Source: Pseudooceanicola sp. (GTDB lineage: Bacteria; Pseudomonadota; Alphaproteobacteria; Rhodobacterales; Rhodobacteraceae). From it: a DNA stretch of 64,000 nucleotides. Each line of letters begins with the position of its first letter. Positions within the stretch are counted from its first letter, which is position 1. Where the stretch lies: positions 62,001 to 126,000 of the forward strand of contig PAPR01000037.1 in assembly GCA_002709085.1 (NCBI GenBank), written 5' to 3'. A program made the position numbers and the translations under genes. Below the pieces are notes generated by a model. The model had not been told where the DNA came from. It saw only the letters and a list, made by a program, of their open reading frames with translations, and searched no databases. Positions 1-64,000 of this stretch are shown piece by piece.

Positions 1-2
1 TT

Positions 3-74
3 ATGAGAGAAATGTCCGAGGAAATTACTAACGCGGAGCCGGAAAACGCAGAACCTAATCCCAGTTTATTTTAA
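3..74 (+). CDS. possible 3' end of a CDS entering from the left edge
   Basis: The frame beginning at base 3 is open to a TAA at 72-74 and encodes an acidic tail ending in NPSLF. The other two plus-strand frames stop early. It would converge on the large gene ending at 137, leaving about 60 bases between. There are two internal ATGs, but I see no convincing ribosome binding site because the upstream sequence is missing. It may be the C-terminus of a gene lying outside the window, or chance. The product cannot be named. Confidence 0.3.
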   Translation: MREMSEEITNAEPENAEPNPSLF

Positions 75-136
75 ATTTCGGGCAGGTTGGTCTTCACCCT
101 TAACACACCGATAATACAGTCCATAATCCACGACAT

Positions 137-3100
137 TCAATTCGTGAAAACACCATCAAGCTGGCTCAAGAGCGAATTATCGAGAAGTAGGCTGAACCGC
201 AGATAAAAGCCGGACTGATAGAGGCTGGATTGCCCCGACACCTCGCCTTTCGTCGCATTATAGCCGGCGGCCATCAGAACACCTTCGGTCGCCACCACAC
301 CAAGTTCCAGCCCAAGCCCGGTCGAGCGGCCCCCGCGATTATCCCAGAGGTGGGCCGCATTCAGGCCAAGCCGATACCGATCATCGCCAAACTCCAAATC
401 CAGACCACCCTGCACCAGTTGCGTCATGGCGCTGGCGCTGACAGCGCCGGGAATGGAGATGCTTTGATATTGACCTGCATACTTGCCGTTCACCCTGAAA
501 TTCTCGTCGGCCTCATAACTTGTATCAACCGACCACAGGTGTTTCTGCACTTTCTGCCCTTTACGCTCCAGTTGATGCTCGTACCAGGCCAACATCTCGA
601 TCCTGGGATCTTCCACAGGACGATAGGCGGCGCCTATGCGGGTTCGGCTGCGCAGGGTATTCTGGCCGCTCCGGTCATCGCGCGCGACGCGGCTCCGCCC
701 CAGAAGGCTGAGATCGGGGGTGATTTGTCCCGCCAACCCCAGGCTGGCGTAGTAAGTATCTCCCGAGGGTTCCATCGTGGTTTCCAGGTCGGCATCCCCC
801 ACAATCCGCGCGTCCGAGGATTGCCATTTGGTACCTACCGCGATGCTGGTCAGCGCGTCCCGACCGGTATCCGCCTTGCGCGAATGTTCAAGGTTCAGAC
901 GCAGATTGGTCAGCGCGTTCAGATCCCAGGCGGCTGTCACACCTTGGGTAAAGGTCGCTTCGCTCTCTCCGGGGGCCTGCGTGAATTCCAGTGTGCCAGT
1001 CAACCAATCCGCCATCTTATGATCGAAACCGCGCCGGGCTCGGCTCAGGGCAAAGCCGTCCTGCAACTTGAATTCCGCCTCGGTATAGGCGGTCCAGCCC
1101 GGTTTGGGACTGCTGTAGGCTCCGATAACAAGGTTGGCCGGATCGCCCCCCTCGCCGTGCAACGGAAAGCGAAGTTGCCCCGTTATCTTGTTGTTCGGCC
1201 GGGTCTTGGGGACCCAATGCGCCCCGAGGATCGCAGCGCTATGGGACAGGGCCGCCCCCGCAACACGGCCCCGCTTGTATTCGACGCCGACCTCACCGCG
1301 CAGCTGGTCGGAAAATTGTCGGGCATATAGCGCGTCCAACGTCAGAATCCGACTGTCGGCTTTGCGGTCGCGCACATATTCCGCGGCGACCGACACCGCA
1401 TCCTTACGCGAAACCTCCACCCCGTAGCGCAAACGAAGCTGAGTTGTACCGGCCCGCGCCAGACCTCCCCCGACAACAAAGTTCTGCCCGGTATGGATCG
1501 CCTCGAAACTGATGGACTCGCCCTCGTGGCGGACATCATAGGACAAGCGACCTGTCAGATCGGACGTGCCGTTTTCATCGACGGACCGGGCCGCTTCGGC
1601 CTCCCAAACGCCGCCGGTGCCGGTGTCGTGTCGAACATATCCCGACTGCACCCCATACCGCGCCGCATTGCCCAATGGGGCGTCGGCCTGAACGACCCTG
1701 GCTCCGATCGTCGTGCGGTCAGTCAAGGCATAGCGCGCCTCACCGCCGTAGAGCCAATAGCGATCCGCATTCGCCCCCGTCACCTCATATGTAACCCGGA
1801 CAGAGACGGGATTGCCGGATCCGTCGAACTGGTTCACCGGGCTGCTAAAGGTGATCGTGTTGCGGAAGTAATCCAGCAGGTAATCCGTGCCGCGCCGCAT
1901 CGGCGTGCTTGTCAAGACATCGCCCCCATCCCGGTCGCGAACCAGGACTTCCACCCGCTCCGACCGGTCGACATAGCCGCCCAACGTCATATCGTAGGGA
2001 CCCGAAACGCCGCGTCCGGGAAACTCGATGACCTCCTGAGTTTGCGCGGTATGGGCCGCAAAAACAGTGATCGCGGCGCGGTCGTTTTCCCAATGAGCCT
2101 TCGCACCGGTTGTGACACGGTTCTGTCCGCCAAGCTTCAGGGTGCTCGCTTCAGGCTCAATCGCGATGTCGCCGTATAGGACATAGGACCGTCCCTTTTC
2201 GACTTTCACGAACAGGTTGGTCGAGGATTGCGCATCATGCCCACGCTCAGAGCTGTCGCCGTAGACGGGATAATATTCTTCACCGTTAATGTCGCGAAAC
2301 AGCCGATCCTCGGTATCGCGGTCAGAACTGTATCGCAGGGTCAACAGGGCGTCACCCCGGATGGCGCCCTTCAGATATAGCTCTCCCCGCAGGCCCGTGA
2401 TCGTCTCCTCGAAATGGCTGAACTCCTTGGCCCCGAGAAGCGGACCCCCTGCCCCACCCTTCAGCGCGACCGCGCCTTCGATCACACCGATCATGATGCG
2501 CTCGTCCAGATCGGGGGTAAAGGTCACGCGGACTTCGCTCTTGGCAAAACCGGCCTCGACGCGCAGCGTGACTGGTCCCGAAACCTGCGGCGGACTCAGA
2601 CCAAAGGTGGCTTCGCCATTGTCGATGTAGGCCTGGACCCCGGGCGTGCCGGGCCGAATATCACTGACATCCCAAAGCGCGCGCCCTCCGCGCAGCGTCA
2701 CGATAGCCGACGCCGGGACCGGCAGACCACCTGCGTCCAATATGCGCACCACGACGGGCAACACGGAAACCGGGTTGGCGGTTGCGGTTTGCGGCGCGAT
2801 GATCTCGATCCGTGCGGGATCGCCCGGCGCCGTGACCGAAATGCTCTGGCGCACGCGCTCGATGCCAAATCCATCCGCTCCGATGAGCGTGAGGGTGTTC
2901 GCGCCCGGTCGCAGCTTGACCGCCACGAACTCCAGCGCCTGAACATTGCGCTTGGCCCATGTGGACCGCTCCCCCACTCGACCGACATCCAATGCGCGGT
3001 TGTTCACGCGCAGCGTGAAAGTCAGATCGCCCTTGCCCTTCACCCGAATATTTTGCGTCCGGCTGGCCAAGGTGTCACCGTCGAGCAGATCAAGAAACGC

Positions 3101-5905
3101 GGCCTCCGAATCAACCGATTTCACAAGGCTCGCCAAAGGACGGCGCCGCGATTTCGCCGCCGATTTCTGCGTGAGCGGGGCACGACGCGCAGCGGGATCA
3201 TCCGGGGTCTGCGCCACCATGGCCGTGGTCAATTGGGTGGTGGTCGCAATGCCCGCAGCAGAACGCACCGAGCCGACAGTCCCGCCTACCTGCCCCGAGG
3301 CGCCATCGCCCGAGACAACAGGATTTCGGCCCGCCGTCTCAACCTCGAATTTCTCCTGCCGTGCTGTCACTTCGGCCAGCGCTGCTGGTGAACAGGACGA
3401 GACCGCGAAATGTTCTGCCCGTAGCTCACCACGTTTCAACGGCACGATCCGCGATCCACCCCGCCCAAGGTCGTTGGTCCGTGTGACAGAGACTGTCGTT
3501 CCGACGGGCAGCGTTTCTTTCTGGACCTGAAAGGCATGCGTCACGGGCCGCATTCCGGGCAACGAATACCGACCGTGCAGATCCGTGACGACGAACAGGC
3601 CTTCCTGCGTCACGATCCGAACGCCCGGAATCCCCGGCTCCCCCCAGCCGTCGCGTATCCCGTTACCGTTGCAATCCATAAAGACCGACCCGATGATCGT
3701 GCCCTGCCGGGAAAAAACGCCGCCAGCATTATCCAGACGCACCACGGCACGCGCCAGAGGCGATTGACGATAGGTACCGGTCCCGGCCTGGCGACCGTGC
3801 AAAAGCGCGGTGTTCTCGTTCCGCCCTTCTCGCGCCCCGGCAGAGAAGTGTACGAGGTATGTCATTTCAACCGAACCGAGCGGCGCCAGATCCCCGAGAT
3901 CAAAGATCAGATCGCCGTCGCTGTCCTTCACCGGATCAGACAGCGTCATTCCATCCAGGGACGCGGAGCCGGCGACAAACTCAGCGCCATAAGAGGGCCT
4001 GTCGACAAGTTCCGCCTGTGTCAGGGATTGGTACATGCTATTGGTGAGGGTGAGCCTGTAGCTGAGAAAACCTCCCTGCGCCACGACATCCCGCTCCGCG
4101 ACCTTGCTCAGGGAAATCGCCACCGGATAGGCGGGATCGACCGGAATATCCGACCCGGCCATCCTCCCGCCCCCGTGCTGAAACGAGGCGCCGAACGCTG
4201 CCGAGGACAGGGTCCTGCCATACCCCGAAAAATCGCTTCGGGCCGTGGGATAGGACCAGGCGCCACTTTGTTGCACACCGTATTGGTAGGTCCCCGCCGG
4301 CATGCTGGCAAAGCTGAAATAGCCACGCGCATCACTGGTGGCCTGGGCCACCTCCCGTCCGGTCGCGATCTCCGTCAGGGTGATCTCGACCCCCTCGACA
4401 GGGTCATTCGAGATGGCATTAAAGATGAAATTTCCCGGCTCTATATATAGCGAATTCTCGACGCTCCGGTTGTCGCACCTGGCAAAGGCATAGACCTGAT
4501 CGCCCTGATCACTCGCAAGGACGCCGTCATTCGCAGCAACGACAGCCATGCGGGTCACCGGCATTGGCGCAATTTCAAAGACACCTGTGTTGGCGCCGGT
4601 TTCGCGGGCCGTGACGACTTCCTTGTCGCCGGTCACGGAACTCCGCAAGGTGACGTCGATCACGTCAATCGCGCTCGTCGCATTGCAGGCGCCAAGGGCG
4701 ACGCGAACCTGAAGGTCACTGTCCAACTGGCCATGGCGCACGACGCCCCGGCTGACCGGATCAAAGAAATCGAGCGTACCTGCGGCGGCTTGCATCGTCC
4801 TGTGTTTGACCACGTTTGACGGCAATCTCATATAGCCTGTGCCCGTGCCAATATGGGTTGCCGCACGGTTGGTGATTTCGGCCTCACCCAGGCCGTGGTC
4901 GATCTGCACGACAAAACCCGTGTCGCTCGATCGGCCCACGACGTAATCCCCCTCATGAAAGAAGGCGATGGCGTCGATCTCGGACAAGGCTGGCGGGTTC
5001 GTGACATAGCTTTGCGCCCCGTCCCCCCGACGATGATAAAGCGCCAACAAACCGCCGGAGTTTTCAAACCGAACAAAGCGCGTGTTCAAAGGGACTTCGT
5101 CCGACATCAACACACCCGTAGCGGGGCTGCCGTCGATACGCAGGGCATTGCCGTCGATTTCGGAATATCCGGCGATTGCCTGTTCGGAATTGTTCCGCAG
5201 GGTCAACTCGTAGGTCAGGAACGTCGCATTTTCGCCCGGCTGTACGGATTGGCGTTTCTGTATCTCCAACCCGCCGGCGACGATCATAGTCTTGCCGATG
5301 GCCTCGTCGGTCGCAACAGCGGTGATGGTTTGAATGCTCGGGCGATTGACCACCTTGGCCTCAGCGACGAGCGAGGCCGAGAAGGATTCGCCCACCGCGG
5401 CCATCTCGGACACCCGGAACGCATAGATCAGATCCAGCTCCTCATCCGGGGCGAGCGTGAAGACATCGCTCGCGGTGATCACCGGCTCATAGGCGTCCGG
5501 GTTCCCGTTTCCGTTGATGTCATGAATCAGCCGTGCATCCTGCATCAGGTGCATGTCGCCAGCGCCGCGCATGGACCAGCTCACCTCCAGCGGGACGTTA
5601 CCCGTATTGTTGACGGCATAATGGTAAAGGTCGAGGGCGCCACGGGTCAGGACCAGGTCGGTGTAGCCCTCGACGTCGATTTCAGGAAAGGGCCTGACAA
5701 CCGCTTCGGGAAGGTTCGAAACCAGGCTTTCCCGCATCCCCAGCCCGACGTTAAAGTAGGTCGTCCGCGCGTCGTTGCGGAGCAACTCGTCAACCGGCGC
5801 AGGACGGGTCAGGCCCGCGGCAGGCATAAATAGAACAATGGCAAGGATCGCAGCCTGAAGGCAAAGAGGGCCAACCGCGCGAAGCGATCTGAATAAACTG
5901 CGCAT
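137..5905 (-). CDS. large exported protein with DUF11/SdrB-like modules and probable outer-membrane beta-barrel
   Basis: 1922 aa. A signal peptide is visible at about residues 1-33 (basic start, long hydrophobic core, then AAG). A carboxypeptidase-regulatory-like beta-sandwich lies near 505-545, a DUF11-like repeat near 595-700, and an SdrD B-like segment with the Ca-binding style DCNGNGIRDGWGEPG near 735-790. From about residue 1135 to the end there are long runs of alternating polar/hydrophobic strands with aromatic residues, as expected of an outer-membrane barrel, although the last residue is Asn rather than Phe. ATG start with an AAGGA-type site about 9 bases upstream. It is the last gene of a three-gene surface locus. 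I infer a surface-exposed or secretion-related outer-membrane protein; no enzymatic motif is seen and the function is unknown. Confidence 0.75.
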   Translation of the reverse strand: MRSLFRSLRAVGPLCLQAAILAIVLFMPAAGLTRPAPVDELLRNDARTTYFNVGLGMRESLVSNLPEAVVRPFPEIDVEGYTDLVLTRGALDLYHYAVNNTGNVPLEVSWSMRGAGDMHLMQDARLIHDINGNGNPDAYEPVITASDVFTLAPDEELDLIYAFRVSEMAAVGESFSASLVAEAKVVNRPSIQTITAVATDEAIGKTMIVAGGLEIQKRQSVQPGENATFLTYELTLRNNSEQAIAGYSEIDGNALRIDGSPATGVLMSDEVPLNTRFVRFENSGGLLALYHRRGDGAQSYVTNPPALSEIDAIAFFHEGDYVVGRSSDTGFVVQIDHGLGEAEITNRAATHIGTGTGYMRLPSNVVKHRTMQAAAGTLDFFDPVSRGVVRHGQLDSDLQVRVALGACNATSAIDVIDVTLRSSVTGDKEVVTARETGANTGVFEIAPMPVTRMAVVAANDGVLASDQGDQVYAFARCDNRSVENSLYIEPGNFIFNAISNDPVEGVEITLTEIATGREVAQATSDARGYFSFASMPAGTYQYGVQQSGAWSYPTARSDFSGYGRTLSSAAFGASFQHGGGRMAGSDIPVDPAYPVAISLSKVAERDVVAQGGFLSYRLTLTNSMYQSLTQAELVDRPSYGAEFVAGSASLDGMTLSDPVKDSDGDLIFDLGDLAPLGSVEMTYLVHFSAGAREGRNENTALLHGRQAGTGTYRQSPLARAVVRLDNAGGVFSRQGTIIGSVFMDCNGNGIRDGWGEPGIPGVRIVTQEGLFVVTDLHGRYSLPGMRPVTHAFQVQKETLPVGTTVSVTRTNDLGRGGSRIVPLKRGELRAEHFAVSSCSPAALAEVTARQEKFEVETAGRNPVVSGDGASGQVGGTVGSVRSAAGIATTTQLTTAMVAQTPDDPAARRAPLTQKSAAKSRRRPLASLVKSVDSEAAFLDLLDGDTLASRTQNIRVKGKGDLTFTLRVNNRALDVGRVGERSTWAKRNVQALEFVAVKLRPGANTLTLIGADGFGIERVRQSISVTAPGDPARIEIIAPQTATANPVSVLPVVVRILDAGGLPVPASAIVTLRGGRALWDVSDIRPGTPGVQAYIDNGEATFGLSPPQVSGPVTLRVEAGFAKSEVRVTFTPDLDERIMIGVIEGAVALKGGAGGPLLGAKEFSHFEETITGLRGELYLKGAIRGDALLTLRYSSDRDTEDRLFRDINGEEYYPVYGDSSERGHDAQSSTNLFVKVEKGRSYVLYGDIAIEPEASTLKLGGQNRVTTGAKAHWENDRAAITVFAAHTAQTQEVIEFPGRGVSGPYDMTLGGYVDRSERVEVLVRDRDGGDVLTSTPMRRGTDYLLDYFRNTITFSSPVNQFDGSGNPVSVRVTYEVTGANADRYWLYGGEARYALTDRTTIGARVVQADAPLGNAARYGVQSGYVRHDTGTGGVWEAEAARSVDENGTSDLTGRLSYDVRHEGESISFEAIHTGQNFVVGGGLARAGTTQLRLRYGVEVSRKDAVSVAAEYVRDRKADSRILTLDALYARQFSDQLRGEVGVEYKRGRVAGAALSHSAAILGAHWVPKTRPNNKITGQLRFPLHGEGGDPANLVIGAYSSPKPGWTAYTEAEFKLQDGFALSRARRGFDHKMADWLTGTLEFTQAPGESEATFTQGVTAAWDLNALTNLRLNLEHSRKADTGRDALTSIAVGTKWQSSDARIVGDADLETTMEPSGDTYYASLGLAGQITPDLSLLGRSRVARDDRSGQNTLRSRTRIGAAYRPVEDPRIEMLAWYEHQLERKGQKVQKHLWSVDTSYEADENFRVNGKYAGQYQSISIPGAVSASAMTQLVQGGLDLEFGDDRYRLGLNAAHLWDNRGGRSTGLGLELGVVATEGVLMAAGYNATKGEVSGQSSLYQSGFYLRFSLLLDNSLLSQLDGVFTN

Positions 5906-5944
5906 CCGAAATAATCCTTCAAGAAGGAGGGCGAAAGAGAGGTC

Positions 5945-5984
5945 GAAAAGAAGCCCCCACCCGTAAACCGGGCAGGGGCAGCTT
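5945..5984 (-). terminator. intrinsic terminator or attenuator between two surface genes
   Basis: Read on the minus strand, AAGC..GCCCC..CCCG and CGGG..GGGGC..CTT fold around a GTTTA loop and are followed by TTCTTTT. It lies just after the stop of the 879-aa gene and before the 1922-aa gene, so it would end transcription or reduce read-through into the larger gene. Confidence 0.6.
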
Positions 5985-5994
5985 GCCGGTTCAG

Positions 5995-8634
5995 TTACTG
6001 ATCGACTTGCACAGTGAACTCGAGGCGGGCAAAGCCGCCGGGCAGAACCGTGCCATGCGCGCTGGAGATCGCGCTGGTCGTGGCAGTTGCAGTCCCGGTT
6101 CCAGGGAACACCGTCTCATCGCAGCTTCCGCCGCAATCGGTGATCGAGGTATAGGCCGGCGCGGCGTCCGAGATGGTGACGGAGGTGGCATCAGCCGTTC
6201 CGGTGTTCTCGGCTTCGATCATGTAGCGGATGCATTGACCCGGATCGACATCCTGACGGTTCTTGGTAAAGGTCCCGACCGTCCCATCGCAATTCGCATC
6301 GACGTATTGATACTTGGTCAACGTCATGTCGCCCGAGATGATCACGATGCGATCTTCCACGTCGTTGTCGGCCGTCGTGGCATCGGTCCCGCCACTGGAA
6401 TTCAGTGACGACGCCAGCGTCAAGGTACTGGTTTCCGACACACCGACGGTCGAGGTTGAAGGTGTCTGCACCCGATAGATGACTGTGATCTGGTCGCCGA
6501 TGGCCAAACCGTTCACCCCTGCGGAAATACCGTCGGTGAGGTCATCAAAGTTGTCGATGACCGGTTCGCCAGCGTCGATCACGCCGTTGCCGTTCTGGTC
6601 CCAGAACAAGGCACCGGAAAAGTTGGTCAGCCCCGTGTCGGTGATGGCCCCTTCGGTGATCGCCACGTTCCCGTTGTTCGAGATCGTGTGCAGCAGATCG
6701 ACGATCCCGCCGGGCGCGGCCTGAACGGTTTGATCCTCGATGATGCCGACGTCATAGACCTCGCTCACGGTGACCTGGTTGACGATCCGGTCGGATTGAC
6801 CCGAAACCGCGCTTTCGACCTTGATGTCGATCAGCGTATCACCCGGCAAGGCAGTCTCGGCGGGCAGAATTGTCACCGTGATGGGGACCGAGGATCCAGC
6901 AGGAATCGTGCCGGTGTTGCTGATCAACGTGCCAGCGGCATCGCGATATTCGACTGTCCAGCCCGGCGGCAGGGCAGCATCCAGAGACAGGTTGTAGCTG
7001 TCGGAAACTGGCCCGTTGTTCTCTACGATCATGTCGTAGGTAACAGGCACGCCGGGGTCCGTCGTGCTGGTGATCCAGGGGGCGCCGCCATTGGTCGGCG
7101 CAGCATCCGAACCTTCGAGGCCGAGCTCGTCATTCTCAAGATCGACGCTGGAAGCCAGCACCTCACCGGTGAACTCCGCGGTTGCGACGTCCGAGACGCC
7201 CGAGGCGTCCGAGGTCGTCGTCAAGGTCGCTGTGTAATTGGTCGTCGCGGTCGGTACGAGATCCGTGGGCAAGGTCGCGAGCAAGGTTACCTTTGTGCTC
7301 GCCCCGATCGCCAGGGGGCCGACCGACCCGATCACCGGGGTGACACCATCCGCGCCGACGATCCGGAACGTCGTGCCGGATGGATAGTCATCGTTACTCA
7401 CCGCCACGGTCAGACTGTCGGCCCTGTTCGAATTGTTGGTCAGCACGAATTCCTGCCGGATTGTCGCGCCTTGATAGACGTCTCCGGTTTCTGTCACGAC
7501 ATCGTTCTGCGCCGCATCGTCATCGGTGGCCGAGGTGATGGCCCCATTAGCGCTGCCGTCCGCATTGATCGCCGTATCCGCGATCGCGACCGAGAACTGG
7601 TTGTCGACCACGATCGAAGCGGTATTCGAGGGGGGGAACGCTGTCCCGTCGACATCCTGCGTCGCGACGTTGGTGATCTTGCCTGCGTTCGCTGCGCTGT
7701 CCACGCGGGCCTGGAATGTCACGCTTCCCGACCGGCCGGAACCGACGGAGGAGATGGTGAAATTCACGGTCTGCGTGTCGTCAAAGTCCCAGGTGATCGT
7801 CTCGCTGGAGCCGTTGGTCGCATCGGTCACCGTCGAACCGTTGTCATCATCTAGCGGAACGGCAGAGTCCGACCATCGTGCGGAGCCCTGAACATAGTTC
7901 AGCCCGGCGTCGAGGATATCCTGAACCGCGTAGTTGTTCGCAGCCGCCAGACCGGTGCTGGAATAGGTCAGAGTGATCGTCACCGTATCACCCGCATCGA
8001 TCACATTCGGATCCCCGGCAGATGAGGCATCCGCGACCATCGACTTCACCAATTCCATGATCGCATCGGTGGAAATCGTCAGCGTATCGGTGTTGGTCGA
8101 CTGGATGGTGCCGTCCAATTGCGACACGGACAGGACCGTGATCGTATCAGACCCGGTCGCGGTGGATGGAACTGTCGCTTCGATCACGACGCCGAATTGC
8201 TCACCGGGGGCGAGGGTCGGCGTTTCTGTCAGCACGGTCGCACTATCGGCGACGCCGTCCATATCGGCATCGGGGTAGAACACCAGCTGCGACGTGTTGA
8301 GCGTCCCGCTGTCGTCTTCGGTCGCCGACAGGTTAAAGGCGTCCGGCCCGTTCCCTTCGTTGGTGATGATGTGAGGCAGGAAGGCCTTGCCGCCCGCCGC
8401 AATGGATTCGGTATTGTCGGACGTCAGGGTGACACCGGCGACCTGCTGCACCACGGTTTCGACCGTGTTCGAGGTCACCGTGACAGTGTCACCGGCGGAA
8501 TTTGTATAGGTGGCAACCGCTTGGTTACCGATGACCGACCCGGCTTCGGGCGCGGCGGCATAGGCGGCCGCGCCGAGCACGGAACAGACCGCTATCGCGC
8601 TCGTCGAGCGGCGGAAGGACGACGGAAGTTTCAC
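5995..8634 (-). CDS. exported DUF11-repeat protein
   Basis: 879 aa with a signal peptide at about residues 1-28 ending AYAAA. The rest is a chain of immunoglobulin-like DUF11 repeats rich in Thr, Asp, Val and Gly, with recurring GDTVTVT, NNG and Asp-rich linkers (DADMDGVADS, DQNGNGVIDAGEP) that may bind calcium. Cysteines are confined to the last 80 residues (YVDANCDG, DCGGSCDE). The start is GTG at 8634 with AAGGA about 9 bases upstream. It sits 48 bases after the 215-aa gene and before the 1922-aa gene. DUF11 proteins are typically cell-surface structural or adhesive proteins. Role here is inferred only from architecture. Confidence 0.75.
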   Translation of the reverse strand: MKLPSSFRRSTSAIAVCSVLGAAAYAAAPEAGSVIGNQAVATYTNSAGDTVTVTSNTVETVVQQVAGVTLTSDNTESIAAGGKAFLPHIITNEGNGPDAFNLSATEDDSGTLNTSQLVFYPDADMDGVADSATVLTETPTLAPGEQFGVVIEATVPSTATGSDTITVLSVSQLDGTIQSTNTDTLTISTDAIMELVKSMVADASSAGDPNVIDAGDTVTITLTYSSTGLAAANNYAVQDILDAGLNYVQGSARWSDSAVPLDDDNGSTVTDATNGSSETITWDFDDTQTVNFTISSVGSGRSGSVTFQARVDSAANAGKITNVATQDVDGTAFPPSNTASIVVDNQFSVAIADTAINADGSANGAITSATDDDAAQNDVVTETGDVYQGATIRQEFVLTNNSNRADSLTVAVSNDDYPSGTTFRIVGADGVTPVIGSVGPLAIGASTKVTLLATLPTDLVPTATTNYTATLTTTSDASGVSDVATAEFTGEVLASSVDLENDELGLEGSDAAPTNGGAPWITSTTDPGVPVTYDMIVENNGPVSDSYNLSLDAALPPGWTVEYRDAAGTLISNTGTIPAGSSVPITVTILPAETALPGDTLIDIKVESAVSGQSDRIVNQVTVSEVYDVGIIEDQTVQAAPGGIVDLLHTISNNGNVAITEGAITDTGLTNFSGALFWDQNGNGVIDAGEPVIDNFDDLTDGISAGVNGLAIGDQITVIYRVQTPSTSTVGVSETSTLTLASSLNSSGGTDATTADNDVEDRIVIISGDMTLTKYQYVDANCDGTVGTFTKNRQDVDPGQCIRYMIEAENTGTADATSVTISDAAPAYTSITDCGGSCDETVFPGTGTATATTSAISSAHGTVLPGGFARLEFTVQVDQ

Positions 8635-8682
8635 AAGTAGAATCCTTGTTCAGGGAAAATTGGGAAGGGATTGCGCGGCGGC

Positions 8683-9330
8683 TTAATTGACCTTGACGCG
8701 GTAGGTGTTCAGCGCGGATTCACCCGCGGCCAAGGGTTCCGAAAAGCTCCACCTGACGGCGGCGACTTCGGCTTCGGGCAGCGGTTCTTCAGCCAGCGTC
8801 CCGTCCGGTTGACGGACCTTTCGAACCGCGGGCAGTTGGGCCCATTCCAGGCCATCCAGCTCCGGGTCCATCTCTGCCTGAACCTCGAAGGTCGCCGGCA
8901 CGTTGCTGCTTTGGGTGCCGAAGGTGATCGTCACACCCGCCGGCACCGGCGCTGCGATGACGAGGCCCGACATCGCGTCCTCCGACTGGTTTTCGTGGCG
9001 GATTTCATAGTGGATCGTTTCACCGGGCTTGACCGATTTGCGCGCGACCAACTGCTCTTCGCCGTCGGGTTCAACCTCGACGATCTGGAAGGAAAACTGA
9101 CTGTCCAGAGAATTGGCAAGGGCCGGATTGGCGAGACACAGCAGCCCAAGCGCCGCAGCCGAGGCGCGCCATGCGGCAAGCGTCGGGCGTGAGCCGCCGC
9201 GCGACCTGACAAGATGTTTATCGACGCGGGCGGAGCGTCCTGTTGATCCGGTCGGACTGGAACACGACTGGCGTCCGGGCGCTGACAGGCAGACAGGATC
9301 GTCGGAGAGAGAGAAAATCGACATTGGCAT
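8683..9330 (-). CDS. small exported protein of the DUF11 surface locus
   Basis: 215 aa with an unusually long N-region before a signal-peptide-like core at about residues 52-73 (ending NPALANS). Two start codons lie close together (9330 and 9324). The mature part is beta-rich, contains a DUF11-like motif (PGETIHYEIRHENQSEDAMSGLVIAAPVPAGVTI), split here from its flanks, and ends in a predicted beta strand. It is the first gene of the three-gene locus, 48 bases ahead of the 879-aa gene. It probably accompanies the larger repeat proteins at the surface; no catalytic feature is seen. Confidence 0.65.
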   Translation of the reverse strand: MPMSIFSLSDDPVCLSAPGRQSCSSPTGSTGRSARVDKHLVRSRGGSRPTLAAWRASAAALGLLCLANPALANSLDSQFSFQIVEVEPDGEEQLVARKSVKPGETIHYEIRHENQSEDAMSGLVIAAPVPAGVTITFGTQSSNVPATFEVQAEMDPELDGLEWAQLPAVRKVRQPDGTLAEEPLPEAEVAAVRWSFSEPLAAGESALNTYRVKVN

Positions 9331-9382
9331 TGCTTTCCACGGTTATCAAAATGGTTGAGCGGTGCCGGTGGTATATGTTCAG

Positions 9383-9410
9383 GGTATAAGTCATTGATTA
9401 ACAGTATCAA
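9383..9410 (-). promoter_or_regulatory. candidate promoter of the surface locus
   Basis: On the minus strand TTGATA (9405-9410) and TATACC (9383-9388) are separated by 16 bases, about 50 bases before the first gene of the surface locus. The flanking DNA is AT-rich compared with its surroundings. Confidence 0.45.
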
Positions 9411-9672
9411 TTTTCATAATTAGAATGCGGTGTAATTCCCCTCGACGCCCTGGCCTGAGGAGGTGACATTCCCCGAAAATCCATGAAAATCCGGGGGCTG
9501 GACGATCTCCACCCCCCTGAAATTGATACAGAGACTTTTAATGATCGCGCCGAATTCGGGCCCTCGGACATGACCCTCCGGGCCTTTCATTAGGTTTTGG
9601 ACGAAAAGCGAAGGCGCGCTAACTCTACTCCAGTCAGCCAAAACGGATCGATCAACGGGCCGCCATGGGCCT

Positions 9673-9743
9673 AATTGACCGCGCGTCAGTTCTTTGAAAC
9701 GCGCCAATCGACTCTTGACTCTGAATCGACCGCGCGACTGACT
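9673..9743. repeat. 13-base direct repeat upstream of coxS
   Basis: AATTGACCGCGCG at 9673-9685 recurs as AATCGACCGCGCG at 9724-9736, 51 bases apart (about five helical turns), each followed by a GTCAGT/ACTGACT element. Position directly ahead of coxS suggests paired activator sites; this is inference. Confidence 0.4.
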
Positions 9744-9765
9744 ATCGGAGGATAGGGAGGATGAA

Positions 9766-10251
9766 ATGACCAAAATTTCAATGAAAATCAACGGGAAACC
9801 TGTCACGAAGGAGGTCGAGGGGCGCACGCTTCTGGTGACTTTCCTGCGCGAAGACCAGCATCTGACAGGCACCCACATCGGATGCGACACCTCTCAATGC
9901 GGGGCGTGTACGGTCCATGTCGACGGCAAGCAGGTCAAAGCCTGCTCCATGTTTGCGATAGAGGCGGACGGCGCCGAGGTCGGCACGATCGAAGGGCAAG
10001 CCAACGCCGATGGATCGCTGAACCGCATCCAGCAAGCGTTTCAGGATCACCACGGGTTGCAATGCGGATTCTGCACGCCGGGGATGGTGATGGCTGCCGC
10101 CTCGCTGCTGGAGGCGAACCCCTCCCCGACCGAAGCCGACGTCCGATCCCACCTTCAGGGCAACATCTGTCGCTGCACCGGGTATCACAACATCGTCAAG
10201 GCGATCATGGCCGCGTCCGGTCAGGACGTCAGCGCCATCGCGGCGGAATAA
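9766..10251 (+). CDS. coxS: CO dehydrogenase-type small subunit, two [2Fe-2S] clusters
   Basis: 161 aa. It carries the electrons from the molybdenum site to FAD in a CO-dehydrogenase/xanthine-oxidase-family enzyme. The plant-ferredoxin-type cluster ligands are visible as CDTSQCGAC with a following Cys (about residues 44-65), and the second helical cluster as CGFC and CRC (about 103-140). Length is normal for the family. ATG at 9766 with GGGAGG five bases upstream; an ATG at 9761 is immediately closed by TGA. First gene of coxSLM, 22 bases before coxL. Confidence 0.93.
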
Positions 10252-10273
10252 GAGTTATAAGGGAGGATATCCA

Positions 10274-12643
10274 ATGCCCAAAGATACCGGAATTGGCGCA
10301 CCCACCAAGCGCCGCGAAGACATTCGTTTCCTGACTGGCAAGGGCCGGTACAGCGACGACATCAAAACCTACGGCCAGGCGGCAGCGGTCTTTGCGCGCT
10401 CCACCGTGGCCAACGGGATCATCAAATCCATCGACACCTCCGCGGCCGAAGGCATGCCCGGTGTCCTCGCGGTCTTTACCGGCGAGGATTTCGTCGAGGT
10501 CGGCGGCAACCCCGCCGGTTGGCTCATCAACAGCCGTGACGGCGAACCGATGAAGGAGCCCAAGCGCCCGGTTCTCGCCCATGGCAAGGTCCGCCACGTC
10601 GGCGACGCCTATGCCGCCGTCATCGCAGAGACCGAAGCCGAGGCCCGCGACGCCGCAGAAGCCATCGAGATCGATATCGAAGAGCTGCCCGCCGTCGTCG
10701 ACATGAAACAGGCGTTGAGCGGCACGACCTATGTGCACGACGAAATCGGCACCAACCAATGCTTTGACTGGGGCTGGATCGAGGATAACCGCGCCGCGAC
10801 CGATGAGGCGATCAAGGGCGCGCACCACGTCACCACCCTTGAGCTGGTCAACAACCGTCTGGTCCCCAACGCGATGGAGCCGCGCTGCTCCATCGGTGAA
10901 TATCGCGCGGCGAACGACGAATACACCCTGCACACCACCAGCCAGAATCCGCATCTGACGCGGTTGCTCATCTCGGCATTTGTGATGGGGATCCCCGAGA
11001 ACAAGCTGACGGTGATCGCACCGGATGTCGGCGGGGGCTTTGGCTCAAAAATCTACCACTACGGCGAAGAGGCGCTGGTCCTCGCGGCGTCCAAGCGGAT
11101 CGGTCGTCCGGTCAAATGGACCTCCGACCGGAACGAGGCTTTCCTGACCGACGCCCATGGCCGCGACCACGTCACCAAGATCGAATTGGCGATGGATGCG
11201 GATGGCAAGTTTCTGGCCTTCCGTACCGAGACGCACGCCAATGTCGGCGCGTATCTCTCGAACTTCGCCACCGCCACGCCGACGTTCCTACATGGCACGC
11301 TGATGGCCGGAAACTATACGGTGCCGAATGTTTATGTGAACGTGAAGGCTGTCTTTACCAATACCGCGCCCGTTGATGCCTATCGCGGTGCCGGTCGGCC
11401 CGAAGCGACCTATTCGCTGGAACGCGTCATCGACAAGGCCGCCCGTGAAATCGGCATGGATCCGATCGAACTGCGGCGCAAGAATTTCATCCAGCCCGAT
11501 CAATATCCCTACGCCTCCGCCGCCGGTCTGGAATATGACAGCGGCAATTACGACGCGCTGATGGACCAGATGGAAAAGGTCGCGGACAAGGCCGGCTTTG
11601 CCGCGCGGCGCAAGGAAAGCGAGGCCAAGGGGCTGTGGCGCGGTTTCGGCGTCAACGCCTATATCGAGGCCTGCGGTATCGCGCCCTCCAACCTCGTCGG
11701 TCAGTTGGGCAGCCGCGTCGGCCTTTACGACGCCGCCACGGTCCGGGTGAATGCGACAGGCAACCTCTCGGTCATGGTCGGGGCGCACAGCCATGGTCAG
11801 GGTCATGAGACCGCCTTCCCCCAGATCGTCGGTGATATGCTCGGGATAGACCCTGCGACCATCGACATCGTGCATGGCGACACGTCCAAGATCCCCTTCG
11901 GGATGGGCACCTACGGCTCGCGGTCGCTGGCGGTCTGCGGCTCTGCCATCGTGCGGGCCACTGAAAAGGTCATCGACAAGGCCAAGAAGATCGCCGCGCA
12001 TATGATGGAATCCGCGCCCGAGGATATCGAACTGAAGGATGGCAACTTCACCGTCGCCGGCACTGACAAATCGGTCTCCTTCGGCGAAGTGGCGCTCAAG
12101 GCCTACATTCCGCACGATTTCCCGCTGGAAAACATCGAACCGGGGCTGGAGGAAACAGCGTTTTACGACCCCGCGAACTTCACCTATCCCTCCGGCGCCT
12201 ATTGCTGCGAGGTCGAGGTCGACCCCAAGACCGGCAAGGTCCGGGTCGACCGGATGACGGCGGTGGACGATTTCGGCAACGTCATCAACCCGATGATCGT
12301 GACCGGCCAGGTCCACGGCGGTTTGGGTCAGGGCATCGGGCAGGCCCTGCTGGAGAACACCACCTATGACGAGAACGGCCAGCTTCTGACCGCGAGCTAC
12401 ATGGATTACGCCATGCCGCGCGCCGACGACCTGCCGTTCTATACGGTGGATCACAGCCAGGGCACGCCCTGCACGCATAACCCGCTTGGCGTGAAAGGCT
12501 GCGGTGAGGCGGGGGCCATCGGCTCTCCTCCGACCGTGGTCAATGCTGTGATCGACGCCATCCAGTCGGGCGGCGTCAACGTCACCCATATCGACATGCC
12601 TGTCAGCCCGCACCGCGTGTGGGATGCCATTCAGAACGCCTAG
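10274..12643 (+). CDS. coxL: CO dehydrogenase-type large (molybdopterin) subunit, form II
   Basis: 789 aa, the catalytic subunit binding molybdopterin cytosine dinucleotide. The active-site loop reads AYRGAGR at residues 369-375, the form II signature; form I enzymes proven to oxidise atmospheric CO carry AYXCSFR with the copper-binding Cys, which is absent here. The conserved catalytic Glu is present in [14 protein letters not shown] near the C-terminus, and GGGFGSK (about 255-261) is the usual cofactor loop. Gene order S-L-M is also that of form II. Form II enzymes may act on CO weakly or on other substrates such as N-heterocycles or aldehydes, so the substrate is open. Confidence 0.92.
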
Positions 12644-12655
12644 GAGGACCGGATC

Positions 12656-13444
12656 ATGTATGCATTCGAATTTGAACGCCCCACGACCATCGCCGAGGCT
12701 GTCGCCGCCTTGGGGGATGAGGACGCCCAGCCGCTTTCGGGTGGTCAGACCCTGATCCCGACGCTCAGGGCGCGACTCGCGATGCCGTCAACGCTCGTCA
12801 GTCTCGCTGGTGTCGAGGAGATGAAAGGCATCCGTCAGGAGGGCAATTCCCTCTGGATCGGTGGGGCGAGCGTGCACGCAGATGTCTGCGAGGCCACGCG
12901 GTCCAGCTATCCCGGTCTGTCGGGATTGGTGGGCAAGATCGGCGACCCGGCGGTGCGCAATCGCGGCACCATCGGGGGCTCCATCGCCAACAACGACCCG
13001 GCGGCCTGCTATCCCGCCGCCGCCCTGGCCTCGGGCGGGACCATCGTCACGAACGCACGCGAAGTGGCCGCCGATGACTTCTTCCTCGGTATGTTCACCA
13101 CGGCCCTGGAAGAGGGCGAAATCGTCACCGCCGTCAAGCTGCCGATCCCCGAGGCGTCGAATTACCAGAAGTTCGAACAGCCCGCCTCACGCTTCCCCCT
13201 TGTCGGCGTCTTTGTCGCCAAACACGCCGACGGCGTGCGCGTCGCGATCACCGGGGCGTCCAACAACGGCGTCTTCCGCTGGACAGAGGCCGAGACGGCC
13301 CTGTCGTCGAACTTCTCCGCCGACGCGATCGAGGGGATGAAGGCCAGCGCGGATGACCTGATCGCGGACCTGCACGGCTCCGCCGCCTATCGCGCGCACC
13401 TCATCGGGGTGCTGACGCAGCGCGCTGTCGAGGCCGCAAGCTAA
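12656..13444 (+). CDS. coxM: CO dehydrogenase-type medium (FAD) subunit
   Basis: 262 aa, the FAD-binding subunit that completes the alpha-beta-gamma molybdenum hydroxylase. FAD motifs are visible as SGGQTLIP (about residues 29-36) and TIGGSIANNDPA (about 105-116). It starts 12 bases after coxL with AGGAGG upstream and is the last gene of the operon; a GC hairpin follows. No coxD/E/F/G, MCD-synthesis or insertion chaperone gene is adjacent. Confidence 0.92.
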   Translation: MYAFEFERPTTIAEAVAALGDEDAQPLSGGQTLIPTLRARLAMPSTLVSLAGVEEMKGIRQEGNSLWIGGASVHADVCEATRSSYPGLSGLVGKIGDPAVRNRGTIGGSIANNDPAACYPAAALASGGTIVTNAREVAADDFFLGMFTTALEEGEIVTAVKLPIPEASNYQKFEQPASRFPLVGVFVAKHADGVRVAITGASNNGVFRWTEAETALSSNFSADAIEGMKASADDLIADLHGSAAYRAHLIGVLTQRAVEAAS

Positions 13445-13466
13445 GCCGCGCGCATGGACACAGGAA

Positions 13467-13486
13467 GGCCCCGCCCCGGCGGGGTC
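13467..13486 (+). terminator. GC-rich hairpin after coxM
   Basis: GGCCCCGCC pairs with GGCGGGGTC around a very short loop, 23 bases after the coxM stop and followed only by TTC. The T-tract is poor, so it is a likely but not classical terminator. Confidence 0.45.
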
Positions 13487-13566
13487 TTCGATCACTCGGC
13501 CGCCCTCTGATCGTCCGGGCACGGACAGCCCCGGAATGCGTCACCAAGGATCAGTCGTTTGGGATG

Positions 13567-14136
13567 TTACCGCAGGCCCTCACGCGCGATCTGTTCGGCC
13601 AATTGCCGGACCGCGACGCCACGGGCGGCGGCGATAACCCTCGCCCCCTCCCCCACGATCGGGACGGTGATCGAGAACAGGCCCGACCGACCGCCAATGC
13701 CACTATCCGGTGCCACGTAATAGTGGCCCGACAGTTGGAACCCGCCGATCACGTCCGCCAGCATCTCCTCCACACGAACGTCGACCTGCGCCGCCGCCCG
13801 ATCCAGGAAGGGCCAGGGTTCCGCCGCGACCTGCGCGCGCGTCATCTGTCCCAACAAACGCGAAAGCTCCAGGGTGATGGCCCGTGACGGCTCATCCGCC
13901 CAAAGCAGGGTCTTTTCCGACACGATGGCGCCATCCGCATCCCGCGTCGCGATCTCCTCTGACGCAGCATAGGTCGGCAGCGAGATTTCGCGAATTTCCA
14001 GACTGCCGTATTTGCTTGCGATGCGCGGCGCCGCCTCTTCGGCCAATGGCGAGGGCACGGCGTATCGCGTGGTGGTGCCTCCGCACCCGGCGAGGGCGGC
14101 GGTGAAAGTGAGCAGGATAGCAGCGCGGAGGGTCAT
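13567..14136 (-). CDS. pqiC: PqiC/YmbA-type lipoprotein of the Pqi MCE system
   Basis: 189 aa from the ATG at 14136. The N-terminus is a lipoprotein signal with lipobox LAGC (Cys about residue 18), followed by a YAVPSP start typical of ABC-transport-auxiliary lipoproteins. In Pqi systems PqiC is an outer-membrane lipoprotein that contacts the end of the PqiB channel. Its start lies one base after the pqiB stop, so the two are co-translated. A longer reading upstream of 14136 would destroy the signal peptide and overlap pqiB, so it is rejected. Confidence 0.8.
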   Translation of the reverse strand: MTLRAAILLTFTAALAGCGGTTTRYAVPSPLAEEAAPRIASKYGSLEIREISLPTYAASEEIATRDADGAIVSEKTLLWADEPSRAITLELSRLLGQMTRAQVAAEPWPFLDRAAAQVDVRVEEMLADVIGGFQLSGHYYVAPDSGIGGRSGLFSITVPIVGEGARVIAAARGVAVRQLAEQIAREGLR

Positions 14137-14137
14137 A

Positions 14138-16528
14138 TCATCGTCCAAACAGCAGCGAATTGGGGTTTCGTTCAAGGGCACGCGCCAAAGCAGAGACCGC
14201 CCCCGCCGCACGCTGCACTTCTCGCAGCGCAGAGGCAAGGTCGCGTCCGATCCCGCTGTTCGCATCATAGCCGGCGATCGTTCCGCTGGTCCGGGTCAGG
14301 ACCGTCCGGACCTGATCCAGAACCGCCGGCAACCTGCGCGCGACGTCGGCCAACGTATCCGCGGCCACACGCGCGGAATCAAAGGTGGCGTTCACATTGG
14401 CAACCACCCCGCCCTCACGCAATTCCGTCAGGACGCGGCGCAGCTCTTGCAAGGCGTCGCCCAGGTTTTCCGGCAGCTCGCGGGCGCCCTGGGTATCCAG
14501 AATCGCCGTGGCGCTGGTCATCAGCTCGGAGAGGTCGACCGACAACTGGTCGAGCGGCACGGTTTCGGCCTTGGCCGCGATCGCATTCAAACGGTCGATC
14601 AACGCGGGCACCTCGTCAAAGGCTGCGGAGACATCCGTCGCCGCGATCCGGGTCGAATCGAGCGCGGAGACAAGGCTCTCCGTCACGCCCTTTTCGCGTG
14701 CGTCGCTCAATAGCGCGTCCACCTCGGCGAGGGAGGCAACCAGCGCAGCGGGCAGCGCCTGGGTCGAATCCGACGTGACAAATGTCCGAACATCAGCGGC
14801 CAGGCCGGTGATTTCGCTCGTCATGTCCTCCAACGGCAGGGCCTGGGCCTTGCGCGACACCTCGTCGATGGAGGCGATCAGCTCCGGCAAACCCACGGTC
14901 GCCTCGCTCACCCCGTTCGCGGCGTCCCTCGCTGCATCGACAGCGGCCAGAACCCGACCGGCGGCGTCCTCTTCGTTGAGCTGCGCGACAAGGGTCTGCA
15001 ATTCAGCCACCACGGCGGCGACCCGACCGGGCAAGGCCTGGATGTCTTCGGAGCCGATGACATTGCGCGCCTCCTGAACGGCGGCCTGCAAATCGGCGAT
15101 GGTTGCGCGCACATCAGCAGGAATGGCCCGAATGTCCGGGCTGCCGGACAGGCGGCTGAGATTGTCCATCAACCCGATGGCACTGTTGAGCAATTCCTCG
15201 ATCGGCAAGGCGTTGATCCGCTCGAACACCCCCTCGGCGGTAGCGGTAACATCCGCGATATCGCTCTCGGTCGTCGGGATCATCGGGTTCGGCTCGCGCG
15301 TGGTGTCCAGGGTGACGCCCGGTTCGGTCCGCCCGTCGATCATCACCAACTCAACCTTCAACCCACCGGTGAGGATAGAGGCGGTCGCCAGGCGGGCGCG
15401 CATGCCTTCCAGCACCCGCTCTTTCAGGAAATCGAGGGCGTCCTGCTTGCCCGCCTCACCCTCCAGTCCCAGCCGTCCGGGCCGGATGGAAAGCGTCGCG
15501 GCCAGACGCACCCGATTATCACCGAACCGCGCCTTGTCGACGATGCCGTTCAACGATGTCACACGCCCGACGCGCACGCCCCCCAGATCGACCGGCGCAT
15601 CGACGGCCAGCCCCGACACGTTATCGCTAAAGACCGCCGTCAGATCGAGGCTCCGCCCCTCTTCCTCACTGAACAGGCTGGATCGCGCGACGCCCTCGTC
15701 GGGGTAGACGAGAAAGCTGTCGCCGTCCTTGGCCGGCTCCCCACCCGAAACAACGGTGCGAAACGTGACACCCCCCGACACCAGCGAGGCCACGGAGGAA
15801 AAATCGATCGTCGCCCCCCCCGGCCCCAGCGAAAAGCTAAATCCGGAGGCGTCCCAGAATCGCGTGGCCGTCGAAATCAGGCGGTCGTGCGGGGCGTAGA
15901 TGATCGCGTCTGCCTCCACCGCGTTGCCGTCTTCGGTGATGGTTGCGTTGCCGATCCGCCCGACTTCGAGCCCCTGATAAACGATGGGGGCCTTTTCGGT
16001 GAGGGTCGCATCGGCGGCGGCGCGCAGACGCAAGGTCAGCCCCTTTTGGCCCGCCGGGGACAGCGGTGCATCGTCGCTGCCGTCATGGCGCTTTTGCAGA
16101 CCCTGAGGCTCGGTATCCCAGACGCCGTGGATGTAGACCCCGGACAACACCGTCTCCAGTCCGGAAATGCCCTGCGCGGAAATCTCGGGGCGCACCACAT
16201 AGAACTGCGCGCCGTCATCGACGAAATCGGCAACGGATTTGTCCAGACGAACGCCGACCAGCACCCTGTCGAGCGTTTCGGTAAACGCCATGGTTTCGAC
16301 CAGCCCGACCGCCACGTCGCGATAGCGCAGCTCCGTCTGGCCCACGGCCACGCCCGAGGCGTTCTCGAACGATATCTCGATAAGAGGACCGCGCTCCGCA
16401 TAGCTTTGCCATGCCACGGCCAGCGCGATCACCAGCGCGACAATGGGGATGATCCAGACCACGGACGCCCGCTGAAGGAAACTGCGCCGTGCGGGTTGCA
16501 CCGGCACATCGGGGGGGCTGTCGCTCAC
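14138..16528 (-). CDS. pqiB: PqiB-type MCE protein with extended coiled coil
   Basis: 796 aa. A short cytoplasmic tail and one membrane helix (about residues 20-42, VVWIIPIVALVIALAV) precede MCE domains at roughly 45-135, 160-225 and 285-390. Residues 430-780 are a long Ala/Leu/Glu-rich helical region forming a tunnel-like coiled coil. E. coli PqiB is about 546 aa with three MCE domains, so the extension here is in the helical part. In the family the protein spans the periplasm and carries lipids between inner and outer membranes. Its start overlaps the end of the preceding pqiA-like gene by four bases (ATGA). Confidence 0.88.
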   Translation of the reverse strand: MSDSPPDVPVQPARRSFLQRASVVWIIPIVALVIALAVAWQSYAERGPLIEISFENASGVAVGQTELRYRDVAVGLVETMAFTETLDRVLVGVRLDKSVADFVDDGAQFYVVRPEISAQGISGLETVLSGVYIHGVWDTEPQGLQKRHDGSDDAPLSPAGQKGLTLRLRAAADATLTEKAPIVYQGLEVGRIGNATITEDGNAVEADAIIYAPHDRLISTATRFWDASGFSFSLGPGGATIDFSSVASLVSGGVTFRTVVSGGEPAKDGDSFLVYPDEGVARSSLFSEEEGRSLDLTAVFSDNVSGLAVDAPVDLGGVRVGRVTSLNGIVDKARFGDNRVRLAATLSIRPGRLGLEGEAGKQDALDFLKERVLEGMRARLATASILTGGLKVELVMIDGRTEPGVTLDTTREPNPMIPTTESDIADVTATAEGVFERINALPIEELLNSAIGLMDNLSRLSGSPDIRAIPADVRATIADLQAAVQEARNVIGSEDIQALPGRVAAVVAELQTLVAQLNEEDAAGRVLAAVDAARDAANGVSEATVGLPELIASIDEVSRKAQALPLEDMTSEITGLAADVRTFVTSDSTQALPAALVASLAEVDALLSDAREKGVTESLVSALDSTRIAATDVSAAFDEVPALIDRLNAIAAKAETVPLDQLSVDLSELMTSATAILDTQGARELPENLGDALQELRRVLTELREGGVVANVNATFDSARVAADTLADVARRLPAVLDQVRTVLTRTSGTIAGYDANSGIGRDLASALREVQRAAGAVSALARALERNPNSLLFGR

Positions 16529-17196
16529 GCAGTCACTCCGTTCGGGTTGCTCGGGTTGACGGAAGGTTGGGTTGTTGCGTCGTCACTATCGGCATCCCAG
16601 ATCAATCGGCTGTCAAAGCTCTGTGCCGACAGCATGGTGAAAATCACGGATAGCGCGAAAAACAGACTGGCGACACCCGGCGCGATAGACGCCAGAGCGC
16701 CAAGTTGCACCAGCGACGACAGAATCGCCACCACAAAGACGTCGATCATCGACCAGCGACCGATATATTCCACCACTTCAAACAATTGCTGCCGACGCGC
16801 GCTGGACAATCGGCTGCCCTGCCGCACGCCAAGCGCAAGGCTCGCCACCGCAATGAACTTGCCAATCGGAATCAGAACCGACGCGGCGATGATAACCAGC
16901 GCGATGCCATAATTGCCATGCTGCGCCAGTTCGACCGCCCCGCCGACAATCGTGTTGTCCTGTGTCGAAACCAGCGTGCGCGTGACCAGCATCGGGTAGA
17001 GGTTGGCCGGGATATAGCACATCATGCCAACGATCCACCACGCCCAGACCTTTTGCAGACTGGTGGTGTCGCGCGATTGCATCCGATGGCCGCAGCGCCC
17101 GCAGGTGGGCGTGCCCCCCGGCCAGACGCGGGTGCAGCGGCGACAGGCGACCAGGCCCATCTCGCGGGCGCTTTTCACTTTTCCAGCGATTTCCAT
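16525..17196 (-). CDS. pqiA: PqiA-like integral membrane protein (second half)
   Basis: About 223 aa with a zinc ribbon near the N-terminus (CRRC..CGRC) followed by about four membrane segments. E. coli PqiA is a single protein made of two such halves; here each half is its own gene. I prefer the ATG at 17196, which has AGGT six bases upstream and overlaps the upstream gene by 22 bases; ATGs at 17211 and 17160 are also possible. Its end overlaps pqiB by four bases, so translation of the Pqi proteins is coupled. Confidence 0.8.
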   Translation of the reverse strand: MEIAGKVKSAREMGLVACRRCTRVWPGGTPTCGRCGHRMQSRDTTSLQKVWAWWIVGMMCYIPANLYPMLVTRTLVSTQDNTIVGGAVELAQHGNYGIALVIIAASVLIPIGKFIAVASLALGVRQGSRLSSARRQQLFEVVEYIGRWSMIDVFVVAILSSLVQLGALASIAPGVASLFFALSVIFTMLSAQSFDSRLIWDADSDDATTQPSVNPSNPNGVTA

Positions 17197-17789
17197 ACCG
17201 AGTACCTGCACATGAAATTATCCTGAACCATCATCAGCACCACCAGCGCTCCGAACATCCAGAACGCCGGGCCAAAAGAGACATCCGCCAGATCCGCCAC
17301 CTTGATCAGCGCCACCGCGCAGCCGAGCACGAAGATCTCCGCCATCGACCAGGGGCGCAACGCTTCGGAGATGCGAAACGCCCGCAGCGCGCCGGGAAAG
17401 GCCGGCCGGTCCCAGACCACCGGCCCCAGAACGTAGATCACCAGCAAGGCGCGCGCGATCGGGATAAAGACGATAAGCGCCGCGACCGCCAGCGTCAAAA
17501 GGATCAAGAGACCCGAGGACGAAAAGGCCAGTGCCGCATCCAACACGGAACTTCGGTTCGCGACCCCCGCCGCCTTGATGCTGAGAAAGGGAAAGACCGT
17601 TGCAGCCACGATCAGGATCAGCACCGCCAGCGCCATGGCGATGATCTGTTTCCCGGCGCGACGGCGCGGCGCGATCAGCACTGTGTGACAGCGGCCACAG
17701 ACCGCGCGTTCCCCCATCTTGGGTTCGCTGACATGATAGACCGCATCGCAATGCGGGCAGGCGATCAGCTCTTCGAGGCGCGTGCTCAT
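17175..17789 (-). CDS. pqiA: PqiA-like integral membrane protein (first half)
   Basis: 204 aa with an N-terminal zinc ribbon (CPHC..CGRC, about residues 11-35) and about four membrane helices. First gene of the minus-strand Pqi operon: PqiA-like, PqiA-like, PqiB, PqiC. Named for paraquat induction in E. coli, but the family is now tied to MCE-mediated lipid transport and envelope integrity. The ATG at 17789 gives a normal length. Confidence 0.8.
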   Translation of the reverse strand: MSTRLEELIACPHCDAVYHVSEPKMGERAVCGRCHTVLIAPRRRAGKQIIAMALAVLILIVAATVFPFLSIKAAGVANRSSVLDAALAFSSSGLLILLTLAVAALIVFIPIARALLVIYVLGPVVWDRPAFPGALRAFRISEALRPWSMAEIFVLGCAVALIKVADLADVSFGPAFWMFGALVVLMMVQDNFMCRYSVWKSLEK

Positions 17790-18128
17790 TCTGCACCGCA
17801 GCGCAGGTGAGCGCCCGCAGGGGCGAGGCGTAAAAAGAAGTCGGCACAGAGTTGCAAGCAGGGTGTCTCCGCAGAGGCGCGGTTGAGGCAGCAGCGCCGC
17901 GCGGTCGCTACAGGCGCTAAGTATATCGTTCCTGGCGGGCGTCTACCACCGGACACGTCATTTGTGATCTCGGCTGCCTTAAATCCTCGCTCTTCCCGGT
18001 GTCGCTTCCCCTTATCCCTCGGGTCCGGATCGCGCGACACGAGGGATAAGAAAACGCGTCCGGAGAGGCGGGGGTATTTGGTAAGCATCTGATATCCCTG
18101 TGATATCTATGATGTTGCCAGTTGGAAA
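17790..18128. other. intergenic region between the Pqi operon and parB
   Basis: 339 bases without a supported gene. It should hold the Pqi promoter (minus strand) and the parB transcription end. Besides the long inverted repeat at 18011-18050, a TGATATC direct repeat occurs at 18090-18096 and 18101-18107. No RNA gene was recognised. Confidence 0.45.
18011..18050. repeat. 11-base perfect inverted repeat downstream of parB
   Basis: CTTATCCCTCG (18011-18021) is mirrored by CGAGGGATAAG (18040-18050) across 18 bases, inside which GTC/GAC can also pair. It lies 78 bases past the parB stop. No T-tract follows on either strand. It could be a parAB terminator or a partition (parS-like) site; the sequence alone does not decide. 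Confidence 0.5.
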
Positions 18129-19124
18129 TCAGGATTTGCCAGAGCCGCGCTCCTGAAGGAAAGTCTCAACGGCATAGCGGAGGGCAAGGTCCGGCAGATC
18201 ACGGTCGAACTCCAGCTGGATTCGCCTGCCCTTGCGACGCATCTGCACGCCGCTCTCCCCGGATTTGGTGGCAAAAACCTTGTCGGCAGCCTGACGCTCT
18301 TTCGGAGGCTGCGCAACCGATTTCAACCGCGCCAAAACCTTGGGGACGGGCAAGAGAGCCCCCTGCCCCGCCCTTGCCGCCGCCTGTTCGGACGCGATCC
18401 GGTCCGCTTCGATCAGAACGGCATCTTCGGCCTCGGGGCTCGCCATCAGCGGTCGCAGGGTGCGCGCATGCAGCTCCTTGATATCGCGGAGCGTGGGAAA
18501 CGCCGCAACGATGCGCGCGTCCAGCCGGGCCAATTGCAGATAGCGCGACAGCCAACCGGGCGAGACTTGCAGCCGCTCGGCCATCAGACTTTGCTTGCCG
18601 CCGTAATAATATTCGACCGCGCGAGCATAATCCTGCGCCCGCTCGAAATCCGAGATGTCTTCGCGATCCCGGTTCTCGATATCGGCAAGGCGAAAGGCCT
18701 CTTCGTCGGTCAACACCCGCTCTTCGATCAGGTACTGAAACTTGGGGTAGTTATTGGCGCGCAACCAGGTGATCGCAAAGTGGCGCCGCGCCCCGCAGAT
18801 CACCTCATATTCAGCGCCCTCCCCCGCCGTGCGGCGACGCACGATGGCGGGAAACTCCTGCTGACCCTGACTGAGGATGCCGTCGATCAAATCGCGGCAG
18901 TTCTCTTCGTTCAGCAGATCATAGGCCCGATTGTGACGCTCCCACATCACACAGGTCGCGGGATCGACCAGACGCAGAACCTTCTCCTGACGCTCGCCGC
19001 TGACATGCTCAGCCATGGAGTTGGAGCGTTTGAGAAAACGGGCACCGGCGCGATCCCGCGTCGGCGCCGCCTCGCCCAGGTCTTTCAGAACATCGTCGAA
19101 CACCGCATCATGTCGCTTGCTCAC
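18129..19124 (-). CDS. parB: ParB-family plasmid partition protein
   Basis: 331 aa from a GTG at 19124. The ParB/Sulfiredoxin N-terminal domain shows VICGARRHFAITWL and ENRDREDISDFERAQDYARAV, the usual nucleotide-binding and helix regions (about residues 100-165), followed by a helix-turn-helix (KQSLMAERLQVSPGWLSRYL). It binds a centromere site and loads ParA for segregation. The start is fixed by GTGA overlap with the parA stop and a strong GGAAGG site inside the end of parA. A longer reading from 19223 lies wholly inside parA and is rejected. Confidence 0.9.
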   Translation of the reverse strand: MSKRHDAVFDDVLKDLGEAAPTRDRAGARFLKRSNSMAEHVSGERQEKVLRLVDPATCVMWERHNRAYDLLNEENCRDLIDGILSQGQQEFPAIVRRRTAGEGAEYEVICGARRHFAITWLRANNYPKFQYLIEERVLTDEEAFRLADIENRDREDISDFERAQDYARAVEYYYGGKQSLMAERLQVSPGWLSRYLQLARLDARIVAAFPTLRDIKELHARTLRPLMASPEAEDAVLIEADRIASEQAAARAGQGALLPVPKVLARLKSVAQPPKERQAADKVFATKSGESGVQMRRKGRRIQLEFDRDLPDLALRYAVETFLQERGSGKS

Positions 19125-20341
19125 AGGATACCTTCCTTTCTCAACGCCGCGTGATGGCTGGGCCATGTCTTGCGGATCAGGGTTTCCACCTCGCGCCCCA
19201 CGGCATCCAGATATACCCTGCATCGCTTGTGCGTCTCGGTTCTGGTCGCGGGCCCGGTGATTTCATAGACCGTCATCAGGTTCGCGGTGGCATTGTCGAT
19301 CTCGGCGGAATCCTTCAGGACCGCTTGCATGAGGTCATGGGGGAAGACCGCCTCCATCACTCGTTTGATCGCTTGGTGCGCGCTCTTCTGATCATTCATC
19401 TTGGTGGTTAGGATCTTAACAAAATGATACCCTCGCGCACCGCCATGCTCGGCAAGCTCGTTCAACGTGTTCCCCATCATCTTGAGGAAATGCGCGGTCG
19501 AGCCGAAATCAATGTTGTTCGGCGGCGCCGGTATCACCAGCGCATTGGCCGCGCGCAACACCGATAGGGAAATCATCCCGAGGGCAGGCGGCGGGTCAAG
19601 CAGGATGATGTCGAACTGGTCGGAAATCGTCTCTATTCCCTGCCGTAGTCTATCCAGGACAAAGCTCTGTTCGCGTGCCATCCGGGCGGCAAATTCATAT
19701 TCCGCATCATATAGCCCGAGGTTGGCGGGGATCATCGCGATGCCCGGCCAGTAGGTCGCCCGCAGCGCGTAATGCAGCGACGCCGGGCCGCCATGGCGAA
19801 AGAACGGATAAAGTGTATCTTCCTCTTCATCCACGTCGACATCCGGGTTCAGCCCGAAAATGGAGGTCGTCGACCCCTGGCTGTCGCAGTCGATCACGCA
19901 AACCCGGTAGCCGCGCATCGCTAGATATTGCGCCAGATGCACGACAACGGTGGATTTGCCGACCCCTCCCTTAAAGTTCTGAACCGCGAGAACCGTGGCC
20001 GGATCGCCTTTGGCGCGATGCGGCAGCGTGCCAAAGACCTGCCGCATCCGGTTCACATCCTCCAGGCTATAGCCCGCGCGGCGCCCGGTTTCGGGGGATT
20101 TCTCGGGTTCCGGCAGTCGGCCATCCGCCTCGGCATCGCGAATGGCCTTTTCCGAGCGCCCGACCATCTCTGACGCGGTGCGCACATTGAACCGCAGGGC
20201 CAGCGATTTCTGCGCGCCTGGTGAATAAATCCGCTCGCGCAGCCGAGTGATCACGGTGTCTGCCCGCAATGCCAGCCCATCGATATCTTCGAGGGTGACG
20301 GGAAAATTCTCTTCGTCTGTCATCTCTGCCCTGCCTGTCAT
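19121..20341 (-). CDS. parA: ParA-family plasmid partition ATPase
   Basis: 406 aa. An N-terminal winged helix-turn-helix region (about residues 45-100) precedes a deviant Walker A, KGGVGKST (about 124-131). DCDSQGS and ILLDPPPALG follow as the A' and B motifs. An N-terminal DNA-binding domain marks type Ia ParA proteins, which repress their own operon. A second ATG at 20323 has AGGG five bases upstream and may be the real start. It is divergent from the initiator gene across the origin and is coupled to parB. Confidence 0.92.
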   Translation of the reverse strand: MTGRAEMTDEENFPVTLEDIDGLALRADTVITRLRERIYSPGAQKSLALRFNVRTASEMVGRSEKAIRDAEADGRLPEPEKSPETGRRAGYSLEDVNRMRQVFGTLPHRAKGDPATVLAVQNFKGGVGKSTVVVHLAQYLAMRGYRVCVIDCDSQGSTTSIFGLNPDVDVDEEEDTLYPFFRHGGPASLHYALRATYWPGIAMIPANLGLYDAEYEFAARMAREQSFVLDRLRQGIETISDQFDIILLDPPPALGMISLSVLRAANALVIPAPPNNIDFGSTAHFLKMMGNTLNELAEHGGARGYHFVKILTTKMNDQKSAHQAIKRVMEAVFPHDLMQAVLKDSAEIDNATANLMTVYEITGPATRTETHKRCRVYLDAVGREVETLIRKTWPSHHAALRKEGIL

Positions 20342-20933
20342 TTTCGCATAGAATGCCTGTGCGGGCGACTCGCCTCAAGTGCGAAGTTTTGTATGCTTTG
20401 GCTTAATAACCGAAAGTGACCCCTTTGGGCGCCAAATTCGGGAGGATGAGGGTGGCCTAATCAAAGTTCGGAATTGAGAGGCTGGAGATCCTTGTCTGTC
20501 CCCAAAATGTAACGGGAGGGTGGAAGAGGGGGCTGGCTGAACCAGAGGCGACCTGAAAATCAGAAAAATCTATATCAAACCCCTCTCTATTCTTAGTTCT
20601 TGGATTCATATGTTCGTCGTTCTCAATCCCTTTCTAAACAGAGCAAAAATGGCGGTTTAGACTACATTTCGGGACGGGTTCGCTTACGCTTCGGGTGGTG
20701 TGACACTACCTATTGGGATGGCTGTGGATACATTTTGCACAGGTTAGACTTACATATCGGGCAGGGTGGTAAACCTCGAATCGGGGTGGTCGAAAAAACC
20801 ATGTAAAGCAGGGCTCTGCGAATCGTTATCCGAATCGACCCCTCGATCACGGCTTACTTTTCGGGTGCGGGCTCTCACCGCGAGTCACTTGCCCGCTTAC
20901 ATGAGTTGCGTTACAAATGTAAGAAAATCAGGT
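20342..20933. other. origin region between parA and the replication initiator
   Basis: 592 bases. It contains an AT-rich stretch at about 20555-20640, five tandem 22-base iterons (20660-20769), a further lone copy at 20852-20873, and TGTGGATAC at 20723-20731, one mismatch from a DnaA box. It must also hold the parA promoter (minus) and the initiator promoter (plus). This is the layout of an iteron-controlled Rep_3 origin. Confidence 0.7.
20660..20769 (+). repeat. array of five tandem 22-bp iterons
   Basis: Units begin at 20660, 20682, 20704, 20726 and 20748 with no gaps. Consensus of the first part is GCTTACATTTCGGG, then N2, then GGGTG. TAC at positions 4-6 is identical in all five; the third and fourth units are the most diverged. 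A further unit at 20852-20873 reads GCTTACTTTTCGGG. A 22-base period equals about two helical turns, as in initiator-binding iterons of Rep_3 plasmids. Confidence 0.8.
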
Positions 20934-21968
20934 ATGGACCCGAGCAGCATGGCCAAACCATCCACACGTTATCGCACCGTCGATGCACGGCCAAGCAAGG
21001 AGTCCCTGGTCAAGCCGGGGGAATTGGTCGACCTGATCGAGGTCACTCCGCTGACGCTGACGGATCGTCGCATTTACAACCAGTTGCTGGAGAATGCCTG
21101 GGAGGCGATCGACAAGCCGGTGCTCCATGTCATCGCCAAGGCCGATCTCAGGGGGTCGCATAATTCCAATGACCGGATTGGCGAATCGATTGAACGGCTG
21201 ATGTCGGCGATTGTCCGGGTCGAGGCGGTCTGGGACGGGCAGGCGGCGATCGAACGTGTGCAGCTTCTCGGAGGGAATTTGGAGATGTCGCGTGCGGACG
21301 GGCTCTTTGAATATGAGATTCCGCCACGACTGCGCAAGATCATTTCGAACTCCACGATCTTTGCGCGGTTGCAGCGGGAAGTGATGTTCGCGCTGAGTTC
21401 AAAATATGCGCTCACCCTCTATGAAATGGTGCAGAAGCGCGGCAACTTGCGGTGGCGCTCTTCCGAGAAATTCTCACTCGACGCATTGCGAGGTGTGCTG
21501 GGTGTTCCCAAGGGCAAGCTGACATCATGGTCTAACCTGCGCTTGAGAGCCGTGGATCCCGCCGTTTCGGAAGTGTCCGCTCTGTCCGATTACATGGTCG
21601 AAATCCTGCCGATCAAGACCGGTCGCAGCGTGACTCATGTTGAGCTGAAATGGTGGCGCAAGGACGGGGAGGCCACGGGCAAAGCGGAGCGCGCGTTGCA
21701 ATTCGCCTCGCCCGGTCGACATGCAAAAGCAAAGGGAACGGCCGAAGAGCTCGCTTCGCCGAAACCGCGCCCCGACTGGTTGACCCGGCGCGGCGCTGCC
21801 TTGCGCACAGAGACATATGAGACGGCGAAGCTGCGCCATCCGGGCTACGACATCTACTACGTCGAAGGTGAGTGGCGCGCCTGGGCCGCGACCAAAGAAC
21901 CAGCAGCGGACCCGGATCGAGCTTTCCTTGCCTTTTTTCGCAAGTTCGCGGATGCCAATCCGATCTGA
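20934..21968 (+). CDS. Rep_3-type plasmid replication initiator
   Basis: About 344 aa. Two winged-helix domains typical of Rep_3 (PF01051) initiators are recognisable. The first contains TLTDRRIYNQLLENAW. The family hallmark LSSKYALTLYEMVQKR (about residues 155-170) is followed by an FSLDALRGVLGVPKGKLTSWSNLR helix-turn-helix region. It would bind the adjacent iterons and start replication. Starts at 20934 (MDPSSMAKP) or 20949 (MAKPSTRYR) are both possible; longer readings would run through the last iteron copy. It is divergent from parAB, which suits a roseobacter RepB-type module. Confidence 0.85.
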   Translation: MDPSSMAKPSTRYRTVDARPSKESLVKPGELVDLIEVTPLTLTDRRIYNQLLENAWEAIDKPVLHVIAKADLRGSHNSNDRIGESIERLMSAIVRVEAVWDGQAAIERVQLLGGNLEMSRADGLFEYEIPPRLRKIISNSTIFARLQREVMFALSSKYALTLYEMVQKRGNLRWRSSEKFSLDALRGVLGVPKGKLTSWSNLRLRAVDPAVSEVSALSDYMVEILPIKTGRSVTHVELKWWRKDGEATGKAERALQFASPGRHAKAKGTAEELASPKPRPDWLTRRGAALRTETYETAKLRHPGYDIYYVEGEWRAWAATKEPAADPDRAFLAFFRKFADANPI

Positions 21969-22132
21969 TTTTCTAACTCTTTGAGCAGGGGGACTTTTTC
22001 GCTTCGTTGCCAGTTGGCAATTTCGTGTTCCGCCAAAGAGCGCCCTTTACGCCAGCCGCCCGAGTGGCGTCGCCGTTTACAGCGTCGGGCCGGCGGGATA
22101 GGACAGGGGAAAGAGATCACATTGGACCCGTT

Positions 22133-23188
22133 ATGACCCACGCTGCGCAGCCGACACAAGACGCCCTGACCTTCCCGTTCGAGACCGTGCCCGAGTTCGA
22201 AGTGCCCGTCGAAATTGCCGAGGGCATACTTTGGGTGCGTTTGCCTTTGCCCTTCTCGCTGGACCACGTCAATATTTACTTTGTTCGGGACGGCGACGGT
22301 TGGGCAGTCATCGACACCGGCCTCAAGACCAAGGATTCCATCGCGGCCTGGGAACGCGTGCTGCGTGACGTGCTGAAGGGTGACAAGATTACGCGTGTTA
22401 TCGCGACACATGCGCATCCTGATCATATCGGCATGGCCGGCTGGCTGTGCGAGAGGTTCGACGTGCCTTTGCTGACGAGCCTATCTTCCTATGCCGACAG
22501 CCGCCTGATTTCCCAGGGGCCGAACAAGGCCAGCTCGCGGCAGTACTTTGACTTCTACGTCAGCCACGGGATGACCGCGGAGGGGGCGGGCGTCGTGGCG
22601 ATACGGGGCAATGAGTATCTGCAACTCGTCCATACCCTGCCGAACTCGTATCACAGGTTGGTCCGGGCCGACGTGCTCAACATCGGGGGGCGCGAGTTTC
22701 GGGTGCTGACGGGGGAGGGGCACGCGGCAGAGCAAGTCATGCTTTATTGTCACGACGAGGGTTTGCTGTTCGCCGCCGATCAGGTGCTGGAGCGGATTTC
22801 ACCGAATGTCAGCGTCTCGGCGATGGACCCGAATGGCGACCCGCTGGGCCATTTCCTGCGGAGTCTGCGCCAATTGCGTCAGGATATTCCCGCCGATGTT
22901 CTCGTCCTGCCGGGGCATCGTCGACCCTTTTACGGATTGCACACCCGTGCCGCAGAGCTGGAAGCGCACCACGAGTTGCGCTGTGATCTGATCCGCGAGG
23001 CCTGCACCGCCGCGCCGCAGACCGTGGCCGATCTGGTTCCGGTGATGTTCGCGCGCAAGCTGGATGCGCACCAAATGAGCTTTGCCTTCACTGAGGCGCT
23101 GGCCCACGTCAACCGGTTGGTGCGGCGAGGAGAGCTGGTGGCGGATGAAAAGGACGGCTTGCTGGCGCATCGCACCGCTGGCGTTTGA
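22133..23188 (+). CDS. MBL-fold metallo-hydrolase
   Basis: 351 aa from the ATG at 22133. The zinc motif THAHPDHIG is at about residue 92-100, with later ligands GEGHAAEQ (about 190) and LPGHRRPF (about 260), and a C-terminal winged-helix-like region. Family members hydrolyse thioesters such as acyl-CoA or glutathione thioesters, or lactones. A start at 22007 would add a basic, low-complexity leader and is disfavoured. It lies between the initiator and the acyl-CoA island without the CTAAC-N4-GTTAG operator, so its link to the island is by position only. Confidence 0.8.
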   Translation: MTHAAQPTQDALTFPFETVPEFEVPVEIAEGILWVRLPLPFSLDHVNIYFVRDGDGWAVIDTGLKTKDSIAAWERVLRDVLKGDKITRVIATHAHPDHIGMAGWLCERFDVPLLTSLSSYADSRLISQGPNKASSRQYFDFYVSHGMTAEGAGVVAIRGNEYLQLVHTLPNSYHRLVRADVLNIGGREFRVLTGEGHAAEQVMLYCHDEGLLFAADQVLERISPNVSVSAMDPNGDPLGHFLRSLRQLRQDIPADVLVLPGHRRPFYGLHTRAAELEAHHELRCDLIREACTAAPQTVADLVPVMFARKLDAHQMSFAFTEALAHVNRLVRRGELVADEKDGLLAHRTAGV

Positions 23189-23395
23189 CGGGTCGCTTGA
23201 ATCGCCCAACCTTATGCTGGGCGTAGGGCGTAGGGCGATGGGGCAGGGGGCTGTATAGGTCGTCGCGCGGCTGGGCTCGGTTACGAATCGGACACCTGTT
23301 GGAGGGCATCACCTGCAACTGGCAAATCTCGCATGGCGTGTCGTGTCGTCACCCTGTCCTGATACGGGGCCAGGGATCGCCTTATCACAATGGTA

Positions 23396-23424
23396 TTGAG
23401 CTTTTCCCGAACCGCGGCTAATAA
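23396..23424 (+). promoter_or_regulatory. promoter of the CoA-transferase/ACAD pair
   Basis: TTGAGC (23396-23401) and TAATAA (23419-23424) are 17 bases apart. The -10 element directly precedes the palindromic operator, so bound regulator would cover the transcription start. Confidence 0.6.
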
Positions 23425-23425
23425 T

Positions 23426-23439
23426 CTAACGATTGTTAG
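23426..23439. promoter_or_regulatory. operator copy 1, CTAACGATTGTTAG
   Basis: Perfect 5-4-5 palindrome 21 bases before the start codon at 23461, just after the -10 element. One of six copies in the island. Confidence 0.75.
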
Positions 23440-23460
23440 AAACGCGAGAGGCCCCGCTCC

Positions 23461-24669
23461 ATGACCGCCCCCCTGGAGAAGCTAAAAATCATCGAGTTTG
23501 GTCACGTCATTGCCGCCCCGCTGGCCTCCGCCTTGCTCTCGGACTTTGGCGCGGACATTATCAAGATCGAATCCCCCGGCCGCACCGACATGGTGCGCGA
23601 ATTGGGGCCAAAGGCCGAAGACGGGGTCGGGGTCTGGTGGAAGACCCTGGGGCGAAACAAGAAGATCCTGAGCCTTGATTGGAAATCGGATGAAGGCCGG
23701 ACGATCCTGCGCAGTCTCGTCGAGAAGGCCGATGTGCTGACCGAAAATTTCCGCCCCGGTGTCTTGGAGCGCTCGGGGCTTGGGCCGGAGGTTCTGCATG
23801 AATGGAACCCGGACCTCGTTATTTTGCGGATATCGGGCTACGGCCAGGATGGGCCCATGCGCGACGTGCCCGCCTTTGGCCGTGCGGCCGAGGCGATGAG
23901 CGGCTTGGCGCATCTGACCGGTTTTCCCGACGGTCCGCCGATGCATCCGGGCTTTCCCGCCGCCGACAGCACCACCGGTCTGATGGGGGCCTTGGGGATC
24001 ATGATGGCGCTTTTCGCGCGCGAAAAGGGCTATGCCCGTGGACAGGTCATCGACCTTGCGGTCTTTGAGGCGCTCTTGCGATTGATGGATTATCCTGTGC
24101 CCGCCTTGACCGGGGCAAAGCTATCGCCGCAGCGCAACGGGTTGCGCCAGCCGATGGATTTTGCGCCCGGCGGCATGTTCCGAACCTCGGACGGGGTGTG
24201 GCTGACGGTCTCGGCGGGGAGCGCAGAAACCGCGCAACGCCTGCTGCGCGCCATCGGCGGAGACGAATTGGCCGAGGATCCGCGCTTTGCCACATTGGCA
24301 ACCATGTCGCAGAACATGGCCGTGGTCTTTGACGCCATCAACGATTTCGTCACGCAGCGCACCCTTGCCGAGGTCGAGGTGGAATTCGCGCGGCATGATG
24401 CGATTGCCTCGCGTGTCCTGAGCGTCGAGGAGGTCGCGTCGAACGAGCAGGTGCTTCACCGGAAGGACATCGTGTCGGTCGAGGGCGAGGAGACGAAGGT
24501 CATCGGACCGGTCCCGCATATGAGCGCCACGCCGGGCAATTTTCGATGGCTCGGGCGTGGACCCGGCGCAGATAGCCGGGAAATTCTGCGCGAACTCGGT
24601 TATGACGATGCTGGCATTGCCCGGCTGCAAGAGGCGGGCCTTGTAGGCCTATCAGAGGAGGAAGAGTGA
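23461..24669 (+). CDS. CaiB/BaiF family III CoA-transferase
   Basis: 402 aa. Family III fold with N-terminal KIIEFGHVIAAPLASALLSDFGADIIKIE, split by one short variable stretch, and the catalytic Asp region PAADSTTGL (about residue 165), equivalent to Asp169 of formyl-CoA transferase. Such enzymes move CoA between carboxylic acids and so can activate a substrate or release a product. It is the first gene after operator copy 1 and overlaps the start region of the next acyl-CoA dehydrogenase gene, so the two probably act in sequence: activation, then desaturation. Confidence 0.9.
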   Translation: MTAPLEKLKIIEFGHVIAAPLASALLSDFGADIIKIESPGRTDMVRELGPKAEDGVGVWWKTLGRNKKILSLDWKSDEGRTILRSLVEKADVLTENFRPGVLERSGLGPEVLHEWNPDLVILRISGYGQDGPMRDVPAFGRAAEAMSGLAHLTGFPDGPPMHPGFPAADSTTGLMGALGIMMALFAREKGYARGQVIDLAVFEALLRLMDYPVPALTGAKLSPQRNGLRQPMDFAPGGMFRTSDGVWLTVSAGSAETAQRLLRAIGGDELAEDPRFATLATMSQNMAVVFDAINDFVTQRTLAEVEVEFARHDAIASRVLSVEEVASNEQVLHRKDIVSVEGEETKVIGPVPHMSATPGNFRWLGRGPGADSREILRELGYDDAGIARLQEAGLVGLSEEEE

Positions 24670-24671
24670 CC

Positions 24672-25838
24672 ATGACGTTTCGTATGACACCCGATCAGCA
24701 AGAAATCCGCGAACAGATCCTGCGGATCTGTGCCCAGTTTGACGATGAGTACTGGTTGGAAAAGGATAGCAAGGGCGGCTTTCCCCATGACCTCCACCGC
24801 GCGCTGGCCGATGGCGGCTGGCTGGGCATTGCCATGTCCGAAGAGGTCGGGGGCGCCGGGCTGGGGATCACCGAAGCGACGATCATGATGCAGGCGATTG
24901 CGGAATCGGGTGCGGGTGCCAGCGGCGCCTCGGCCATTCACATGAATATCTTCGGTCTCAATCCTGTGGTGAAGTTCGGCACCGATGAGCAGCGGGCAAG
25001 AATGCTGACCCCTTTGATCGCGGGCGATGAGAAATCGTGTTTTGCCGTCACCGAACCGACGACCGGGCTGGATACCACCAAGCTCAAGACCATGGCGGTT
25101 CGCCAGGGTGACAGATACGTCGTGCATGGCCAGAAGGTCTGGATTTCGACCGCGCAGGTCGCGGACAAGATGCTGCTGTTGGCGCGGACCACGCGCCTGG
25201 AGGATGTCACTGATCCGACGCAAGGGCTGAGCCTGTTCTATACCGACCTGGATCGCACCTTTGTCGATGTCCGCGAGATCGACAAGATGGGCCGCAAGGC
25301 GGTCGATTCGAACGAGGTCTTCATCGACGGCCTGCCTATCCCGGCCGAGGACCTGATCGGGGAAGAGGGCCAGGGGTTCCGTCAGATCCTGCACGGCCTC
25401 AACCCTGAGCGTATCCTGATCGCCGGGGAGTGTATCGGGATCGCGCGCAATGCCCTGCAACGCGCAGCGCAATACGCCAAGGAGCGGGTCGTCTTTTCCC
25501 GACCCATCGGACAGAATCAGGGCGTCCAACATCCCTTGGCACGGGCCTGGGCCCGCGTGGAATCCGCCAATCTGATGGTGATGCATGCCGCCGCGCTTTA
25601 CGATGCGGGCGAGTCCTGCGGGGTGGAGGCGAATTCGGCGAAACTATTGGCCGCGGATGCCGCCGTCGAAGCGACCGAAGTGGCCCAGATAACCTTTGGG
25701 GGATTCGGTTATGCCAAGGAGTATCACGTCGAAAGGTTGGTCCGAGAGGCTCTTTTGTTCAGAATTGTCCCCGTGACCCCGCAATTGTTGCTATCTTTTA
25801 TTGCAGAAAAGGCGTTAGGACTTCCAAAGTCCTATTGA
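24672..25838 (+). CDS. acyl-CoA dehydrogenase
   Basis: 388 aa flavoprotein that introduces an alpha-beta double bond into acyl-CoA. FAD/substrate motifs CFAVTEPTTG (about 119) and YVVHGQKVWIS (about 148) are present. The C-terminus (FRIVPVTPQLLLSFIAEKALGLP) lacks the common YEGT/YGGT motif, a feature it shares with the gene at 61539, so the two are subfamily paralogues. I choose ATG 24672, with GGAGGAAGAG upstream; a GTG at 24666 overlapping the previous stop is possible. Co-transcribed with the CoA-transferase. Confidence 0.9.
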   Translation: MTFRMTPDQQEIREQILRICAQFDDEYWLEKDSKGGFPHDLHRALADGGWLGIAMSEEVGGAGLGITEATIMMQAIAESGAGASGASAIHMNIFGLNPVVKFGTDEQRARMLTPLIAGDEKSCFAVTEPTTGLDTTKLKTMAVRQGDRYVVHGQKVWISTAQVADKMLLLARTTRLEDVTDPTQGLSLFYTDLDRTFVDVREIDKMGRKAVDSNEVFIDGLPIPAEDLIGEEGQGFRQILHGLNPERILIAGECIGIARNALQRAAQYAKERVVFSRPIGQNQGVQHPLARAWARVESANLMVMHAAALYDAGESCGVEANSAKLLAADAAVEATEVAQITFGGFGYAKEYHVERLVREALLFRIVPVTPQLLLSFIAEKALGLPKSY

Positions 25839-25874
25839 TCCAGGGTTTGGCGGTTGTGGGGAGCAACTCTGGCC

Positions 25875-25903
25875 TTGATAGGTTTTCTAACGCGTGTTAG
25901 ATT
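25875..25903 (+). promoter_or_regulatory. promoter of the first import/activation operon, with embedded operator
   Basis: TTGATA (25875-25880), 17 bases, TAGATT (25898-25903). The operator fills the spacer and runs into the -10. Identical -35 and -10 sequences occur with operator copies 3 and 4 (leftward). Confidence 0.6.
25887..25900. promoter_or_regulatory. operator copy 2, CTAACGCGTGTTAG
   Basis: Perfect 5-4-5 palindrome 43 bases before the SDR start at 25944, lying between -35 and -10. It would control the operon SDR-livG-synthetase-livH-livM-livF-SBP-SBP-ECH-ECH. Confidence 0.75.
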
Positions 25904-25943
25904 ATAAATAATTGCCCCGAATGGGGAACAGGGAGGAGGCGTA

Positions 25944-26798
25944 ATGGATAATACGCAATTTGGCTCGTCGAGAGATGAGCTGAGAACGAAGACGACTGTT
26001 TTTTCTAACGATTTGTTCGCGGGAAAGACAGTCATCGTCACCGGTGCCGGTGGGGGGTTGGGTCTGGCGATTGCCGCCCTGTTTGCCCGACTGGGTGCGA
26101 ATCTCGCGATCAATGGCCGTAACGAAGAGAAGCTGGAATCTGCGGCGGAATATCTGCGCAGTTTCGGAGGCAAGGTCCTGGCTGTCCCGATGTCGATCCG
26201 GGACAATGACCAGGTCGTTGCCTTTATCGACCAGGTGAGCGGCGAATACGGGTCCATCGACGTGTTGGTCAACAACGCGGGTGGGCAGTATCCACAAGCG
26301 GCACTGGATTTTTCGGCCAAGGGCTGGAACGCTGTGATCGATACCAATCTCAACGGAACTTGGTGGATGATGCAGGCGATTGCGCGGCATTGGGTGGCGC
26401 GCAAGGAGCCCGGCTCGATCGTCAACATCGTGGCGGATATCTGGCGTGGTATGCCCGGAATCGCGCATACCTGCGCGGCGCGTGCGGGGGTCATCTACCT
26501 GTCCAAGAGCGTCGCCGTGGAATGGGCGCCGAACAAGATACGGGTCAACTGCGTGGCGCCGGGCTGCTGTGAGAGCAATGGCTTTCACAATTATCCCGAC
26601 GAAGGCGCGCAGACTTTTCAGGATTCCAATCCTATGCGGCATGCCGGAGACGAATGGGATGTCGCCGAAGGCGTTGTCTACATGGCGGCCTCTTCTGGCA
26701 AATTCGTGACTGGCGAAGTTCTGAACATCGATGGCGGGCAGCAGATGTGGGGCGACCCATGGCCAACTGGCCGACCGGATTATTTCCGCATTTCCTGA
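25944..26798 (+). CDS. SDR similar to peroxisomal trans-2-enoyl-CoA reductase (PECR type)
   Basis: 284 aa Rossmann protein with TGAGGGLGLA (about residue 35) and VNNAGG (about 112). The usual YxxxK catalytic pair is replaced: the site reads HTCAARAGVIYLSKSVAVEW, with Thr for Tyr and Arg for Lys. The same AARAGV..TKSLALEW pattern with INCVAPG occurs in mammalian PECR, an NADPH-dependent 2-enoyl-CoA reductase, and related 2,4-dienoyl-CoA reductases also lack YxxxK. That makes an enoyl- or dienoyl-CoA reductase the best guess. First gene after operator copy 2, 35 bases before livG. Confidence 0.78.
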   Translation: MDNTQFGSSRDELRTKTTVFSNDLFAGKTVIVTGAGGGLGLAIAALFARLGANLAINGRNEEKLESAAEYLRSFGGKVLAVPMSIRDNDQVVAFIDQVSGEYGSIDVLVNNAGGQYPQAALDFSAKGWNAVIDTNLNGTWWMMQAIARHWVARKEPGSIVNIVADIWRGMPGIAHTCAARAGVIYLSKSVAVEWAPNKIRVNCVAPGCCESNGFHNYPDEGAQTFQDSNPMRHAGDEWDVAEGVVYMAASSGKFVTGEVLNIDGGQQMWGDPWPTGRPDYFRIS

Positions 26799-26833
26799 CG
26801 CTCGGAGCAGATTTTGGGGACTAAAGAGAGTTG

Positions 26834-27643
26834 ATGACGACAGCAAACAAATCAGCAAATGCTCAACCCGGCGGCAAGCCGATCCTTGAGTGCATCGGCA
26901 TCGAACGCAGGTTCGGTGGCATCACGGCCGTGACGGGCGTGGACCTCGCTATTCAACCGGGAGAGATTTTTGGTCTCGTCGGTCCGAACGGGAGCGGCAA
27001 GACGACGCTCACGAACGCGATTACCGGGTTCTATCCGCCAAACGTGGGAAAAGTCCGATTGGACGGCAATGACATCACGGGCACCTCGCCCTACAAGGTG
27101 GCAAAGCTCGGCGTGGCCCGGACCTTCCAGAACCTCGCCCTGTTCAACGGGATGAGCGTCTTGGACAACATCCTCCTTGGGCGGCATATTCATATGAACC
27201 CAGGCGTGTTGCGCACCGCCCTTTACTGGTGGGCCGGGCGACCCGAAGAGATCGAGAACCGGAAGGTTGTGGAGGAAGTGATCGAGTTCCTTCAGCTCGA
27301 AAGCATCCGGCATGAGATGGTCGACGGGCTGCCTATCGGCCTGAAGAAACGGGTGGAGCTGGCACGGGCCCTGGTGGCCGAGCCGCAGATGCTGATCCTC
27401 GATGAGCCGATGGCCGGCATGAACCAGGAAGAGAAGGGCTACATGTCCCGCTTTATCCTGGATGCAAGGGCCGAGCGCGGCGTGAGCGTTCTGCTGATCG
27501 AACATCATATGGATGTCATCATCGGTATTTGCGACCGGATGCTTGCGCTGAACTACGGCGAAATGATCGCCAGCGGCATTCCTCGGGAAGTTGTGAAAGA
27601 TCCTCGCGTTATCGAGGCATATATCGGAGGGTCCCATGGCTGA
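26834..27643 (+). CDS. livG: LivG-type ABC transporter ATP-binding protein
   Basis: 269 aa, one of the two ATPase subunits of a branched-chain-amino-acid-type importer. Walker A GPNGSGKTT (about residue 51), a degenerate signature region GLKKRVELARALV (about 170) and Walker B LILDEPMAG (about 190) are visible. ATG 26834 is preceded by a TTG that could also start. Its last eight bases overlap the acyl-CoA synthetase gene, an arrangement repeated (with a 4-base gap) in the second cassette at 60 kb. Liv-type importers in such islands often take up aromatic, alicyclic or fatty acids rather than amino acids. Confidence 0.9.
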   Translation: MTTANKSANAQPGGKPILECIGIERRFGGITAVTGVDLAIQPGEIFGLVGPNGSGKTTLTNAITGFYPPNVGKVRLDGNDITGTSPYKVAKLGVARTFQNLALFNGMSVLDNILLGRHIHMNPGVLRTALYWWAGRPEEIENRKVVEEVIEFLQLESIRHEMVDGLPIGLKKRVELARALVAEPQMLILDEPMAGMNQEEKGYMSRFILDARAERGVSVLLIEHHMDVIIGICDRMLALNYGEMIASGIPREVVKDPRVIEAYIGGSHG

Positions 27644-29555
27644 CGGAGCAAAAGTGCATTCTTCCACTGACGAAACGATCGGCGGATTGCTGGCGCGGAA
27701 CGCGTCGCAATACGGCTCCGACATCGCGCTTCGCGAAAAAGAGCGCGGTATCTGGAAGGAGACGACCTGGGCCGAATATGCGGACGAAATCACCGCCTGT
27801 GCCGCCGGGCTCGAAGCCTTGGGCGTCGGGCCGGGAAAGGCCGTGCTGATCCTGGGGGACAACCGTGCGCGCCTTTACGCAGGCATCCTCGCGACCTCGC
27901 TGTTGCGGGCCTATCCGATGCCGGCCTATCCGGGTGCGACACTGGGTGAGTTGCAGCATTTCCTCGGCGAAGTCGAAATCGTCGCCGCCATTGCGGAAGA
28001 TCAGGAGCAGGTCGACAAGATCCTCGAAGTTCGCGGTGCGGGCGCACGTGGCATCGGTCACATCATCTATGATGAGACACGCGGCCTCGGTGACTATGAG
28101 GACGCGGGGCTGATGTCCTGGGATGATCTGATTGCGAAGGGCAAGCAGGATCTCGAGAAGAACCCCAACCGTCGTGAAGAGCTGCTGAGCCGGGGCAAAG
28201 CCGACGATCCGGCGATCTTCATGCACTCGTCCGGGACCACCGGCGCGCCGAAGGGGATCGTTCTGAGCCAGAAGAACGTTCTGGCCGCCGCGCGCAACGG
28301 TTTCGCTGCGGGCGCGTTCGACAAGCAGGAAGAGGTTCTGGCCTATCTTCCGATGGCCTGGGTCGGTGACTACGCTATCACCGTGGCCGCGGCGCTGTCG
28401 CTGCGTTTCACCGTCAGTGTGCCGGAGCGTCAGGAAACGGTCGTTCGGGACATGCGGGAAATCGCGCCGACGTTCTATCTGGCCGCGCCGCGAAGCTGGG
28501 ATCAGATGCTGACGACCATTCAGGTCGGCATGGAAAATTCCACCAGGTTGAAGAAGAAGCTCTACCATTTCTTCATGGATCGCGCGATTGCCTCGGAAAC
28601 CCGCAAGTTGAACGGCAAGAGCGGTGGCATGCTGGAGCCTTTGGGCCGGTTGCTCGGTGAGGCGATCATCTTTGGCCCGATCAAGGACCAATTCGGCATG
28701 AGCCGGTTGAAGAACGCCTTTACCGGCGGCGAGGCGATCGGCGAGGACACCTTTGTCTTTTACCGCGCCCTGGGGATCAAGTTGCGGCAGTTCTACGGTC
28801 AGACCGAGAACAGCGCCATCAACGCCCTGCAGTCTCCGTCCGAGGTGCGCTTGCACACCGTCGGGACCCCGGTTCCGGGTGTCGAGGTGAAGATCGCCGA
28901 CGATGGCGAGATCCTCGTGAAGTCGGACAGTGTGTTCAGCGGCTACTTCAACAAGCCGGAAGCGTCCGCGGAGGCCCTGCAAGACGGGTGGCTGCATAGC
29001 GGCGACGCCGGCTATCTGGAAGAAAACGGCCAACTTGTGGTTCTGGGGCGTGTCTCCGAAGTCATGTATACGGGCAGTGGCGAACGCTACGTCCCCAACT
29101 ACATCGAGAACCGCCTGAAGTTCAGCCCGTACATCAAGGACGCCGCCGTTGTCGGCGCTGGTCTGGACGAGCTGACCGCAATGGTCTGTGTCGATTTCGA
29201 AGCGGTCGGTCACTGGGCCGAGGTGAACGGGGTTCCGTATGTGTCTTATGCGGATTTGTCCCAGCGCGAAGAGGTCAGCGAATTGCTTCGCGAAGCCTTT
29301 GAGCGGGTCAACAAGGTCGTGACCGAGCCACTGCAGCTCAAGCGCTTTGTCAGTCTGCCGAAAGAATTCGACCCGGACGACGGTGAAATCACCCGGACCA
29401 GGAAACTGCGTCGGAAGGTGGTTGAAGAACGCTACGGCGACGTCATCGCGTCACTTTATAACGGTTCAAAAGAAGTCCATGTCAGCGCGCTAGTGACTTA
29501 CGAAACCGGGGAAACAGGGAAGGTCGATAGAGTCCTTCCCGTCAGGGAGGTGTAA
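27636..29555 (+). CDS. AMP-dependent long-chain-type acyl-CoA synthetase
   Basis: 639 aa ANL-superfamily ligase (acid + ATP + CoA to acyl-CoA). The P-loop reads MHSSGTTGAPKGIV (about residues 192-205), the A5 region YGQTENSA (about 388) and the A7 region GWLHSGDAGYLEENG (about 450) are present. Length fits the long-chain (FadD15/FACS) branch. It starts inside livG and ends directly at the livH start, so activation is encoded within the importer operon. Confidence 0.9.
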   Translation: MADGAKVHSSTDETIGGLLARNASQYGSDIALREKERGIWKETTWAEYADEITACAAGLEALGVGPGKAVLILGDNRARLYAGILATSLLRAYPMPAYPGATLGELQHFLGEVEIVAAIAEDQEQVDKILEVRGAGARGIGHIIYDETRGLGDYEDAGLMSWDDLIAKGKQDLEKNPNRREELLSRGKADDPAIFMHSSGTTGAPKGIVLSQKNVLAAARNGFAAGAFDKQEEVLAYLPMAWVGDYAITVAAALSLRFTVSVPERQETVVRDMREIAPTFYLAAPRSWDQMLTTIQVGMENSTRLKKKLYHFFMDRAIASETRKLNGKSGGMLEPLGRLLGEAIIFGPIKDQFGMSRLKNAFTGGEAIGEDTFVFYRALGIKLRQFYGQTENSAINALQSPSEVRLHTVGTPVPGVEVKIADDGEILVKSDSVFSGYFNKPEASAEALQDGWLHSGDAGYLEENGQLVVLGRVSEVMYTGSGERYVPNYIENRLKFSPYIKDAAVVGAGLDELTAMVCVDFEAVGHWAEVNGVPYVSYADLSQREEVSELLREAFERVNKVVTEPLQLKRFVSLPKEFDPDDGEITRTRKLRRKVVEERYGDVIASLYNGSKEVHVSALVTYETGETGKVDRVLPVREV

Positions 29556-30443
29556 ATGGACTGGGTCTTTCTTACAGAGCTTGCAATTAATGGCGCATTG
29601 ACAGGCTTGTTGTATTCGCTTTTCGCCATTGGCATTGTGCTAATCTACAAGGCGTCTTCTGTGCCTAATCTCGCGCAGGGCGGTCTGACGATGTTGGGGG
29701 CCTACGTGGTCCTGGCCTTGTCGCATGACGCGGGGCTGCCGCTGTGGCTGGCCATCCCGCTAGCCGCGGTCATCATGTTCGGCCTCGGGTTCGGGATCGA
29801 GCGGGTCGCATTGCGTCGCCTGGCCGGTCGTCCGGTTGTCATGATCCTGATGCTGACGCTGGGGCTGGATATCTTCCTGCGCGGCATGACGCTGGCGGTC
29901 TGGGGCGGGACATCGCGTTCGGTCGAACTGGGGGTCAGCTATGAGCCGTTCTTCCTGGGCGACATCTTTGTCAGCCGTATCCACCTGGTCGGTGCCGGCG
30001 TGGCGCTGGCCCTGTTCGCGGCCTTCATGGTCTTTTTCCGAAGCCGGACGGGTATCAAGCTGCGCGCCATCGCGGATGACTACATGGCCTCCTGGTCGGT
30101 CGGTATTTCGGTCGAACGCGGGGTCGGCTTGTCCTGGGCGCTGGCATCGGTCGTGGCGGTTGCCGCGGGTGTCATCTGGGGCGAGATTCAGGGCGTCGAC
30201 CAAGCCTTGTCGCTGCTGCTTCTCAAAGGGTTGACGGTGGCCGTTCTCGGCGGTCTCGACAGTATCCTTGGCGCGATCATTGCCGGCATCATTCTTGGCA
30301 TTGTCGAAAACGTGGGCGCCGATTTCCTGGACCCGCTGGTCGGGGGCGGAAGCCGCGAACTCATCGTCGCCGCAGTTCTCATTCTTACGGTTATGATCCG
30401 TCCGCATGGATTGTTCGGCCGTCATGACATCGAAAGGGTCTAA
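29556..30443 (+). CDS. livH: LivH-type ABC transporter permease
   Basis: 295 aa with about eight hydrophobic segments and the typical start ALTGLLYSLFAIGIVLIYKAS, plus GGLDSILGAIIAG and a C-terminal MIRPHGLFGR. Inner-membrane permease pairing with LivM. Its ATG follows the synthetase stop with no gap. Confidence 0.92.
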   Translation: MDWVFLTELAINGALTGLLYSLFAIGIVLIYKASSVPNLAQGGLTMLGAYVVLALSHDAGLPLWLAIPLAAVIMFGLGFGIERVALRRLAGRPVVMILMLTLGLDIFLRGMTLAVWGGTSRSVELGVSYEPFFLGDIFVSRIHLVGAGVALALFAAFMVFFRSRTGIKLRAIADDYMASWSVGISVERGVGLSWALASVVAVAAGVIWGEIQGVDQALSLLLLKGLTVAVLGGLDSILGAIIAGIILGIVENVGADFLDPLVGGGSRELIVAAVLILTVMIRPHGLFGRHDIERV

Positions 30444-30446
30444 ACG

Positions 30447-31520
30447 ATGTTCTATCGACTTTCAGGTGTCTACCGCGTCAACTACGTTTCGGACGGCCGT
30501 ATGTTCAAGGTGCCGGCGGACCGGAACCTTGCGGTGGTCTTTCTTTTCCTTGGGTTGGCGGCGCCGTTCATCGTTCCGTCGCTTTACCTCAACAGCTACA
30601 TGCTGCCCTGGTTGATCTGGACGGCTGCGGCCCTCGGGCTCAACCTGGTGACGGGGTGGGCCGGTCAGCTTCACCTCGGCTATGCCGCGGTCATGGCGGT
30701 CGGGGCGTATTCGGCAATCCACGCCGCGCGCTTTGGCCTTCCCTGGGAAATCGCCCTGGTCATTGGCGGGCTGGCCTCTTCGGTGATCGGGAGCCTCTTT
30801 GCCTTTGCCGCGTTGCGGGTGAAAGGTCTCTACCTCGCGCTCACGACTCTGGCGATGCAGTTTGTCATGGATTGGGTGCTGACCCACTCTCCGGCGATCT
30901 CGGGCGGTTCGCACGCCTCGCTGCAAGCTCCGACGCTGGAGCTGCTGGGACAGGAAATCGTCTCGGACACGGGCTATTACTATGTCGCCTTCGGGTGGTG
31001 TGTGCTTGTGACGATCTTCATGTTGAACCTCAAGCGCACCGGACTGGGCCGTGCCCTCGTGGCGGTCCGGGAAAAGGACTATGCCGCGGCGATCCTTGGT
31101 GTGAACAGTTTCTACTACAAGATCCTGGCCTTCGCGACCTCGTCCTTCATTGCGGGCGTCAGTGGCGCCTTGCTTGTCGCCACGTTCTTCTTTCTCGCCG
31201 CGCCGGAACAATTCTCGGTGAACGTGTCGATCCAGGTGCTCGCGATGGTGATCATTGGCGGTCTCGCCAGTGTCATCGGGTCCTATTTCGGCGTCGCCCT
31301 GATCCTGCTTGTTCCGGGTCTGGTGAATGGCGTCGTTACCTCCGCAAGCCAAGCCCTTGGCATGCAAGTCAATGTCGAAACGCTCGCCCATATTCCGAAT
31401 GCGGTCTATGGCGCATTGATTGTCGTTATTCTTTTGATTGAACCGCTGGGTTTGGGAAAGCTCTACGGGAATATCAGGGATTATCTGATGGTCTGGCCCT
31501 TCGATCAGCTGAGGAAATAA
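30447..31520 (+). CDS. livM: LivM-type ABC transporter permease
   Basis: 357 aa with an N-terminal extension before about nine membrane segments. Family motifs are LVTGWAGQLHLGYAAVMAVGAY (split by small changes), VRVKGLYLALTTLAMQ-type segment and IIGGLASVIGSYFG. It starts three bases after livH and ends six bases before livF. Confidence 0.92.
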   Translation: MFYRLSGVYRVNYVSDGRMFKVPADRNLAVVFLFLGLAAPFIVPSLYLNSYMLPWLIWTAAALGLNLVTGWAGQLHLGYAAVMAVGAYSAIHAARFGLPWEIALVIGGLASSVIGSLFAFAALRVKGLYLALTTLAMQFVMDWVLTHSPAISGGSHASLQAPTLELLGQEIVSDTGYYYVAFGWCVLVTIFMLNLKRTGLGRALVAVREKDYAAAILGVNSFYYKILAFATSSFIAGVSGALLVATFFFLAAPEQFSVNVSIQVLAMVIIGGLASVIGSYFGVALILLVPGLVNGVVTSASQALGMQVNVETLAHIPNAVYGALIVVILLIEPLGLGKLYGNIRDYLMVWPFDQLRK

Positions 31521-31526
31521 ACAGAA

Positions 31527-32345
31527 ATGTCGATACAAAACAAATCGGATGCCCAGCCCATTCTGTCGATGAACAGTGTCGAGGTGCTCTATGATAACGT
31601 CATCATGGCGGTCAAAGGTGTGTCGGTCCAGGTTCCCAAGGGCTCAATGGTTGCTCTCTTGGGATCGAACGGGGCGGGCAAGAGCACCACGCTCAAGGCG
31701 ATCAGCGGTCTGCTGAAAGCCGAGCGCGGGCGCATCAGCCGGGGCGAAATCAAGTTCGAGGGCGAGGACATCACCGAAATGCTCGCCCAGCACAGGGTGG
31801 AGATGGGAATCTGCCACGTCATCGAAGGACGGCGTGTCTTTGAACATCTCACCCCGGACGAGAACCTGACGGCCGCCGCGCCCAAGGGGATGTCCAGGTC
31901 GAAGCTGAACACGGAAAAGGAACGGATTTACAATCATTTCCCCCGTCTCGCGGAGCGTCGTAATTCCGCCTCGGGGTACCTGTCTGGCGGGGAGCAGCAG
32001 ATGCTCGCCATCGGGCGGGCGCTGGTGACCCAGCCGAGCCTTTTGATGCTGGACGAACCAAGTCTTGGTCTCGCCCCGTTCCTGGTGGACGAGATCTTTG
32101 GCATCATCAAACGGATCAGCACCGAGGACGGCATGTCCGTCCTGCTGGTCGAACAGAACGCCCTCGCCGCACTGGAGATCGTGTCCGAAGGCTATCTGAT
32201 CGAGAATGGTCGCGTTGTCATGCACGGCACTGCCGAGGCATTGAAGTCCAACTCGGATATCCAGGAGTTCTACCTTGGCGGAGGGGAAGAAACCGATTTC
32301 CACAACGTCAAACATTACAGTCGGCGTAAGCGCTGGTTGAGCTAA
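31527..32345 (+). CDS. livF: LivF-type ABC transporter ATP-binding protein
   Basis: 272 aa. Walker A GSNGAGKST (about residue 47), signature LSGGEQQMLAIGRAL (about 150) and Walker B LLMLDEPSLGLAP (about 171) are intact. It has a C-terminal extension YSRRKRWL that its counterpart at 53962 shares (YRRRKRWLG), which supports common descent of the two transporters. Confidence 0.92.
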   Translation: MSIQNKSDAQPILSMNSVEVLYDNVIMAVKGVSVQVPKGSMVALLGSNGAGKSTTLKAISGLLKAERGRISRGEIKFEGEDITEMLAQHRVEMGICHVIEGRRVFEHLTPDENLTAAAPKGMSRSKLNTEKERIYNHFPRLAERRNSASGYLSGGEQQMLAIGRALVTQPSLLMLDEPSLGLAPFLVDEIFGIIKRISTEDGMSVLLVEQNALAALEIVSEGYLIENGRVVMHGTAEALKSNSDIQEFYLGGGEETDFHNVKHYSRRKRWLS

Positions 32346-32378
32346 GATGATCAGAAGAATCATTTAGGGAGGAATTAA

Positions 32379-33617
32379 ATGATGCGAGTGACTAAAACGA
32401 TTGCCGCGCTTTCAATGGTGGGCGGCCTTATGGCCGGCACGCAGGCGCTGGCGGACCCATTCAAGATTGGCGTCTGTTACGACCTGAGCAAGGCTTATAC
32501 CTTTGCGACACCGCAAATCGCGCAGGCGGCACAGGATTTGGCCAAGATCGTGAATATGGAAGGTGGAATTGGCGGCGAGCCAGTGGAAGTGATCGTGCGC
32601 GACCACGGCAACGAACCGCAGCGTGGCATCGAATGCTATTCCAAGCTGAGCCGTGAGGGCGTCTTTGTCTTTGACACACTGTCCACGCCGGTCTCCCTCG
32701 CCGTCCTTCCGCGCGCCATGGAAGACGAAAATATCCTGATGCAATCCCTCGTCGGTCGTGCCGATGCGGTGGACGGTACCGTCTTTGATTGGGTCTATCC
32801 GGTGGGTCCGACCTATTGGGGCCAGGCCGCGAATGACATTGGCTACATCAAGCAAGTGCACGACGGTGATCTGAGCGGCGTCAAGGTCGGTTTCATCTAC
32901 TTTGACTATCCGTTTGGCCAAGAGCCCATCGAAATTCTCGAAACCCTGGCGGAAAAGGAAGGTTTTGAGCTGATGCTCTATCCGATCCCGCTACCGGGTA
33001 GCGATCAGGCGGGCGCATGGTCCAAGATGCGTCGCGATCAGCCCGATCACGTGATTTCATGGATGCTGGGTGGCGCGCATGTTGTCGCCGCGAAGGAAAT
33101 GGCGCGGAACCGCATCCCGATGGAAAAATACATCGCGGTGAACTGGCTGAACGAGGTCGATATCGCCAACATCGGCAATGAGGCTGCTATCGGCCTGAAG
33201 CGCGGTACCAACGTCGTCGGTGGCCTGGATGTGCCGCTGCGTCAGAAGATGATGACCGAGCTTTACGACAAGGGCGAGGGCTCGGGCCCGATCGTGAAGA
33301 CGGAAGACGTTTTCTATAACACCGGGCTTGCGATGTATTCGATCATGTTCGAAGCGGCTCGCAAGGCCGCGGAGATCGATGGCATGCCGATCACCGCCCA
33401 GTCCTACAAGAAGGGTCTGGAATCGCTCGAAGGGTATGACGCGGACGGGCTGATGGCTCCGATTACCGTGACGGCCGATGACCATGGTGGCGGTGGTAAA
33501 ACGCGCATCGAGATGTGGGATGGGGAAACCTGGGTTCCGCAAACCGACTGGATCGCGGACTACAAAGATATTGTGTGGGATGTCGTTAAGGAAAGTTCTT
33601 CCAAATACGGGAACTAA
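32379..33617 (+). CDS. periplasmic substrate-binding protein of a Liv-type importer (first of tandem pair)
   Basis: 412 aa with a Sec signal peptide (about residues 1-26, ending ALA). Type I periplasmic-binding fold of the Leu/Ile/Val-binding (Peripla_BP_6) family; DHGNEPQRG..CYSKL and FDYPFGQEPIEILETLAEKEGFE are shared with the next gene. Strong GGGAGG site seven bases before the ATG. It follows livF by 33 bases. Ligand unknown; a carboxylate activated by the operon's synthetase is plausible. Confidence 0.9.
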   Translation: MMRVTKTIAALSMVGGLMAGTQALADPFKIGVCYDLSKAYTFATPQIAQAAQDLAKIVNMEGGIGGEPVEVIVRDHGNEPQRGIECYSKLSREGVFVFDTLSTPVSLAVLPRAMEDENILMQSLVGRADAVDGTVFDWVYPVGPTYWGQAANDIGYIKQVHDGDLSGVKVGFIYFDYPFGQEPIEILETLAEKEGFELMLYPIPLPGSDQAGAWSKMRRDQPDHVISWMLGGAHVVAAKEMARNRIPMEKYIAVNWLNEVDIANIGNEAAIGLKRGTNVVGGLDVPLRQKMMTELYDKGEGSGPIVKTEDVFYNTGLAMYSIMFEAARKAAEIDGMPITAQSYKKGLESLEGYDADGLMAPITVTADDHGGGGKTRIEMWDGETWVPQTDWIADYKDIVWDVVKESSSKYGN

Positions 33618-33622
33618 GACGC

Positions 33623-33655
33623 CGCGCCATCTTGCCAGTTCGGTGGGATGGCGCG
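33623..33655 (+). terminator. hairpin between tandem binding-protein genes
   Basis: CGCGCCATC (33623-33631) pairs with GATGGCGCG (33647-33655) around 15 bases, directly after the first binding-protein stop, with no T-tract. More likely an RNA stabiliser or partial attenuator than a full terminator. Confidence 0.45.
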
Positions 33656-33704
33656 CGTGACACCCCGATGACATCTGTAAAATTGAACGAAAGAGAGAGA
33701 AGAA

Positions 33705-34961
33705 ATGAAAGCTAAACAAATTATCAACGCGGCGGCCCTGTCTGTCGCCCTGGCAGCGGGGGGCGCGGTGACAACCGCGCAAGCGCAGTCGGATGAACCG
33801 ATCCGCTTCGGTCTCTGCTTTGACCTCAGCAAATCCTATACGTTCATTTCGCCCCAGGTGGCCCAGGCTGCCCAGGATCTTGCGATGCATGTCAACGCAA
33901 GTGGCGGCATCGATGGCCATCCGATCGAGATGGTCGTCAAGGATCACGGCAACGAGCCGCAGCGCGGCGTGGAATGCTATGAGCAGTTGAAGCGTGACGG
34001 CGTTTTCATCTTCAACTTCCTGTCCACACCCGTCACCAACGCGGTTCTGCCGCGCGTGATGAAGGATGAAAACATCCTGATGCAATCCTTCGTGGGTCGT
34101 GGCGACGCGGTCGATGGCGAAGTGTTCGAATGGGTCTTCCCGATCGGTCCGACCTATTGGCAGCAAGCCGCCAACGACATTGCCTACATCAAGTCGCAGT
34201 TCGAAGGCGATTTCAGCGATGCCAAGATCGGCTTTATCTATCTTGACTATCCCTTCGGTCAGGAACCGATCGAGATCCTCAAGACCCTCGCCGAGAAGGA
34301 AGGCTTTGAGCTGGAACTTTACCCCGTGCCGCTGCCCGGTTCCGACCAAGCCGGCGCATGGAGCAAGATCCGTCGCGACAAGCCCGACTATGTGATCAGC
34401 TGGCTTCTGGCTGGCGGGCACGTCGTCGCCTCCAAGGAGATGCGTCGTAACCGCTTCCCGATTGATCGTTACCTGTCATCCAACTGGCTGAACGAAGTCG
34501 ATATCGCGAATATCGGCGCCGAAGAAGCCACTGGCATCCTGCGCGGAACAAACGTTGCCGGCGGTCAGGAAGTGCCGATCGTCAAGACGATGCTGGACAC
34601 GATCTATGCCGAAGGCAAAGGCAGCGGTCCTGAAAGCTCGGTCCGGGATGTGTACTACAACACCGGCCTCGCGATCTATTCCTCCGGGATCGAAGCCGCA
34701 CGCATCGCCGTCGAGAATGACGGTTGGCCCCTGACGCCCGAAAGCATGAAGGCAGCCTATGAATCGCTGTCCGGCTATGACGGCAACGGCCTGATGGCGC
34801 CGCTGACAGTGACTGGCGAAGATCACGGCGGTGGCGGCAAGACGCGCATCGAACAGTGGGACGGCGAGACCTGGGTTCCGCTGACCGACTGGAGCGCCGA
34901 TTACCTCGACGTTGTGTGGGAAGTGATAGAGGAAAGCTCCTCCAAGTTCACCGTCGATTGA
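33705..34961 (+). CDS. periplasmic substrate-binding protein of a Liv-type importer (second of tandem pair)
   Basis: 418 aa with a Sec signal peptide (about residues 1-27, ending AQA). Clearly a recent paralogue of the preceding gene: CFDLSKSYTF, DHGNEPQRGVECY, ILMQSFVGRGDAVDG and the C-terminal EDHGGGGKTRIEQWDGETWVP match almost position for position. Two binding proteins on one permease would widen the ligand range. No regulator or promoter separates them, only a hairpin. Confidence 0.9.
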   Translation: MKAKQIINAAALSVALAAGGAVTTAQAQSDEPIRFGLCFDLSKSYTFISPQVAQAAQDLAMHVNASGGIDGHPIEMVVKDHGNEPQRGVECYEQLKRDGVFIFNFLSTPVTNAVLPRVMKDENILMQSFVGRGDAVDGEVFEWVFPIGPTYWQQAANDIAYIKSQFEGDFSDAKIGFIYLDYPFGQEPIEILKTLAEKEGFELELYPVPLPGSDQAGAWSKIRRDKPDYVISWLLAGGHVVASKEMRRNRFPIDRYLSSNWLNEVDIANIGAEEATGILRGTNVAGGQEVPIVKTMLDTIYAEGKGSGPESSVRDVYYNTGLAIYSSGIEAARIAVENDGWPLTPESMKAAYESLSGYDGNGLMAPLTVTGEDHGGGGKTRIEQWDGETWVPLTDWSADYLDVVWEVIEESSSKFTVD

Positions 34962-34969
34962 TCCAGACC

Positions 34970-35000
34970 TCTCCCGCGGCCAAGGGGTCGCGGGAGATTT
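34970..35000 (+). terminator. hairpin after the second binding-protein gene
   Basis: TCTCCCGCG (34970-34978) pairs with CGCGGGAGA (34989-34997), followed by TTT, nine bases after the stop. The short T-run suggests partial termination before the hydratase genes. Confidence 0.5.
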
Positions 35001-35045
35001 CCAAATGCCTAAATCCCTATTTTCGAACTCTACGAGGCAGGTACC

Positions 35046-35822
35046 ATGAACCCCATTGAAGTGACTATCGAGGACGGTATCGCGACCGTCAGCATCAACC
35101 GGCCCGAGCGCAAGAACGCGTTGTCCGTGGCCGCAACCAATGGGTTGGCGGATGCCTGGGACCAGATCGAAGCCGATGACAACGTCCGCGTGGCCATTCT
35201 GACCTCGGCCGACTGCGGCGTGTTCAGCGCCGGGCTCGATCTGAAGGAGGCCGCGCAGATCGCCCAGGAAGAGGGCGTCGATATCCTGTCCAAGATGCGT
35301 GACCCGTTCCATGAAACCATGCGCAGCTGCAAGAAGCCGATCATCGCGGCCATGACCGGTTCGCTGATGGCCGGTGGCATGATGCTGACGTTGAACAGCG
35401 ATCTCCGGGTCGGTCTCAAGGGCACCAAGGTGGGCATCACCGAAGTCAACATCGGTCGCGGATCGCCCTGGGCCTCACCGGCGCTGTCGATGCTGCCGCA
35501 GCCGATCCTCATGGAAATCCTGCTGACCGGTGAGTTGATGCCGATCGAGCGCCTGCATGAGTATGGCTTTACCAACTACCTTGAGGATACACCCGATGCG
35601 GTGCGTGCGCGGGCTCTCAAGCTGGCGAAGCGGATTTCGAGCGTGGCACCCTTGTCGGTTGTCGCGGCCAAGGGTGGCGTGCGTGCCACCATGGACCTCG
35701 GCTGCGCCGCCGGTATGAAGGAAGGCCAGCGACTGCACGAGGTGGTCTATTCCAGCAATGACGCCATCGAAGGCCCCAAGGCCTTTGCCGAAAAGCGTGC
35801 TCCGGTCTGGACCGGAACCTGA
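35046..35822 (+). CDS. enoyl-CoA hydratase
   Basis: 258 aa crotonase-fold protein. Both acid/base Glu positions of rat hydratase are kept: TEVNIGRGSP (about residue 136) and ILMEILLTGE (about 158). The oxyanion region is FSAGLDLKE (about 58) and MTGSLMAGGMM (about 103). It should hydrate a 2-enoyl-CoA. It follows the transporter genes in the same direction with a 12-base gap to the next hydratase-like gene. Confidence 0.88.
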   Translation: MNPIEVTIEDGIATVSINRPERKNALSVAATNGLADAWDQIEADDNVRVAILTSADCGVFSAGLDLKEAAQIAQEEGVDILSKMRDPFHETMRSCKKPIIAAMTGSLMAGGMMLTLNSDLRVGLKGTKVGITEVNIGRGSPWASPALSMLPQPILMEILLTGELMPIERLHEYGFTNYLEDTPDAVRARALKLAKRISSVAPLSVVAAKGGVRATMDLGCAAGMKEGQRLHEVVYSSNDAIEGPKAFAEKRAPVWTGT

Positions 35823-35833
35823 GGGAGAGCGAC

Positions 35834-36616
35834 ATGAGCGAACTGATGCGCCTGGACAGGGACGGCTCTGTCGGTATCTTGCGGTTTCTTCAAACGGCGA
35901 AACGCAATCCTTACAGCATAGCCTTTGTCGACGCGCTCATTGATTGTCTGCGCGAGGCGGATCAGGACGATTCAATCCGGGCTGTGGTCATGACCGGGGG
36001 CGAACATTTCAGCAGCGGCGGGGACCTGGTCGGTTTTCAGGACGAAGTCGCCAAGGGGGCCCGCGCAACCTCCGAGATGATCGACCGTGTTCATGACGGG
36101 GGCCGCGCCGCCTATCAGTTTCGTAAACCGCTGATTTCAGCCGTGCGCGGCGTCGCCTTTGGCGCCGGTCTGAGCCTTGCCTTGTCCGCCGATATCGTCG
36201 TCGCCGCCGAGGATGCCCGGTTGTGCGAAGTCTTTGCACGGGTCGGCGGATGTCCAGACACCGGGTCGAGCTGGCTGCTGCAGCAGCGGGCTGGCGCGGG
36301 CGTGGCGCGGATGCTGGTTCTGACGGGCCGCGAGATCGACGGGCGCACCGCGAGGGAGCTGAACGTCGTGGAAGACTGCGTCCCGGCTGATGAGGTCGAG
36401 GCGCGCGCGCTGGAAATCGCCCGCGAAATCGCGGCCCATCCGATGTTCGGGGTGCAGTCGGCAAAACGGGTGATGCGCTCTGCCGCTGAAAGCAGCTACC
36501 TCGAAGCGCTGGATATCGAGCGTGACGCGCAGACGGTCTTGCTGGCAGCGCATGATTTTCCAGAAGCGATGCGGGCCTTTTCGCAAAAGCGCAAGCCCGA
36601 GTTCCAGGACCGTTGA
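35834..36616 (+). CDS. enoyl-CoA hydratase/isomerase family protein
   Basis: 260 aa crotonase-fold protein with FSSGGDLVGF (oxyanion loop, about residue 57) and LCEVFARVGG (first Glu position kept). The second Glu position reads GVARMLVLTGR, so it is lost. One-Glu crotonases are often isomerases rather than hydratases. Last gene of the first import operon; a strong terminator follows. Confidence 0.82.
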   Translation: MSELMRLDRDGSVGILRFLQTAKRNPYSIAFVDALIDCLREADQDDSIRAVVMTGGEHFSSGGDLVGFQDEVAKGARATSEMIDRVHDGGRAAYQFRKPLISAVRGVAFGAGLSLALSADIVVAAEDARLCEVFARVGGCPDTGSSWLLQQRAGAGVARMLVLTGREIDGRTARELNVVEDCVPADEVEARALEIAREIAAHPMFGVQSAKRVMRSAAESSYLEALDIERDAQTVLLAAHDFPEAMRAFSQKRKPEFQDR

Positions 36617-36658
36617 TCGGTCCCGCCGGGAGGTGATCCGGCCCTGTGCCTATCCCGA

Positions 36659-36684
36659 AGGGCCCGCGAAACGCGGGCCTTTTT
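36659..36684 (+). terminator. Rho-independent terminator
   Basis: GGCCCGCG (36661-36668), AAA loop, CGCGGGCC (36672-36679), then TTTTT. It ends the operon that started at operator copy 2 and is the clearest intrinsic terminator in the window. Confidence 0.85.
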
Positions 36685-36778
36685 CGTGCAGCTGGGCGGC
36701 CTGAGCCAGCGGCCAGCAACGCCTGGGGGAGATCAGCGGTTTGAATATGACGCTGCGTCCAAACCCGCGTGTGATGCG

Positions 36779-36807
36779 TTGATATAAAACATAACGCTTG
36801 TTAGATT
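36779..36807 (+). promoter_or_regulatory. promoter of the stand-alone acyl-CoA dehydrogenase gene, with embedded operator
   Basis: TTGATA (36779-36784), 17 bases, TAGATT (36802-36807). Same hexamers and same operator placement as the promoter at 25875. Confidence 0.65.
36791..36804. promoter_or_regulatory. operator copy 3, ATAACGCTTGTTAG
   Basis: One mismatch (A for the first C) from the CTAAC-N4-GTTAG palindrome, 37 bases before the start codon at 36842, between -35 and -10. Confidence 0.7.
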
Positions 36808-36841
36808 TTCGCAACCGAACCAACTTCTAAGGGTCCACAAA

Positions 36842-37999
36842 ATGTCTTTGATCAAGAATTCACCGTCCTGGGTGTCCGATGAACACAAGATGTTCGCCGA
36901 CACCACACGCAAGCTGTTCGAGGCCGAGATGGCACCGAATGTGGAAAAATGGGCCGAGCAGGGAATCGTCGACCGTGAGTTCTGGACAACGGTAGGCCAG
37001 CAAGGCGTCATGGGGGGCTCGATCGCGGAGGAATACGGCGGCTTTGGCGGCGGCGTCGCGTTTGATGCCATCACCATTTACGAGCAGGGCCGCGTCGGTG
37101 ACAGCGGTTGGGGCTATGGCATCCAGTCCATCGTGATCCATTATCTCAATGCCTATGGCAGCGAGGATCAAAAGAAGAAATGGTTGCCGAAATTGATCAG
37201 CGGCGAAAGTGTCGCCGCGATTGCCATGACGGAGCCGGGGACTGGTTCGGACCTGCAGAACGTTCAAACCTACGCCGAGCAGGACGGAAATCACTACAAG
37301 ATCAACGGCTCGAAGATCTTTATCACCAACGGGCATACCGCTGATCTTGTCGTCGTCGTTGCCAAGACGGATCGCGCGGCAGGGGCCAAGGGCGTGTCGC
37401 TGATCGTTCTGGAAACCGAAGGGGCCGAGGGATTTCGCCGGGGCCGTAACCTCAACAAGCTGGGCATGAAGGGCTCGGACACCGCAGAGCTGTTCTTTGA
37501 GGACGTGCGGGTGCCCACGGCTAACCTGCTGGGCCCGGAGGCGGGGCAGGGGTTCTACCAACTGATGAAGCAACTCCCCTGGGAGCGGCTGCTGATCGGC
37601 ATTACCGCGCTGGGCTTTATCGACTTTGCCATCGCGGAAACGGTCAAATACGTTCAGGAACGCAAGGCGTTCGGTAGTCGGATCATGGATTTTCAGAATA
37701 CGCGGTTCAAGCTGGCGGAATGCAAGACAAAGGCCGAATTGCTGCGCAGTTTCGTGAATGACGGGATTGCCCGGCTTGAAGCGGGCGAGCTTGATGCCGC
37801 CACCGCGTCGATGGCGAAATGGTGGGGCAGCCAGACCCAGAACGAAGTCATGCACGAATGCCTGCAACTGCACGGCGGCTACGGCTTTATGATGGAATAC
37901 CCGATTGCGCGCCTCTACGCCGACAGCCGGGTTCAGATGATCTACGGCGGTACCAATGAAATCATGAAGGAATTGATCGCGCGGTCGCTGGATACCTGA
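36842..37999 (+). CDS. acyl-CoA dehydrogenase
   Basis: 385 aa. Motifs IAMTEPGTGSDL (about residue 130), YKINGSKIFITNG (about 151) and C-terminal MIYGGTNEIMKELIAR are standard for short/medium-chain acyl-CoA dehydrogenases, with Gly rather than Glu in the YxGT loop, so the base would be elsewhere, as in isovaleryl-CoA dehydrogenase. Single-gene unit between a terminator and a convergent operon, under its own operator. Confidence 0.9.
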   Translation: MSLIKNSPSWVSDEHKMFADTTRKLFEAEMAPNVEKWAEQGIVDREFWTTVGQQGVMGGSIAEEYGGFGGGVAFDAITIYEQGRVGDSGWGYGIQSIVIHYLNAYGSEDQKKKWLPKLISGESVAAIAMTEPGTGSDLQNVQTYAEQDGNHYKINGSKIFITNGHTADLVVVVAKTDRAAGAKGVSLIVLETEGAEGFRRGRNLNKLGMKGSDTAELFFEDVRVPTANLLGPEAGQGFYQLMKQLPWERLLIGITALGFIDFAIAETVKYVQERKAFGSRIMDFQNTRFKLAECKTKAELLRSFVNDGIARLEAGELDAATASMAKWWGSQTQNEVMHECLQLHGGYGFMMEYPIARLYADSRVQMIYGGTNEIMKELIARSLDT

Positions 38000-38010
38000 T
38001 CGCAGCGGGT

Positions 38011-39177
38011 TCAGTCACCGTCCGGGCCGAGGATCTCCTCGGTGTGCTCTCCCAACTTGGGGGCCGGGCGGTGATCGTGCCGGGCCGGGGTCGCGGAAAA
38101 GCGGACGGGCGGTCTGGTGGTCCAGATCGCTCCTTCGGAGGGGTGTTCGACCTGCTGGAAAAAGCCCGTCGCCACCAGATGCGGGTCGTTGGGCAGATCC
38201 GCCAGATTGCGGACCGGCATGGCGGGGATGTCGACCGTTTCCATCAGGTCGACCCATTCCTGCGTGCTTCGCGTCAGGGCGATCTGCGCCACCATGTCAT
38301 AGAGCGCGCCGATATTGCGACTGCGGGCCTCCATGTTGGTGACCCAAGGGTGTTCGACCATGTCATCGCGCCCGACGGCCCCGAAGAATCGCGCCCATTG
38401 CAGGTTGGTATAGGGCAGGATCGTGATGAAGCCGTCCATTGTCTGCACGGGGCGACGGTGGGGCACCAGCATCCGCGAATAGCCGAAATCCTTGGGCACA
38501 TCATCGAATGTGGCGCCGTCGAGATGCTCGGTCAGCAGAAAGGCCGTCAGCGTTTCGAACATAGGCACCTCGACGTGCTGGGCCTGGCCCGTGCGTTCGC
38601 GGTGAAACAGCGCCGCCATGACGGCATAGGCCGTGGTCACGCCGCCCAGCTTGTCGGCGAGGACGGTCGGGGAATAGTCGGGCTTTGCGTCGGCGTCGCG
38701 AAGGCTGGGCAGGCTGGCGAGCCCCGAGACCGACTGAACGATGTCATCAAAGGCGGGTTTCGAGGCGTAGGGTCCGTCCTGCCCATAGCCGGTCGCGGCA
38801 ACCGTGATCAGGTTCGGATTTTCGCGTTGCAGCGTTTCGGGATCGAGGGACAGGCGGGCAAGGGCGGCGGGCCGGACGCTGGAGATCATCACATCGGCAT
38901 CCAACAGCAGCTTGCGCAGGCGCGCGCGGCCGGTGTCTGTCTTGAGATCGAGTACCACGCTGCGCTTGTTGCGGTTCGAGCCGAGAAAGGCCGCCCCCAT
39001 CATCGAATTGCGGGCGGGCTGCACCTGGCGGAGCAGATCGCCCTCGGGGCTTTCGATCTTGATCACATCGGCGCCCAGATCGCCCAGCATCTGCGTCGCA
39101 AGCGGGCCGAATATGATCGAGGTCAGGTCGATGATTTTCACACCGTCCATGATACCTGGTTTTCGTGCCTCGGTCAT
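38011..39177 (-). CDS. CaiB/BaiF family III CoA-transferase
   Basis: 388 aa. N-terminal motif IIDLTSIIFGPLATQMLGDLG, then DVIKIESPEGD and RNKRSVVLDLK; the catalytic Asp is in LADKLGGVTTAY (about residue 173). SD AAGGGG before ATG 39177. Second gene of a leftward pair starting at operator copy 4, converging on the acyl-CoA dehydrogenase with 11 bases between stops. Sequence differs enough from its neighbour to suggest a different acyl substrate. Confidence 0.9.
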   Translation of the reverse strand: MTEARKPGIMDGVKIIDLTSIIFGPLATQMLGDLGADVIKIESPEGDLLRQVQPARNSMMGAAFLGSNRNKRSVVLDLKTDTGRARLRKLLLDADVMISSVRPAALARLSLDPETLQRENPNLITVAATGYGQDGPYASKPAFDDIVQSVSGLASLPSLRDADAKPDYSPTVLADKLGGVTTAYAVMAALFHRERTGQAQHVEVPMFETLTAFLLTEHLDGATFDDVPKDFGYSRMLVPHRRPVQTMDGFITILPYTNLQWARFFGAVGRDDMVEHPWVTNMEARSRNIGALYDMVAQIALTRSTQEWVDLMETVDIPAMPVRNLADLPNDPHLVATGFFQQVEHPSEGAIWTTRPPVRFSATPARHDHRPAPKLGEHTEEILGPDGD

Positions 39178-39195
39178 CTTTGCCCCTTTGCTGTC

Positions 39196-40341
39196 CTAGG
39201 CCTGTCTTGCGAACTCCGCGCGGATCGCCGCGCCTTGCGAATCAAGGGCGGGGCTTGGGCCCAGGGTCGTCTCGCCGCCGCTGCGCCGGATCGGAGGCAT
39301 CGGTACGTTGATCTCACCCGAAGCGGTGCCAACCGCGGACCGGTCAAGCTGCGGGTGCCCCGACAGGGCGGCCACATCGTTCACCGCCCCCGATGCGATG
39401 CCTGCCGCGTCGAGCCGCTTCAGCATCTCAGCGCGGTCATGAGAACCGAATTCTGCCTTGATGAGCACTTCGAGATCAGCCTTGTTTTCCAATCGCGATG
39501 TATTGTCGTGAAAGCGGGGGTCATTGGCAAGGTCGGCGTCATTCAGGATATGCTCGCAGAAGCGGGTCCATTCGCCGGAGTGCTGGACCGTGATAACGAC
39601 CAGCTCGCCATCGCCGCATTCGAAGGCGCCATAGGGGCAGATCACCGTATGGTTCAGCCCGACGCGCGGCGTCGCCTTGTTCAGGTAGTCGTGATAGAGC
39701 AGGGGCACCGCCATCCAGTCGGCCATCACGTCGAACATCGCAACCGAAACGCCGCGCCCCTTGCCGGTTTGGTCCCGTTCCACAAGGGCTTCGCAGATGC
39801 CGGCGTGGGCGGTCATGCCAGTCGCGATATCGCAGACCGAGACGCCGACCCTGCCGGGTCCGTCCGGTGTGCCGGTCACAGAGGCCAGGCCGCTTTCGCA
39901 TTGCACCAGCAGGTCATAGGCCTTGGCGTTGCGCATGGGCCCGTCTTCGCCGTAGCCGGTGATATCGCAGGTCACGAGGCGCGGAAACATTTCCCGCAGG
40001 GAGGCGGAATCGAGCCCGATCTTGGCCAGCGCACCGGGCAGAAGGTTCTGAATAAACACATCCGCGTTTTTTAGCATGTTCAGCAGGATGTCGCGGTCCT
40101 CATCGGCCTTGATATCCAGCGCGACTGATTCCTTGCCCCGGTTCAGCCATGTAAAGTAGGCGCTTTCGCCATTCGCAGCCCGGTCGTAAGCGCGCGCGAA
40201 GTCGCCAACGCCCTTGCGTTCGATCTTGATCACGCGCGCCCCGGCGTCGGCCAGTCGCGATGAACAGAACGGGGCCGCAACGGCCTGTTCCAGTGCGACG
40301 ACAAGCTTACCGGAGAGTGGGCCTGAGTTGATACCTGACAT
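39196..40341 (-). CDS. CaiB/BaiF family III CoA-transferase
   Basis: 381 aa. Motifs VVALEQAVAAPFCSSRLADAGARVIKIE (here with one residue string only), RGKESVALDIKADE and the catalytic Asp in VCDIATGMTAH (about residue 168). Related members act as succinyl- or mesaconyl-type CoA-transferases. First gene of the leftward transcript from the divergent operator region, 18 bases before the second CoA-transferase gene. Confidence 0.9.
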   Translation of the reverse strand: MSGINSGPLSGKLVVALEQAVAAPFCSSRLADAGARVIKIERKGVGDFARAYDRAANGESAYFTWLNRGKESVALDIKADEDRDILLNMLKNADVFIQNLLPGALAKIGLDSASLREMFPRLVTCDITGYGEDGPMRNAKAYDLLVQCESGLASVTGTPDGPGRVGVSVCDIATGMTAHAGICEALVERDQTGKGRGVSVAMFDVMADWMAVPLLYHDYLNKATPRVGLNHTVICPYGAFECGDGELVVITVQHSGEWTRFCEHILNDADLANDPRFHDNTSRLENKADLEVLIKAEFGSHDRAEMLKRLDAAGIASGAVNDVAALSGHPQLDRSAVGTASGEINVPMPPIRRSGGETTLGPSPALDSQGAAIRAEFARQA

Positions 40342-40370
40342 TGATTTTCTCGCTGTTTGTTCTCACGGGC

Positions 40371-40407
40371 TTGACGAAAATCTAACATTCGTTAGAAACA
40401 TTATCAA
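40371..40407. promoter_or_regulatory. divergent promoter region sharing one operator
   Basis: Leftward: TTGATA (reverse of 40402-40407), 17 bases, TAGATT (reverse of 40379-40384). Rightward: TTGACG (40371-40376), 16 bases, TAGAAA (40393-40398), a weaker -10. Both spacers contain the same palindrome, so one bound regulator would block both directions. Confidence 0.6.
40382..40395. promoter_or_regulatory. operator copy 4, CTAACATTCGTTAG
   Basis: Perfect 5-4-5 palindrome in the 105-base divergent gap, 40 bases before the leftward start (40341) and 51 before the rightward start (40447). Confidence 0.75.
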
Positions 40408-40446
40408 CATTCAATCTGTGCCGATGCCAACCGAAGAGAGGCATAT

Positions 40447-40824
40447 ATGACAGCGTCCAGTGGACCAGACGCGACGTTCCGAGAGGCCCTCGCGAAGAAC
40501 GAATTCCTGCTGCCCCAGTGCGATGATTGTGGGAAATTTCACTTTTTCCCCCGTGTGATGTGCCCGCATTGTCATGGCGCCGCGATAACTTGGAAGCCGG
40601 CCAGCGGCAAGGGTCGGGTCTATACCACAACCGTCGTGCGCCAGAAGGCTGAACGTGGCGGCGACTACAATGTCTGTGTCGTCGAGCTGGCGGAAGGTGT
40701 GCGAATGATGAGCCGGATCGAGGGGATCGAACCCGGTGACGTGACCATCGACATGGCCGTGCGCGCGATTATCGGGGAAGCCGAGGGGCAGCCCGCGATC
40801 CTGTTCCAGCCGGATGAGGGGTGA
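40447..40824 (+). CDS. DUF35 zinc-ribbon/OB-fold acyl-CoA-associated protein
   Basis: 125 aa. An N-terminal helix is followed by a rubredoxin-like zinc ribbon (CDDCGKFHFFPRVMCPHC, about residues 21-38) and an OB-fold strand set (GRVYTTTVVRQK, EGVRMMSRIEG). DUF35 proteins partner thiolase-fold enzymes; in mycobacterial cholesterol side-chain breakdown the DUF35 part of ChsH2 binds the retro-aldolase Ltp2. Here it is separated by three bases from a Cys-less thiolase-fold gene, which strongly suggests they form a complex. Confidence 0.85.
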   Translation: MTASSGPDATFREALAKNEFLLPQCDDCGKFHFFPRVMCPHCHGAAITWKPASGKGRVYTTTVVRQKAERGGDYNVCVVELAEGVRMMSRIEGIEPGDVTIDMAVRAIIGEAEGQPAILFQPDEG

Positions 40825-40827
40825 GAC

Positions 40828-41979
40828 ATGAGCAGTGATCTGCGAGGAAAATCCGCCATTGTGGGCACCGGCCACGCGGGCTTTGGCGAAGCGCACGGGC
40901 TGACGGCCTATGATGTCATGGCGCAATCCGCGCTGGCCGCGCTGGGCGATGCCGGGTTGAGGCTGTCGGATGTGGACGGGCTGTTCTGCACCATGATGGA
41001 AGACAGCATGCCGGCCTTGATGGCGGCGGAGTATCTGGGCATTCAGCCGCGCTTTGTCGATGGCACGATGTCGGGCGGGTCGTCCTTTGTGAACTATCTG
41101 ACCTCCGCGACCATGGCGCTGGACGCCGGGCTGTGTGACGTCGCGCTGATTGTCTATGGTTCGAACCAGCGCACCGCCTCGGGCAGGCTGGTGACGGCCT
41201 CGCGCCCGCCGGCCTATGAGGCGATCTACAATCCGCGCTATCCGATTTCCGCCTATGCCATGGCGGCGGCGCGGCACATGCATGAATACGGCACCACCCG
41301 TGAGCAACTGGCCGATGTCGCCGTGGCCGCACGGGCCTGGGCGCAGCACAATCCCGAAGCCTTTGAGCGCGGCCCGCTGACCCGCGAGGACGTGCTGGGC
41401 GCGCGTATGGTGGGCGATCCGCTGACCGTGCGCGATTGCTGTCTGGTGACCGACGGCGGCGGCGCAATCGTGATGGTCCGGGCCGAGCGCGCCAAGGATT
41501 TCCCCAAGGCGCCGGTCTATGTGCTGGGCAGTGCGGCACAGAGTTCGCATCGTCAAATATCACAGATGAAGGATTTTACCGTCACCGCCGCGCGCGAGTC
41601 CGGCCAGCGCGCCTATGCGGCGGCGGGCGTTTCGGCCAAGGATATTCAGGCGGTCGAGCTCTATGATGCCTTTACTATCAACACGATCCTGTTTCTCGAA
41701 GACCTCGGATTCTGCGCCAAGGGCGAGGGCGGTGCCTTTGTCGAAGGCGGGCGCATCGCGCCGGAGGGCGCCTTGGCGGTGAACACCAATGGTGGGGGGC
41801 TCTCTTGTGTGCATCCCGGCATGTACGGTATTTTCACCGTGATCGAGGCCGCGCGGCAAATCCGTGGCGACGCGCCCGGTCTTCAGTTGAACAATGTCGA
41901 TCTGGCGCTGGCACATGGCAACGGCGGTGTGCTGACCAGTCAGGTCACGGCAATCTTGGGATCACAAGCCACACTCTGA
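40828..41979 (+). CDS. thiolase-fold protein lacking the nucleophilic Cys (SCP2/Ltp2-like)
   Basis: 383 aa. Overall thiolase architecture with C-terminal NTNGGGLSCVHPGMYG and AHGNGGVLTSQ. The position of the acylated Cys reads DGTMSGGSSFV; aligning on the following ALDAG element puts Gly where the Cys should be, whereas the second thiolase of this window has NACASAST there. Cys-less thiolase-fold enzymes next to DUF35 proteins include the retro-aldolase Ltp2. I infer C-C cleavage of a beta-hydroxyacyl-CoA rather than CoA-dependent thiolysis; a non-catalytic lipid-transfer role is the alternative. Confidence 0.8.
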   Translation: MSSDLRGKSAIVGTGHAGFGEAHGLTAYDVMAQSALAALGDAGLRLSDVDGLFCTMMEDSMPALMAAEYLGIQPRFVDGTMSGGSSFVNYLTSATMALDAGLCDVALIVYGSNQRTASGRLVTASRPPAYEAIYNPRYPISAYAMAAARHMHEYGTTREQLADVAVAARAWAQHNPEAFERGPLTREDVLGARMVGDPLTVRDCCLVTDGGGAIVMVRAERAKDFPKAPVYVLGSAAQSSHRQISQMKDFTVTAARESGQRAYAAAGVSAKDIQAVELYDAFTINTILFLEDLGFCAKGEGGAFVEGGRIAPEGALAVNTNGGGLSCVHPGMYGIFTVIEAARQIRGDAPGLQLNNVDLALAHGNGGVLTSQVTAILGSQATL

Positions 41980-42002
41980 AAGCGATCAAGGGAGGAAAGA
42001 TC

Positions 42003-42860
42003 ATGCCATTGGATTTCGAAGCACTTTCAAACTGGGATTTCGAAGAGAACCAGCAAACGCTGACTGAGCGGGATACCATTCTGTACGCGCTCGGCCTGGG
42101 GTTCGGCGAGGATCCCACCGACAAGAAGGAGCTGGCCTTTGTCTATGAGGACAACCTCAAGGCGGTCCCCTCGATGCCCGTCATCCTGGGTTATCCCGGT
42201 TTTTGGCTGCGCAATCCCAAGACCGGGGTGAACTGGCAGAAGGTCCTGCACGGCGAGCAATGGCTGGACATCTACAAACCCCTGCCGGTGAAGGCTAACT
42301 TGATCGGGCGCAGCAAGATCGACTTCATCGCGGACAAGGGCGAAGGCAAGGGCGCGGTCATTTATCAAAGCCGTGACATTATCGACGTCGACAGCGGCGA
42401 GACGCTGGCGCGCGTGGCGATGTCGGCATTCTGCCGCGGCGACGGCGGTTTCGGCGGAGAGAACAAGGCCGGCCCTGCGCCCGCCACGTTGCCCGACCGT
42501 GCGCCGGATCATGTCTGCGATATCGAGACCCTGCCGCGTCAGGCGCTGATCTACCGGCTCAGCGGTGACATGAACCCGCTGCATGCCGACCCGGATGTGG
42601 CGCAATCGGTCGGCTTTGATCGCCCGATCCTGCATGGCCTTGCAACCTATGGTCTGGCGGCGCGCGCGATCCTCAAGAGCGTGCTCGACTACGATGCCTC
42701 GCGTCTGGTCGGATTGGATGTGCGGTTCTCGGCCCCGGTCTATCCCGGCGAAACCGTGCGTTTCGAGATCTGGGAAGAAGGCGGCGAAGCCCGTTTCCGC
42801 GCCTCGGTTCCGGCGCGCGACGTGTTGGTTCTGAACAACGGGGCCGCGCGTTTCGCGTGA
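42003..42860 (+). CDS. MaoC-family 2-enoyl-CoA hydratase 2
   Basis: 285 aa double hot-dog protein from ATG 42003, with GGAGG eight bases upstream; a longer reading lies inside the thiolase gene. The hydratase-2 signature YRLSGDMNPLHADP is complete (about residues 181-194), with Asp and His as catalytic residues. The family includes peroxisomal hydratase 2, which acts on straight-chain and trihydroxycholestenoyl-CoA substrates and gives (3R)-hydroxyacyl-CoA. Lies between the thiolase-like and racemase-like genes. Confidence 0.9.
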   Translation: MPLDFEALSNWDFEENQQTLTERDTILYALGLGFGEDPTDKKELAFVYEDNLKAVPSMPVILGYPGFWLRNPKTGVNWQKVLHGEQWLDIYKPLPVKANLIGRSKIDFIADKGEGKGAVIYQSRDIIDVDSGETLARVAMSAFCRGDGGFGGENKAGPAPATLPDRAPDHVCDIETLPRQALIYRLSGDMNPLHADPDVAQSVGFDRPILHGLATYGLAARAILKSVLDYDASRLVGLDVRFSAPVYPGETVRFEIWEEGGEARFRASVPARDVLVLNNGAARFA

Positions 42861-42870
42861 GATAGGCATC

Positions 42871-43998
42871 ATGGCACAGCCGCTAAAGGATATCCTGGTC
42901 CTGGATTTCAGCACTTTGCTGCCCGGACCGATGGCCACCCTGATGCTGGCTGAAGCCGGCGCCGAGGTGGTCAAGTTCGAGCGTCCCGTCACAGGCGAGG
43001 ACGCGCGACATACGGACCCCAAGATCGAGGGGGAAAGCATCGGGTTTGCCGTCCTGAATCAAGGCAAGCGCTCGGTAGCTATCGACCTCAAGGCGCAGGA
43101 CACCATGGATGTCCTGCGTCCCCTGCTCGAAAAGGCCGATGTGCTGGTCGAGCAGTTTCGCCCCGGTGTGATGGAGCGCCTTGGGCTGGGCTATGAGGCG
43201 GTGCGGGCGATCAACCCGGCGCTCATATATTGTTCGATCACCGGCTATGGTCAGACCGGCCCGAAAGCGTTGGCCGCGGGTCACGATCTGAACTACGTGG
43301 GCGACGCCGGAATCCTGTCGCTGAGCAGCGGGACCGAGGATAGCCCGACCATGCCCTTTGGCCTTGTCGCCGATATCGGTGGCGGAACCTACCCGGCGGT
43401 GGTGAACATCCTGCTGGCCCTGATCGCACGTCAGCAAAGCGGGCAGGGGACCCACCTTGATATCGCCATGGCAGAGGGTGCCTTCACCTTTGCCTATTGG
43501 GCCCATGCGCAGGGAGTTGTCGCCGGGCAGGATATCCAAAACGGCGGCAGCCGGGTGACAGGCGGGTTGGCGCGCTACCGGCTTTACACGGCTGCCGACG
43601 GGCGAAAGATCGCGGTCGGCGCCATCGAGGAAAAGTTCTGGCAAGCCTTCTGCGATGTGATTGATCAGCCTCAGGACCTGCGCGACGACCTGAGCGATCC
43701 AGAGACCTGCGCCGCCGAGGTCGCACGCCGTCTGGGCCGCGAACCGTCGACCCATTGGGGGCCCTTGTTGGTGGCGGCGGATTGCTGTTGCTCGGTCGTG
43801 AAGACCCCGGCTGAGGCTGCCCGTGACCCCCATTTCAATGCCCGCGGTGTCTTTGACCGCAAGCTGAGCATCGCCGGTCAGCAGGCACCATCGTTGCCAT
43901 TGCCGATCGCTGCGGAGTTTCGCTCTTCGGCAGGGGAAACGGGGCGCGCGTCGCCCTTGGGAAAGGACAATATCCGCTATGGCGCGAAGTCGCCGTAA
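42871..43998 (+). CDS. alpha-methylacyl-CoA racemase-type protein (family III CoA-transferase fold)
   Basis: 375 aa. Three regions match racemases rather than CoA-transferases: GHDLNYVGDAG (His, about residue 134), VADIGGGTYPAV (Asp, about 165) and AVGAIEEKFWQ (Glu, about 250), corresponding to His126, Asp156 and Glu241 of the mycobacterial enzyme. Start motif LDFSTLLPGPMATLML is also typical. It would interconvert (R)- and (S)-2-methylacyl-CoA, needed when degrading isoprenoid or sterol side chains. Last gene of the DUF35-thiolase-MaoC-racemase operon. Confidence 0.85.
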   Translation: MAQPLKDILVLDFSTLLPGPMATLMLAEAGAEVVKFERPVTGEDARHTDPKIEGESIGFAVLNQGKRSVAIDLKAQDTMDVLRPLLEKADVLVEQFRPGVMERLGLGYEAVRAINPALIYCSITGYGQTGPKALAAGHDLNYVGDAGILSLSSGTEDSPTMPFGLVADIGGGTYPAVVNILLALIARQQSGQGTHLDIAMAEGAFTFAYWAHAQGVVAGQDIQNGGSRVTGGLARYRLYTAADGRKIAVGAIEEKFWQAFCDVIDQPQDLRDDLSDPETCAAEVARRLGREPSTHWGPLLVAADCCCSVVKTPAEAARDPHFNARGVFDRKLSIAGQQAPSLPLPIAAEFRSSAGETGRASPLGKDNIRYGAKSP

Positions 43999-44013
43999 AC
44001 GGAATGAATCCCG

Positions 44014-44042
44014 TTGACGCGCCGACTTCGGCTCGTTAATCT
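44014..44042 (+). promoter_or_regulatory. promoter of the transglutaminase-like operon
   Basis: TTGACG (44014-44019), 17 bases, TAATCT (44037-44042). The operator begins within the -10 and covers the likely transcription start, as at copy 1. Confidence 0.65.
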
Positions 44043-44054
44043 AACAAGTGTTAG
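44041..44054. promoter_or_regulatory. operator copy 5, CTAACAAGTGTTAG
   Basis: Perfect 5-4-5 palindrome 25 bases before the start at 44080, downstream of -10. Controls the six-gene operon to 49590. Confidence 0.75.
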
Positions 44055-44079
44055 AAATATGTATAGGGGGGAGGGACCG

Positions 44080-44799
44080 ATGGTAGATTCTAAAAACGGC
44101 CTTCCGGCAGAAGCCGAACGGTACCTGACGAAAACTCAGTTTGTCGAAAGCGATAGCCCGGAGGTGCAGGACTTTGTTGCATCCGCCTTGCGTGATCTGC
44201 CAGCCGATGCGTCTGATCGCGACAAGACGATCCGTTTGTTCGAAGCGGTGCGCGACAAAATCCGTTACGACCCCTATTGTTTCGAACTGGATGCGGAGGC
44301 CTACCGTTCCAGCCGTGTCGCCAAGGCAGAAGCGGCCTTCTGCGTGCCCAAGGCGATCCTTCTGGCGGCTTGTCTGCGCTCTGTCGGCATCCCGGCTGCC
44401 CTTGGGTTTGCTGACGTGCGCAACCACCTGAACACACCTAAGCTGCAAGAGCTGATGGAAACCGATCTGTTCATCTACCACGGATATGTTCAAGTCTGGC
44501 TGGGCGAAGAGACCTATAAGATCACGCCCGCATTCAACATCGACCTTTGCGAGCGTTTCGGCGTCAAGCCTCTGGTGTTTGACGGCTATCACGACGCGTT
44601 GTTCCACGAGTTCGACGAAGCGGACCAGCGGCACATGGAATATGTGAATGACCGTGGGCTTTTCGTCGATCCGCCGATGGACGAATTTCTGACCGCATTC
44701 CGCGCGACCTATCCAAAGCTGGAAGAGCTTAACCGTGACCGGAGGTCCAAGGACTCCAGCGCCTATGACGCTGGCTTCGCGAAGGAGACGACGACTTGA
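44080..44799 (+). CDS. transglutaminase-like cysteine-protease-fold protein
   Basis: 239 aa from ATG 44080 with GGGGAGG upstream; an upstream in-frame start would lie in front of the operator. Transglutaminase-like core: VRDKIRYDPY, then Cys in FCVPKAILLAACLRSVGIPA (about residue 88), His in YHGYVQVWL (about 138) and Asp in ITPAFNIDLC (about 153), a Cys-His-Asp triad. Such proteins are peptidases or amidases in bacteria. Its place as first gene of an acyl-CoA operon is unusual; it could cleave an amide or thioester conjugate, but this is inference. It overlaps the next gene by four bases (TTGA). Confidence 0.78.
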   Translation: MVDSKNGLPAEAERYLTKTQFVESDSPEVQDFVASALRDLPADASDRDKTIRLFEAVRDKIRYDPYCFELDAEAYRSSRVAKAEAAFCVPKAILLAACLRSVGIPAALGFADVRNHLNTPKLQELMETDLFIYHGYVQVWLGEETYKITPAFNIDLCERFGVKPLVFDGYHDALFHEFDEADQRHMEYVNDRGLFVDPPMDEFLTAFRATYPKLEELNRDRRSKDSSAYDAGFAKETTT

Positions 44800-45263
44800 A
44801 GTATGACGACAACTTGAAATATCTGGACGATTTTCAGGCGGGAGACGTCTTTCGGTTCCGCAGCGATCCGATGAGCGCCGAATCGATCAAGGCCTTCGCC
44901 AATGAGTGGGATCCCCAGCGGCTGCACACCGATGAAGCCTATGCGACAGAGATCCACGGCAGCCTGATCGCCTCCGGGTTCCAGACCTTGCTTGAGGTGT
45001 TCAAGCCGATGATGAGCGACTTCATGGTCGGGATCGCCAATATCGGCGGCATCGGATTCGACACCCTGCGTTGGGTCAGGCCGGTGCGCCCTGATGAGGC
45101 TCTGGATATCGAGTTGACGGTGAATTCGGTCAAACCTTCGGCGAGTAAACCGGACCGGGGTGTGTTGCACTACACGCTCAGCGCCAAGAACCCAAAGGGC
45201 GAAGTCGTCTTTACCACTGACGCGCCGATGATGATTCAACGGAAACAAAATGGCACAGACTGA
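44796..45263 (+). CDS. MaoC-like hot-dog hydratase, TTG start
   Basis: 155 aa. Single hot-dog MaoC domain with AFANEWDPQRLHTDEAYA (about residues 31-48) and a GSLIASGFQT helix, the (R)-specific enoyl-CoA hydratase pattern with Asp and His. The only usable start is TTG 44796, overlapping the previous stop, with AAGGAG about eight bases upstream; the nearby ATG is out of frame. Its end overlaps the next gene by 14 bases, so translation is tightly coupled. Confidence 0.85.
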   Translation: MKYDDNLKYLDDFQAGDVFRFRSDPMSAESIKAFANEWDPQRLHTDEAYATEIHGSLIASGFQTLLEVFKPMMSDFMVGIANIGGIGFDTLRWVRPVRPDEALDIELTVNSVKPSASKPDRGVLHYTLSAKNPKGEVVFTTDAPMMIQRKQNGTD

Positions 45264-46374
45264 TATGAATTCTAGCGACTCCGAAGATCTTCGTTTGTTG
45301 CGCGAAAGCGCGCGAACTCTCTTTGATCGTGCGGGTGGAAGCGCCCGTGCGCGGAAACTGCGCGATGCAGGTGGCGGCTGGGATGCGGACATGGTCCGTG
45401 AATTGGCCGAGGCCGGGGTCTTTGGCGTTACAGTCCCCGAGGACAAGGGCGGGCTGGGCATGGGTCTGGCCGCCGGCGGTGTCATCGCCGAGGAAGTCGG
45501 CCGCGTGATCGGGCCGGAGCCGGTGGTTGCGACTGTCGGGCTGAGCCTGGGTCTTTTGCGTCGTCTATGCCCGGATCATGTCCTGATGGGGCAGTTGATC
45601 GGCGGCGAGGTCGTTCAAGCGGTGGCTTGGCAAGAGCGCGGCGCGAATGGCGCCCCCGCGGAGCCGTCCTGCCGATATGCGGACGGCAAGCTGAGCGGTA
45701 GCAAGGCCTGGGTGGTCGGTGCGGCTGGGGCGCAGAGCTTCCTCGTCGTGGCCGAAGCCGATGCCGGGCCGGTTCTGGTCCTGGTGCAGAGCGACGCGAG
45801 CGGGCTTTCAATCGAGAAGCGGACGCAGGCCGATGGCAGCGTCATGGGTGAGCTGTCGTTCTCGGGCACGCCCGGTGAGCAACTGGCCGAGGGTGCTGCG
45901 GTGCGCGATGCGCTGACGGACGCGGTGAGCGATGCGACCGCGCTGGCGGCTGCCGAACTCGTCGGCCTGTGCGACAGGGCGTTCGAGATTACGCTCGACT
46001 ATATCAAGACCCGCGAGCAATTCGACAAGCCGATCGGCTCTTTCCAGGCCATTCAACACCGCGCGGTGGATCTGAATGTGATGCGCGAAGTCGCGCAGGC
46101 CGGCGTGCGCGAAGTCCTCGCCCGGATGGACGGTGAGACCGATCCGACAGCCCGCGAGCGTCTGGCCAGCCGCGCAAAGTCGCGCGCTGTCACCGCCGCG
46201 AAAAAGATCACGCGGGACGGGATCCAGATGCACGGGGCGGTTGGTTACACCGATGAATTCGATGTCGGTCTTTATCTGAACCGGGCGCTGGTCCTTTCGG
46301 CGTGGCTGGGGGACGACGGATATCACAGGCGGCGTTGGTTCAACGCGCGCGAAGAAGGGGGAGCCGCACAATGA
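45250..46374 (+). CDS. acyl-CoA dehydrogenase, probable partner subunit
   Basis: 374 aa. Recognisable acyl-CoA dehydrogenase fold with YIKTREQFDKPIGSFQAIQHR (about residues 250-270, given here as its key stretch) and QMHGAVGYTDEFDVGLYL near the end. The middle domain is weak: the TEPxxGSD motif is replaced by AVAWQERGANGAP. It overlaps the following dehydrogenase by four bases. Such pairs in steroid side-chain pathways (ChsE1-ChsE2, ChsE4-ChsE5) form alpha2beta2 enzymes, which is the likely arrangement here. Confidence 0.85.
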   Translation: MAQTDMNSSDSEDLRLLRESARTLFDRAGGSARARKLRDAGGGWDADMVRELAEAGVFGVTVPEDKGGLGMGLAAGGVIAEEVGRVIGPEPVVATVGLSLGLLRRLCPDHVLMGQLIGGEVVQAVAWQERGANGAPAEPSCRYADGKLSGSKAWVVGAAGAQSFLVVAEADAGPVLVLVQSDASGLSIEKRTQADGSVMGELSFSGTPGEQLAEGAAVRDALTDAVSDATALAAAELVGLCDRAFEITLDYIKTREQFDKPIGSFQAIQHRAVDLNVMREVAQAGVREVLARMDGETDPTARERLASRAKSRAVTAAKKITRDGIQMHGAVGYTDEFDVGLYLNRALVLSAWLGDDGYHRRRWFNAREEGGAAQ

Positions 46375-47522
46375 CGGATTGGAACGCTTTGAGCGATGCG
46401 GAGTTCCGCCAGGAAGTCCGCCAGTTCTTCGAAACACAATATCCCGAGCACCTGCGCAATCTTTCGCACCGTCCCAAGTTCGCGGAGCTGGCGGATTGGC
46501 ACGAGAAGCTTCACGCCAAGGGCTGGGTTGCGCCGGCATGGCCCGCCGAATTTGGCGGCATGGGTCTTAACGCCGCGAAATTGCTGATCTTTTACGAAGA
46601 GCAGCAGCGCTGGGGTGTGAACCGTGGTCGCGACATGGGCGTGCAGATGGTTGGCCCGCTGATCATCAAGTTCGGCACGCAGGAGCAAAAAGACTATTGG
46701 TTGCCGCGTATTCTCAGCTGCGCCGACATCTGGTGTCAGGGCTATTCCGAGCCGGGCGCCGGTTCTGACCTCGCCAATCTACGCACACGCGCCGAAGTCG
46801 ACGGGGATGATTTCATCATCAATGGTCAGAAGATCTGGACCACGATGGCGCATGACGCCACGCATATCTTTATGTTGGTGCGGACCGATCTGGACACGCC
46901 GAAGAAACAGCAGGGCATCAGCTTTGTCCTGGCGCCGATGGATCAGTCCGGTGTGGAGGTGCGTACGATCACCACCCTGTCGGGCGAGACCGAGTTCTGC
47001 GAAGTCTTTTTCGACAATGCCCGCACGCCGCGCGAGAACCTCGTTGGCGAGATGAACAAGGGCTGGACCATGGCGAAGGCGCTTCTGAGTTTTGAGCGCA
47101 TCTTCATCGGCTCGCCGAGCCTGGCCCAGAATGCCCTCGGCCAGCTGGAGAGCTTTGCCAGGGGTCGCGGCGCCTTTGACGATCCGGTGTTCCGCGACCG
47201 ATTTGCGCAGGCCGCCCTCGACGTCGAGGATCACGCGGCGCTCTATACCCGTTTCGCGGATCAGCTCAAACGGGGCGAGACGCTGGGCGCGGATGTCTCG
47301 ATGCTCAAAATCTGGGTGACCGAGTGCTTCCAGCGCATCACCGAACTTATGATCGAGGCGGCAGGCCCGGATGGTGGAACGGTAGGTCCGCTTCAGGTCG
47401 GCAATGTCGGTGTGGATGTTCTGTCGAGCTTCTACAAGGCCCGCCCTGCCACGATCTACGGGGGATCCAACGAGATCCAACGCAATATTCTGTCCAAGGC
47501 CGTCCTCGGATTGCCGGGCTGA
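46371..47522 (+). CDS. acyl-CoA dehydrogenase, probable catalytic partner
   Basis: 383 aa from ATG 46371 (ATGA overlap with the previous gene, GGGGGAG upstream). Motifs WCQGYSEPGAGSDLANL (about residues 121-137), FIINGQKIWTT and C-terminal ATIYGGSNEIQRNILSKAVLGLPG, the latter with Gly in place of the MCAD Glu. WCQGYSEPGAGSDL is characteristic of a large family linked to steroid, terpenoid and cyclic-acid degradation. I infer a heteromer with the 374-aa protein. Confidence 0.9.
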   Translation: MTDWNALSDAEFRQEVRQFFETQYPEHLRNLSHRPKFAELADWHEKLHAKGWVAPAWPAEFGGMGLNAAKLLIFYEEQQRWGVNRGRDMGVQMVGPLIIKFGTQEQKDYWLPRILSCADIWCQGYSEPGAGSDLANLRTRAEVDGDDFIINGQKIWTTMAHDATHIFMLVRTDLDTPKKQQGISFVLAPMDQSGVEVRTITTLSGETEFCEVFFDNARTPRENLVGEMNKGWTMAKALLSFERIFIGSPSLAQNALGQLESFARGRGAFDDPVFRDRFAQAALDVEDHAALYTRFADQLKRGETLGADVSMLKIWVTECFQRITELMIEAAGPDGGTVGPLQVGNVGVDVLSSFYKARPATIYGGSNEIQRNILSKAVLGLPG

Positions 47523-47556
47523 ATCGACTAAGACACTGACTAGGAGGAATAGATAA

Positions 47557-48366
47557 ATGTCTGACCGTTATGCAAAATACGACAAGCTGAAATTCGACTA
47601 CCCGGCGGATCGCGTCCTGCGCATCACATTCGACCGGCCCGAGTCGTTCAACTCGGTCGATGCCGAAACCCACACCCAGATGACGGATATGTGGATCGAT
47701 ATCGACCGCGACCAGGACATCAACGCGGTCATCGTGACCGGCGCGGGCAAAGCCTTCTCTGCCGGCGGCGATTTCAGCCTGATCGAAAACATGATCGGCA
47801 ATTCGCATGAGATCATGAAGACGTGGAAAGAAGCCAAGGACCTCGTCTACAACATCATCAACTGCAACAAGCCGATCATCTCCGCGATCAACGGTCCGGC
47901 AGCGGGCGCAGGCCTGGTTGTCGCGATCCTCGCCGACATCTCGATCGCCGGCAAGCGCGCCAAGATCGTCGATGGCCACCCGCGTCTGGGCGTCGCCGCC
48001 GGTGACGTTGCCGCGATCATCTGGCCGCTGCTGACTTCGATGGCCAAGGCAAAGTACTACCTGATGACCTGCAAGCCGGTCTCGGGCGAAGAAGCCGAGC
48101 GCATCGGTCTGGTCTCGATGTGCGTCGAGGACGAAGAGCTGCAGCAAATCGCGCTGGATACCGCCGTCGAACTGTCGAACGCATCGCAAAGCGCGGTCCG
48201 CTGGACCAAGTATTCGCTGAACAACTGGCTGCGTCAGGCGGGTCCGATCTTTGATGCTTCGACCGCGCTGGAAATGCTTGGCTTCATGGGCGAGGATGTT
48301 AAGGAAGGTGTGCTGTCGCACCGCGAGAAGCGCGCGCCGAACTTCCGTAAGGACTGCCCGCTTTAA
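47557..48366 (+). CDS. enoyl-CoA hydratase/isomerase family protein without the two catalytic Glu
   Basis: 269 aa crotonase-fold protein. The oxyanion elements [11 protein letters not shown] (about residue 67) and INGPAAGAG (about 110) are intact, but the two Glu positions read [13 protein letters not shown] and [11 protein letters not shown] (His and Lys). It probably does not work as a classical hydratase; crotonases with altered residues act as isomerases, hydrolases or retro-Claisen enzymes. A good GGAGG site precedes the ATG. Confidence 0.85.
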
Positions 48367-48393
48367 ACAACGCCAAGTCAAGGAGGCATAGAA

Positions 48394-49590
48394 ATGTCAG
48401 CAAGTATCTACAAGGATATCGCGCAGGCCTATGCCGCTGCGACCGATAAGGCTCCGGGTTTGAAATCCCGATTTGCGGCTGCCGGATTCGATCCGGCAGC
48501 CGTCGGATCACTGGCGGACTTATCCCGTCTGCCAGTGATGAAGAAAGAAGAGCTTCTCAAGATCCAGCGTGACGATCCGCCCTTTGGCGGTTTTCTCGCC
48601 GCGGATCTGAAAGACGTCGGGCGGATTTATGTCTCGCCCGGACCGATATTCGAACCGTCGCTTTCGGGCGTCGGGGGACATGGGCTGGACCTTTTGTTCA
48701 AAGCGGCCGGAGTGGGCGCAGGGGATGTCATCCTGAACACCTGGATGTATCACCTTGTCCCGGCGGGGCTGCTGTTTGACGAAGCCGCGCAGGCGGCTGG
48801 CGCGACGGTCATTCCCGGCGGCGTGGGCAACACCGAGCTTCAGGCTCAGATCATCGTGGAAACCGGCGTTACGTCGATCTGTGCCTCGACCGCCTTTTTC
48901 CTGACCCTTGCGGACAAGGTCATCGAAACCTATGGCCGTGACGCGTGGAAGGTAAAGACCGCCTTCCTTGGCGGCGAAATGGGTGACTGGATGGCCAAGC
49001 GCCGCCGGATCGAGGCCGATTATGGCGTGTCGACCTGGGCGGCCTATGCGACCGCCGATCTTGGCCTTGTCGGCTATGAGGATGGCGGCGAAGGCTATGT
49101 GGTTCACCCCGATCGCGTGGTCCAGATCTGTGATCCCGTGAGCGGTGAGCAGGTGGCTCATGGCGAGCCGGGCGAGGTCGTCGTGACCGCGCGCGATGCC
49201 ACCTGGCCGATGATCCGCTTTGGCACCGGGGACAGCGCCTTTGCGCTGGAAAGCAACGAGGATGGCAGTGTCAGCCGCGTCTCCGCTCTTCAGGGGCGTG
49301 TCGGCGCGGCGGTGAAAGTACGTGAGATTTTCGTTTATCCGCGCGTGGTCGAAGAGGTCGTCATCGCGACGTCGGGGGCCAAGGCCGCACAGGCTGTCGT
49401 GACGCGCGAGAACGACCGCGATATGATCCGTCTTTCACTGGTGCTGGAAGATGGCGCCGATGCCGCGGCTGCTGAGGCCGCCGCCGGCGAGGCATTCAAG
49501 CTGCATGCGAGAATTCGGGCCGATGCGGTGAGCGTCGTTGCGGAATTGCCGGAAAATGCTGAGCTGATCGTCAATCAGAAAGACGGCTGA
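48394..49590 (+). CDS. PaaK-like adenylate-forming-fold protein lacking the P-loop
   Basis: 398 aa. C-terminal motifs are those of phenylacetate-CoA ligases: GEPGEVVVT, PMIRFGTGD (about residues 267-275), LQGRVGAAVKVREIFVYPRVVEEV (A8 region, about 300-320). The nucleotide-binding A3 loop, normally SSGTTGKPT, is replaced by YVSPGPIFEPSLSG (about residues 77-90). It may still be a CoA ligase with a changed ATP site, or an inactive acyl-CoA binder. Last gene of the operon that starts at operator copy 5; AAGGAGG precedes the ATG. Confidence 0.82.
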   Translation: MSASIYKDIAQAYAAATDKAPGLKSRFAAAGFDPAAVGSLADLSRLPVMKKEELLKIQRDDPPFGGFLAADLKDVGRIYVSPGPIFEPSLSGVGGHGLDLLFKAAGVGAGDVILNTWMYHLVPAGLLFDEAAQAAGATVIPGGVGNTELQAQIIVETGVTSICASTAFFLTLADKVIETYGRDAWKVKTAFLGGEMGDWMAKRRRIEADYGVSTWAAYATADLGLVGYEDGGEGYVVHPDRVVQICDPVSGEQVAHGEPGEVVVTARDATWPMIRFGTGDSAFALESNEDGSVSRVSALQGRVGAAVKVREIFVYPRVVEEVVIATSGAKAAQAVVTRENDRDMIRLSLVLEDGADAAAAEAAAGEAFKLHARIRADAVSVVAELPENAELIVNQKDG

Positions 49591-49817
49591 CCGCGATTAG
49601 ATCGACGTTTGGACGATCCAAGGGCGGCGGGGCAACCCGGCGTCCTCATTCGTGCGTGGTATACGGAGTGGCTGTGTGACGGCCGCAGACGACAAGCATC
49701 GGTTGCGCCAGCTATACCGCCCGATGGCCGGAGTGGTTACCGCAGGGTAGCGGAGCCGTCAATTTCACCGCGCCTCGGGGGGTGATGTGACCGACGACCA
49801 GCGCCGGTCACCAGAGA

Positions 49818-50984
49818 TCAGAACGCGTTCAGACCTGTCAAATTCCGCCCGATCACCAACTTCTGAATTTCGGTGGTGCCATCGGGAATTGGCATGACCT
49901 TGGCATTGCGGAAGTGGCGTTCGACGGGAAATTCCTTGGTGATGCCGTTGCCGCCGTGGATCTGCACCGCTTTGCCGGCGATTTCGACGGCCATTTCGGT
50001 CGCATACCATTTCGCCATGGAAGTCTGGGTGTCGCAGCGCACGCCGAGTTCCAGAAGCTGCAACCCACGTTGGCACAGGAGCCGCGCGGCATCGAGCTGG
50101 GTCGCCATGTCGGCGAGATATCCCTGGATCAACTGGTGCCCGCCGATGGGTTTGCCGTGCTGCTCGCGCTCCTTAGCATAATTGACCGCACATTCCAGTG
50201 CCGCCTGGCCGATGCCGATGCTCGTCAGACCGACGAAGACACGCGCGCTTTCGAACAGCTTCAATGTCTGGAACAGACCGCCTCCGGAGTTGCCCAGAAT
50301 ATGAGCCTCCGTCGTTTCGGCCTTGTCAAAGAACAACTCGCAGGTCGATGCGCCGACAAGACCCAGCTTGCGCAACTCGCGGCTTTCATAGCCGCCCTTG
50401 TCGCGATCGACGATGACCATGGAAATCCCGTCGTCCAGATTACAGACCACGATGGCAAAGTCCGACTGCGCCCCGTTGGAAATCCAGAGCTTTTGCCCGG
50501 TGACGAAAATTTTGTCGCCCTTGCGTTCTGCACGGGTCTTGACCTCGCGCACGTTCGAACCGACTTCAGGTTCGGAGATGCAGGTGGCGCAAATCCGTTC
50601 GCTGCGCAGGAGGGGCTGGAGGTAGGCCTCCTTCTGTGCCGCGTCACCCAGGAGGTTGACCGCAAACACCGCATGGCCCTGGATCAGCACGGCAATCGCC
50701 AGATCGGGCCAGATGCGCGCCAGCTCTTCGTAAAGGATGCCATAGGTCATACGGTCGATCCCGGCGCCGCCGTCCTTTTCCGGGATCAGCCCGCTGATCA
50801 GCCCGAATTCCTCCACCTTGGCGAACAGGGATTTCATTGTTTGCGCGTCGGGCGGGTGACCAAGGTTCTCGTATTTCTCGACCAGCGGCACGAACTCCGC
50901 CTCGGCCATCTTGCGGAAGTTTTCCAGCAACATGCGTTGCTCGTCGGTATAGATTGCCTGTGCGGCGGCGATCACGTTTTCCAT
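49818..50984 (-). CDS. acyl-CoA dehydrogenase
   Basis: 388 aa. Motifs CATCISEPEVGSNVREV (about residue 127-143), IFVTGQKLWISNGAQSD and the C-terminal MPIPDGTTEIQKLVIGRN, with Asp-Gly-Thr in the loop where MCAD has Glu-Gly-Thr. Aspartate could serve as the base. Last gene of the long leftward operon from operator copy 6; it converges on the PaaK-like gene with a 227-base gap that shows no clear terminator. Confidence 0.9.
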   Translation of the reverse strand: MENVIAAAQAIYTDEQRMLLENFRKMAEAEFVPLVEKYENLGHPPDAQTMKSLFAKVEEFGLISGLIPEKDGGAGIDRMTYGILYEELARIWPDLAIAVLIQGHAVFAVNLLGDAAQKEAYLQPLLRSERICATCISEPEVGSNVREVKTRAERKGDKIFVTGQKLWISNGAQSDFAIVVCNLDDGISMVIVDRDKGGYESRELRKLGLVGASTCELFFDKAETTEAHILGNSGGGLFQTLKLFESARVFVGLTSIGIGQAALECAVNYAKEREQHGKPIGGHQLIQGYLADMATQLDAARLLCQRGLQLLELGVRCDTQTSMAKWYATEMAVEIAGKAVQIHGGNGITKEFPVERHFRNAKVMPIPDGTTEIQKLVIGRNLTGLNAF

Positions 50985-50999
50985 TTTCGTTTCCTTGTT

Positions 51000-52238
51000 T
51001 CAGCGGCCCAGAATGGTGACGCAGGCGGCGGCTTCTTCGACGCCGTGCAGTCCGCCACCGTTTTCGGCGATGGCGTTTTGCGCACCCTCGACCTGACGCG
51101 CGCCGGCCTCACCGCGCAGCTGCGTGACCAGTTCAAAGACCTGACCTATCCCGGTGGCCCCGACGGGATGCCCCTTGGATTCCAGCCCGCCGGAGGGGTT
51201 GACGGGGATACGTCCACCGATCTTTGTGTCGCCGCGCAGGCTGGCCGGGCCCCCCTCTCCGAACTCGACAAACCCGAGGTTTTCGATCTGGATGACCTCG
51301 CCCACGGCGGTGGCGTCATGCACCTCTGCGACCGACATGTCCTCGGGGCCAAGCCCTGCCTGTTCATAGGCCTGAAGCGCGGCAAGGCGGGTCAGGTGGT
51401 TCTTGTAATCCTCGGGCGGACGGTCGGTGCCGGAGCGCAGGATGGCTGCCTTGACCTTGATCGCGCGAGCGGGATCAAGACCCAGCCGTTTGAGTCCCTC
51501 GCCGGTGCAGAGCACCGCCGCTGCCGCGCCGTCGGAAATGGGGGCGCACATCGGCAGGGTCAGCGGGTAGGTGATGGGCGGCGCGCCCAGAACCTGATCC
51601 ACGGTCATCGCGTCGCGGTATTGCGCCAGCGGGTTATGCGCCGAATGCGCATGGTTCTTGGCGGAAACGGCGGCGAATTGTTCCTGCGTGGTGCCGAATG
51701 TCTTCATGTGCAGCCGCGCAAAACCGGCATAGACATCCATGAACACGCTGTAGGGTTTGGGGGATTTCGACCCTTCGGGTTCCTCGATCCCGGCGCCCAG
51801 ATCGGCCAGACGCTGCGCGACCTCTTCGCCGTTGCTCACGTCCCAGCCGCTGTCAAAGGCCGAGAACATCAGGGCCCGATCATCGGAATACATCTTCTCG
51901 GCGCCCACGGCGAGGCAGCAATCGCCATTTCCGGCCTTGAGGAAGTCCACCGCCAGTTTGAACCCGGTCGAGGCGCTGGCGCAGGCGTTTTCGACATTGA
52001 CCACCGGAACGCCCTGAATGCCCATTTCACGCAGCGCAATCTCGCCGCGGATCATGTGCTGGCCTTCCATGTGGCCCTGAACCGCGTTGGAGAAGAACGC
52101 GCCGTCGATCCGCTGGGCTGTCACTCCGGCGTCCGTGAGCGCGGCCGAGACGGCTTGACCCGTCATGTCCTTGATCGATTTGTCCCGGAATTTTCCGAAC
52201 GGCGTCATCCCGACGCCAACGACGTAAATGTCCTGCAT
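51000..52238 (-). CDS. thiolase-family acetyl-CoA acyltransferase (SCP-x type)
   Basis: 412 aa. The acylated Cys is in VENACASASTGF (about residue 84), and the His and second Cys regions are NPSGGLESKGHPVGATG (about 335-351) and the C-terminal EEAAACVTIL. Sequence style matches SCP-x/acetyl-CoA acetyltransferase proteins that cleave branched 3-ketoacyl-CoA. Unlike the thiolase-fold protein at 40.8 kb it keeps the nucleophile, so it is the better candidate for true thiolysis in this island. Confidence 0.9.
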   Translation of the reverse strand: MQDIYVVGVGMTPFGKFRDKSIKDMTGQAVSAALTDAGVTAQRIDGAFFSNAVQGHMEGQHMIRGEIALREMGIQGVPVVNVENACASASTGFKLAVDFLKAGNGDCCLAVGAEKMYSDDRALMFSAFDSGWDVSNGEEVAQRLADLGAGIEEPEGSKSPKPYSVFMDVYAGFARLHMKTFGTTQEQFAAVSAKNHAHSAHNPLAQYRDAMTVDQVLGAPPITYPLTLPMCAPISDGAAAAVLCTGEGLKRLGLDPARAIKVKAAILRSGTDRPPEDYKNHLTRLAALQAYEQAGLGPEDMSVAEVHDATAVGEVIQIENLGFVEFGEGGPASLRGDTKIGGRIPVNPSGGLESKGHPVGATGIGQVFELVTQLRGEAGARQVEGAQNAIAENGGGLHGVEEAAACVTILGR

Positions 52239-52254
52239 CCCTCAGTCTCCTCAA

Positions 52255-53043
52255 TCAGTATCCGCGAAACTGCGGTTTGCGCTTTTCATTGAACGCTGTC
52301 AGACCCTCGCGCATATCCCACGAGCGCATATGTGCGCGCAGGTTCAGCATTTCTTCGGCCAGAGCGGCGGTTTCATCCACGTTCAGGGATCGGTTCGCGA
52401 CCGTTTTCATGCGGCGCAGCACGGCGGGGCTTTTATCGGCAAGCTTGTCGGTGAAGGCCTGAACAGCGTCGTGCAACTCGGCGTCCGGCACGACCGTGTT
52501 GACCAGCCCCCAGTCCATCATCTCTCGTGCCGAGATATTTTCGCCCGAGAACAACAGATATTTCGCGCGGTTCAATCCGATGCGGCGCGGCAGAATCGCC
52601 GCACCCCCGGCCCCCGGAAAGACCCCGAAGTTGGAATGGGCATCGCCCAGTTTGGCGCTTTCGGCGGCAAAAACCAGATCGCAGGCCATCACCATTTCCA
52701 GACCGCCCGCCATGGCGAGCCCGTTCACGGCGGCGATCACGGGCTTGGGGCCGTGGCGCATCAGTCCGAAGGTGTGATCGACGAGGTCGAGAAGGTCAGG
52801 CTCCCCCGGTTCATGGGTGGCGCCAGCAACCTCCTTGAGGTCCGCACCGGCACAGAAGGCCCGGCCCGATCCGGTCAGAACGACGGCGCGCACCGCGTCA
52901 TCGGCCATCGCGGCTTCCAGCGCCATGGTCATCTCGCGCAGCATCTGCGTCGACATGGCGTTCATCTGGTCGGTTCTTTGAAAGGTGATCCATTCCGTCC
53001 GGGCCACACGTTCGACGGACAGGGTTTTTGGCGCTTGGGTCAT
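52255..53043 (-). CDS. enoyl-CoA hydratase/isomerase family protein without the two catalytic Glu
   Basis: 262 aa from ATG 53043, with AGGAGG six bases upstream; longer readings have no such site. Oxyanion loop FCAGADLKEV (about residue 67) is intact, but the two Glu positions read LGDAHSNFGVFPGAGG and LNRAKYLLFSGE (His and Lys). The same replacement is seen in the gene at 47557, so both may do non-hydratase crotonase chemistry. 16 bases before the thiolase gene. Confidence 0.85.
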   Translation of the reverse strand: MTQAPKTLSVERVARTEWITFQRTDQMNAMSTQMLREMTMALEAAMADDAVRAVVLTGSGRAFCAGADLKEVAGATHEPGEPDLLDLVDHTFGLMRHGPKPVIAAVNGLAMAGGLEMVMACDLVFAAESAKLGDAHSNFGVFPGAGGAAILPRRIGLNRAKYLLFSGENISAREMMDWGLVNTVVPDAELHDAVQAFTDKLADKSPAVLRRMKTVANRSLNVDETAALAEEMLNLRAHMRSWDMREGLTAFNEKRKPQFRGY

Positions 53044-53159
53044 CTCAACCTCCTGAAGAACGAGAGACATAGATTGTGGTTGGCTTGTTTGTGGTGCGCA
53101 TCGTTTATGAAGTCGGCGCGCTTGCGTGAGGCTGCGACGAACGGGTCCCCTCGTCGGCG

Positions 53160-53948
53160 CTAGCAGGCAAAGGAGTATCCGCCGTTCACAGGGTAGGTCT
53201 GCCCGGTGATCCAGCTGGCGGCATCCGAACAGAGGAAGAGGATCACACCGGCTGCGTCTTCCGGTTCGCCCAGCCGACGGATCACATATTGCGAAAGCGC
53301 GCGCTTTTCGCTCGCGGCATCCGGGATCAGATCCGCGACCGCCGGGGTTCTTGTGCCACCGAGGGCGACACAATTGGCGTTGATCCCGAAGCGGCCACCG
53401 GCCTTGGCGATGGCGCGCATGAAACCCGCCGCCCCGGCCTTGGCGCCGGAGTAGACGGCCAGATGAGGCTCGCCCACGCGGCCCGCATCGGAAATCACCG
53501 TCACGATGCGCCCGTAGCCGCCCTTGACCATCATCGGCATGGCGTGGCGCGTGCAGTTCAGCACGCCGTCAAAGTTGGTGGCCATCCAGCGTCGCCATTC
53601 GGCGGGGTCCGATTCCCAAAATGGCACCAGATCATCAAGCCCCGACGTCGGTCCGGCGTTGCCTGCATTGTTGACCAGAATATCTACGCTGCCGAAGGTT
53701 TGCTGCGCCTCCGAAAAGGCCGCGCCCACGGCATCATAATCCGAGACGTCGAATGCCAGGGGCAGGGCCTTTGCGCCAGCCGCTTTGACTTCGGCGGCAA
53801 CGCTTTCGGCGCGCTCTGCGTGAAAATCGTTGATCACGACCGCGCCCGCACCGTGTTGGGCGAGATAGAGCGCGACCTGTCGGCCAACGCCTTGTCCGGC
53901 GCCGGTGACAAATGCGGTGCGTCCCTTGATGTCGAGAAGTTCACTCAT
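53160..53948 (-). CDS. SDR-family oxidoreductase (3-hydroxyacyl-CoA or ketoreductase type)
   Basis: 262 aa from ATG 53948 with GGGAGGA upstream. TGAGQGVGR cofactor loop (about residue 17), NNAGNAG and an intact catalytic Tyr-Lys in LAVYSGAKAGAAG (about 163). C-terminal WITGQTYPVNGGY is typical of the classical SDR family. In the operon order transporter, SDR, hydratase-like, thiolase, dehydrogenase it is the natural 3-hydroxyacyl-CoA dehydrogenase. Confidence 0.88.
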   Translation of the reverse strand: MSELLDIKGRTAFVTGAGQGVGRQVALYLAQHGAGAVVINDFHAERAESVAAEVKAAGAKALPLAFDVSDYDAVGAAFSEAQQTFGSVDILVNNAGNAGPTSGLDDLVPFWESDPAEWRRWMATNFDGVLNCTRHAMPMMVKGGYGRIVTVISDAGRVGEPHLAVYSGAKAGAAGFMRAIAKAGGRFGINANCVALGGTRTPAVADLIPDAASEKRALSQYVIRRLGEPEDAAGVILFLCSDAASWITGQTYPVNGGYSFAC

Positions 53949-53961
53949 CGTCTGGTCCTCC

Positions 53962-54759
53962 CTATCCCAGCCATCTCTTGCGCCGTCGATAGTGTTTGAT
54001 CTCGCGGTAGCTCTTGCGTTCACCAGAGGCGGTGACGCCGAGGTAAAATTCCTTGATGTCTTCGTTGTCGGCCAGCTTGTCAGCCGGGCCATCCATCACG
54101 ATGCGCCCATTCTCCATCACATAGGCATAATCCGCGATCGACAGGGCCGCCGCACTGTTCTGTTCGACCAGAAAGAAGGTCGTGCCCTCGGCTTTGAGTT
54201 GCTTGAGCACTTCGTAGACATCCCGGATCATCATCGGGGCCAGCCCCAGGGACGGCTCGTCAATGGCGATGATCTTGGGCTTTGCCATCATGGCGCGGCC
54301 AATCAGCAGGAGTTGCTGTTCGCCGCCGGACATGAAGCCAGAAGTGCGGGTGCGCAGGTCGGCAAGGCGCGGCATCAGGGTGTAGACGTGATCCAGCCGT
54401 CTTTTCAGCTCGGCGGAATTGGGCACCATGTGCCCGCCGACGATCAGGTTCTGCTCTGAGGTGAGGTGGCGCAGCACGCGCCGACCCTCCATGACGTGGA
54501 TCAGGCCGTTCTTGACCACGTTCGAGGCTTCCATGTTCTGGATCGGGGTGCCGTTCAGCGTGATGGAGCCCGCCGAAACGGTCCCGTCTTCGGACTTCAG
54601 GGTTCCGGAAATAGCCTTGAGCGTCGTGCTTTTCCCAGCGCCATTGCCGCCAAGCAGGGCAACACATTGACCGTCCTGAACGGACATCGACACGCCCTTG
54701 AGCGCCAGGATGACGTCGGAATATGTCACTTCTACGTTGTTGAGTTCCAGCATGGTCAT
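53962..54759 (-). CDS. livF: LivF-type ABC transporter ATP-binding protein (second importer)
   Basis: 265 aa from ATG 54759 (54753 possible). Walker A GGNGAGKST (about residue 41), signature MSGGEQQLLLIGRAM (about 146) and Walker B IIAIDEPSLGLAP (about 167). C-terminus YRRRKRWLG mirrors the LivF at 31527. A GC hairpin separates it from the binding-protein gene upstream. Confidence 0.9.
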   Translation of the reverse strand: MTMLELNNVEVTYSDVILALKGVSMSVQDGQCVALLGGNGAGKSTTLKAISGTLKSEDGTVSAGSITLNGTPIQNMEASNVVKNGLIHVMEGRRVLRHLTSEQNLIVGGHMVPNSAELKRRLDHVYTLMPRLADLRTRTSGFMSGGEQQLLLIGRAMMAKPKIIAIDEPSLGLAPMMIRDVYEVLKQLKAEGTTFFLVEQNSAAALSIADYAYVMENGRIVMDGPADKLADNEDIKEFYLGVTASGERKSYREIKHYRRRKRWLG

Positions 54760-54783
54760 TGGCCCAAGGCTAAGGATCAGGAC

Positions 54784-54805
54784 GGGCGCCGCGATTGCGG
54801 CGCCC
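54784..54805 (-). terminator. GC hairpin between binding-protein gene and livF
   Basis: GGGCGCCGC and GCGGCGCCC pair around four bases, ten bases past the binding-protein stop, with no T-tract on the minus strand. Likely protects the binding-protein mRNA and lowers read-through to livF, as hairpins after binding-protein genes often do. Confidence 0.5.
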
Positions 54806-54814
54806 GGTTTTGGT

Positions 54815-56053
54815 TCACCACTTCTTGACGTCAGGCACATCGACGCCCGTTGCTTCGATGGTGATCTTGCCATCCTTGACGGTCCCTACGTTCACCTTGA
54901 GCCCTTCCAGAGGGAAAGGGGCTTCGGGGGTGAAGGTCAGGGTCGGCAGGAACCCGTGGGTTTCTTCGGTGGTGATCGGCTTGGCGAAAAGCGCCTCCCG
55001 TACCATTTCGCCGGTCAGGCCCTCGACGCCGTTCGCCTCGATGGCGTGGTCGATCACGGCGACGATATAAAGTGCCTGCGACACACCCATTGCGGTTACG
55101 ACATTCCACGGGGCCTCGAGCCCATGATCGGCAACCAATGTTTCATAGAATTGCCGTGCGGGGGTGTCCTCATCAGCCGCAATCGCCATACCGTAGGCCT
55201 CAAAGTCGCCCTCGAGCTGCTCAAGCCCGCCGAGCGCACCACCCGAGGCCGGCAGCCCGTTGTGTGAACTCATCATGATGGGGATGTTCGCCCCGTTGGC
55301 CTGCAACCCACGTTTCGCCGCCACCACGATCGAAGTGTTGGTCTGAATGATCAGCGCCTCGGTCCCGGCCCGTACGACGCGGCGCATCTGGCCGGTCAGA
55401 TCGGTCGGTTGCACTTCGGTGTAAATGACCTCGACAAGGTCAATCTCGTCCGGGTGTTCTTCGGCATAGAGTTCGAGGCCTTTTGCCATATCGACATAGG
55501 CGGGCGAGGCCTCGGAGGCGAGGATCGCGACCTTGAGCGGGCCGTCTCCGCCGCGCTGTTCACGCATCCAGTTCAGAAAGCCGGCACTCTCGTGCGAGTA
55601 GGTCGGACGCGGGTTGAAAATCCAGGACTCCGGCTGCCAAGCATAACCGTAGGCGGCGGTCGCCATGAACATCGGTATCTTGTCTTCCGGTAGGCGTTCG
55701 GCAAGAGCGGCAACGTCGGGCCCGCCAAGGCCCACCACCGCAATCGGGTCCAGTTCCGATTTGATCCCGGGCCACAGGCTCGCCACCTGTGCCGCGTCGT
55801 AACGGGTTTCGTAGTTCTTGTAGTTCAGCGTAACGCCGATTTCTTTGCCTCGGGTTTCATTCCACCAGGTGAACACTGCCTCGCGTCCGCCTGCCAGAAC
55901 CGGCATGATGTCAGCATATGGTCCGGAGAAGTCCGACAGCAGGGCGAGGTTGTAGGTTGTCTCCGCCTGCGCTTTCATGGGCATGCTTGCCGCGACGGCC
56001 AGGGCGGCCGCTGTCAGCAGGCCGCGAAGACCTCGTTTCGTGTGGTAACTCAT
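54815..56053 (-). CDS. periplasmic substrate-binding protein (second importer)
   Basis: 412 aa with a Sec signal peptide (about residues 1-30, ending AQA). Peripla_BP_6 fold of the Leu/Ile/Val-binding family: LLSDFSGPYADIMPVLAGG, VVGLGGPDVAAL, MSSHNGLPASGG. It is only distantly related to the tandem pair at 32-35 kb, suggesting a different ligand for the second importer. Confidence 0.9.
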   Translation of the reverse strand: MSYHTKRGLRGLLTAAALAVAASMPMKAQAETTYNLALLSDFSGPYADIMPVLAGGREAVFTWWNETRGKEIGVTLNYKNYETRYDAAQVASLWPGIKSELDPIAVVGLGGPDVAALAERLPEDKIPMFMATAAYGYAWQPESWIFNPRPTYSHESAGFLNWMREQRGGDGPLKVAILASEASPAYVDMAKGLELYAEEHPDEIDLVEVIYTEVQPTDLTGQMRRVVRAGTEALIIQTNTSIVVAAKRGLQANGANIPIMMSSHNGLPASGGALGGLEQLEGDFEAYGMAIAADEDTPARQFYETLVADHGLEAPWNVVTAMGVSQALYIVAVIDHAIEANGVEGLTGEMVREALFAKPITTEETHGFLPTLTFTPEAPFPLEGLKVNVGTVKDGKITIEATGVDVPDVKKW

Positions 56054-56087
56054 GTTCTTCCTCCCAGGTTAAATGCCGCCCTGCTTC

Positions 56088-57140
56088 TCAGTAAGGAAAC
56101 GGCCAGATACGGTAAGATGATTTCAGAATGTTCCAGCGGTGCATCAGTCCCTTCGGTTCAAGGATCATGAACAGGGCGATTACGCCGCCGAGAATGACAT
56201 TCATGCCGGCGAAGACGATGTCGCCGCCCAGAAAAGACACCGAGTCCGCGATATTGGGACCGACCGTCGCGATGACTTCCTGGATAATACGGATGAGAAA
56301 AACTCCGACCAGAGCTCCCATGATCGAGCCCATTCCGCCGACGATGATCATCGCGACGAAGAAGATCGAGTTAAAGAGTGTGAACTGATCGACCCCGACA
56401 AAACGGATCAGATAGGCCCATAGTGCGCCGCCAACACCAGCATAGAATGCACCGATCAGAAAGGCGTTGGCCTTGGTTGCGGCCACGTTGATGCCCATGA
56501 TCCCCGCCGCCACGTCGTCGTCCCTGACCGCCACGAAGGCGCGGCCAAAGCGCGAGCGAACGATGCCGAAGGCGCCCGCGATCATGATCGCCGAGACAGT
56601 CAAATTCATGTAGAACTGCGTTGTTTCGCCGACAAAGCGCAGCCCGAAAAGCTCTGCGGGGGGCACCGTGATACCATTCGATCCGCCCATCCAGGAGGAG
56701 GGCAGGTTCAAGACGGCAAAGTGAAAGATGAACTGCGCCGCAATCGTTGTCAGAGCTAGATAGAAACCCTTGATCCGCGCCGCGGTCAGGCCAAAGAGAA
56801 AGCCGAACAGCGCAGCTGAGAACCCGGCCAGAGGAATTGTCAGCAAGAATGTGAGGCCGGTCTTCGAGGCCAGTATCGAGGCCGTATAGGCCCCGACCCC
56901 CATGAAGGCCGCCTGACCCAGGTTGATCTGGCCCGCATACCCGGTGCAGATCTGAAGCCCGACAGCGATGACGGCGCTGATCATCATCATGTTCAGGATT
57001 GCGATGATGCGCCCGCTCGCCAGGAAAGGTGCTGCCACCATCAGGGCCATGAACAGGATGAGGGCAAGCGCCTGCCAACGCGTTCGGATAATGCGCCGGT
57101 CACTGCGATAGCTCGTGGGAAAAATGCCGGAAGGATCCAT
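56088..57140 (-). CDS. livM: LivM-type ABC transporter permease (second importer)
   Basis: 350 aa with about nine membrane segments; motifs YAGQINLGQAAFMGVGAYTAS, RIKGFYLALTTIAAQFIFH and VGGMGSIMGALVG. It ends 34 bases before the binding-protein gene and starts three bases after livH, the same order as in the first cassette. Confidence 0.92.
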   Translation of the reverse strand: MDPSGIFPTSYRSDRRIIRTRWQALALILFMALMVAAPFLASGRIIAILNMMMISAVIAVGLQICTGYAGQINLGQAAFMGVGAYTASILASKTGLTFLLTIPLAGFSAALFGFLFGLTAARIKGFYLALTTIAAQFIFHFAVLNLPSSWMGGSNGITVPPAELFGLRFVGETTQFYMNLTVSAIMIAGAFGIVRSRFGRAFVAVRDDDVAAGIMGINVAATKANAFLIGAFYAGVGGALWAYLIRFVGVDQFTLFNSIFFVAMIIVGGMGSIMGALVGVFLIRIIQEVIATVGPNIADSVSFLGGDIVFAGMNVILGGVIALFMILEPKGLMHRWNILKSSYRIWPFPY

Positions 57141-57143
57141 GGA

Positions 57144-58028
57144 TTACACCCGCTCGATTGTGCGCCAGCCGAATAGGCCGGTGGGCCGGATCAGCAAAAT
57201 GGCGAGCATGATGATATAGGGCACGACACTGCCCAGTGAGCCACCGATCAGCGGATCAAGATAATTGGTCGTCAGGCTTTGCGCGACGCCGATGATCACG
57301 CCCGCCAGGATCAAGCCGCCGATGGACTCCAGCCCGGCGAACAGCGCGACTGGCAGCGCCGCGAAGCCAATATCCGAGGCCAGGAAAGTCAGCGATTTGC
57401 CACTGAGAAAGATCATGGCACCGATGGTGGACAGGATCGCCCCGAGGACCCAGGCGAAGGCAATGGAGCCCTTTACGGAAATCCCCATCGAAGAGGCGAC
57501 GACGTGATCTTCTGCCACAGCGGTCATTCGCAGACCGGAGCGCGTCCGGTTAAAGAACCACGACAGGCCGACGGCCGCCACAATCGTGATGATCCCTCCG
57601 AGCAGAAGGTTCATCGGGATCAGCATATCGCCCAGGAACAGGGGTTTCAGCGGGAAGATGATCGGGAAGGGACGAACCGCCGGGCCGAACAGCAACAGCA
57701 CGAGGCCGCGCAGCAGGATCAGCAGGCCAACCGTGACCATGACCATCGAGAAGACCGATTCACCGATCAGCTTTGTCAGGAAAATCCGCTCAATCGCGTA
57801 GCCCACGAGGCCAGCCAGGATCAGCGACAGCGGGATCGAGAGCCATAGGCTAAGCCCAAGCTGCATGGTCGTGAACCAGACGATGAACCCGCCGATGATC
57901 ACCAGTTCGCCTTGGGCAAAATTGAACACTTTGCTGGCGCGGTAGATCACGACAAAGCCCATGGCCACGAGCGAATAGAGGAGGCCGATCAAAGCCCCGG
58001 TAATAATGTCATTGATGAAATAGAGCAT
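57144..58028 (-). CDS. livH: LivH-type ABC transporter permease (second importer)
   Basis: 294 aa from ATG 58028, with GGGGGT upstream; a longer reading would overlap the synthetase gene. About eight membrane helices; ALIGLLYSLVAMGFVVIYRAS, FAGLESIGGLILAGVIIG, C-terminal LIRPTGLFGW. Confidence 0.92.
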   Translation of the reverse strand: MLYFINDIITGALIGLLYSLVAMGFVVIYRASKVFNFAQGELVIIGGFIVWFTTMQLGLSLWLSIPLSLILAGLVGYAIERIFLTKLIGESVFSMVMVTVGLLILLRGLVLLLFGPAVRPFPIIFPLKPLFLGDMLIPMNLLLGGIITIVAAVGLSWFFNRTRSGLRMTAVAEDHVVASSMGISVKGSIAFAWVLGAILSTIGAMIFLSGKSLTFLASDIGFAALPVALFAGLESIGGLILAGVIIGVAQSLTTNYLDPLIGGSLGSVVPYIIMLAILLIRPTGLFGWRTIERV

Positions 58029-58044
58029 TCTCGCCGACCCCCGT

Positions 58045-60042
58045 TTAAGTTGCCGACTGCCGGATGGCAGCCTTCGAATTGTTTTCAACGTCCGAGACGC
58101 GCACATTGGCCTTGAGAACGCCCTGGCGACCATCCTGATAGGTCACGGCGATTTCCAGGTCGGTCTCCGCATCGCCACCATAGATCGCCTCGACAAGCTT
58201 CGCATAGCGCTCTTCCAGAAAGGCGCGGCGGAGTTTCCGGCTGCGCGTCAGCTCGCCCTCGTCCGGGTCGAGTTCCTTGGGAAAGTTCGCAAAGCGCGCC
58301 ACGCGAGAGCCTTCCGGCAGAAGCGCATTGATGCGCGCCACTTCGCTTTTGATAAGCTCAAGAATCTCGGGCTTCTGCGATAGGTCGGTATAGGTCGAGA
58401 AGCTGATCTTGTTCTCTTCGGCCCAGCGGCCGAGGACCTCCATGTCGATATTGATCAGCGCGCTGACGAAGTCACGGGCTTCATCGCCCAGGGTCATCAG
58501 ATCCTTGATGAAAGGACTGTAGCGCAGGCGCGTTTCGATGAATTGCGGCGGGTAGCTGTGCCCATTCGCGAGGCGGCGCATGTCCTTCAGGCGATCAAAG
58601 AACAAAAGCTCCCCGTCGTCGGTCATCGAGACCGCGTCGCCGGTTGCGTACCATCCGTCCTGGGTCAGGGCCTCTGCCGTCTTTTCGGGTTTGCCGTGAT
58701 AGCCGCCGAAACCGGACCCGCCGCGAACCTGAAGCTCGCCTTCGGGGGAAACCTGATATTCCAGCGGGTCGCCATAGGCGGTGTTGCTTTGCATCCAACT
58801 GCCGCTTGTCTCAAGCTGATAGCTCTCGCCGGCATGGGCGGTCAGCAGGCCAATCTCGGTCGCGCCGTAAACGTTGCGCAGCTTGACCCCCATGGCGTGG
58901 AACATGCGAAAGACATCCGGGGCCATCAGGGCGCCGCCGCTCATCGCGTTCTTGGCTTTTCCGAGGCCGAGATTATCGCGCAGGTGGTGCAGAACCAGTG
59001 CTTCGGCAAGCGGAAGCTGCAGCCGGGCGGCAAGGCTGGGATTGCGCCCTTCCAGCCGTTCGACGTGAACCGCGCGGCCGACCTTCATGCCCCAGTTGTA
59101 CATTGCGGTGCGGAATTTTCCAGCGCCCAGCATCCGGGCCTGAACGATGGAGGCGAGGTTTTCCCACTGACGGGGACTGAACACCAGGGCATCCACCGCC
59201 AGCTCGCGAATGTTGTCGAGCACTTCCTCCGGGCCTTCGGGAAAGTTCACGACCATCGGTCCGAGCAGACCGATCGAGAGACCGAAAATCTGTTCGGTCA
59301 CCCAGGCAGGGGAAATATAGGTGAGGTATTCGGTGCCGGGCTTGATGTCGATCACCCCCATCACCCGTGCGCTATTGTCGAACAGGTACCGATGGCTGAT
59401 GATAACGCCCTTGGGTTTTCCTGTGGTCCCGGAGGTGTAGGAGAGCAGAGCCGTATCTTCGGCTCGCCCGCGTTTGATATGTTCCTCAAAGAGAGAGGGG
59501 CTCCCGGCGTGAATGCCACGCCCGGCCTCGCTCACACTTTCGAAGGAATGCAATAGCGGATGATCATAACCCCAAAGTCCCGAATCGTCCCAGTAAACGA
59601 TGGCAGAGGCGCCCTGATACTGATCCGCGATCTCGATGCACTTATCGACCTGTTCCTGATCCTGCGCCAGAAAAATTCGGGTGTCGGAATCCTGTGCCAG
59701 GTAGAGAATTTCTTCGGCGGTCTGATCGGGATAGACCGAAAGGACCTTCCCGCCCAATGACTGTACCGCGTATTCCGCCCAGAAATGTTCAGGCTCATTT
59801 TCCCCGATCATCATGACGGAATCGCCGGCTTTCAGGCCTTTGCTTTCCAACCCGAGCGCCAGCGCGCGGACTTTGTCGAGCACCTCCGCCCAGGTAAATT
59901 CTTGCCATATGCCGAGTCTCTTGTGGCGCTCGGCGAGCGCATTCGGGGTGGAGGTTGCACGGGCGAGCAGGACCTGAGGCAGGGTTTCGCTCTGCGTCAC
60001 GGCCGGATCCGTATAGACCATTGCTGTTCTTTGTTTGACCAT
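58045..60042 (-). CDS. AMP-dependent long-chain-type acyl-CoA synthetase (second cassette)
   Basis: 665 aa ANL ligase. P-loop LLSYTSGTTGKPKGVI (about residues 196-211), A5 YGATEIGL (about 393) and A7 GWYATGDAVSMTDDGE (about 466). Like its counterpart at 27636 it sits between livG and livH and ends in a EERYAKLVEAIYGGDAETDLE tail followed by a short regulatory-looking stretch. It lies four bases after livG. Activation of the imported acid is the likely role. Confidence 0.9.
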   Translation of the reverse strand: MVKQRTAMVYTDPAVTQSETLPQVLLARATSTPNALAERHKRLGIWQEFTWAEVLDKVRALALGLESKGLKAGDSVMMIGENEPEHFWAEYAVQSLGGKVLSVYPDQTAEEILYLAQDSDTRIFLAQDQEQVDKCIEIADQYQGASAIVYWDDSGLWGYDHPLLHSFESVSEAGRGIHAGSPSLFEEHIKRGRAEDTALLSYTSGTTGKPKGVIISHRYLFDNSARVMGVIDIKPGTEYLTYISPAWVTEQIFGLSIGLLGPMVVNFPEGPEEVLDNIRELAVDALVFSPRQWENLASIVQARMLGAGKFRTAMYNWGMKVGRAVHVERLEGRNPSLAARLQLPLAEALVLHHLRDNLGLGKAKNAMSGGALMAPDVFRMFHAMGVKLRNVYGATEIGLLTAHAGESYQLETSGSWMQSNTAYGDPLEYQVSPEGELQVRGGSGFGGYHGKPEKTAEALTQDGWYATGDAVSMTDDGELLFFDRLKDMRRLANGHSYPPQFIETRLRYSPFIKDLMTLGDEARDFVSALINIDMEVLGRWAEENKISFSTYTDLSQKPEILELIKSEVARINALLPEGSRVARFANFPKELDPDEGELTRSRKLRRAFLEERYAKLVEAIYGGDAETDLEIAVTYQDGRQGVLKANVRVSDVENNSKAAIRQSAT

Positions 60043-60046
60043 TCAG

Positions 60047-60823
60047 CTACCCCAGATACGCCTTGATGACAGCCGGATTTTTCTGGATCTCCTCGGGCGT
60101 GCCCTCGGCGATGACCCGTCCGAAATCCAGCACCACGATCCGGTCGGCAAGATCCATCACCACGCCCATGTCATGTTCAACCAGAACCACCGGAATTTTA
60201 CGCGCTTCGCGCACGTCGAGAATGAAGCGCGCAAGGTCTTCCTTCTCTTCCGAATTCATCCCGGCCATGGGTTCGTCCATCAGCAGGATGGACGGTTCCT
60301 GCGCCAGCGCGCGGCCCAGATCGACCCGCTTGCGCAGCCCGTATCCCAGGGTGCCAACGGGCCGGCTCCGGATCGTTTCGATCTCCAGAAAATCAATGAT
60401 CTCTTCAGCCGCTTCGCGATGTTCGGCTTCTTCGCGCATTACGGGGCCGTATTGGAAAAACGCCTGAATCACGTTTGATTTCATCAGGGTGTGCCGGCCA
60501 ATCATGATGTTCTCAATCACGGTCTGACCGGCGAAAAGATGGGTGCCTTGAAAGGTGCGCGCCAGTCCGCGACGCGCAATCTGGTCGACCCGCAATCCGG
60601 TCACGTCCTGCCCGGAGACCTCGACGCGGCCCTTTTGCGGACGATAGAAGCCGGCGGTGACGTTCAGGAGGGATGTCTTGCCGGCGCCGTTCGGCCCAAT
60701 GATGGCCAGCAATTCGTCGTCATTTACGGTAATGCTGACATCGTCGAGCGCGGTCACGCCGCCGAATTTCAAAGTCGCGTTGCGCACCGCCAGAGGTGCC
60801 GAGGCCCCCACAGCCGCGGTCAC
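60047..60823 (-). CDS. livG: LivG-type ABC transporter ATP-binding protein (second importer)
   Basis: 258 aa if started at GTG 60823, which has GAGGG seven bases upstream; ATG 60850 has no visible ribosome binding site but cannot be excluded. Walker A GPNGAGKTS (about residue 42), GLRKRVDLGRALAQ and Walker B ILLMDEPMAGMNSEE. First gene of the ten-gene leftward operon ending at 49818. Confidence 0.88.
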   Translation of the reverse strand: MTAAVGASAPLAVRNATLKFGGVTALDDVSITVNDDELLAIIGPNGAGKTSLLNVTAGFYRPQKGRVEVSGQDVTGLRVDQIARRGLARTFQGTHLFAGQTVIENIMIGRHTLMKSNVIQAFFQYGPVMREEAEHREAAEEIIDFLEIETIRSRPVGTLGYGLRKRVDLGRALAQEPSILLMDEPMAGMNSEEKEDLARFILDVREARKIPVVLVEHDMGVVMDLADRIVVLDFGRVIAEGTPEEIQKNPAVIKAYLG

Positions 60824-60978
60824 GAGCCGGCCCTCAGGCTTGCACGACATGCTGCGTGGTCAATTACACCGACATCGAACGCCAATCCCTTGGCGTCGAG
60901 ATATCCTCGCATCCTCTAGTCCTCCCCAGACCTCGTTTCAGAGGTTCCCTGACCCGTTTTATCGAGCCTCATTGTTAA

Positions 60979-61007
60979 AACTAACATACGTTAGAAAAAT
61001 AAATCAA
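60979..61007 (-). promoter_or_regulatory. promoter of the second import operon, with embedded operator
   Basis: On the minus strand TTGATT (61002-61007) and TAGTTT lie 18 bases apart with the palindrome between them; TTGTTG-N16-TATGTT is an alternative pair. Arrangement resembles the promoters at 25875, 36779 and the leftward one at 40402. Confidence 0.5.
60981..60994. promoter_or_regulatory. operator copy 6, CTAACATACGTTAG
   Basis: Perfect 5-4-5 palindrome 157 bases before the livG GTG start (130 before the ATG alternative). Followed by AT-rich DNA. Confidence 0.75.
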
Positions 61008-61490
61008 CAAGTGACTTTACTAATTTAGTGGGCTTTTTCGGATCGCGGCGTGGTCAGTAGAATGAACAGGAATGCAGTTCCCGTTTCAATGGCGCGTCGA
61101 TAGGTGAATCCGGTCCTGCTTTTGGGGAATTCAACTGTGTGTCGGAGGAGTCCCATCCCGCCCGCAAAGGACGCGCGGCGATTCAAATTATTGCCAGGCT
61201 TTCATTATGTCTAATCACTGCTCATGCCGTTTTGAATGGAGTGTTGGTGCCAATCGAATAACGTGCTCGACAGCACGAAAAGACATAGCTCAGCTGCGGC
61301 CCGGATGGACGTCCATCGGAAATGCGCGGCGATGTTTGGTAGGGAGGTAAGCCGAGTGACTGTGGCAACGTCACTTACGGCCTCCGTCGGGCAAAAAGCA
61401 GAGCGGGGTCGACCTGATCCAGGCTCTCCCGATCACGAGGGGCAACCGTGTCCCGATACCTGGCGAACTCTCCCCGTGTCGGTCGGGATT

Positions 61491-61523
61491 TTGATGCGCC
61501 CAAGCCGGGGCAGGGCGCATCAA
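61491..61523 (-). terminator. 11-base inverted repeat after the acyl-CoA dehydrogenase gene
   Basis: TTGATGCGCCC (61491-61501) is mirrored by GGGCGCATCAA (61513-61523) round 11 bases, 15 bases past the stop at 61539. No T-tract; probable transcription end of the operon entering from the right. Confidence 0.5.
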
Positions 61524-61538
61524 GGTCAGCAGCAGACC

Positions 61539-62702
61539 CTAGAACGAACGCGGCATGCCCAGAATATGCTCGCCCACGTAAGATAGGATCAGGTTGGTCG
61601 AAATCGGCGCCACCTGGTAGAGCCGTGCCTCGCGGAACTTGCGCTCCACGTCATATTCACGCGCGAAGCCAAAACCGCCGTGGGTCTGGATACACGCGTT
61701 CGCGGCTTCCCAGCTGGCTTCGGCGGCCAGCAGTTTCGCCATGTTCGCCTGGGCGCCGCAATCCTCACCGGCATCGAAACGCCGGCTTGCCTCGAACCGC
61801 ATCAGGTTTGCGGCCTCGACATTCACGAAAGCCTTGGCGATGGGAAACTGAACACCCTGGTTCTGCCCGATGGGACGATCAAAGACGATCCGTTCACCGG
61901 CATAGGCACGGGCCTTGTCGACGAACCAATATCCGTCGCCAATGCATTCACCTGCAATCAGGGTCCGCTCGGCATTCAGCCCGTCGAGAATATGATAAAA
62001 ACCACGACCTTCGGTGCCGATCAGATTTTCAGCCGGGATTTCCAGATTGTCAAAAAAGACCTCGTTGGTCTCGTGACCGGGCATGTTGGCGATGGGGCGG
62101 ACCTCCATGCCTTTGCCGATGGCTTCCTTCAAATCGACCATGAAGATCGACAGACCCTGGGACTTCTTCTTGACCTCGGCCAGTGGTGTCGTGCGGGCCA
62201 GCAGGATCATGAGGTCAGAATGCTGGATGCGACTGATCCAGACCTTCTGACCGTTGATCTCGTAGCGGTCGCCCTTCTTGACGGCTGTGGTCTTGAGCTT
62301 GGTCGTGTCGGTGCCGGTGGTCGGTTCCGTCACGGCCATGGCTTGCAGGCGCAGCTCACCACTCGCGATGCCGGGTAGGTACTTCTGCTTTTGCTCGTCC
62401 GAGCCGTGCCGCAGAAGCGTGCCCATGTTATACATCTGGCCGTGGCAGTGACCGGCATTCCCGCCACAGCGGTTGACTTCCTCCATGATGATGGAGGCTT
62501 CGGTGAGACCGAGGCCCGAGCCGCCGTATTCCTCGGGAATCATTGCGGCAAGCCAGCCTTCGCGCGTCAGTGCATCGACAAACGCTTCGGGGTAGGTTTC
62601 GTTCTCGCCGAAATCGCGGTGGTATTCCGGTGGGAACTGCGCGCAAAGGCCGCGCAGAGCATCGCGGAGGTCGGTATGTGTATCGGGTGCCGAAGTCTGC
62701 AT
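61539..62702 (-). CDS. acyl-CoA dehydrogenase
   Basis: 387 aa. Motifs AMAVTEPTTGTDTTKL (about residue 121-136), YEINGQKVWISR, and a C-terminus LYQVAPISTNLILSYVGEHILGMPRSF without a YxGT loop. It is a paralogue of the gene at 24672, with matching DTTKLKT and LIGxEGxGF..ILxGLNxER segments. It follows the citryl-CoA-lyase-like gene by three bases, so the two are co-transcribed with the partial SDR. Confidence 0.9.
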   Translation of the reverse strand: MQTSAPDTHTDLRDALRGLCAQFPPEYHRDFGENETYPEAFVDALTREGWLAAMIPEEYGGSGLGLTEASIIMEEVNRCGGNAGHCHGQMYNMGTLLRHGSDEQKQKYLPGIASGELRLQAMAVTEPTTGTDTTKLKTTAVKKGDRYEINGQKVWISRIQHSDLMILLARTTPLAEVKKKSQGLSIFMVDLKEAIGKGMEVRPIANMPGHETNEVFFDNLEIPAENLIGTEGRGFYHILDGLNAERTLIAGECIGDGYWFVDKARAYAGERIVFDRPIGQNQGVQFPIAKAFVNVEAANLMRFEASRRFDAGEDCGAQANMAKLLAAEASWEAANACIQTHGGFGFAREYDVERKFREARLYQVAPISTNLILSYVGEHILGMPRSF

Positions 62703-62705
62703 TGC

Positions 62706-63500
62706 TTAGGTCGCTCCGGGGCCTGAGGTTTCGAGAATTTCCTCTTCGACGCGCTGCCACAACTCATAGGAAATCGGGTTTTCGCTTTCTTCGAGGATGT
62801 GACCGACCAGCCCGATGGACCGCGCCATGACGCCAAAGCCGCGCACGATCTTCCAGGGGAAGCCGAATTCGCAGCAGATTGCACCGATAGCGCCGGTGGC
62901 GTTGATCGGCAGCATCTTGCCCGATTTCTCTTCGGCCACGGTCTGCATCTTCTGGATCAGCGCGATGTATTCGCCGGACTTGCCGTTCTCCGCCGCGATC
63001 TCGAACAGGCGGGGTGCGCGTGGGTCGACCGGCTTGTGTACCGGATGGCCCAAGCCGGGCACGATGGCATTCTTCGCGCGGAACTTCTCGACCGTTTCCA
63101 GCGCGATAGCGTCCAGATCCGCGCCCGTGCCAACTTTGTCCTCGGGAAGTGCTTCGTAGAGCATCTTTGACGCGCCTTCCATCGACCCGACAAACACGGT
63201 GCCGAGCCCACAGAGGCCAGCCGCAACGGCCGCCTGAAGCGATTCCGGTGCGCCCATGTAGGTCATGCGCGCGGCCAGAGCCGAGGGCGTGATGCCATGT
63301 TCGACCAGGGTGATGATGATGGCGTTAAAGACGCGGCTTTCTTCGGGCGTGGCCGGGCGACCGGTCAGCTGCAGAAAGGCGAAGTCGCCGAGGTTCATCT
63401 TGCCGAGCACTTCGTTCGGCAGGTCCAGCCCGCGGACGCTGATCTTGTCCGGCGTGCTCCAGCCGATTTTCGAGCTGAGTTTTTCCTTGCGCTTACCCAT
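62706..63500 (-). CDS. citryl-CoA lyase/citrate synthase-family protein
   Basis: 264 aa from ATG 63500, which overlaps the SDR stop (TAATG); ATG 63515 is possible. The small citrate-synthase fold keeps two His positions (EHGITPSALAAR, about residue 68; GLGHPVHKP, about 146). The catalytic Asp region, usually NVDGAIAA, reads INATGAIGAI (about 203). Family members cleave citryl-CoA or condense acyl-CoA with oxaloacetate. Loss of the Asp suggests a different C-C lyase or condensing reaction. Neighbours indicate acyl-CoA catabolism. Confidence 0.8.
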   Translation of the reverse strand: MGKRKEKLSSKIGWSTPDKISVRGLDLPNEVLGKMNLGDFAFLQLTGRPATPEESRVFNAIIITLVEHGITPSALAARMTYMGAPESLQAAVAAGLCGLGTVFVGSMEGASKMLYEALPEDKVGTGADLDAIALETVEKFRAKNAIVPGLGHPVHKPVDPRAPRLFEIAAENGKSGEYIALIQKMQTVAEEKSGKMLPINATGAIGAICCEFGFPWKIVRGFGVMARSIGLVGHILEESENPISYELWQRVEEEILETSGPGAT

Positions 63501-64000
63501 TAGACCGGATCCCATGAAAAGACTTCCGCTGAGACTTCGAGCGGAGTGAATTGCGACTTGAGCGCAGGAAGGGCGCGCTCGGCGATTTCATCAGCGGTCC
63601 AGCCTTCACCGGAATGCACGGAGCGAACCGGACGGGGCTGGTTGAACAGGAAGATTTCGTTCATCCGAACGCCGAAAATCTGTCCGGAGACCTCCGAAGC
63701 GCGATCACTCATCAGGAAGCATGCCATGGGCGCGACCTTGGCCGGGGTCATCTTCTTGACCTTCTCAACGCGAGCCTTCTGGTCCTCGGTGTCGGTCTTG
63801 ATCGACGAGATCATCCGGCTCCAGGCGAAGGGCGCGATGCAGTTGGACCGCACGTTCCAGCGCTTGAGATCGAGCGCGACCGATTTCGAGAAGGCGGCGA
63901 TGCCCAGCTTTGCGGCGGAATAGTTCGCCTGGGCAAAGTTGCCGATCAGCCCCGAAGTCGAGGTCATGTGCACCAGCGAGCCACCTTCTTGCTCGCGGAA
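63500..64000 (-). CDS. SDR-family dehydrogenase, 5' part outside the window
   Basis: C-terminal 166 residues of an SDR whose reading frame continues beyond base 64000. The catalytic region is complete: Ser in TSTSGLIGNFAQ, Tyr and Lys in ANYSAAKLGIAAFSKSVALD. A C-terminal extension (IAERALPALKSQFTPLEVSAEVFSWDP) resembles that of 17-beta-HSD4-like 3-hydroxyacyl-CoA dehydrogenases. Upstream of and coupled to the citryl-CoA-lyase-like gene. Confidence 0.85.
   Translation of the reverse strand, partial: FREQEGGSLVHMTSTSGLIGNFAQANYSAAKLGIAAFSKSVALDLKRWNVRSNCIAPFAWSRMISSIKTDTEDQKARVEKVKKMTPAKVAPMACFLMSDRASEVSGQIFGVRMNEIFLFNQPRPVRSVHSGEGWTADEIAERALPALKSQFTPLEVSAEVFSWDPV

Follow-up and report, generated by a model that had tools for sequence, protein, structure and literature searches.

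Gene content of the locus

The window, the whole stretch of 64,000 nucleotides from Pseudooceanicola sp. that was analysed, belongs to a plasmid-like contig. Behind an operator-like site lie four genes encoding a stand-alone DUF35 protein, a thiolase-fold protein, a hydratase 2 of the MaoC type and a CaiB/BaiF protein (Table 1). Six peptides served to find related loci; two of them (HPGMYGIF, HMHEYGTT) share positions with the residue counts below. The best 80 of 577 loci were compared and, with two plasmids added, give 82 thiolase-fold homologs. The order DUF35, thiolase-fold, MaoC, CaiB is repeated in 15 of these best 80 loci, in Rhodobacterales and a few Hyphomicrobiales, and the same four-gene set is found on three annotated plasmids that were read, so that the association is not due to chance.

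Table 1. Positions of genes and operator-like sites of the island in the window.
Feature	Position	Strand	Remarks
Operator-like site	23426..23439		Upstream of CaiB1-ACAD1 genes; start of island
Operator-like site	25887..25900		Upstream of SDR-LIV transporter-FadD genes
Operator-like site, one mismatch	36791..36804		Upstream of ACAD at 36842
CaiB/BaiF protein, likely CoA-transferase	38011..39177	-	Without racemase His/Glu
CaiB/BaiF protein, likely CoA-transferase	39196..40341	-	Without racemase His/Glu; divergent from DUF35 across operator
Operator-like site, exact palindrome CTAACATTCGTTAG	40382..40395		Between divergent CaiB3 gene and DUF35 gene
Stand-alone DUF35 (Zn ribbon and OB fold)	40447..40824	+	zf-ChsH2 and OB_ChsH2_C over Pfam cut-offs
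Cys-less thiolase-fold protein, probable retro-aldolase	40828..41979	+	Gly84, Tyr279-Asp-Ala-Phe, Cys327, His329; Thiolase_C_1 over Pfam cut-off
MFE-2 type enoyl-CoA hydratase 2	42003..42860	+	Two hot-dog halves in one chain; MFE-2_hydrat-2_N and MaoC_dehydratas over Pfam cut-offs
Alpha-methylacyl-CoA racemase type CaiB/BaiF protein	42871..43998	+	His138/Asp168/Glu253; CoA_transf_3 over Pfam cut-off
Operator-like site, second, CTAACAAGTGTTAG	44041..44054		Upstream of next operon
Transglutaminase-fold protein	44080..44799	+	First gene of co-regulated downstream operon
MaoC protein, single-domain	44796..45263	+	
Acyl-CoA dehydrogenase, small subunit type	45250..46374	+	Best PDB 6WY8_A (Tcur3481)
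Acyl-CoA dehydrogenase, large subunit type	46371..47522	+	Best PDB 6WY9_A/6WY8_B (Tcur3483), then 4X28_A
Enoyl-CoA hydratase/isomerase, PRK07327 subfamily	47557..48366	+	Over cut-off
PaaK-like CoA ligase	48394..49590	+	Score below PaaK cut-offs
Operator-like site	60981..60994		Upstream of second LIV transporter-FadD gene set

The hydratase (285 amino acids; the ORF listing gives a longer frame from a TTG at 41805) has 1S9C, peroxisomal multifunctional enzyme type 2, as best solved relative (E 1.7e-55) and contains the motif SGDMNPLHADP, which bears out the name hydratase 2 given in a preliminary description of this DNA. It does not always accompany the thiolase-fold gene: of the best 80 of 577 loci, only 32 (in 14 of 32 clusters) have it at a distance of up to 5 kb. 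In Ferrovibrio (locus L020) the start of the hydratase 2 gene is present, followed by masked sequence, and loss of the gene was rejected on this ground; CaiB4 and MaoC2 were looked for in that locus and not found in it. The racemase residues are intact, as described before: His138, Asp168 and Glu253 align with M. tuberculosis MCR His126, Asp156 and Glu241 (36% identity), which we take to be catalytic. The other three CaiB proteins of the island are without the His and the Glu, and the possibility that all four are racemases was rejected.

In the downstream operon, whose first gene has homologs in 50 of 385 genomes, two neighbouring acyl-CoA dehydrogenase (ACAD) genes match, as best solved relatives, two different subunits of one complex, 6WY8. 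The pair recalls the igr-type operon. A literature search found no publication on Tcur3481.

A thiolase fold without the nucleophilic cysteine

The thiolase-fold protein scores 627.9 bits against PRK06158 (NCBIfam NF004811; cut-off 421), and no paper naming this family was among the literature matches listed. As the preliminary description stated, it has Gly at the nucleophile position and follows the DUF35 gene after three bases. Gly84 aligns with the nucleophilic Cys column of 6HSJ, 7YVY and the window's own second thiolase, so that the nucleophile of canonical and SCP-2 thiolases is missing. Gly83, Gly84, Tyr279, Asp280, Ala281 and Phe282 are invariant in all 82 homologs (best 80 of 577 loci and two plasmids). 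Tyr279 is aligned with TcLtp2 Tyr294 and CtSal Tyr302; according to PMC12329534, CtSal loses its activity in Y302F, and the corresponding Tyr is of importance in TcLtp2 too. The known acids of both enzymes are absent, with Ala281 at CtSal Cys304 and His329 at TcLtp2 Tyr344. Conservation of His329, in the motif GGGLSC-x-HPGM, is partly by construction, since HPGMYGIF was one of the search peptides.

A predicted model reached pLDDT 82.6 and pTM 0.87; residues 323-328, which adjoin His329, are below pLDDT 50, so that the active-site geometry there is not readable from it. Foldseek ranked 4U4E, 6OK1 (Ltp2) and 9MYR (Sal) before Cys thiolases, and VIA Z values were closely spaced among the matches listed (9MYR 47.5, 4U4E 47.0, 6OK1 46.1, TbSLP 45.7, thiolase 6ESQ 45.5).

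A tree of 47 rows, midpoint-rooted for drawing only and including 20 of the 80 loci picked for spread, set six Cys thiolases apart (100/98). The window protein falls inside a 28-row Cys-less clade (99/97), together with Sphaerobacter thermophilus 4U4E and beside Sal plus Ltp2/IpfD (96/86); the join of both has 98/91. This phylogeny had been proposed as a check in the preliminary description; together with Gly84 it marks the protein as, by sequence, not a true thiolase. Four Ltp2/IpfD rows form their own group (100/100). Membership in Ltp2 was rejected (separate clade, YDAF in place of YDHF, His329 in the Tyr344 column), as was membership in Sal (separate clade, YDAF in place of YDCY, Ala281 in the Cys304 column). 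Judged by sequence, the protein is a member of a third Cys-less group, whose sister is formed by the steroid aldolases Sal and Ltp2 together with IpfD. A CtSal search in the phylum gave four matches in 3 of 249 genomes at E <= 1e-60; one of the four groups with PRK06158-type proteins in the tree.

The DUF35 partner

The C-x2-C-x10-C-x2-C pattern of the DUF35 protein is intact from residue 25, and its best PDB matches are 9MYR_B, 6HTJ_A and 6OK1_B, in this order. DUF35 is encoded directly upstream of the thiolase-fold gene in 78 of the best 80 of 577 loci, seven of these 78 being one-frame fusions; the two counted misses are a locus that begins at a contig end (L047) and one where no upstream DUF35 was seen (L062). 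The thiolase-fold protein thus combines the features of the working class of DUF35-dependent retro-aldolases, i.e. no nucleophilic Cys, a catalytic Tyr and a DUF35 gene partner. In an AlphaFold model of one natural fusion (48 rows, the short ones perhaps misaligned), pLDDT was near 30 over much of residues 55-146 and the OB domain was not reproduced; the model is silent on DUF35 docking. Published accounts disagree on the need for DUF35: it is essential for the aldolase in TA441 (PMC12502768) and, according to a passage in PMC11321319, not important for activity of the M. tuberculosis enzymes.

Operator-like sites, regulon and distribution

Exact operator-like sites number seven in the 3.02-Mb genome, all on the plasmid-like contig, and one in a reversed control; five lie in the window, compared to 0 in 100 shuffles. 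In 14 related loci, a subset of the island loci, an exact site was found upstream of DUF35 in 13 and upstream of the transglutaminase-led operon in all 14. Beyond the window the regulon includes carboxylase subunits (below every NCBIfam cut-off, so that no substrate class is given), an HMG-CoA lyase over cut-off, an OYE/dienoyl-CoA-reductase-like protein and a TetR-type regulator with its own operator-like site. The island looks like a large co-regulated package for branched, terpene-like acids. The absence of ring genes had been read as evidence of a novel substrate; their lack in the window does not single out a substrate, and it is from the wider regulon that a methyl-branched, isoprenoid-like or alicyclic acid is indicated.

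Copies of the thiolase-fold gene with >=80% identity are present in 39 plasmid records. Of these, 21 are Pseudosulfitobacter plasmids, many alike; the substrate may therefore be a common marine compound. The island gene package is also present on related plasmids that were read, and no publication on the package as a whole was found in the literature search. An AtuA-family gene is likewise carried by related plasmids. Of 18 genomes or records that bear the island, 17 have the AtuA family, versus 86 of 289 in the class, the island-bearers being close relatives and not independent. These 18 records leave out L013 and L020 and include a Roseibium plasmid whose AtuA was already known from annotation; AtuA was not found in one island genome (G611). 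Of the parts of the acyclic terpene utilisation (Atu) pathway, the carboxylase subunits (below cut-offs) and HMG-CoA lyase are in the regulon here and the AtuA gene is on another contig, while in Roseibium all three are on one plasmid. A P. aeruginosa paper (PMC4412052) gives, in the part consulted, expression lists only.

Proposed function

We propose, with a probability of about 0.55, that DUF35 and the thiolase-fold protein are the retro-aldolase of a pathway that is encoded on a plasmid, coordinated through the operator-like sites and directed at a methyl-branched, isoprenoid-like or alicyclic acid. We infer reaction, acid residue, step order and substrate as follows. The racemase would set the 2-methyl centre, the heteromeric acyl-CoA dehydrogenase (45250-47522) would form the alpha,beta-enoyl-CoA, and hydratase 2 would add water. 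DUF35 and the thiolase-fold protein would form one enzyme that cleaves the 3-hydroxyacyl-CoA by retro-aldol chemistry, not a 3-ketoacyl-CoA by thiolysis. Tyr279 would act as the base, and the acid would probably be His329 (or Cys327); the products would be propionyl-CoA or acetyl-CoA plus a ketone or an aldehyde. Biotin carboxylase and HMG-CoA lyase would serve a second branch. A wider reading is more tentative: a third DUF35-dependent retro-aldolase family with a Tyr-His (YDAF/HPGM) site, not tied to steroids, might carry out C-C cleavage in marine Rhodobacterales, within a plasmid pathway for isoprenoid-like acids that has spread horizontally, and would work next to a branch with carboxylase and HMG-CoA lyase.

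It is unlikely that the substrate of the retro-aldolase instead has a side chain that is cyclic or aromatic (of steroid, bile-acid or 2-arylpropionate type), the ring genes being located elsewhere. The nearest characterised relatives do cleave side chains of steroids (Sal, Ltp2) and of ibuprofen-CoA (IpfD), the ACAD pair is closest to the 6WY8 subunits, the regulon holds a cyclohexanecarboxyl-CoA dehydrogenase-like ACAD (517 bits, below the cut-off of 575), and a nitronate monooxygenase-family gene lies beside the island on two related plasmids. However, the island genes that were scanned or carry annotation (in the window, part of the ORFs) include neither a ring-hydroxylating oxygenase nor a P450, KshA_C has no match in the genome (only 77% complete), and, to our knowledge, known steroid side-chain routes are without carboxylase, HMG-CoA lyase and AtuA-family genes.

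Still less probable is a thiolase-like enzyme of ordinary beta-oxidation that acts on 3-ketoacyl-CoAs together with an SDR and uses Cys327 as replacement nucleophile. Cys327 is two residues from the thiolase-type His329 and kept in 76 of the 82 homologs, and 18 of 32 clusters have SDR genes nearby, as is typical for ordinary beta-oxidation. But the other six homologs have Tyr, Phe, His or Trp at this position, and a true thiolase with displaced Cys was rejected for this reason; moreover, the HDxx His of the six Cys thiolases tested is Tyr here, and the tree separates the protein from them. A non-catalytic or regulatory scaffold, binding acyl-CoA together with DUF35 and bringing other enzymes into order, would suit the missing nucleophile and acids and is very improbable, because the six invariant residues and a conservation far above that of the DUF35 neighbour in close loci (e.g. 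93% versus 71-75% in Roseobacter loci) argue for a working active site.

The names 'acetyl-CoA acetyltransferase' or 'thiolase' given to family proteins describe a function that the window protein very probably cannot have. In a sample of 289 alphaproteobacterial genomes, 40 have a PRK06158 match over cut-off, so that reclassification of the family would alter many pathway predictions. Given the operator-like site and a TetR-type regulator, the question of the substrate can be tested directly.

Comparison with known systems

The module had been described as a steroid-type retro-aldolase module. The term fits the layout, but not the active site, since the protein belongs to a third clade and is without the known general acid of Ltp2 or Sal. 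The closest solved structure, 4U4E (S. thermophilus; E 2.8e-105, 49% identity in Foldseek), has the same Gly and His positions and a YDSF motif, with Ser for Ala281 and Tyr for Cys327; its entry title says putative thiolase only. BbsA-BbsB, the benzoylsuccinyl-CoA thiolase (7PXP), likewise joins a separate DUF35 subunit to a thiolase-fold partner, but its depositors name it a thiolase and it presumably has the nucleophilic Cys.

CtSal-CtShy, the bile-acid C5 side-chain aldolase (9MYR), shares the fold, the Gly, the Tyr and a DUF35 partner; it differs in its catalytic Cys304 and in the Cys3His1 site of Shy, where the window DUF35 has the usual four-Cys pattern. TcLtp2-ChsH2(DUF35), the steroid C3 side-chain aldolase (6OK1), shares the same four features and differs in its acid Tyr344 and in His296, which is Ala281 here. 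In the Ltp2 system, according to PMC11321319, DUF35 forms a domain within ChsH2, a MaoC protein; in the window it is a separate gene.

The stand-alone DUF35 arrangement, earlier given as a reason for a novel substrate, is not new. The ibuprofen retro-aldolase IpfD-IpfE of Rhizorhabdus wittichii plasmid pIBU218 is non-steroid and plasmid-borne and has a Cys-less thiolase fold with a separate DUF35 gene directly upstream; beside it lie a gene related to enoyl-CoA hydratase and a CaiB gene whose His/Asp/Glu are racemase-like. Plasmid and gene order suggest that the gene at 5962-7116 of our pIBU218 locus (L093) is ipfD and the preceding one ipfE. IpfD differs by its Ltp2 clade, YDHF motif and Tyr344-type acid, and no MaoC gene is among the features of the 13-kb pIBU218 stretch read. 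The new part is the context, i.e. a module behind an exact palindromic operator-like site on a plasmid-like contig, with a regulon that extends past the window.

Results

The DUF35 and thiolase-fold proteins and their relatives

The four genes named in the preliminary description are present, with matching coordinates and Pfam domains; they lie on one strand with little space between them. By its score the thiolase-fold protein belongs fully to the NCBIfam family PRK06158 (627.9 bits; cut-off 421); a match above this cut-off occurs in 40 of the 289 alphaproteobacterial genomes sampled. A second PRK06158-type protein over the family cut-off, with a YDSF motif and a DUF35 neighbour, is encoded elsewhere in the same genome (C53:20059-21207).

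Coordinates and assignments of the module genes and associated features
Feature	Position	Strand	Basis or remark
DUF35	40447-40824	+	ORF; Pfam domains above cut-offs
Thiolase-fold protein	40828-41979	+	ORF; Pfam domain above cut-off; NCBIfam PRK06158
Hydratase 2	42003-42860	+	ORF; Pfam domains above cut-offs
Racemase	42871-43998	+	ORF; Pfam domain above cut-off
Transglutaminase-fold protein	44080-44799		First gene of co-regulated acyl-CoA catabolic operon
Second thiolase	51000-52238		Cys in nucleophile column
RepA-type (partition), SopB-HTH and Rep3-type (initiator) genes	18129-21968		Next to island
TetR-type protein, 437 residues	L125 17820-19133 (C37, beyond window)		Palindromic site at front

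Among solved structures the thiolase-fold protein is closest to 4U4E (E 2.8e-105), followed by the bile-acid aldolase CtSal (9MYR, 5.8e-52), the steroid aldolase TcLtp2 (6OK1, 5.3e-50) and BbsB (7PXP, 3.8e-39). The nearest solved chains of the DUF35 protein are 9MYR_B, 6HTJ_A and 6OK1_B. Its cysteines follow the usual C-x2-C-x10-C-x2-C pattern, whereas a Cys3His1 site is described for Shy, the partner of CtSal (PMC12329534).

A maximum-likelihood tree of 47 rows, with a midpoint root for drawing only and several long branches flagged, sets six Cys thiolases apart (100/98). The thiolase-fold protein falls into a clade of 28 rows (99/97), which is joined (98/91) to the group of Sal and Ltp2/IpfD (96/86). 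Placement among true thiolases, raised in the preliminary description as a finding that would speak against an aldolase, is not what the tree gives; the protein belongs, however, to a third clade, neither Ltp2 nor Sal. Its structural model (pLDDT 82.6, pTM 0.87; residues 323-328 below 50) retrieved 4U4E, 6OK1 and 9MYR as best Foldseek matches. VIA-align Z scores were 47.5 for 9MYR, 47.0 for 4U4E, 46.1 for 6OK1, 45.7 for TbSLP and 45.5 for the thiolase 6ESQ; since the last two come close to the leaders, the fold alone is indecisive.

Active site

The alignment of the thiolase-fold protein with PDB-entry sequences and homologs was checked by its recovery of TcLtp2 Tyr294/Tyr344 and CtSal Tyr302/Gln352 (24-residue offset) at their published numbers. 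The nucleophile column holds Gly84 in the thiolase-fold protein and Cys in 6HSJ, 7YVY and the second thiolase of the window. Tyr279 occupies the column of the aldolase base, Ala281 that of CtSal Cys304 and TcLtp2 His296, and His329 that of TcLtp2 Tyr344 and CtSal Gln352. None of Gly84, Tyr279, Asp280, Ala281, Phe282 and His329 is substituted in any of 82 homologs (the best 80 of 577 loci, and two plasmids), the count for His329 being partly by construction because it falls within one search peptide; Cys327 is kept in 76 of the 82. His329 is also found in 4U4E and in four plasmid rows obtained by other searches (L094, L097, L098, L104). For CtSal, the Tyr302 variant is described as nearly inactive and the activity of Cys304 variants as undetectable, and thiolysis as impossible with Gly replacing the nucleophile (PMC12329534). 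As the base column is kept and the CtSal and TcLtp2 residues are replaced, the thiolase-fold protein, judged from the alignment, retains the aldolase base yet must rely on a different acid, for which His329 is the proposed candidate.

Gene neighbourhood

Among the best 80 of 577 loci, 78 have a DUF35 gene immediately upstream in the same orientation, as do 31 of the 32 clusters formed at 80% identity; L047, one of the two remaining loci, is truncated by a contig end. Both parts form one open reading frame in 7 of the 78, all Comamonadaceae by title. Within 5 kb, the same 80 loci hold hydratase 2 in 32 cases (14/32 clusters) and CaiB genes in 27 (10/32 clusters), with SDR genes in 18/32 clusters; all four module genes in order occur in 15. 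The constant partner is DUF35, with the hydratase as an optional neighbour; this speaks against a fixed four-gene module beyond close relatives. In Variovorax the order DUF35-thiolase-MaoC-CoA transferase recurs, the CaiB protein of this arrangement being without the racemase residues.

The transglutaminase-fold protein had no convincing relative by sequence among solved structures (best E 0.93) and is found in 16 of these best 80 of 577 loci and in 50 of 385 alphaproteobacterial genomes. In the same operon, two adjacent ACAD genes find their best solved relatives in distinct subunits of a single complex, 6WY8 (Tcur3481, E 3e-35; Tcur3483, E 1.9e-51); 6WY8 and 4X28 are heteromeric steroid dehydrogenases.

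Regulon and probable plasmid

The palindrome CTAACNNNNGTTAG has five exact copies in the window, against 0 in 100 shuffles, each preceding a gene set, the DUF35 gene among them; a sixth site carries one mismatch. Throughout the 3.02-Mb genome there are seven exact sites, all between 85426 and 143248 on C37, the contig of the window, against one for the reversed control pattern. Of 14 related loci examined, 13 have an exact site before DUF35 and all 14 have one before the transglutaminase gene; the spacers vary. Two C37 sites beyond the window lead to the rest of the regulon, which there includes an HMG-CoA lyase (268.7 bits; cut-off 246) and PaaK-like and other CoA ligases. The regulon further comprises biotin carboxylase and carboxyltransferase subunits, both below any NCBIfam cut-off and the latter annotated as methylcrotonoyl-CoA carboxylase in some plasmids, a cyclohexanecarboxyl-CoA dehydrogenase-like ACAD (517 bits, below the cut-off of 575) and an OYE/dienoyl-CoA-reductase-like protein with a palindromic site at its front. 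The TetR-type protein, assigned to the TetR family in plasmid annotations and in our reading made up of two TetR halves in tandem, is likely the regulator of the whole package. A citrate-synthase C-terminal domain protein (62706-63515) adjoins an ACAD; a gene in a similar place in related plasmids is annotated citryl-CoA lyase.

C37 is probably a plasmid, given its RepA-type, SopB-HTH and Rep3-type genes and its 149,858 bases. Among matching plasmid records, the thiolase-fold gene is found at a level of at least 80% in 39 of 571, the carboxyltransferase in 38 of 751 and the ACAD in 38 of 1710, and the regulator at 60-80% in 36 of 443; many of the records in these smaller sets are near-alike Pseudosulfitobacter plasmids. 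The stretches examined of Roseovarius indicus, Roseibium aggregatum and Sagittula plasmids carry the same package genes plus etfBA, two of them also a nitronate monooxygenase-family gene. The etfBA-type genes of related plasmids lie between ECH2 and the next ACAD (L087 14087-15771, L088 12631-14315, L127 580-2264); the window has about 0.2 kb in this place (36616-36842). The Roseibium plasmid adds an AtuA-family gene, a BioY gene, a lipid-transfer protein gene and more carboxylase genes; the gene of its package annotated as lipid-transfer protein at L126 33457-34641 could be another aldolase. AtuA-family genes occur in 17 of the 18 genomes or records with the island that were examined (14/15 genomes, 3/3 complete plasmids), compared with 86 of 289 genomes in the class, the island-bearers being close relatives of one another; the genome of the window has its AtuA gene on a contig other than C37.

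Discussion

With the nucleophile lost, the Tyr kept, Sal and Ltp2 as sister groups and DUF35 as partner, the thiolase-fold protein is more likely a retro-aldolase than a thiolase, and the family name 'acetyl-CoA acetyltransferase' is ill-suited to a protein that lacks the nucleophile. A substrate with a 2-methyl branch would suit the 2-methylacyl racemase, heteromeric dehydrogenase and hydratase 2; in its hydrated form it may be cleaved to propionyl-CoA and a ketone. Where the branch is a 3-methyl group, the classical solution, known from the Atu and Liu pathways, involves carboxylase, HMG-CoA lyase and AtuA-family genes; taken together with the 2-methyl-type genes, these point to an isoprenoid-like acid. 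The cyclohexanecarboxyl-CoA dehydrogenase-like and pimC/pimD-like proteins would also be compatible with an alicyclic acid such as a p-menthane acid. A steroid is less likely, as neither a ring-hydroxylating oxygenase nor a P450 was seen in those island genes that were scanned or carry an annotation, the scans covering part of the window's ORFs, and KshA_C had no match in the genome (77% complete).

As to the DUF35 partner, separately expressed MaoC and DUF35 of Comamonas testosteroni TA441 are reported to retain both activities, DUF35 being essential for aldolase activity (PMC12502768); for the M. tuberculosis system DUF35 is described as apparently unimportant for activity, and Shy-Sal association as mediated by DUF35 (PMC11321319). 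The stand-alone DUF35 gene, earlier regarded as a source of novelty, has a precedent on the ibuprofen plasmid pIBU218, where a 127-residue DUF35 gene directly precedes an Ltp2-type gene taken to be ipfD. New here is a third putative aldolase clade, marked by a distinct set of residues and embedded in a plasmid regulon. A CaiB gene near the putative ipfD likewise encodes the racemase His/Asp/Glu pattern, and ibuprofen-CoA is described as undergoing dioxygenation and then retro-aldol cleavage to propionyl-CoA and 4-isobutylcatechol (PMC9195938). The cut proposed for the thiolase-fold protein would be of the same kind as that of Ltp2, which yields propionyl-CoA and a ketone.
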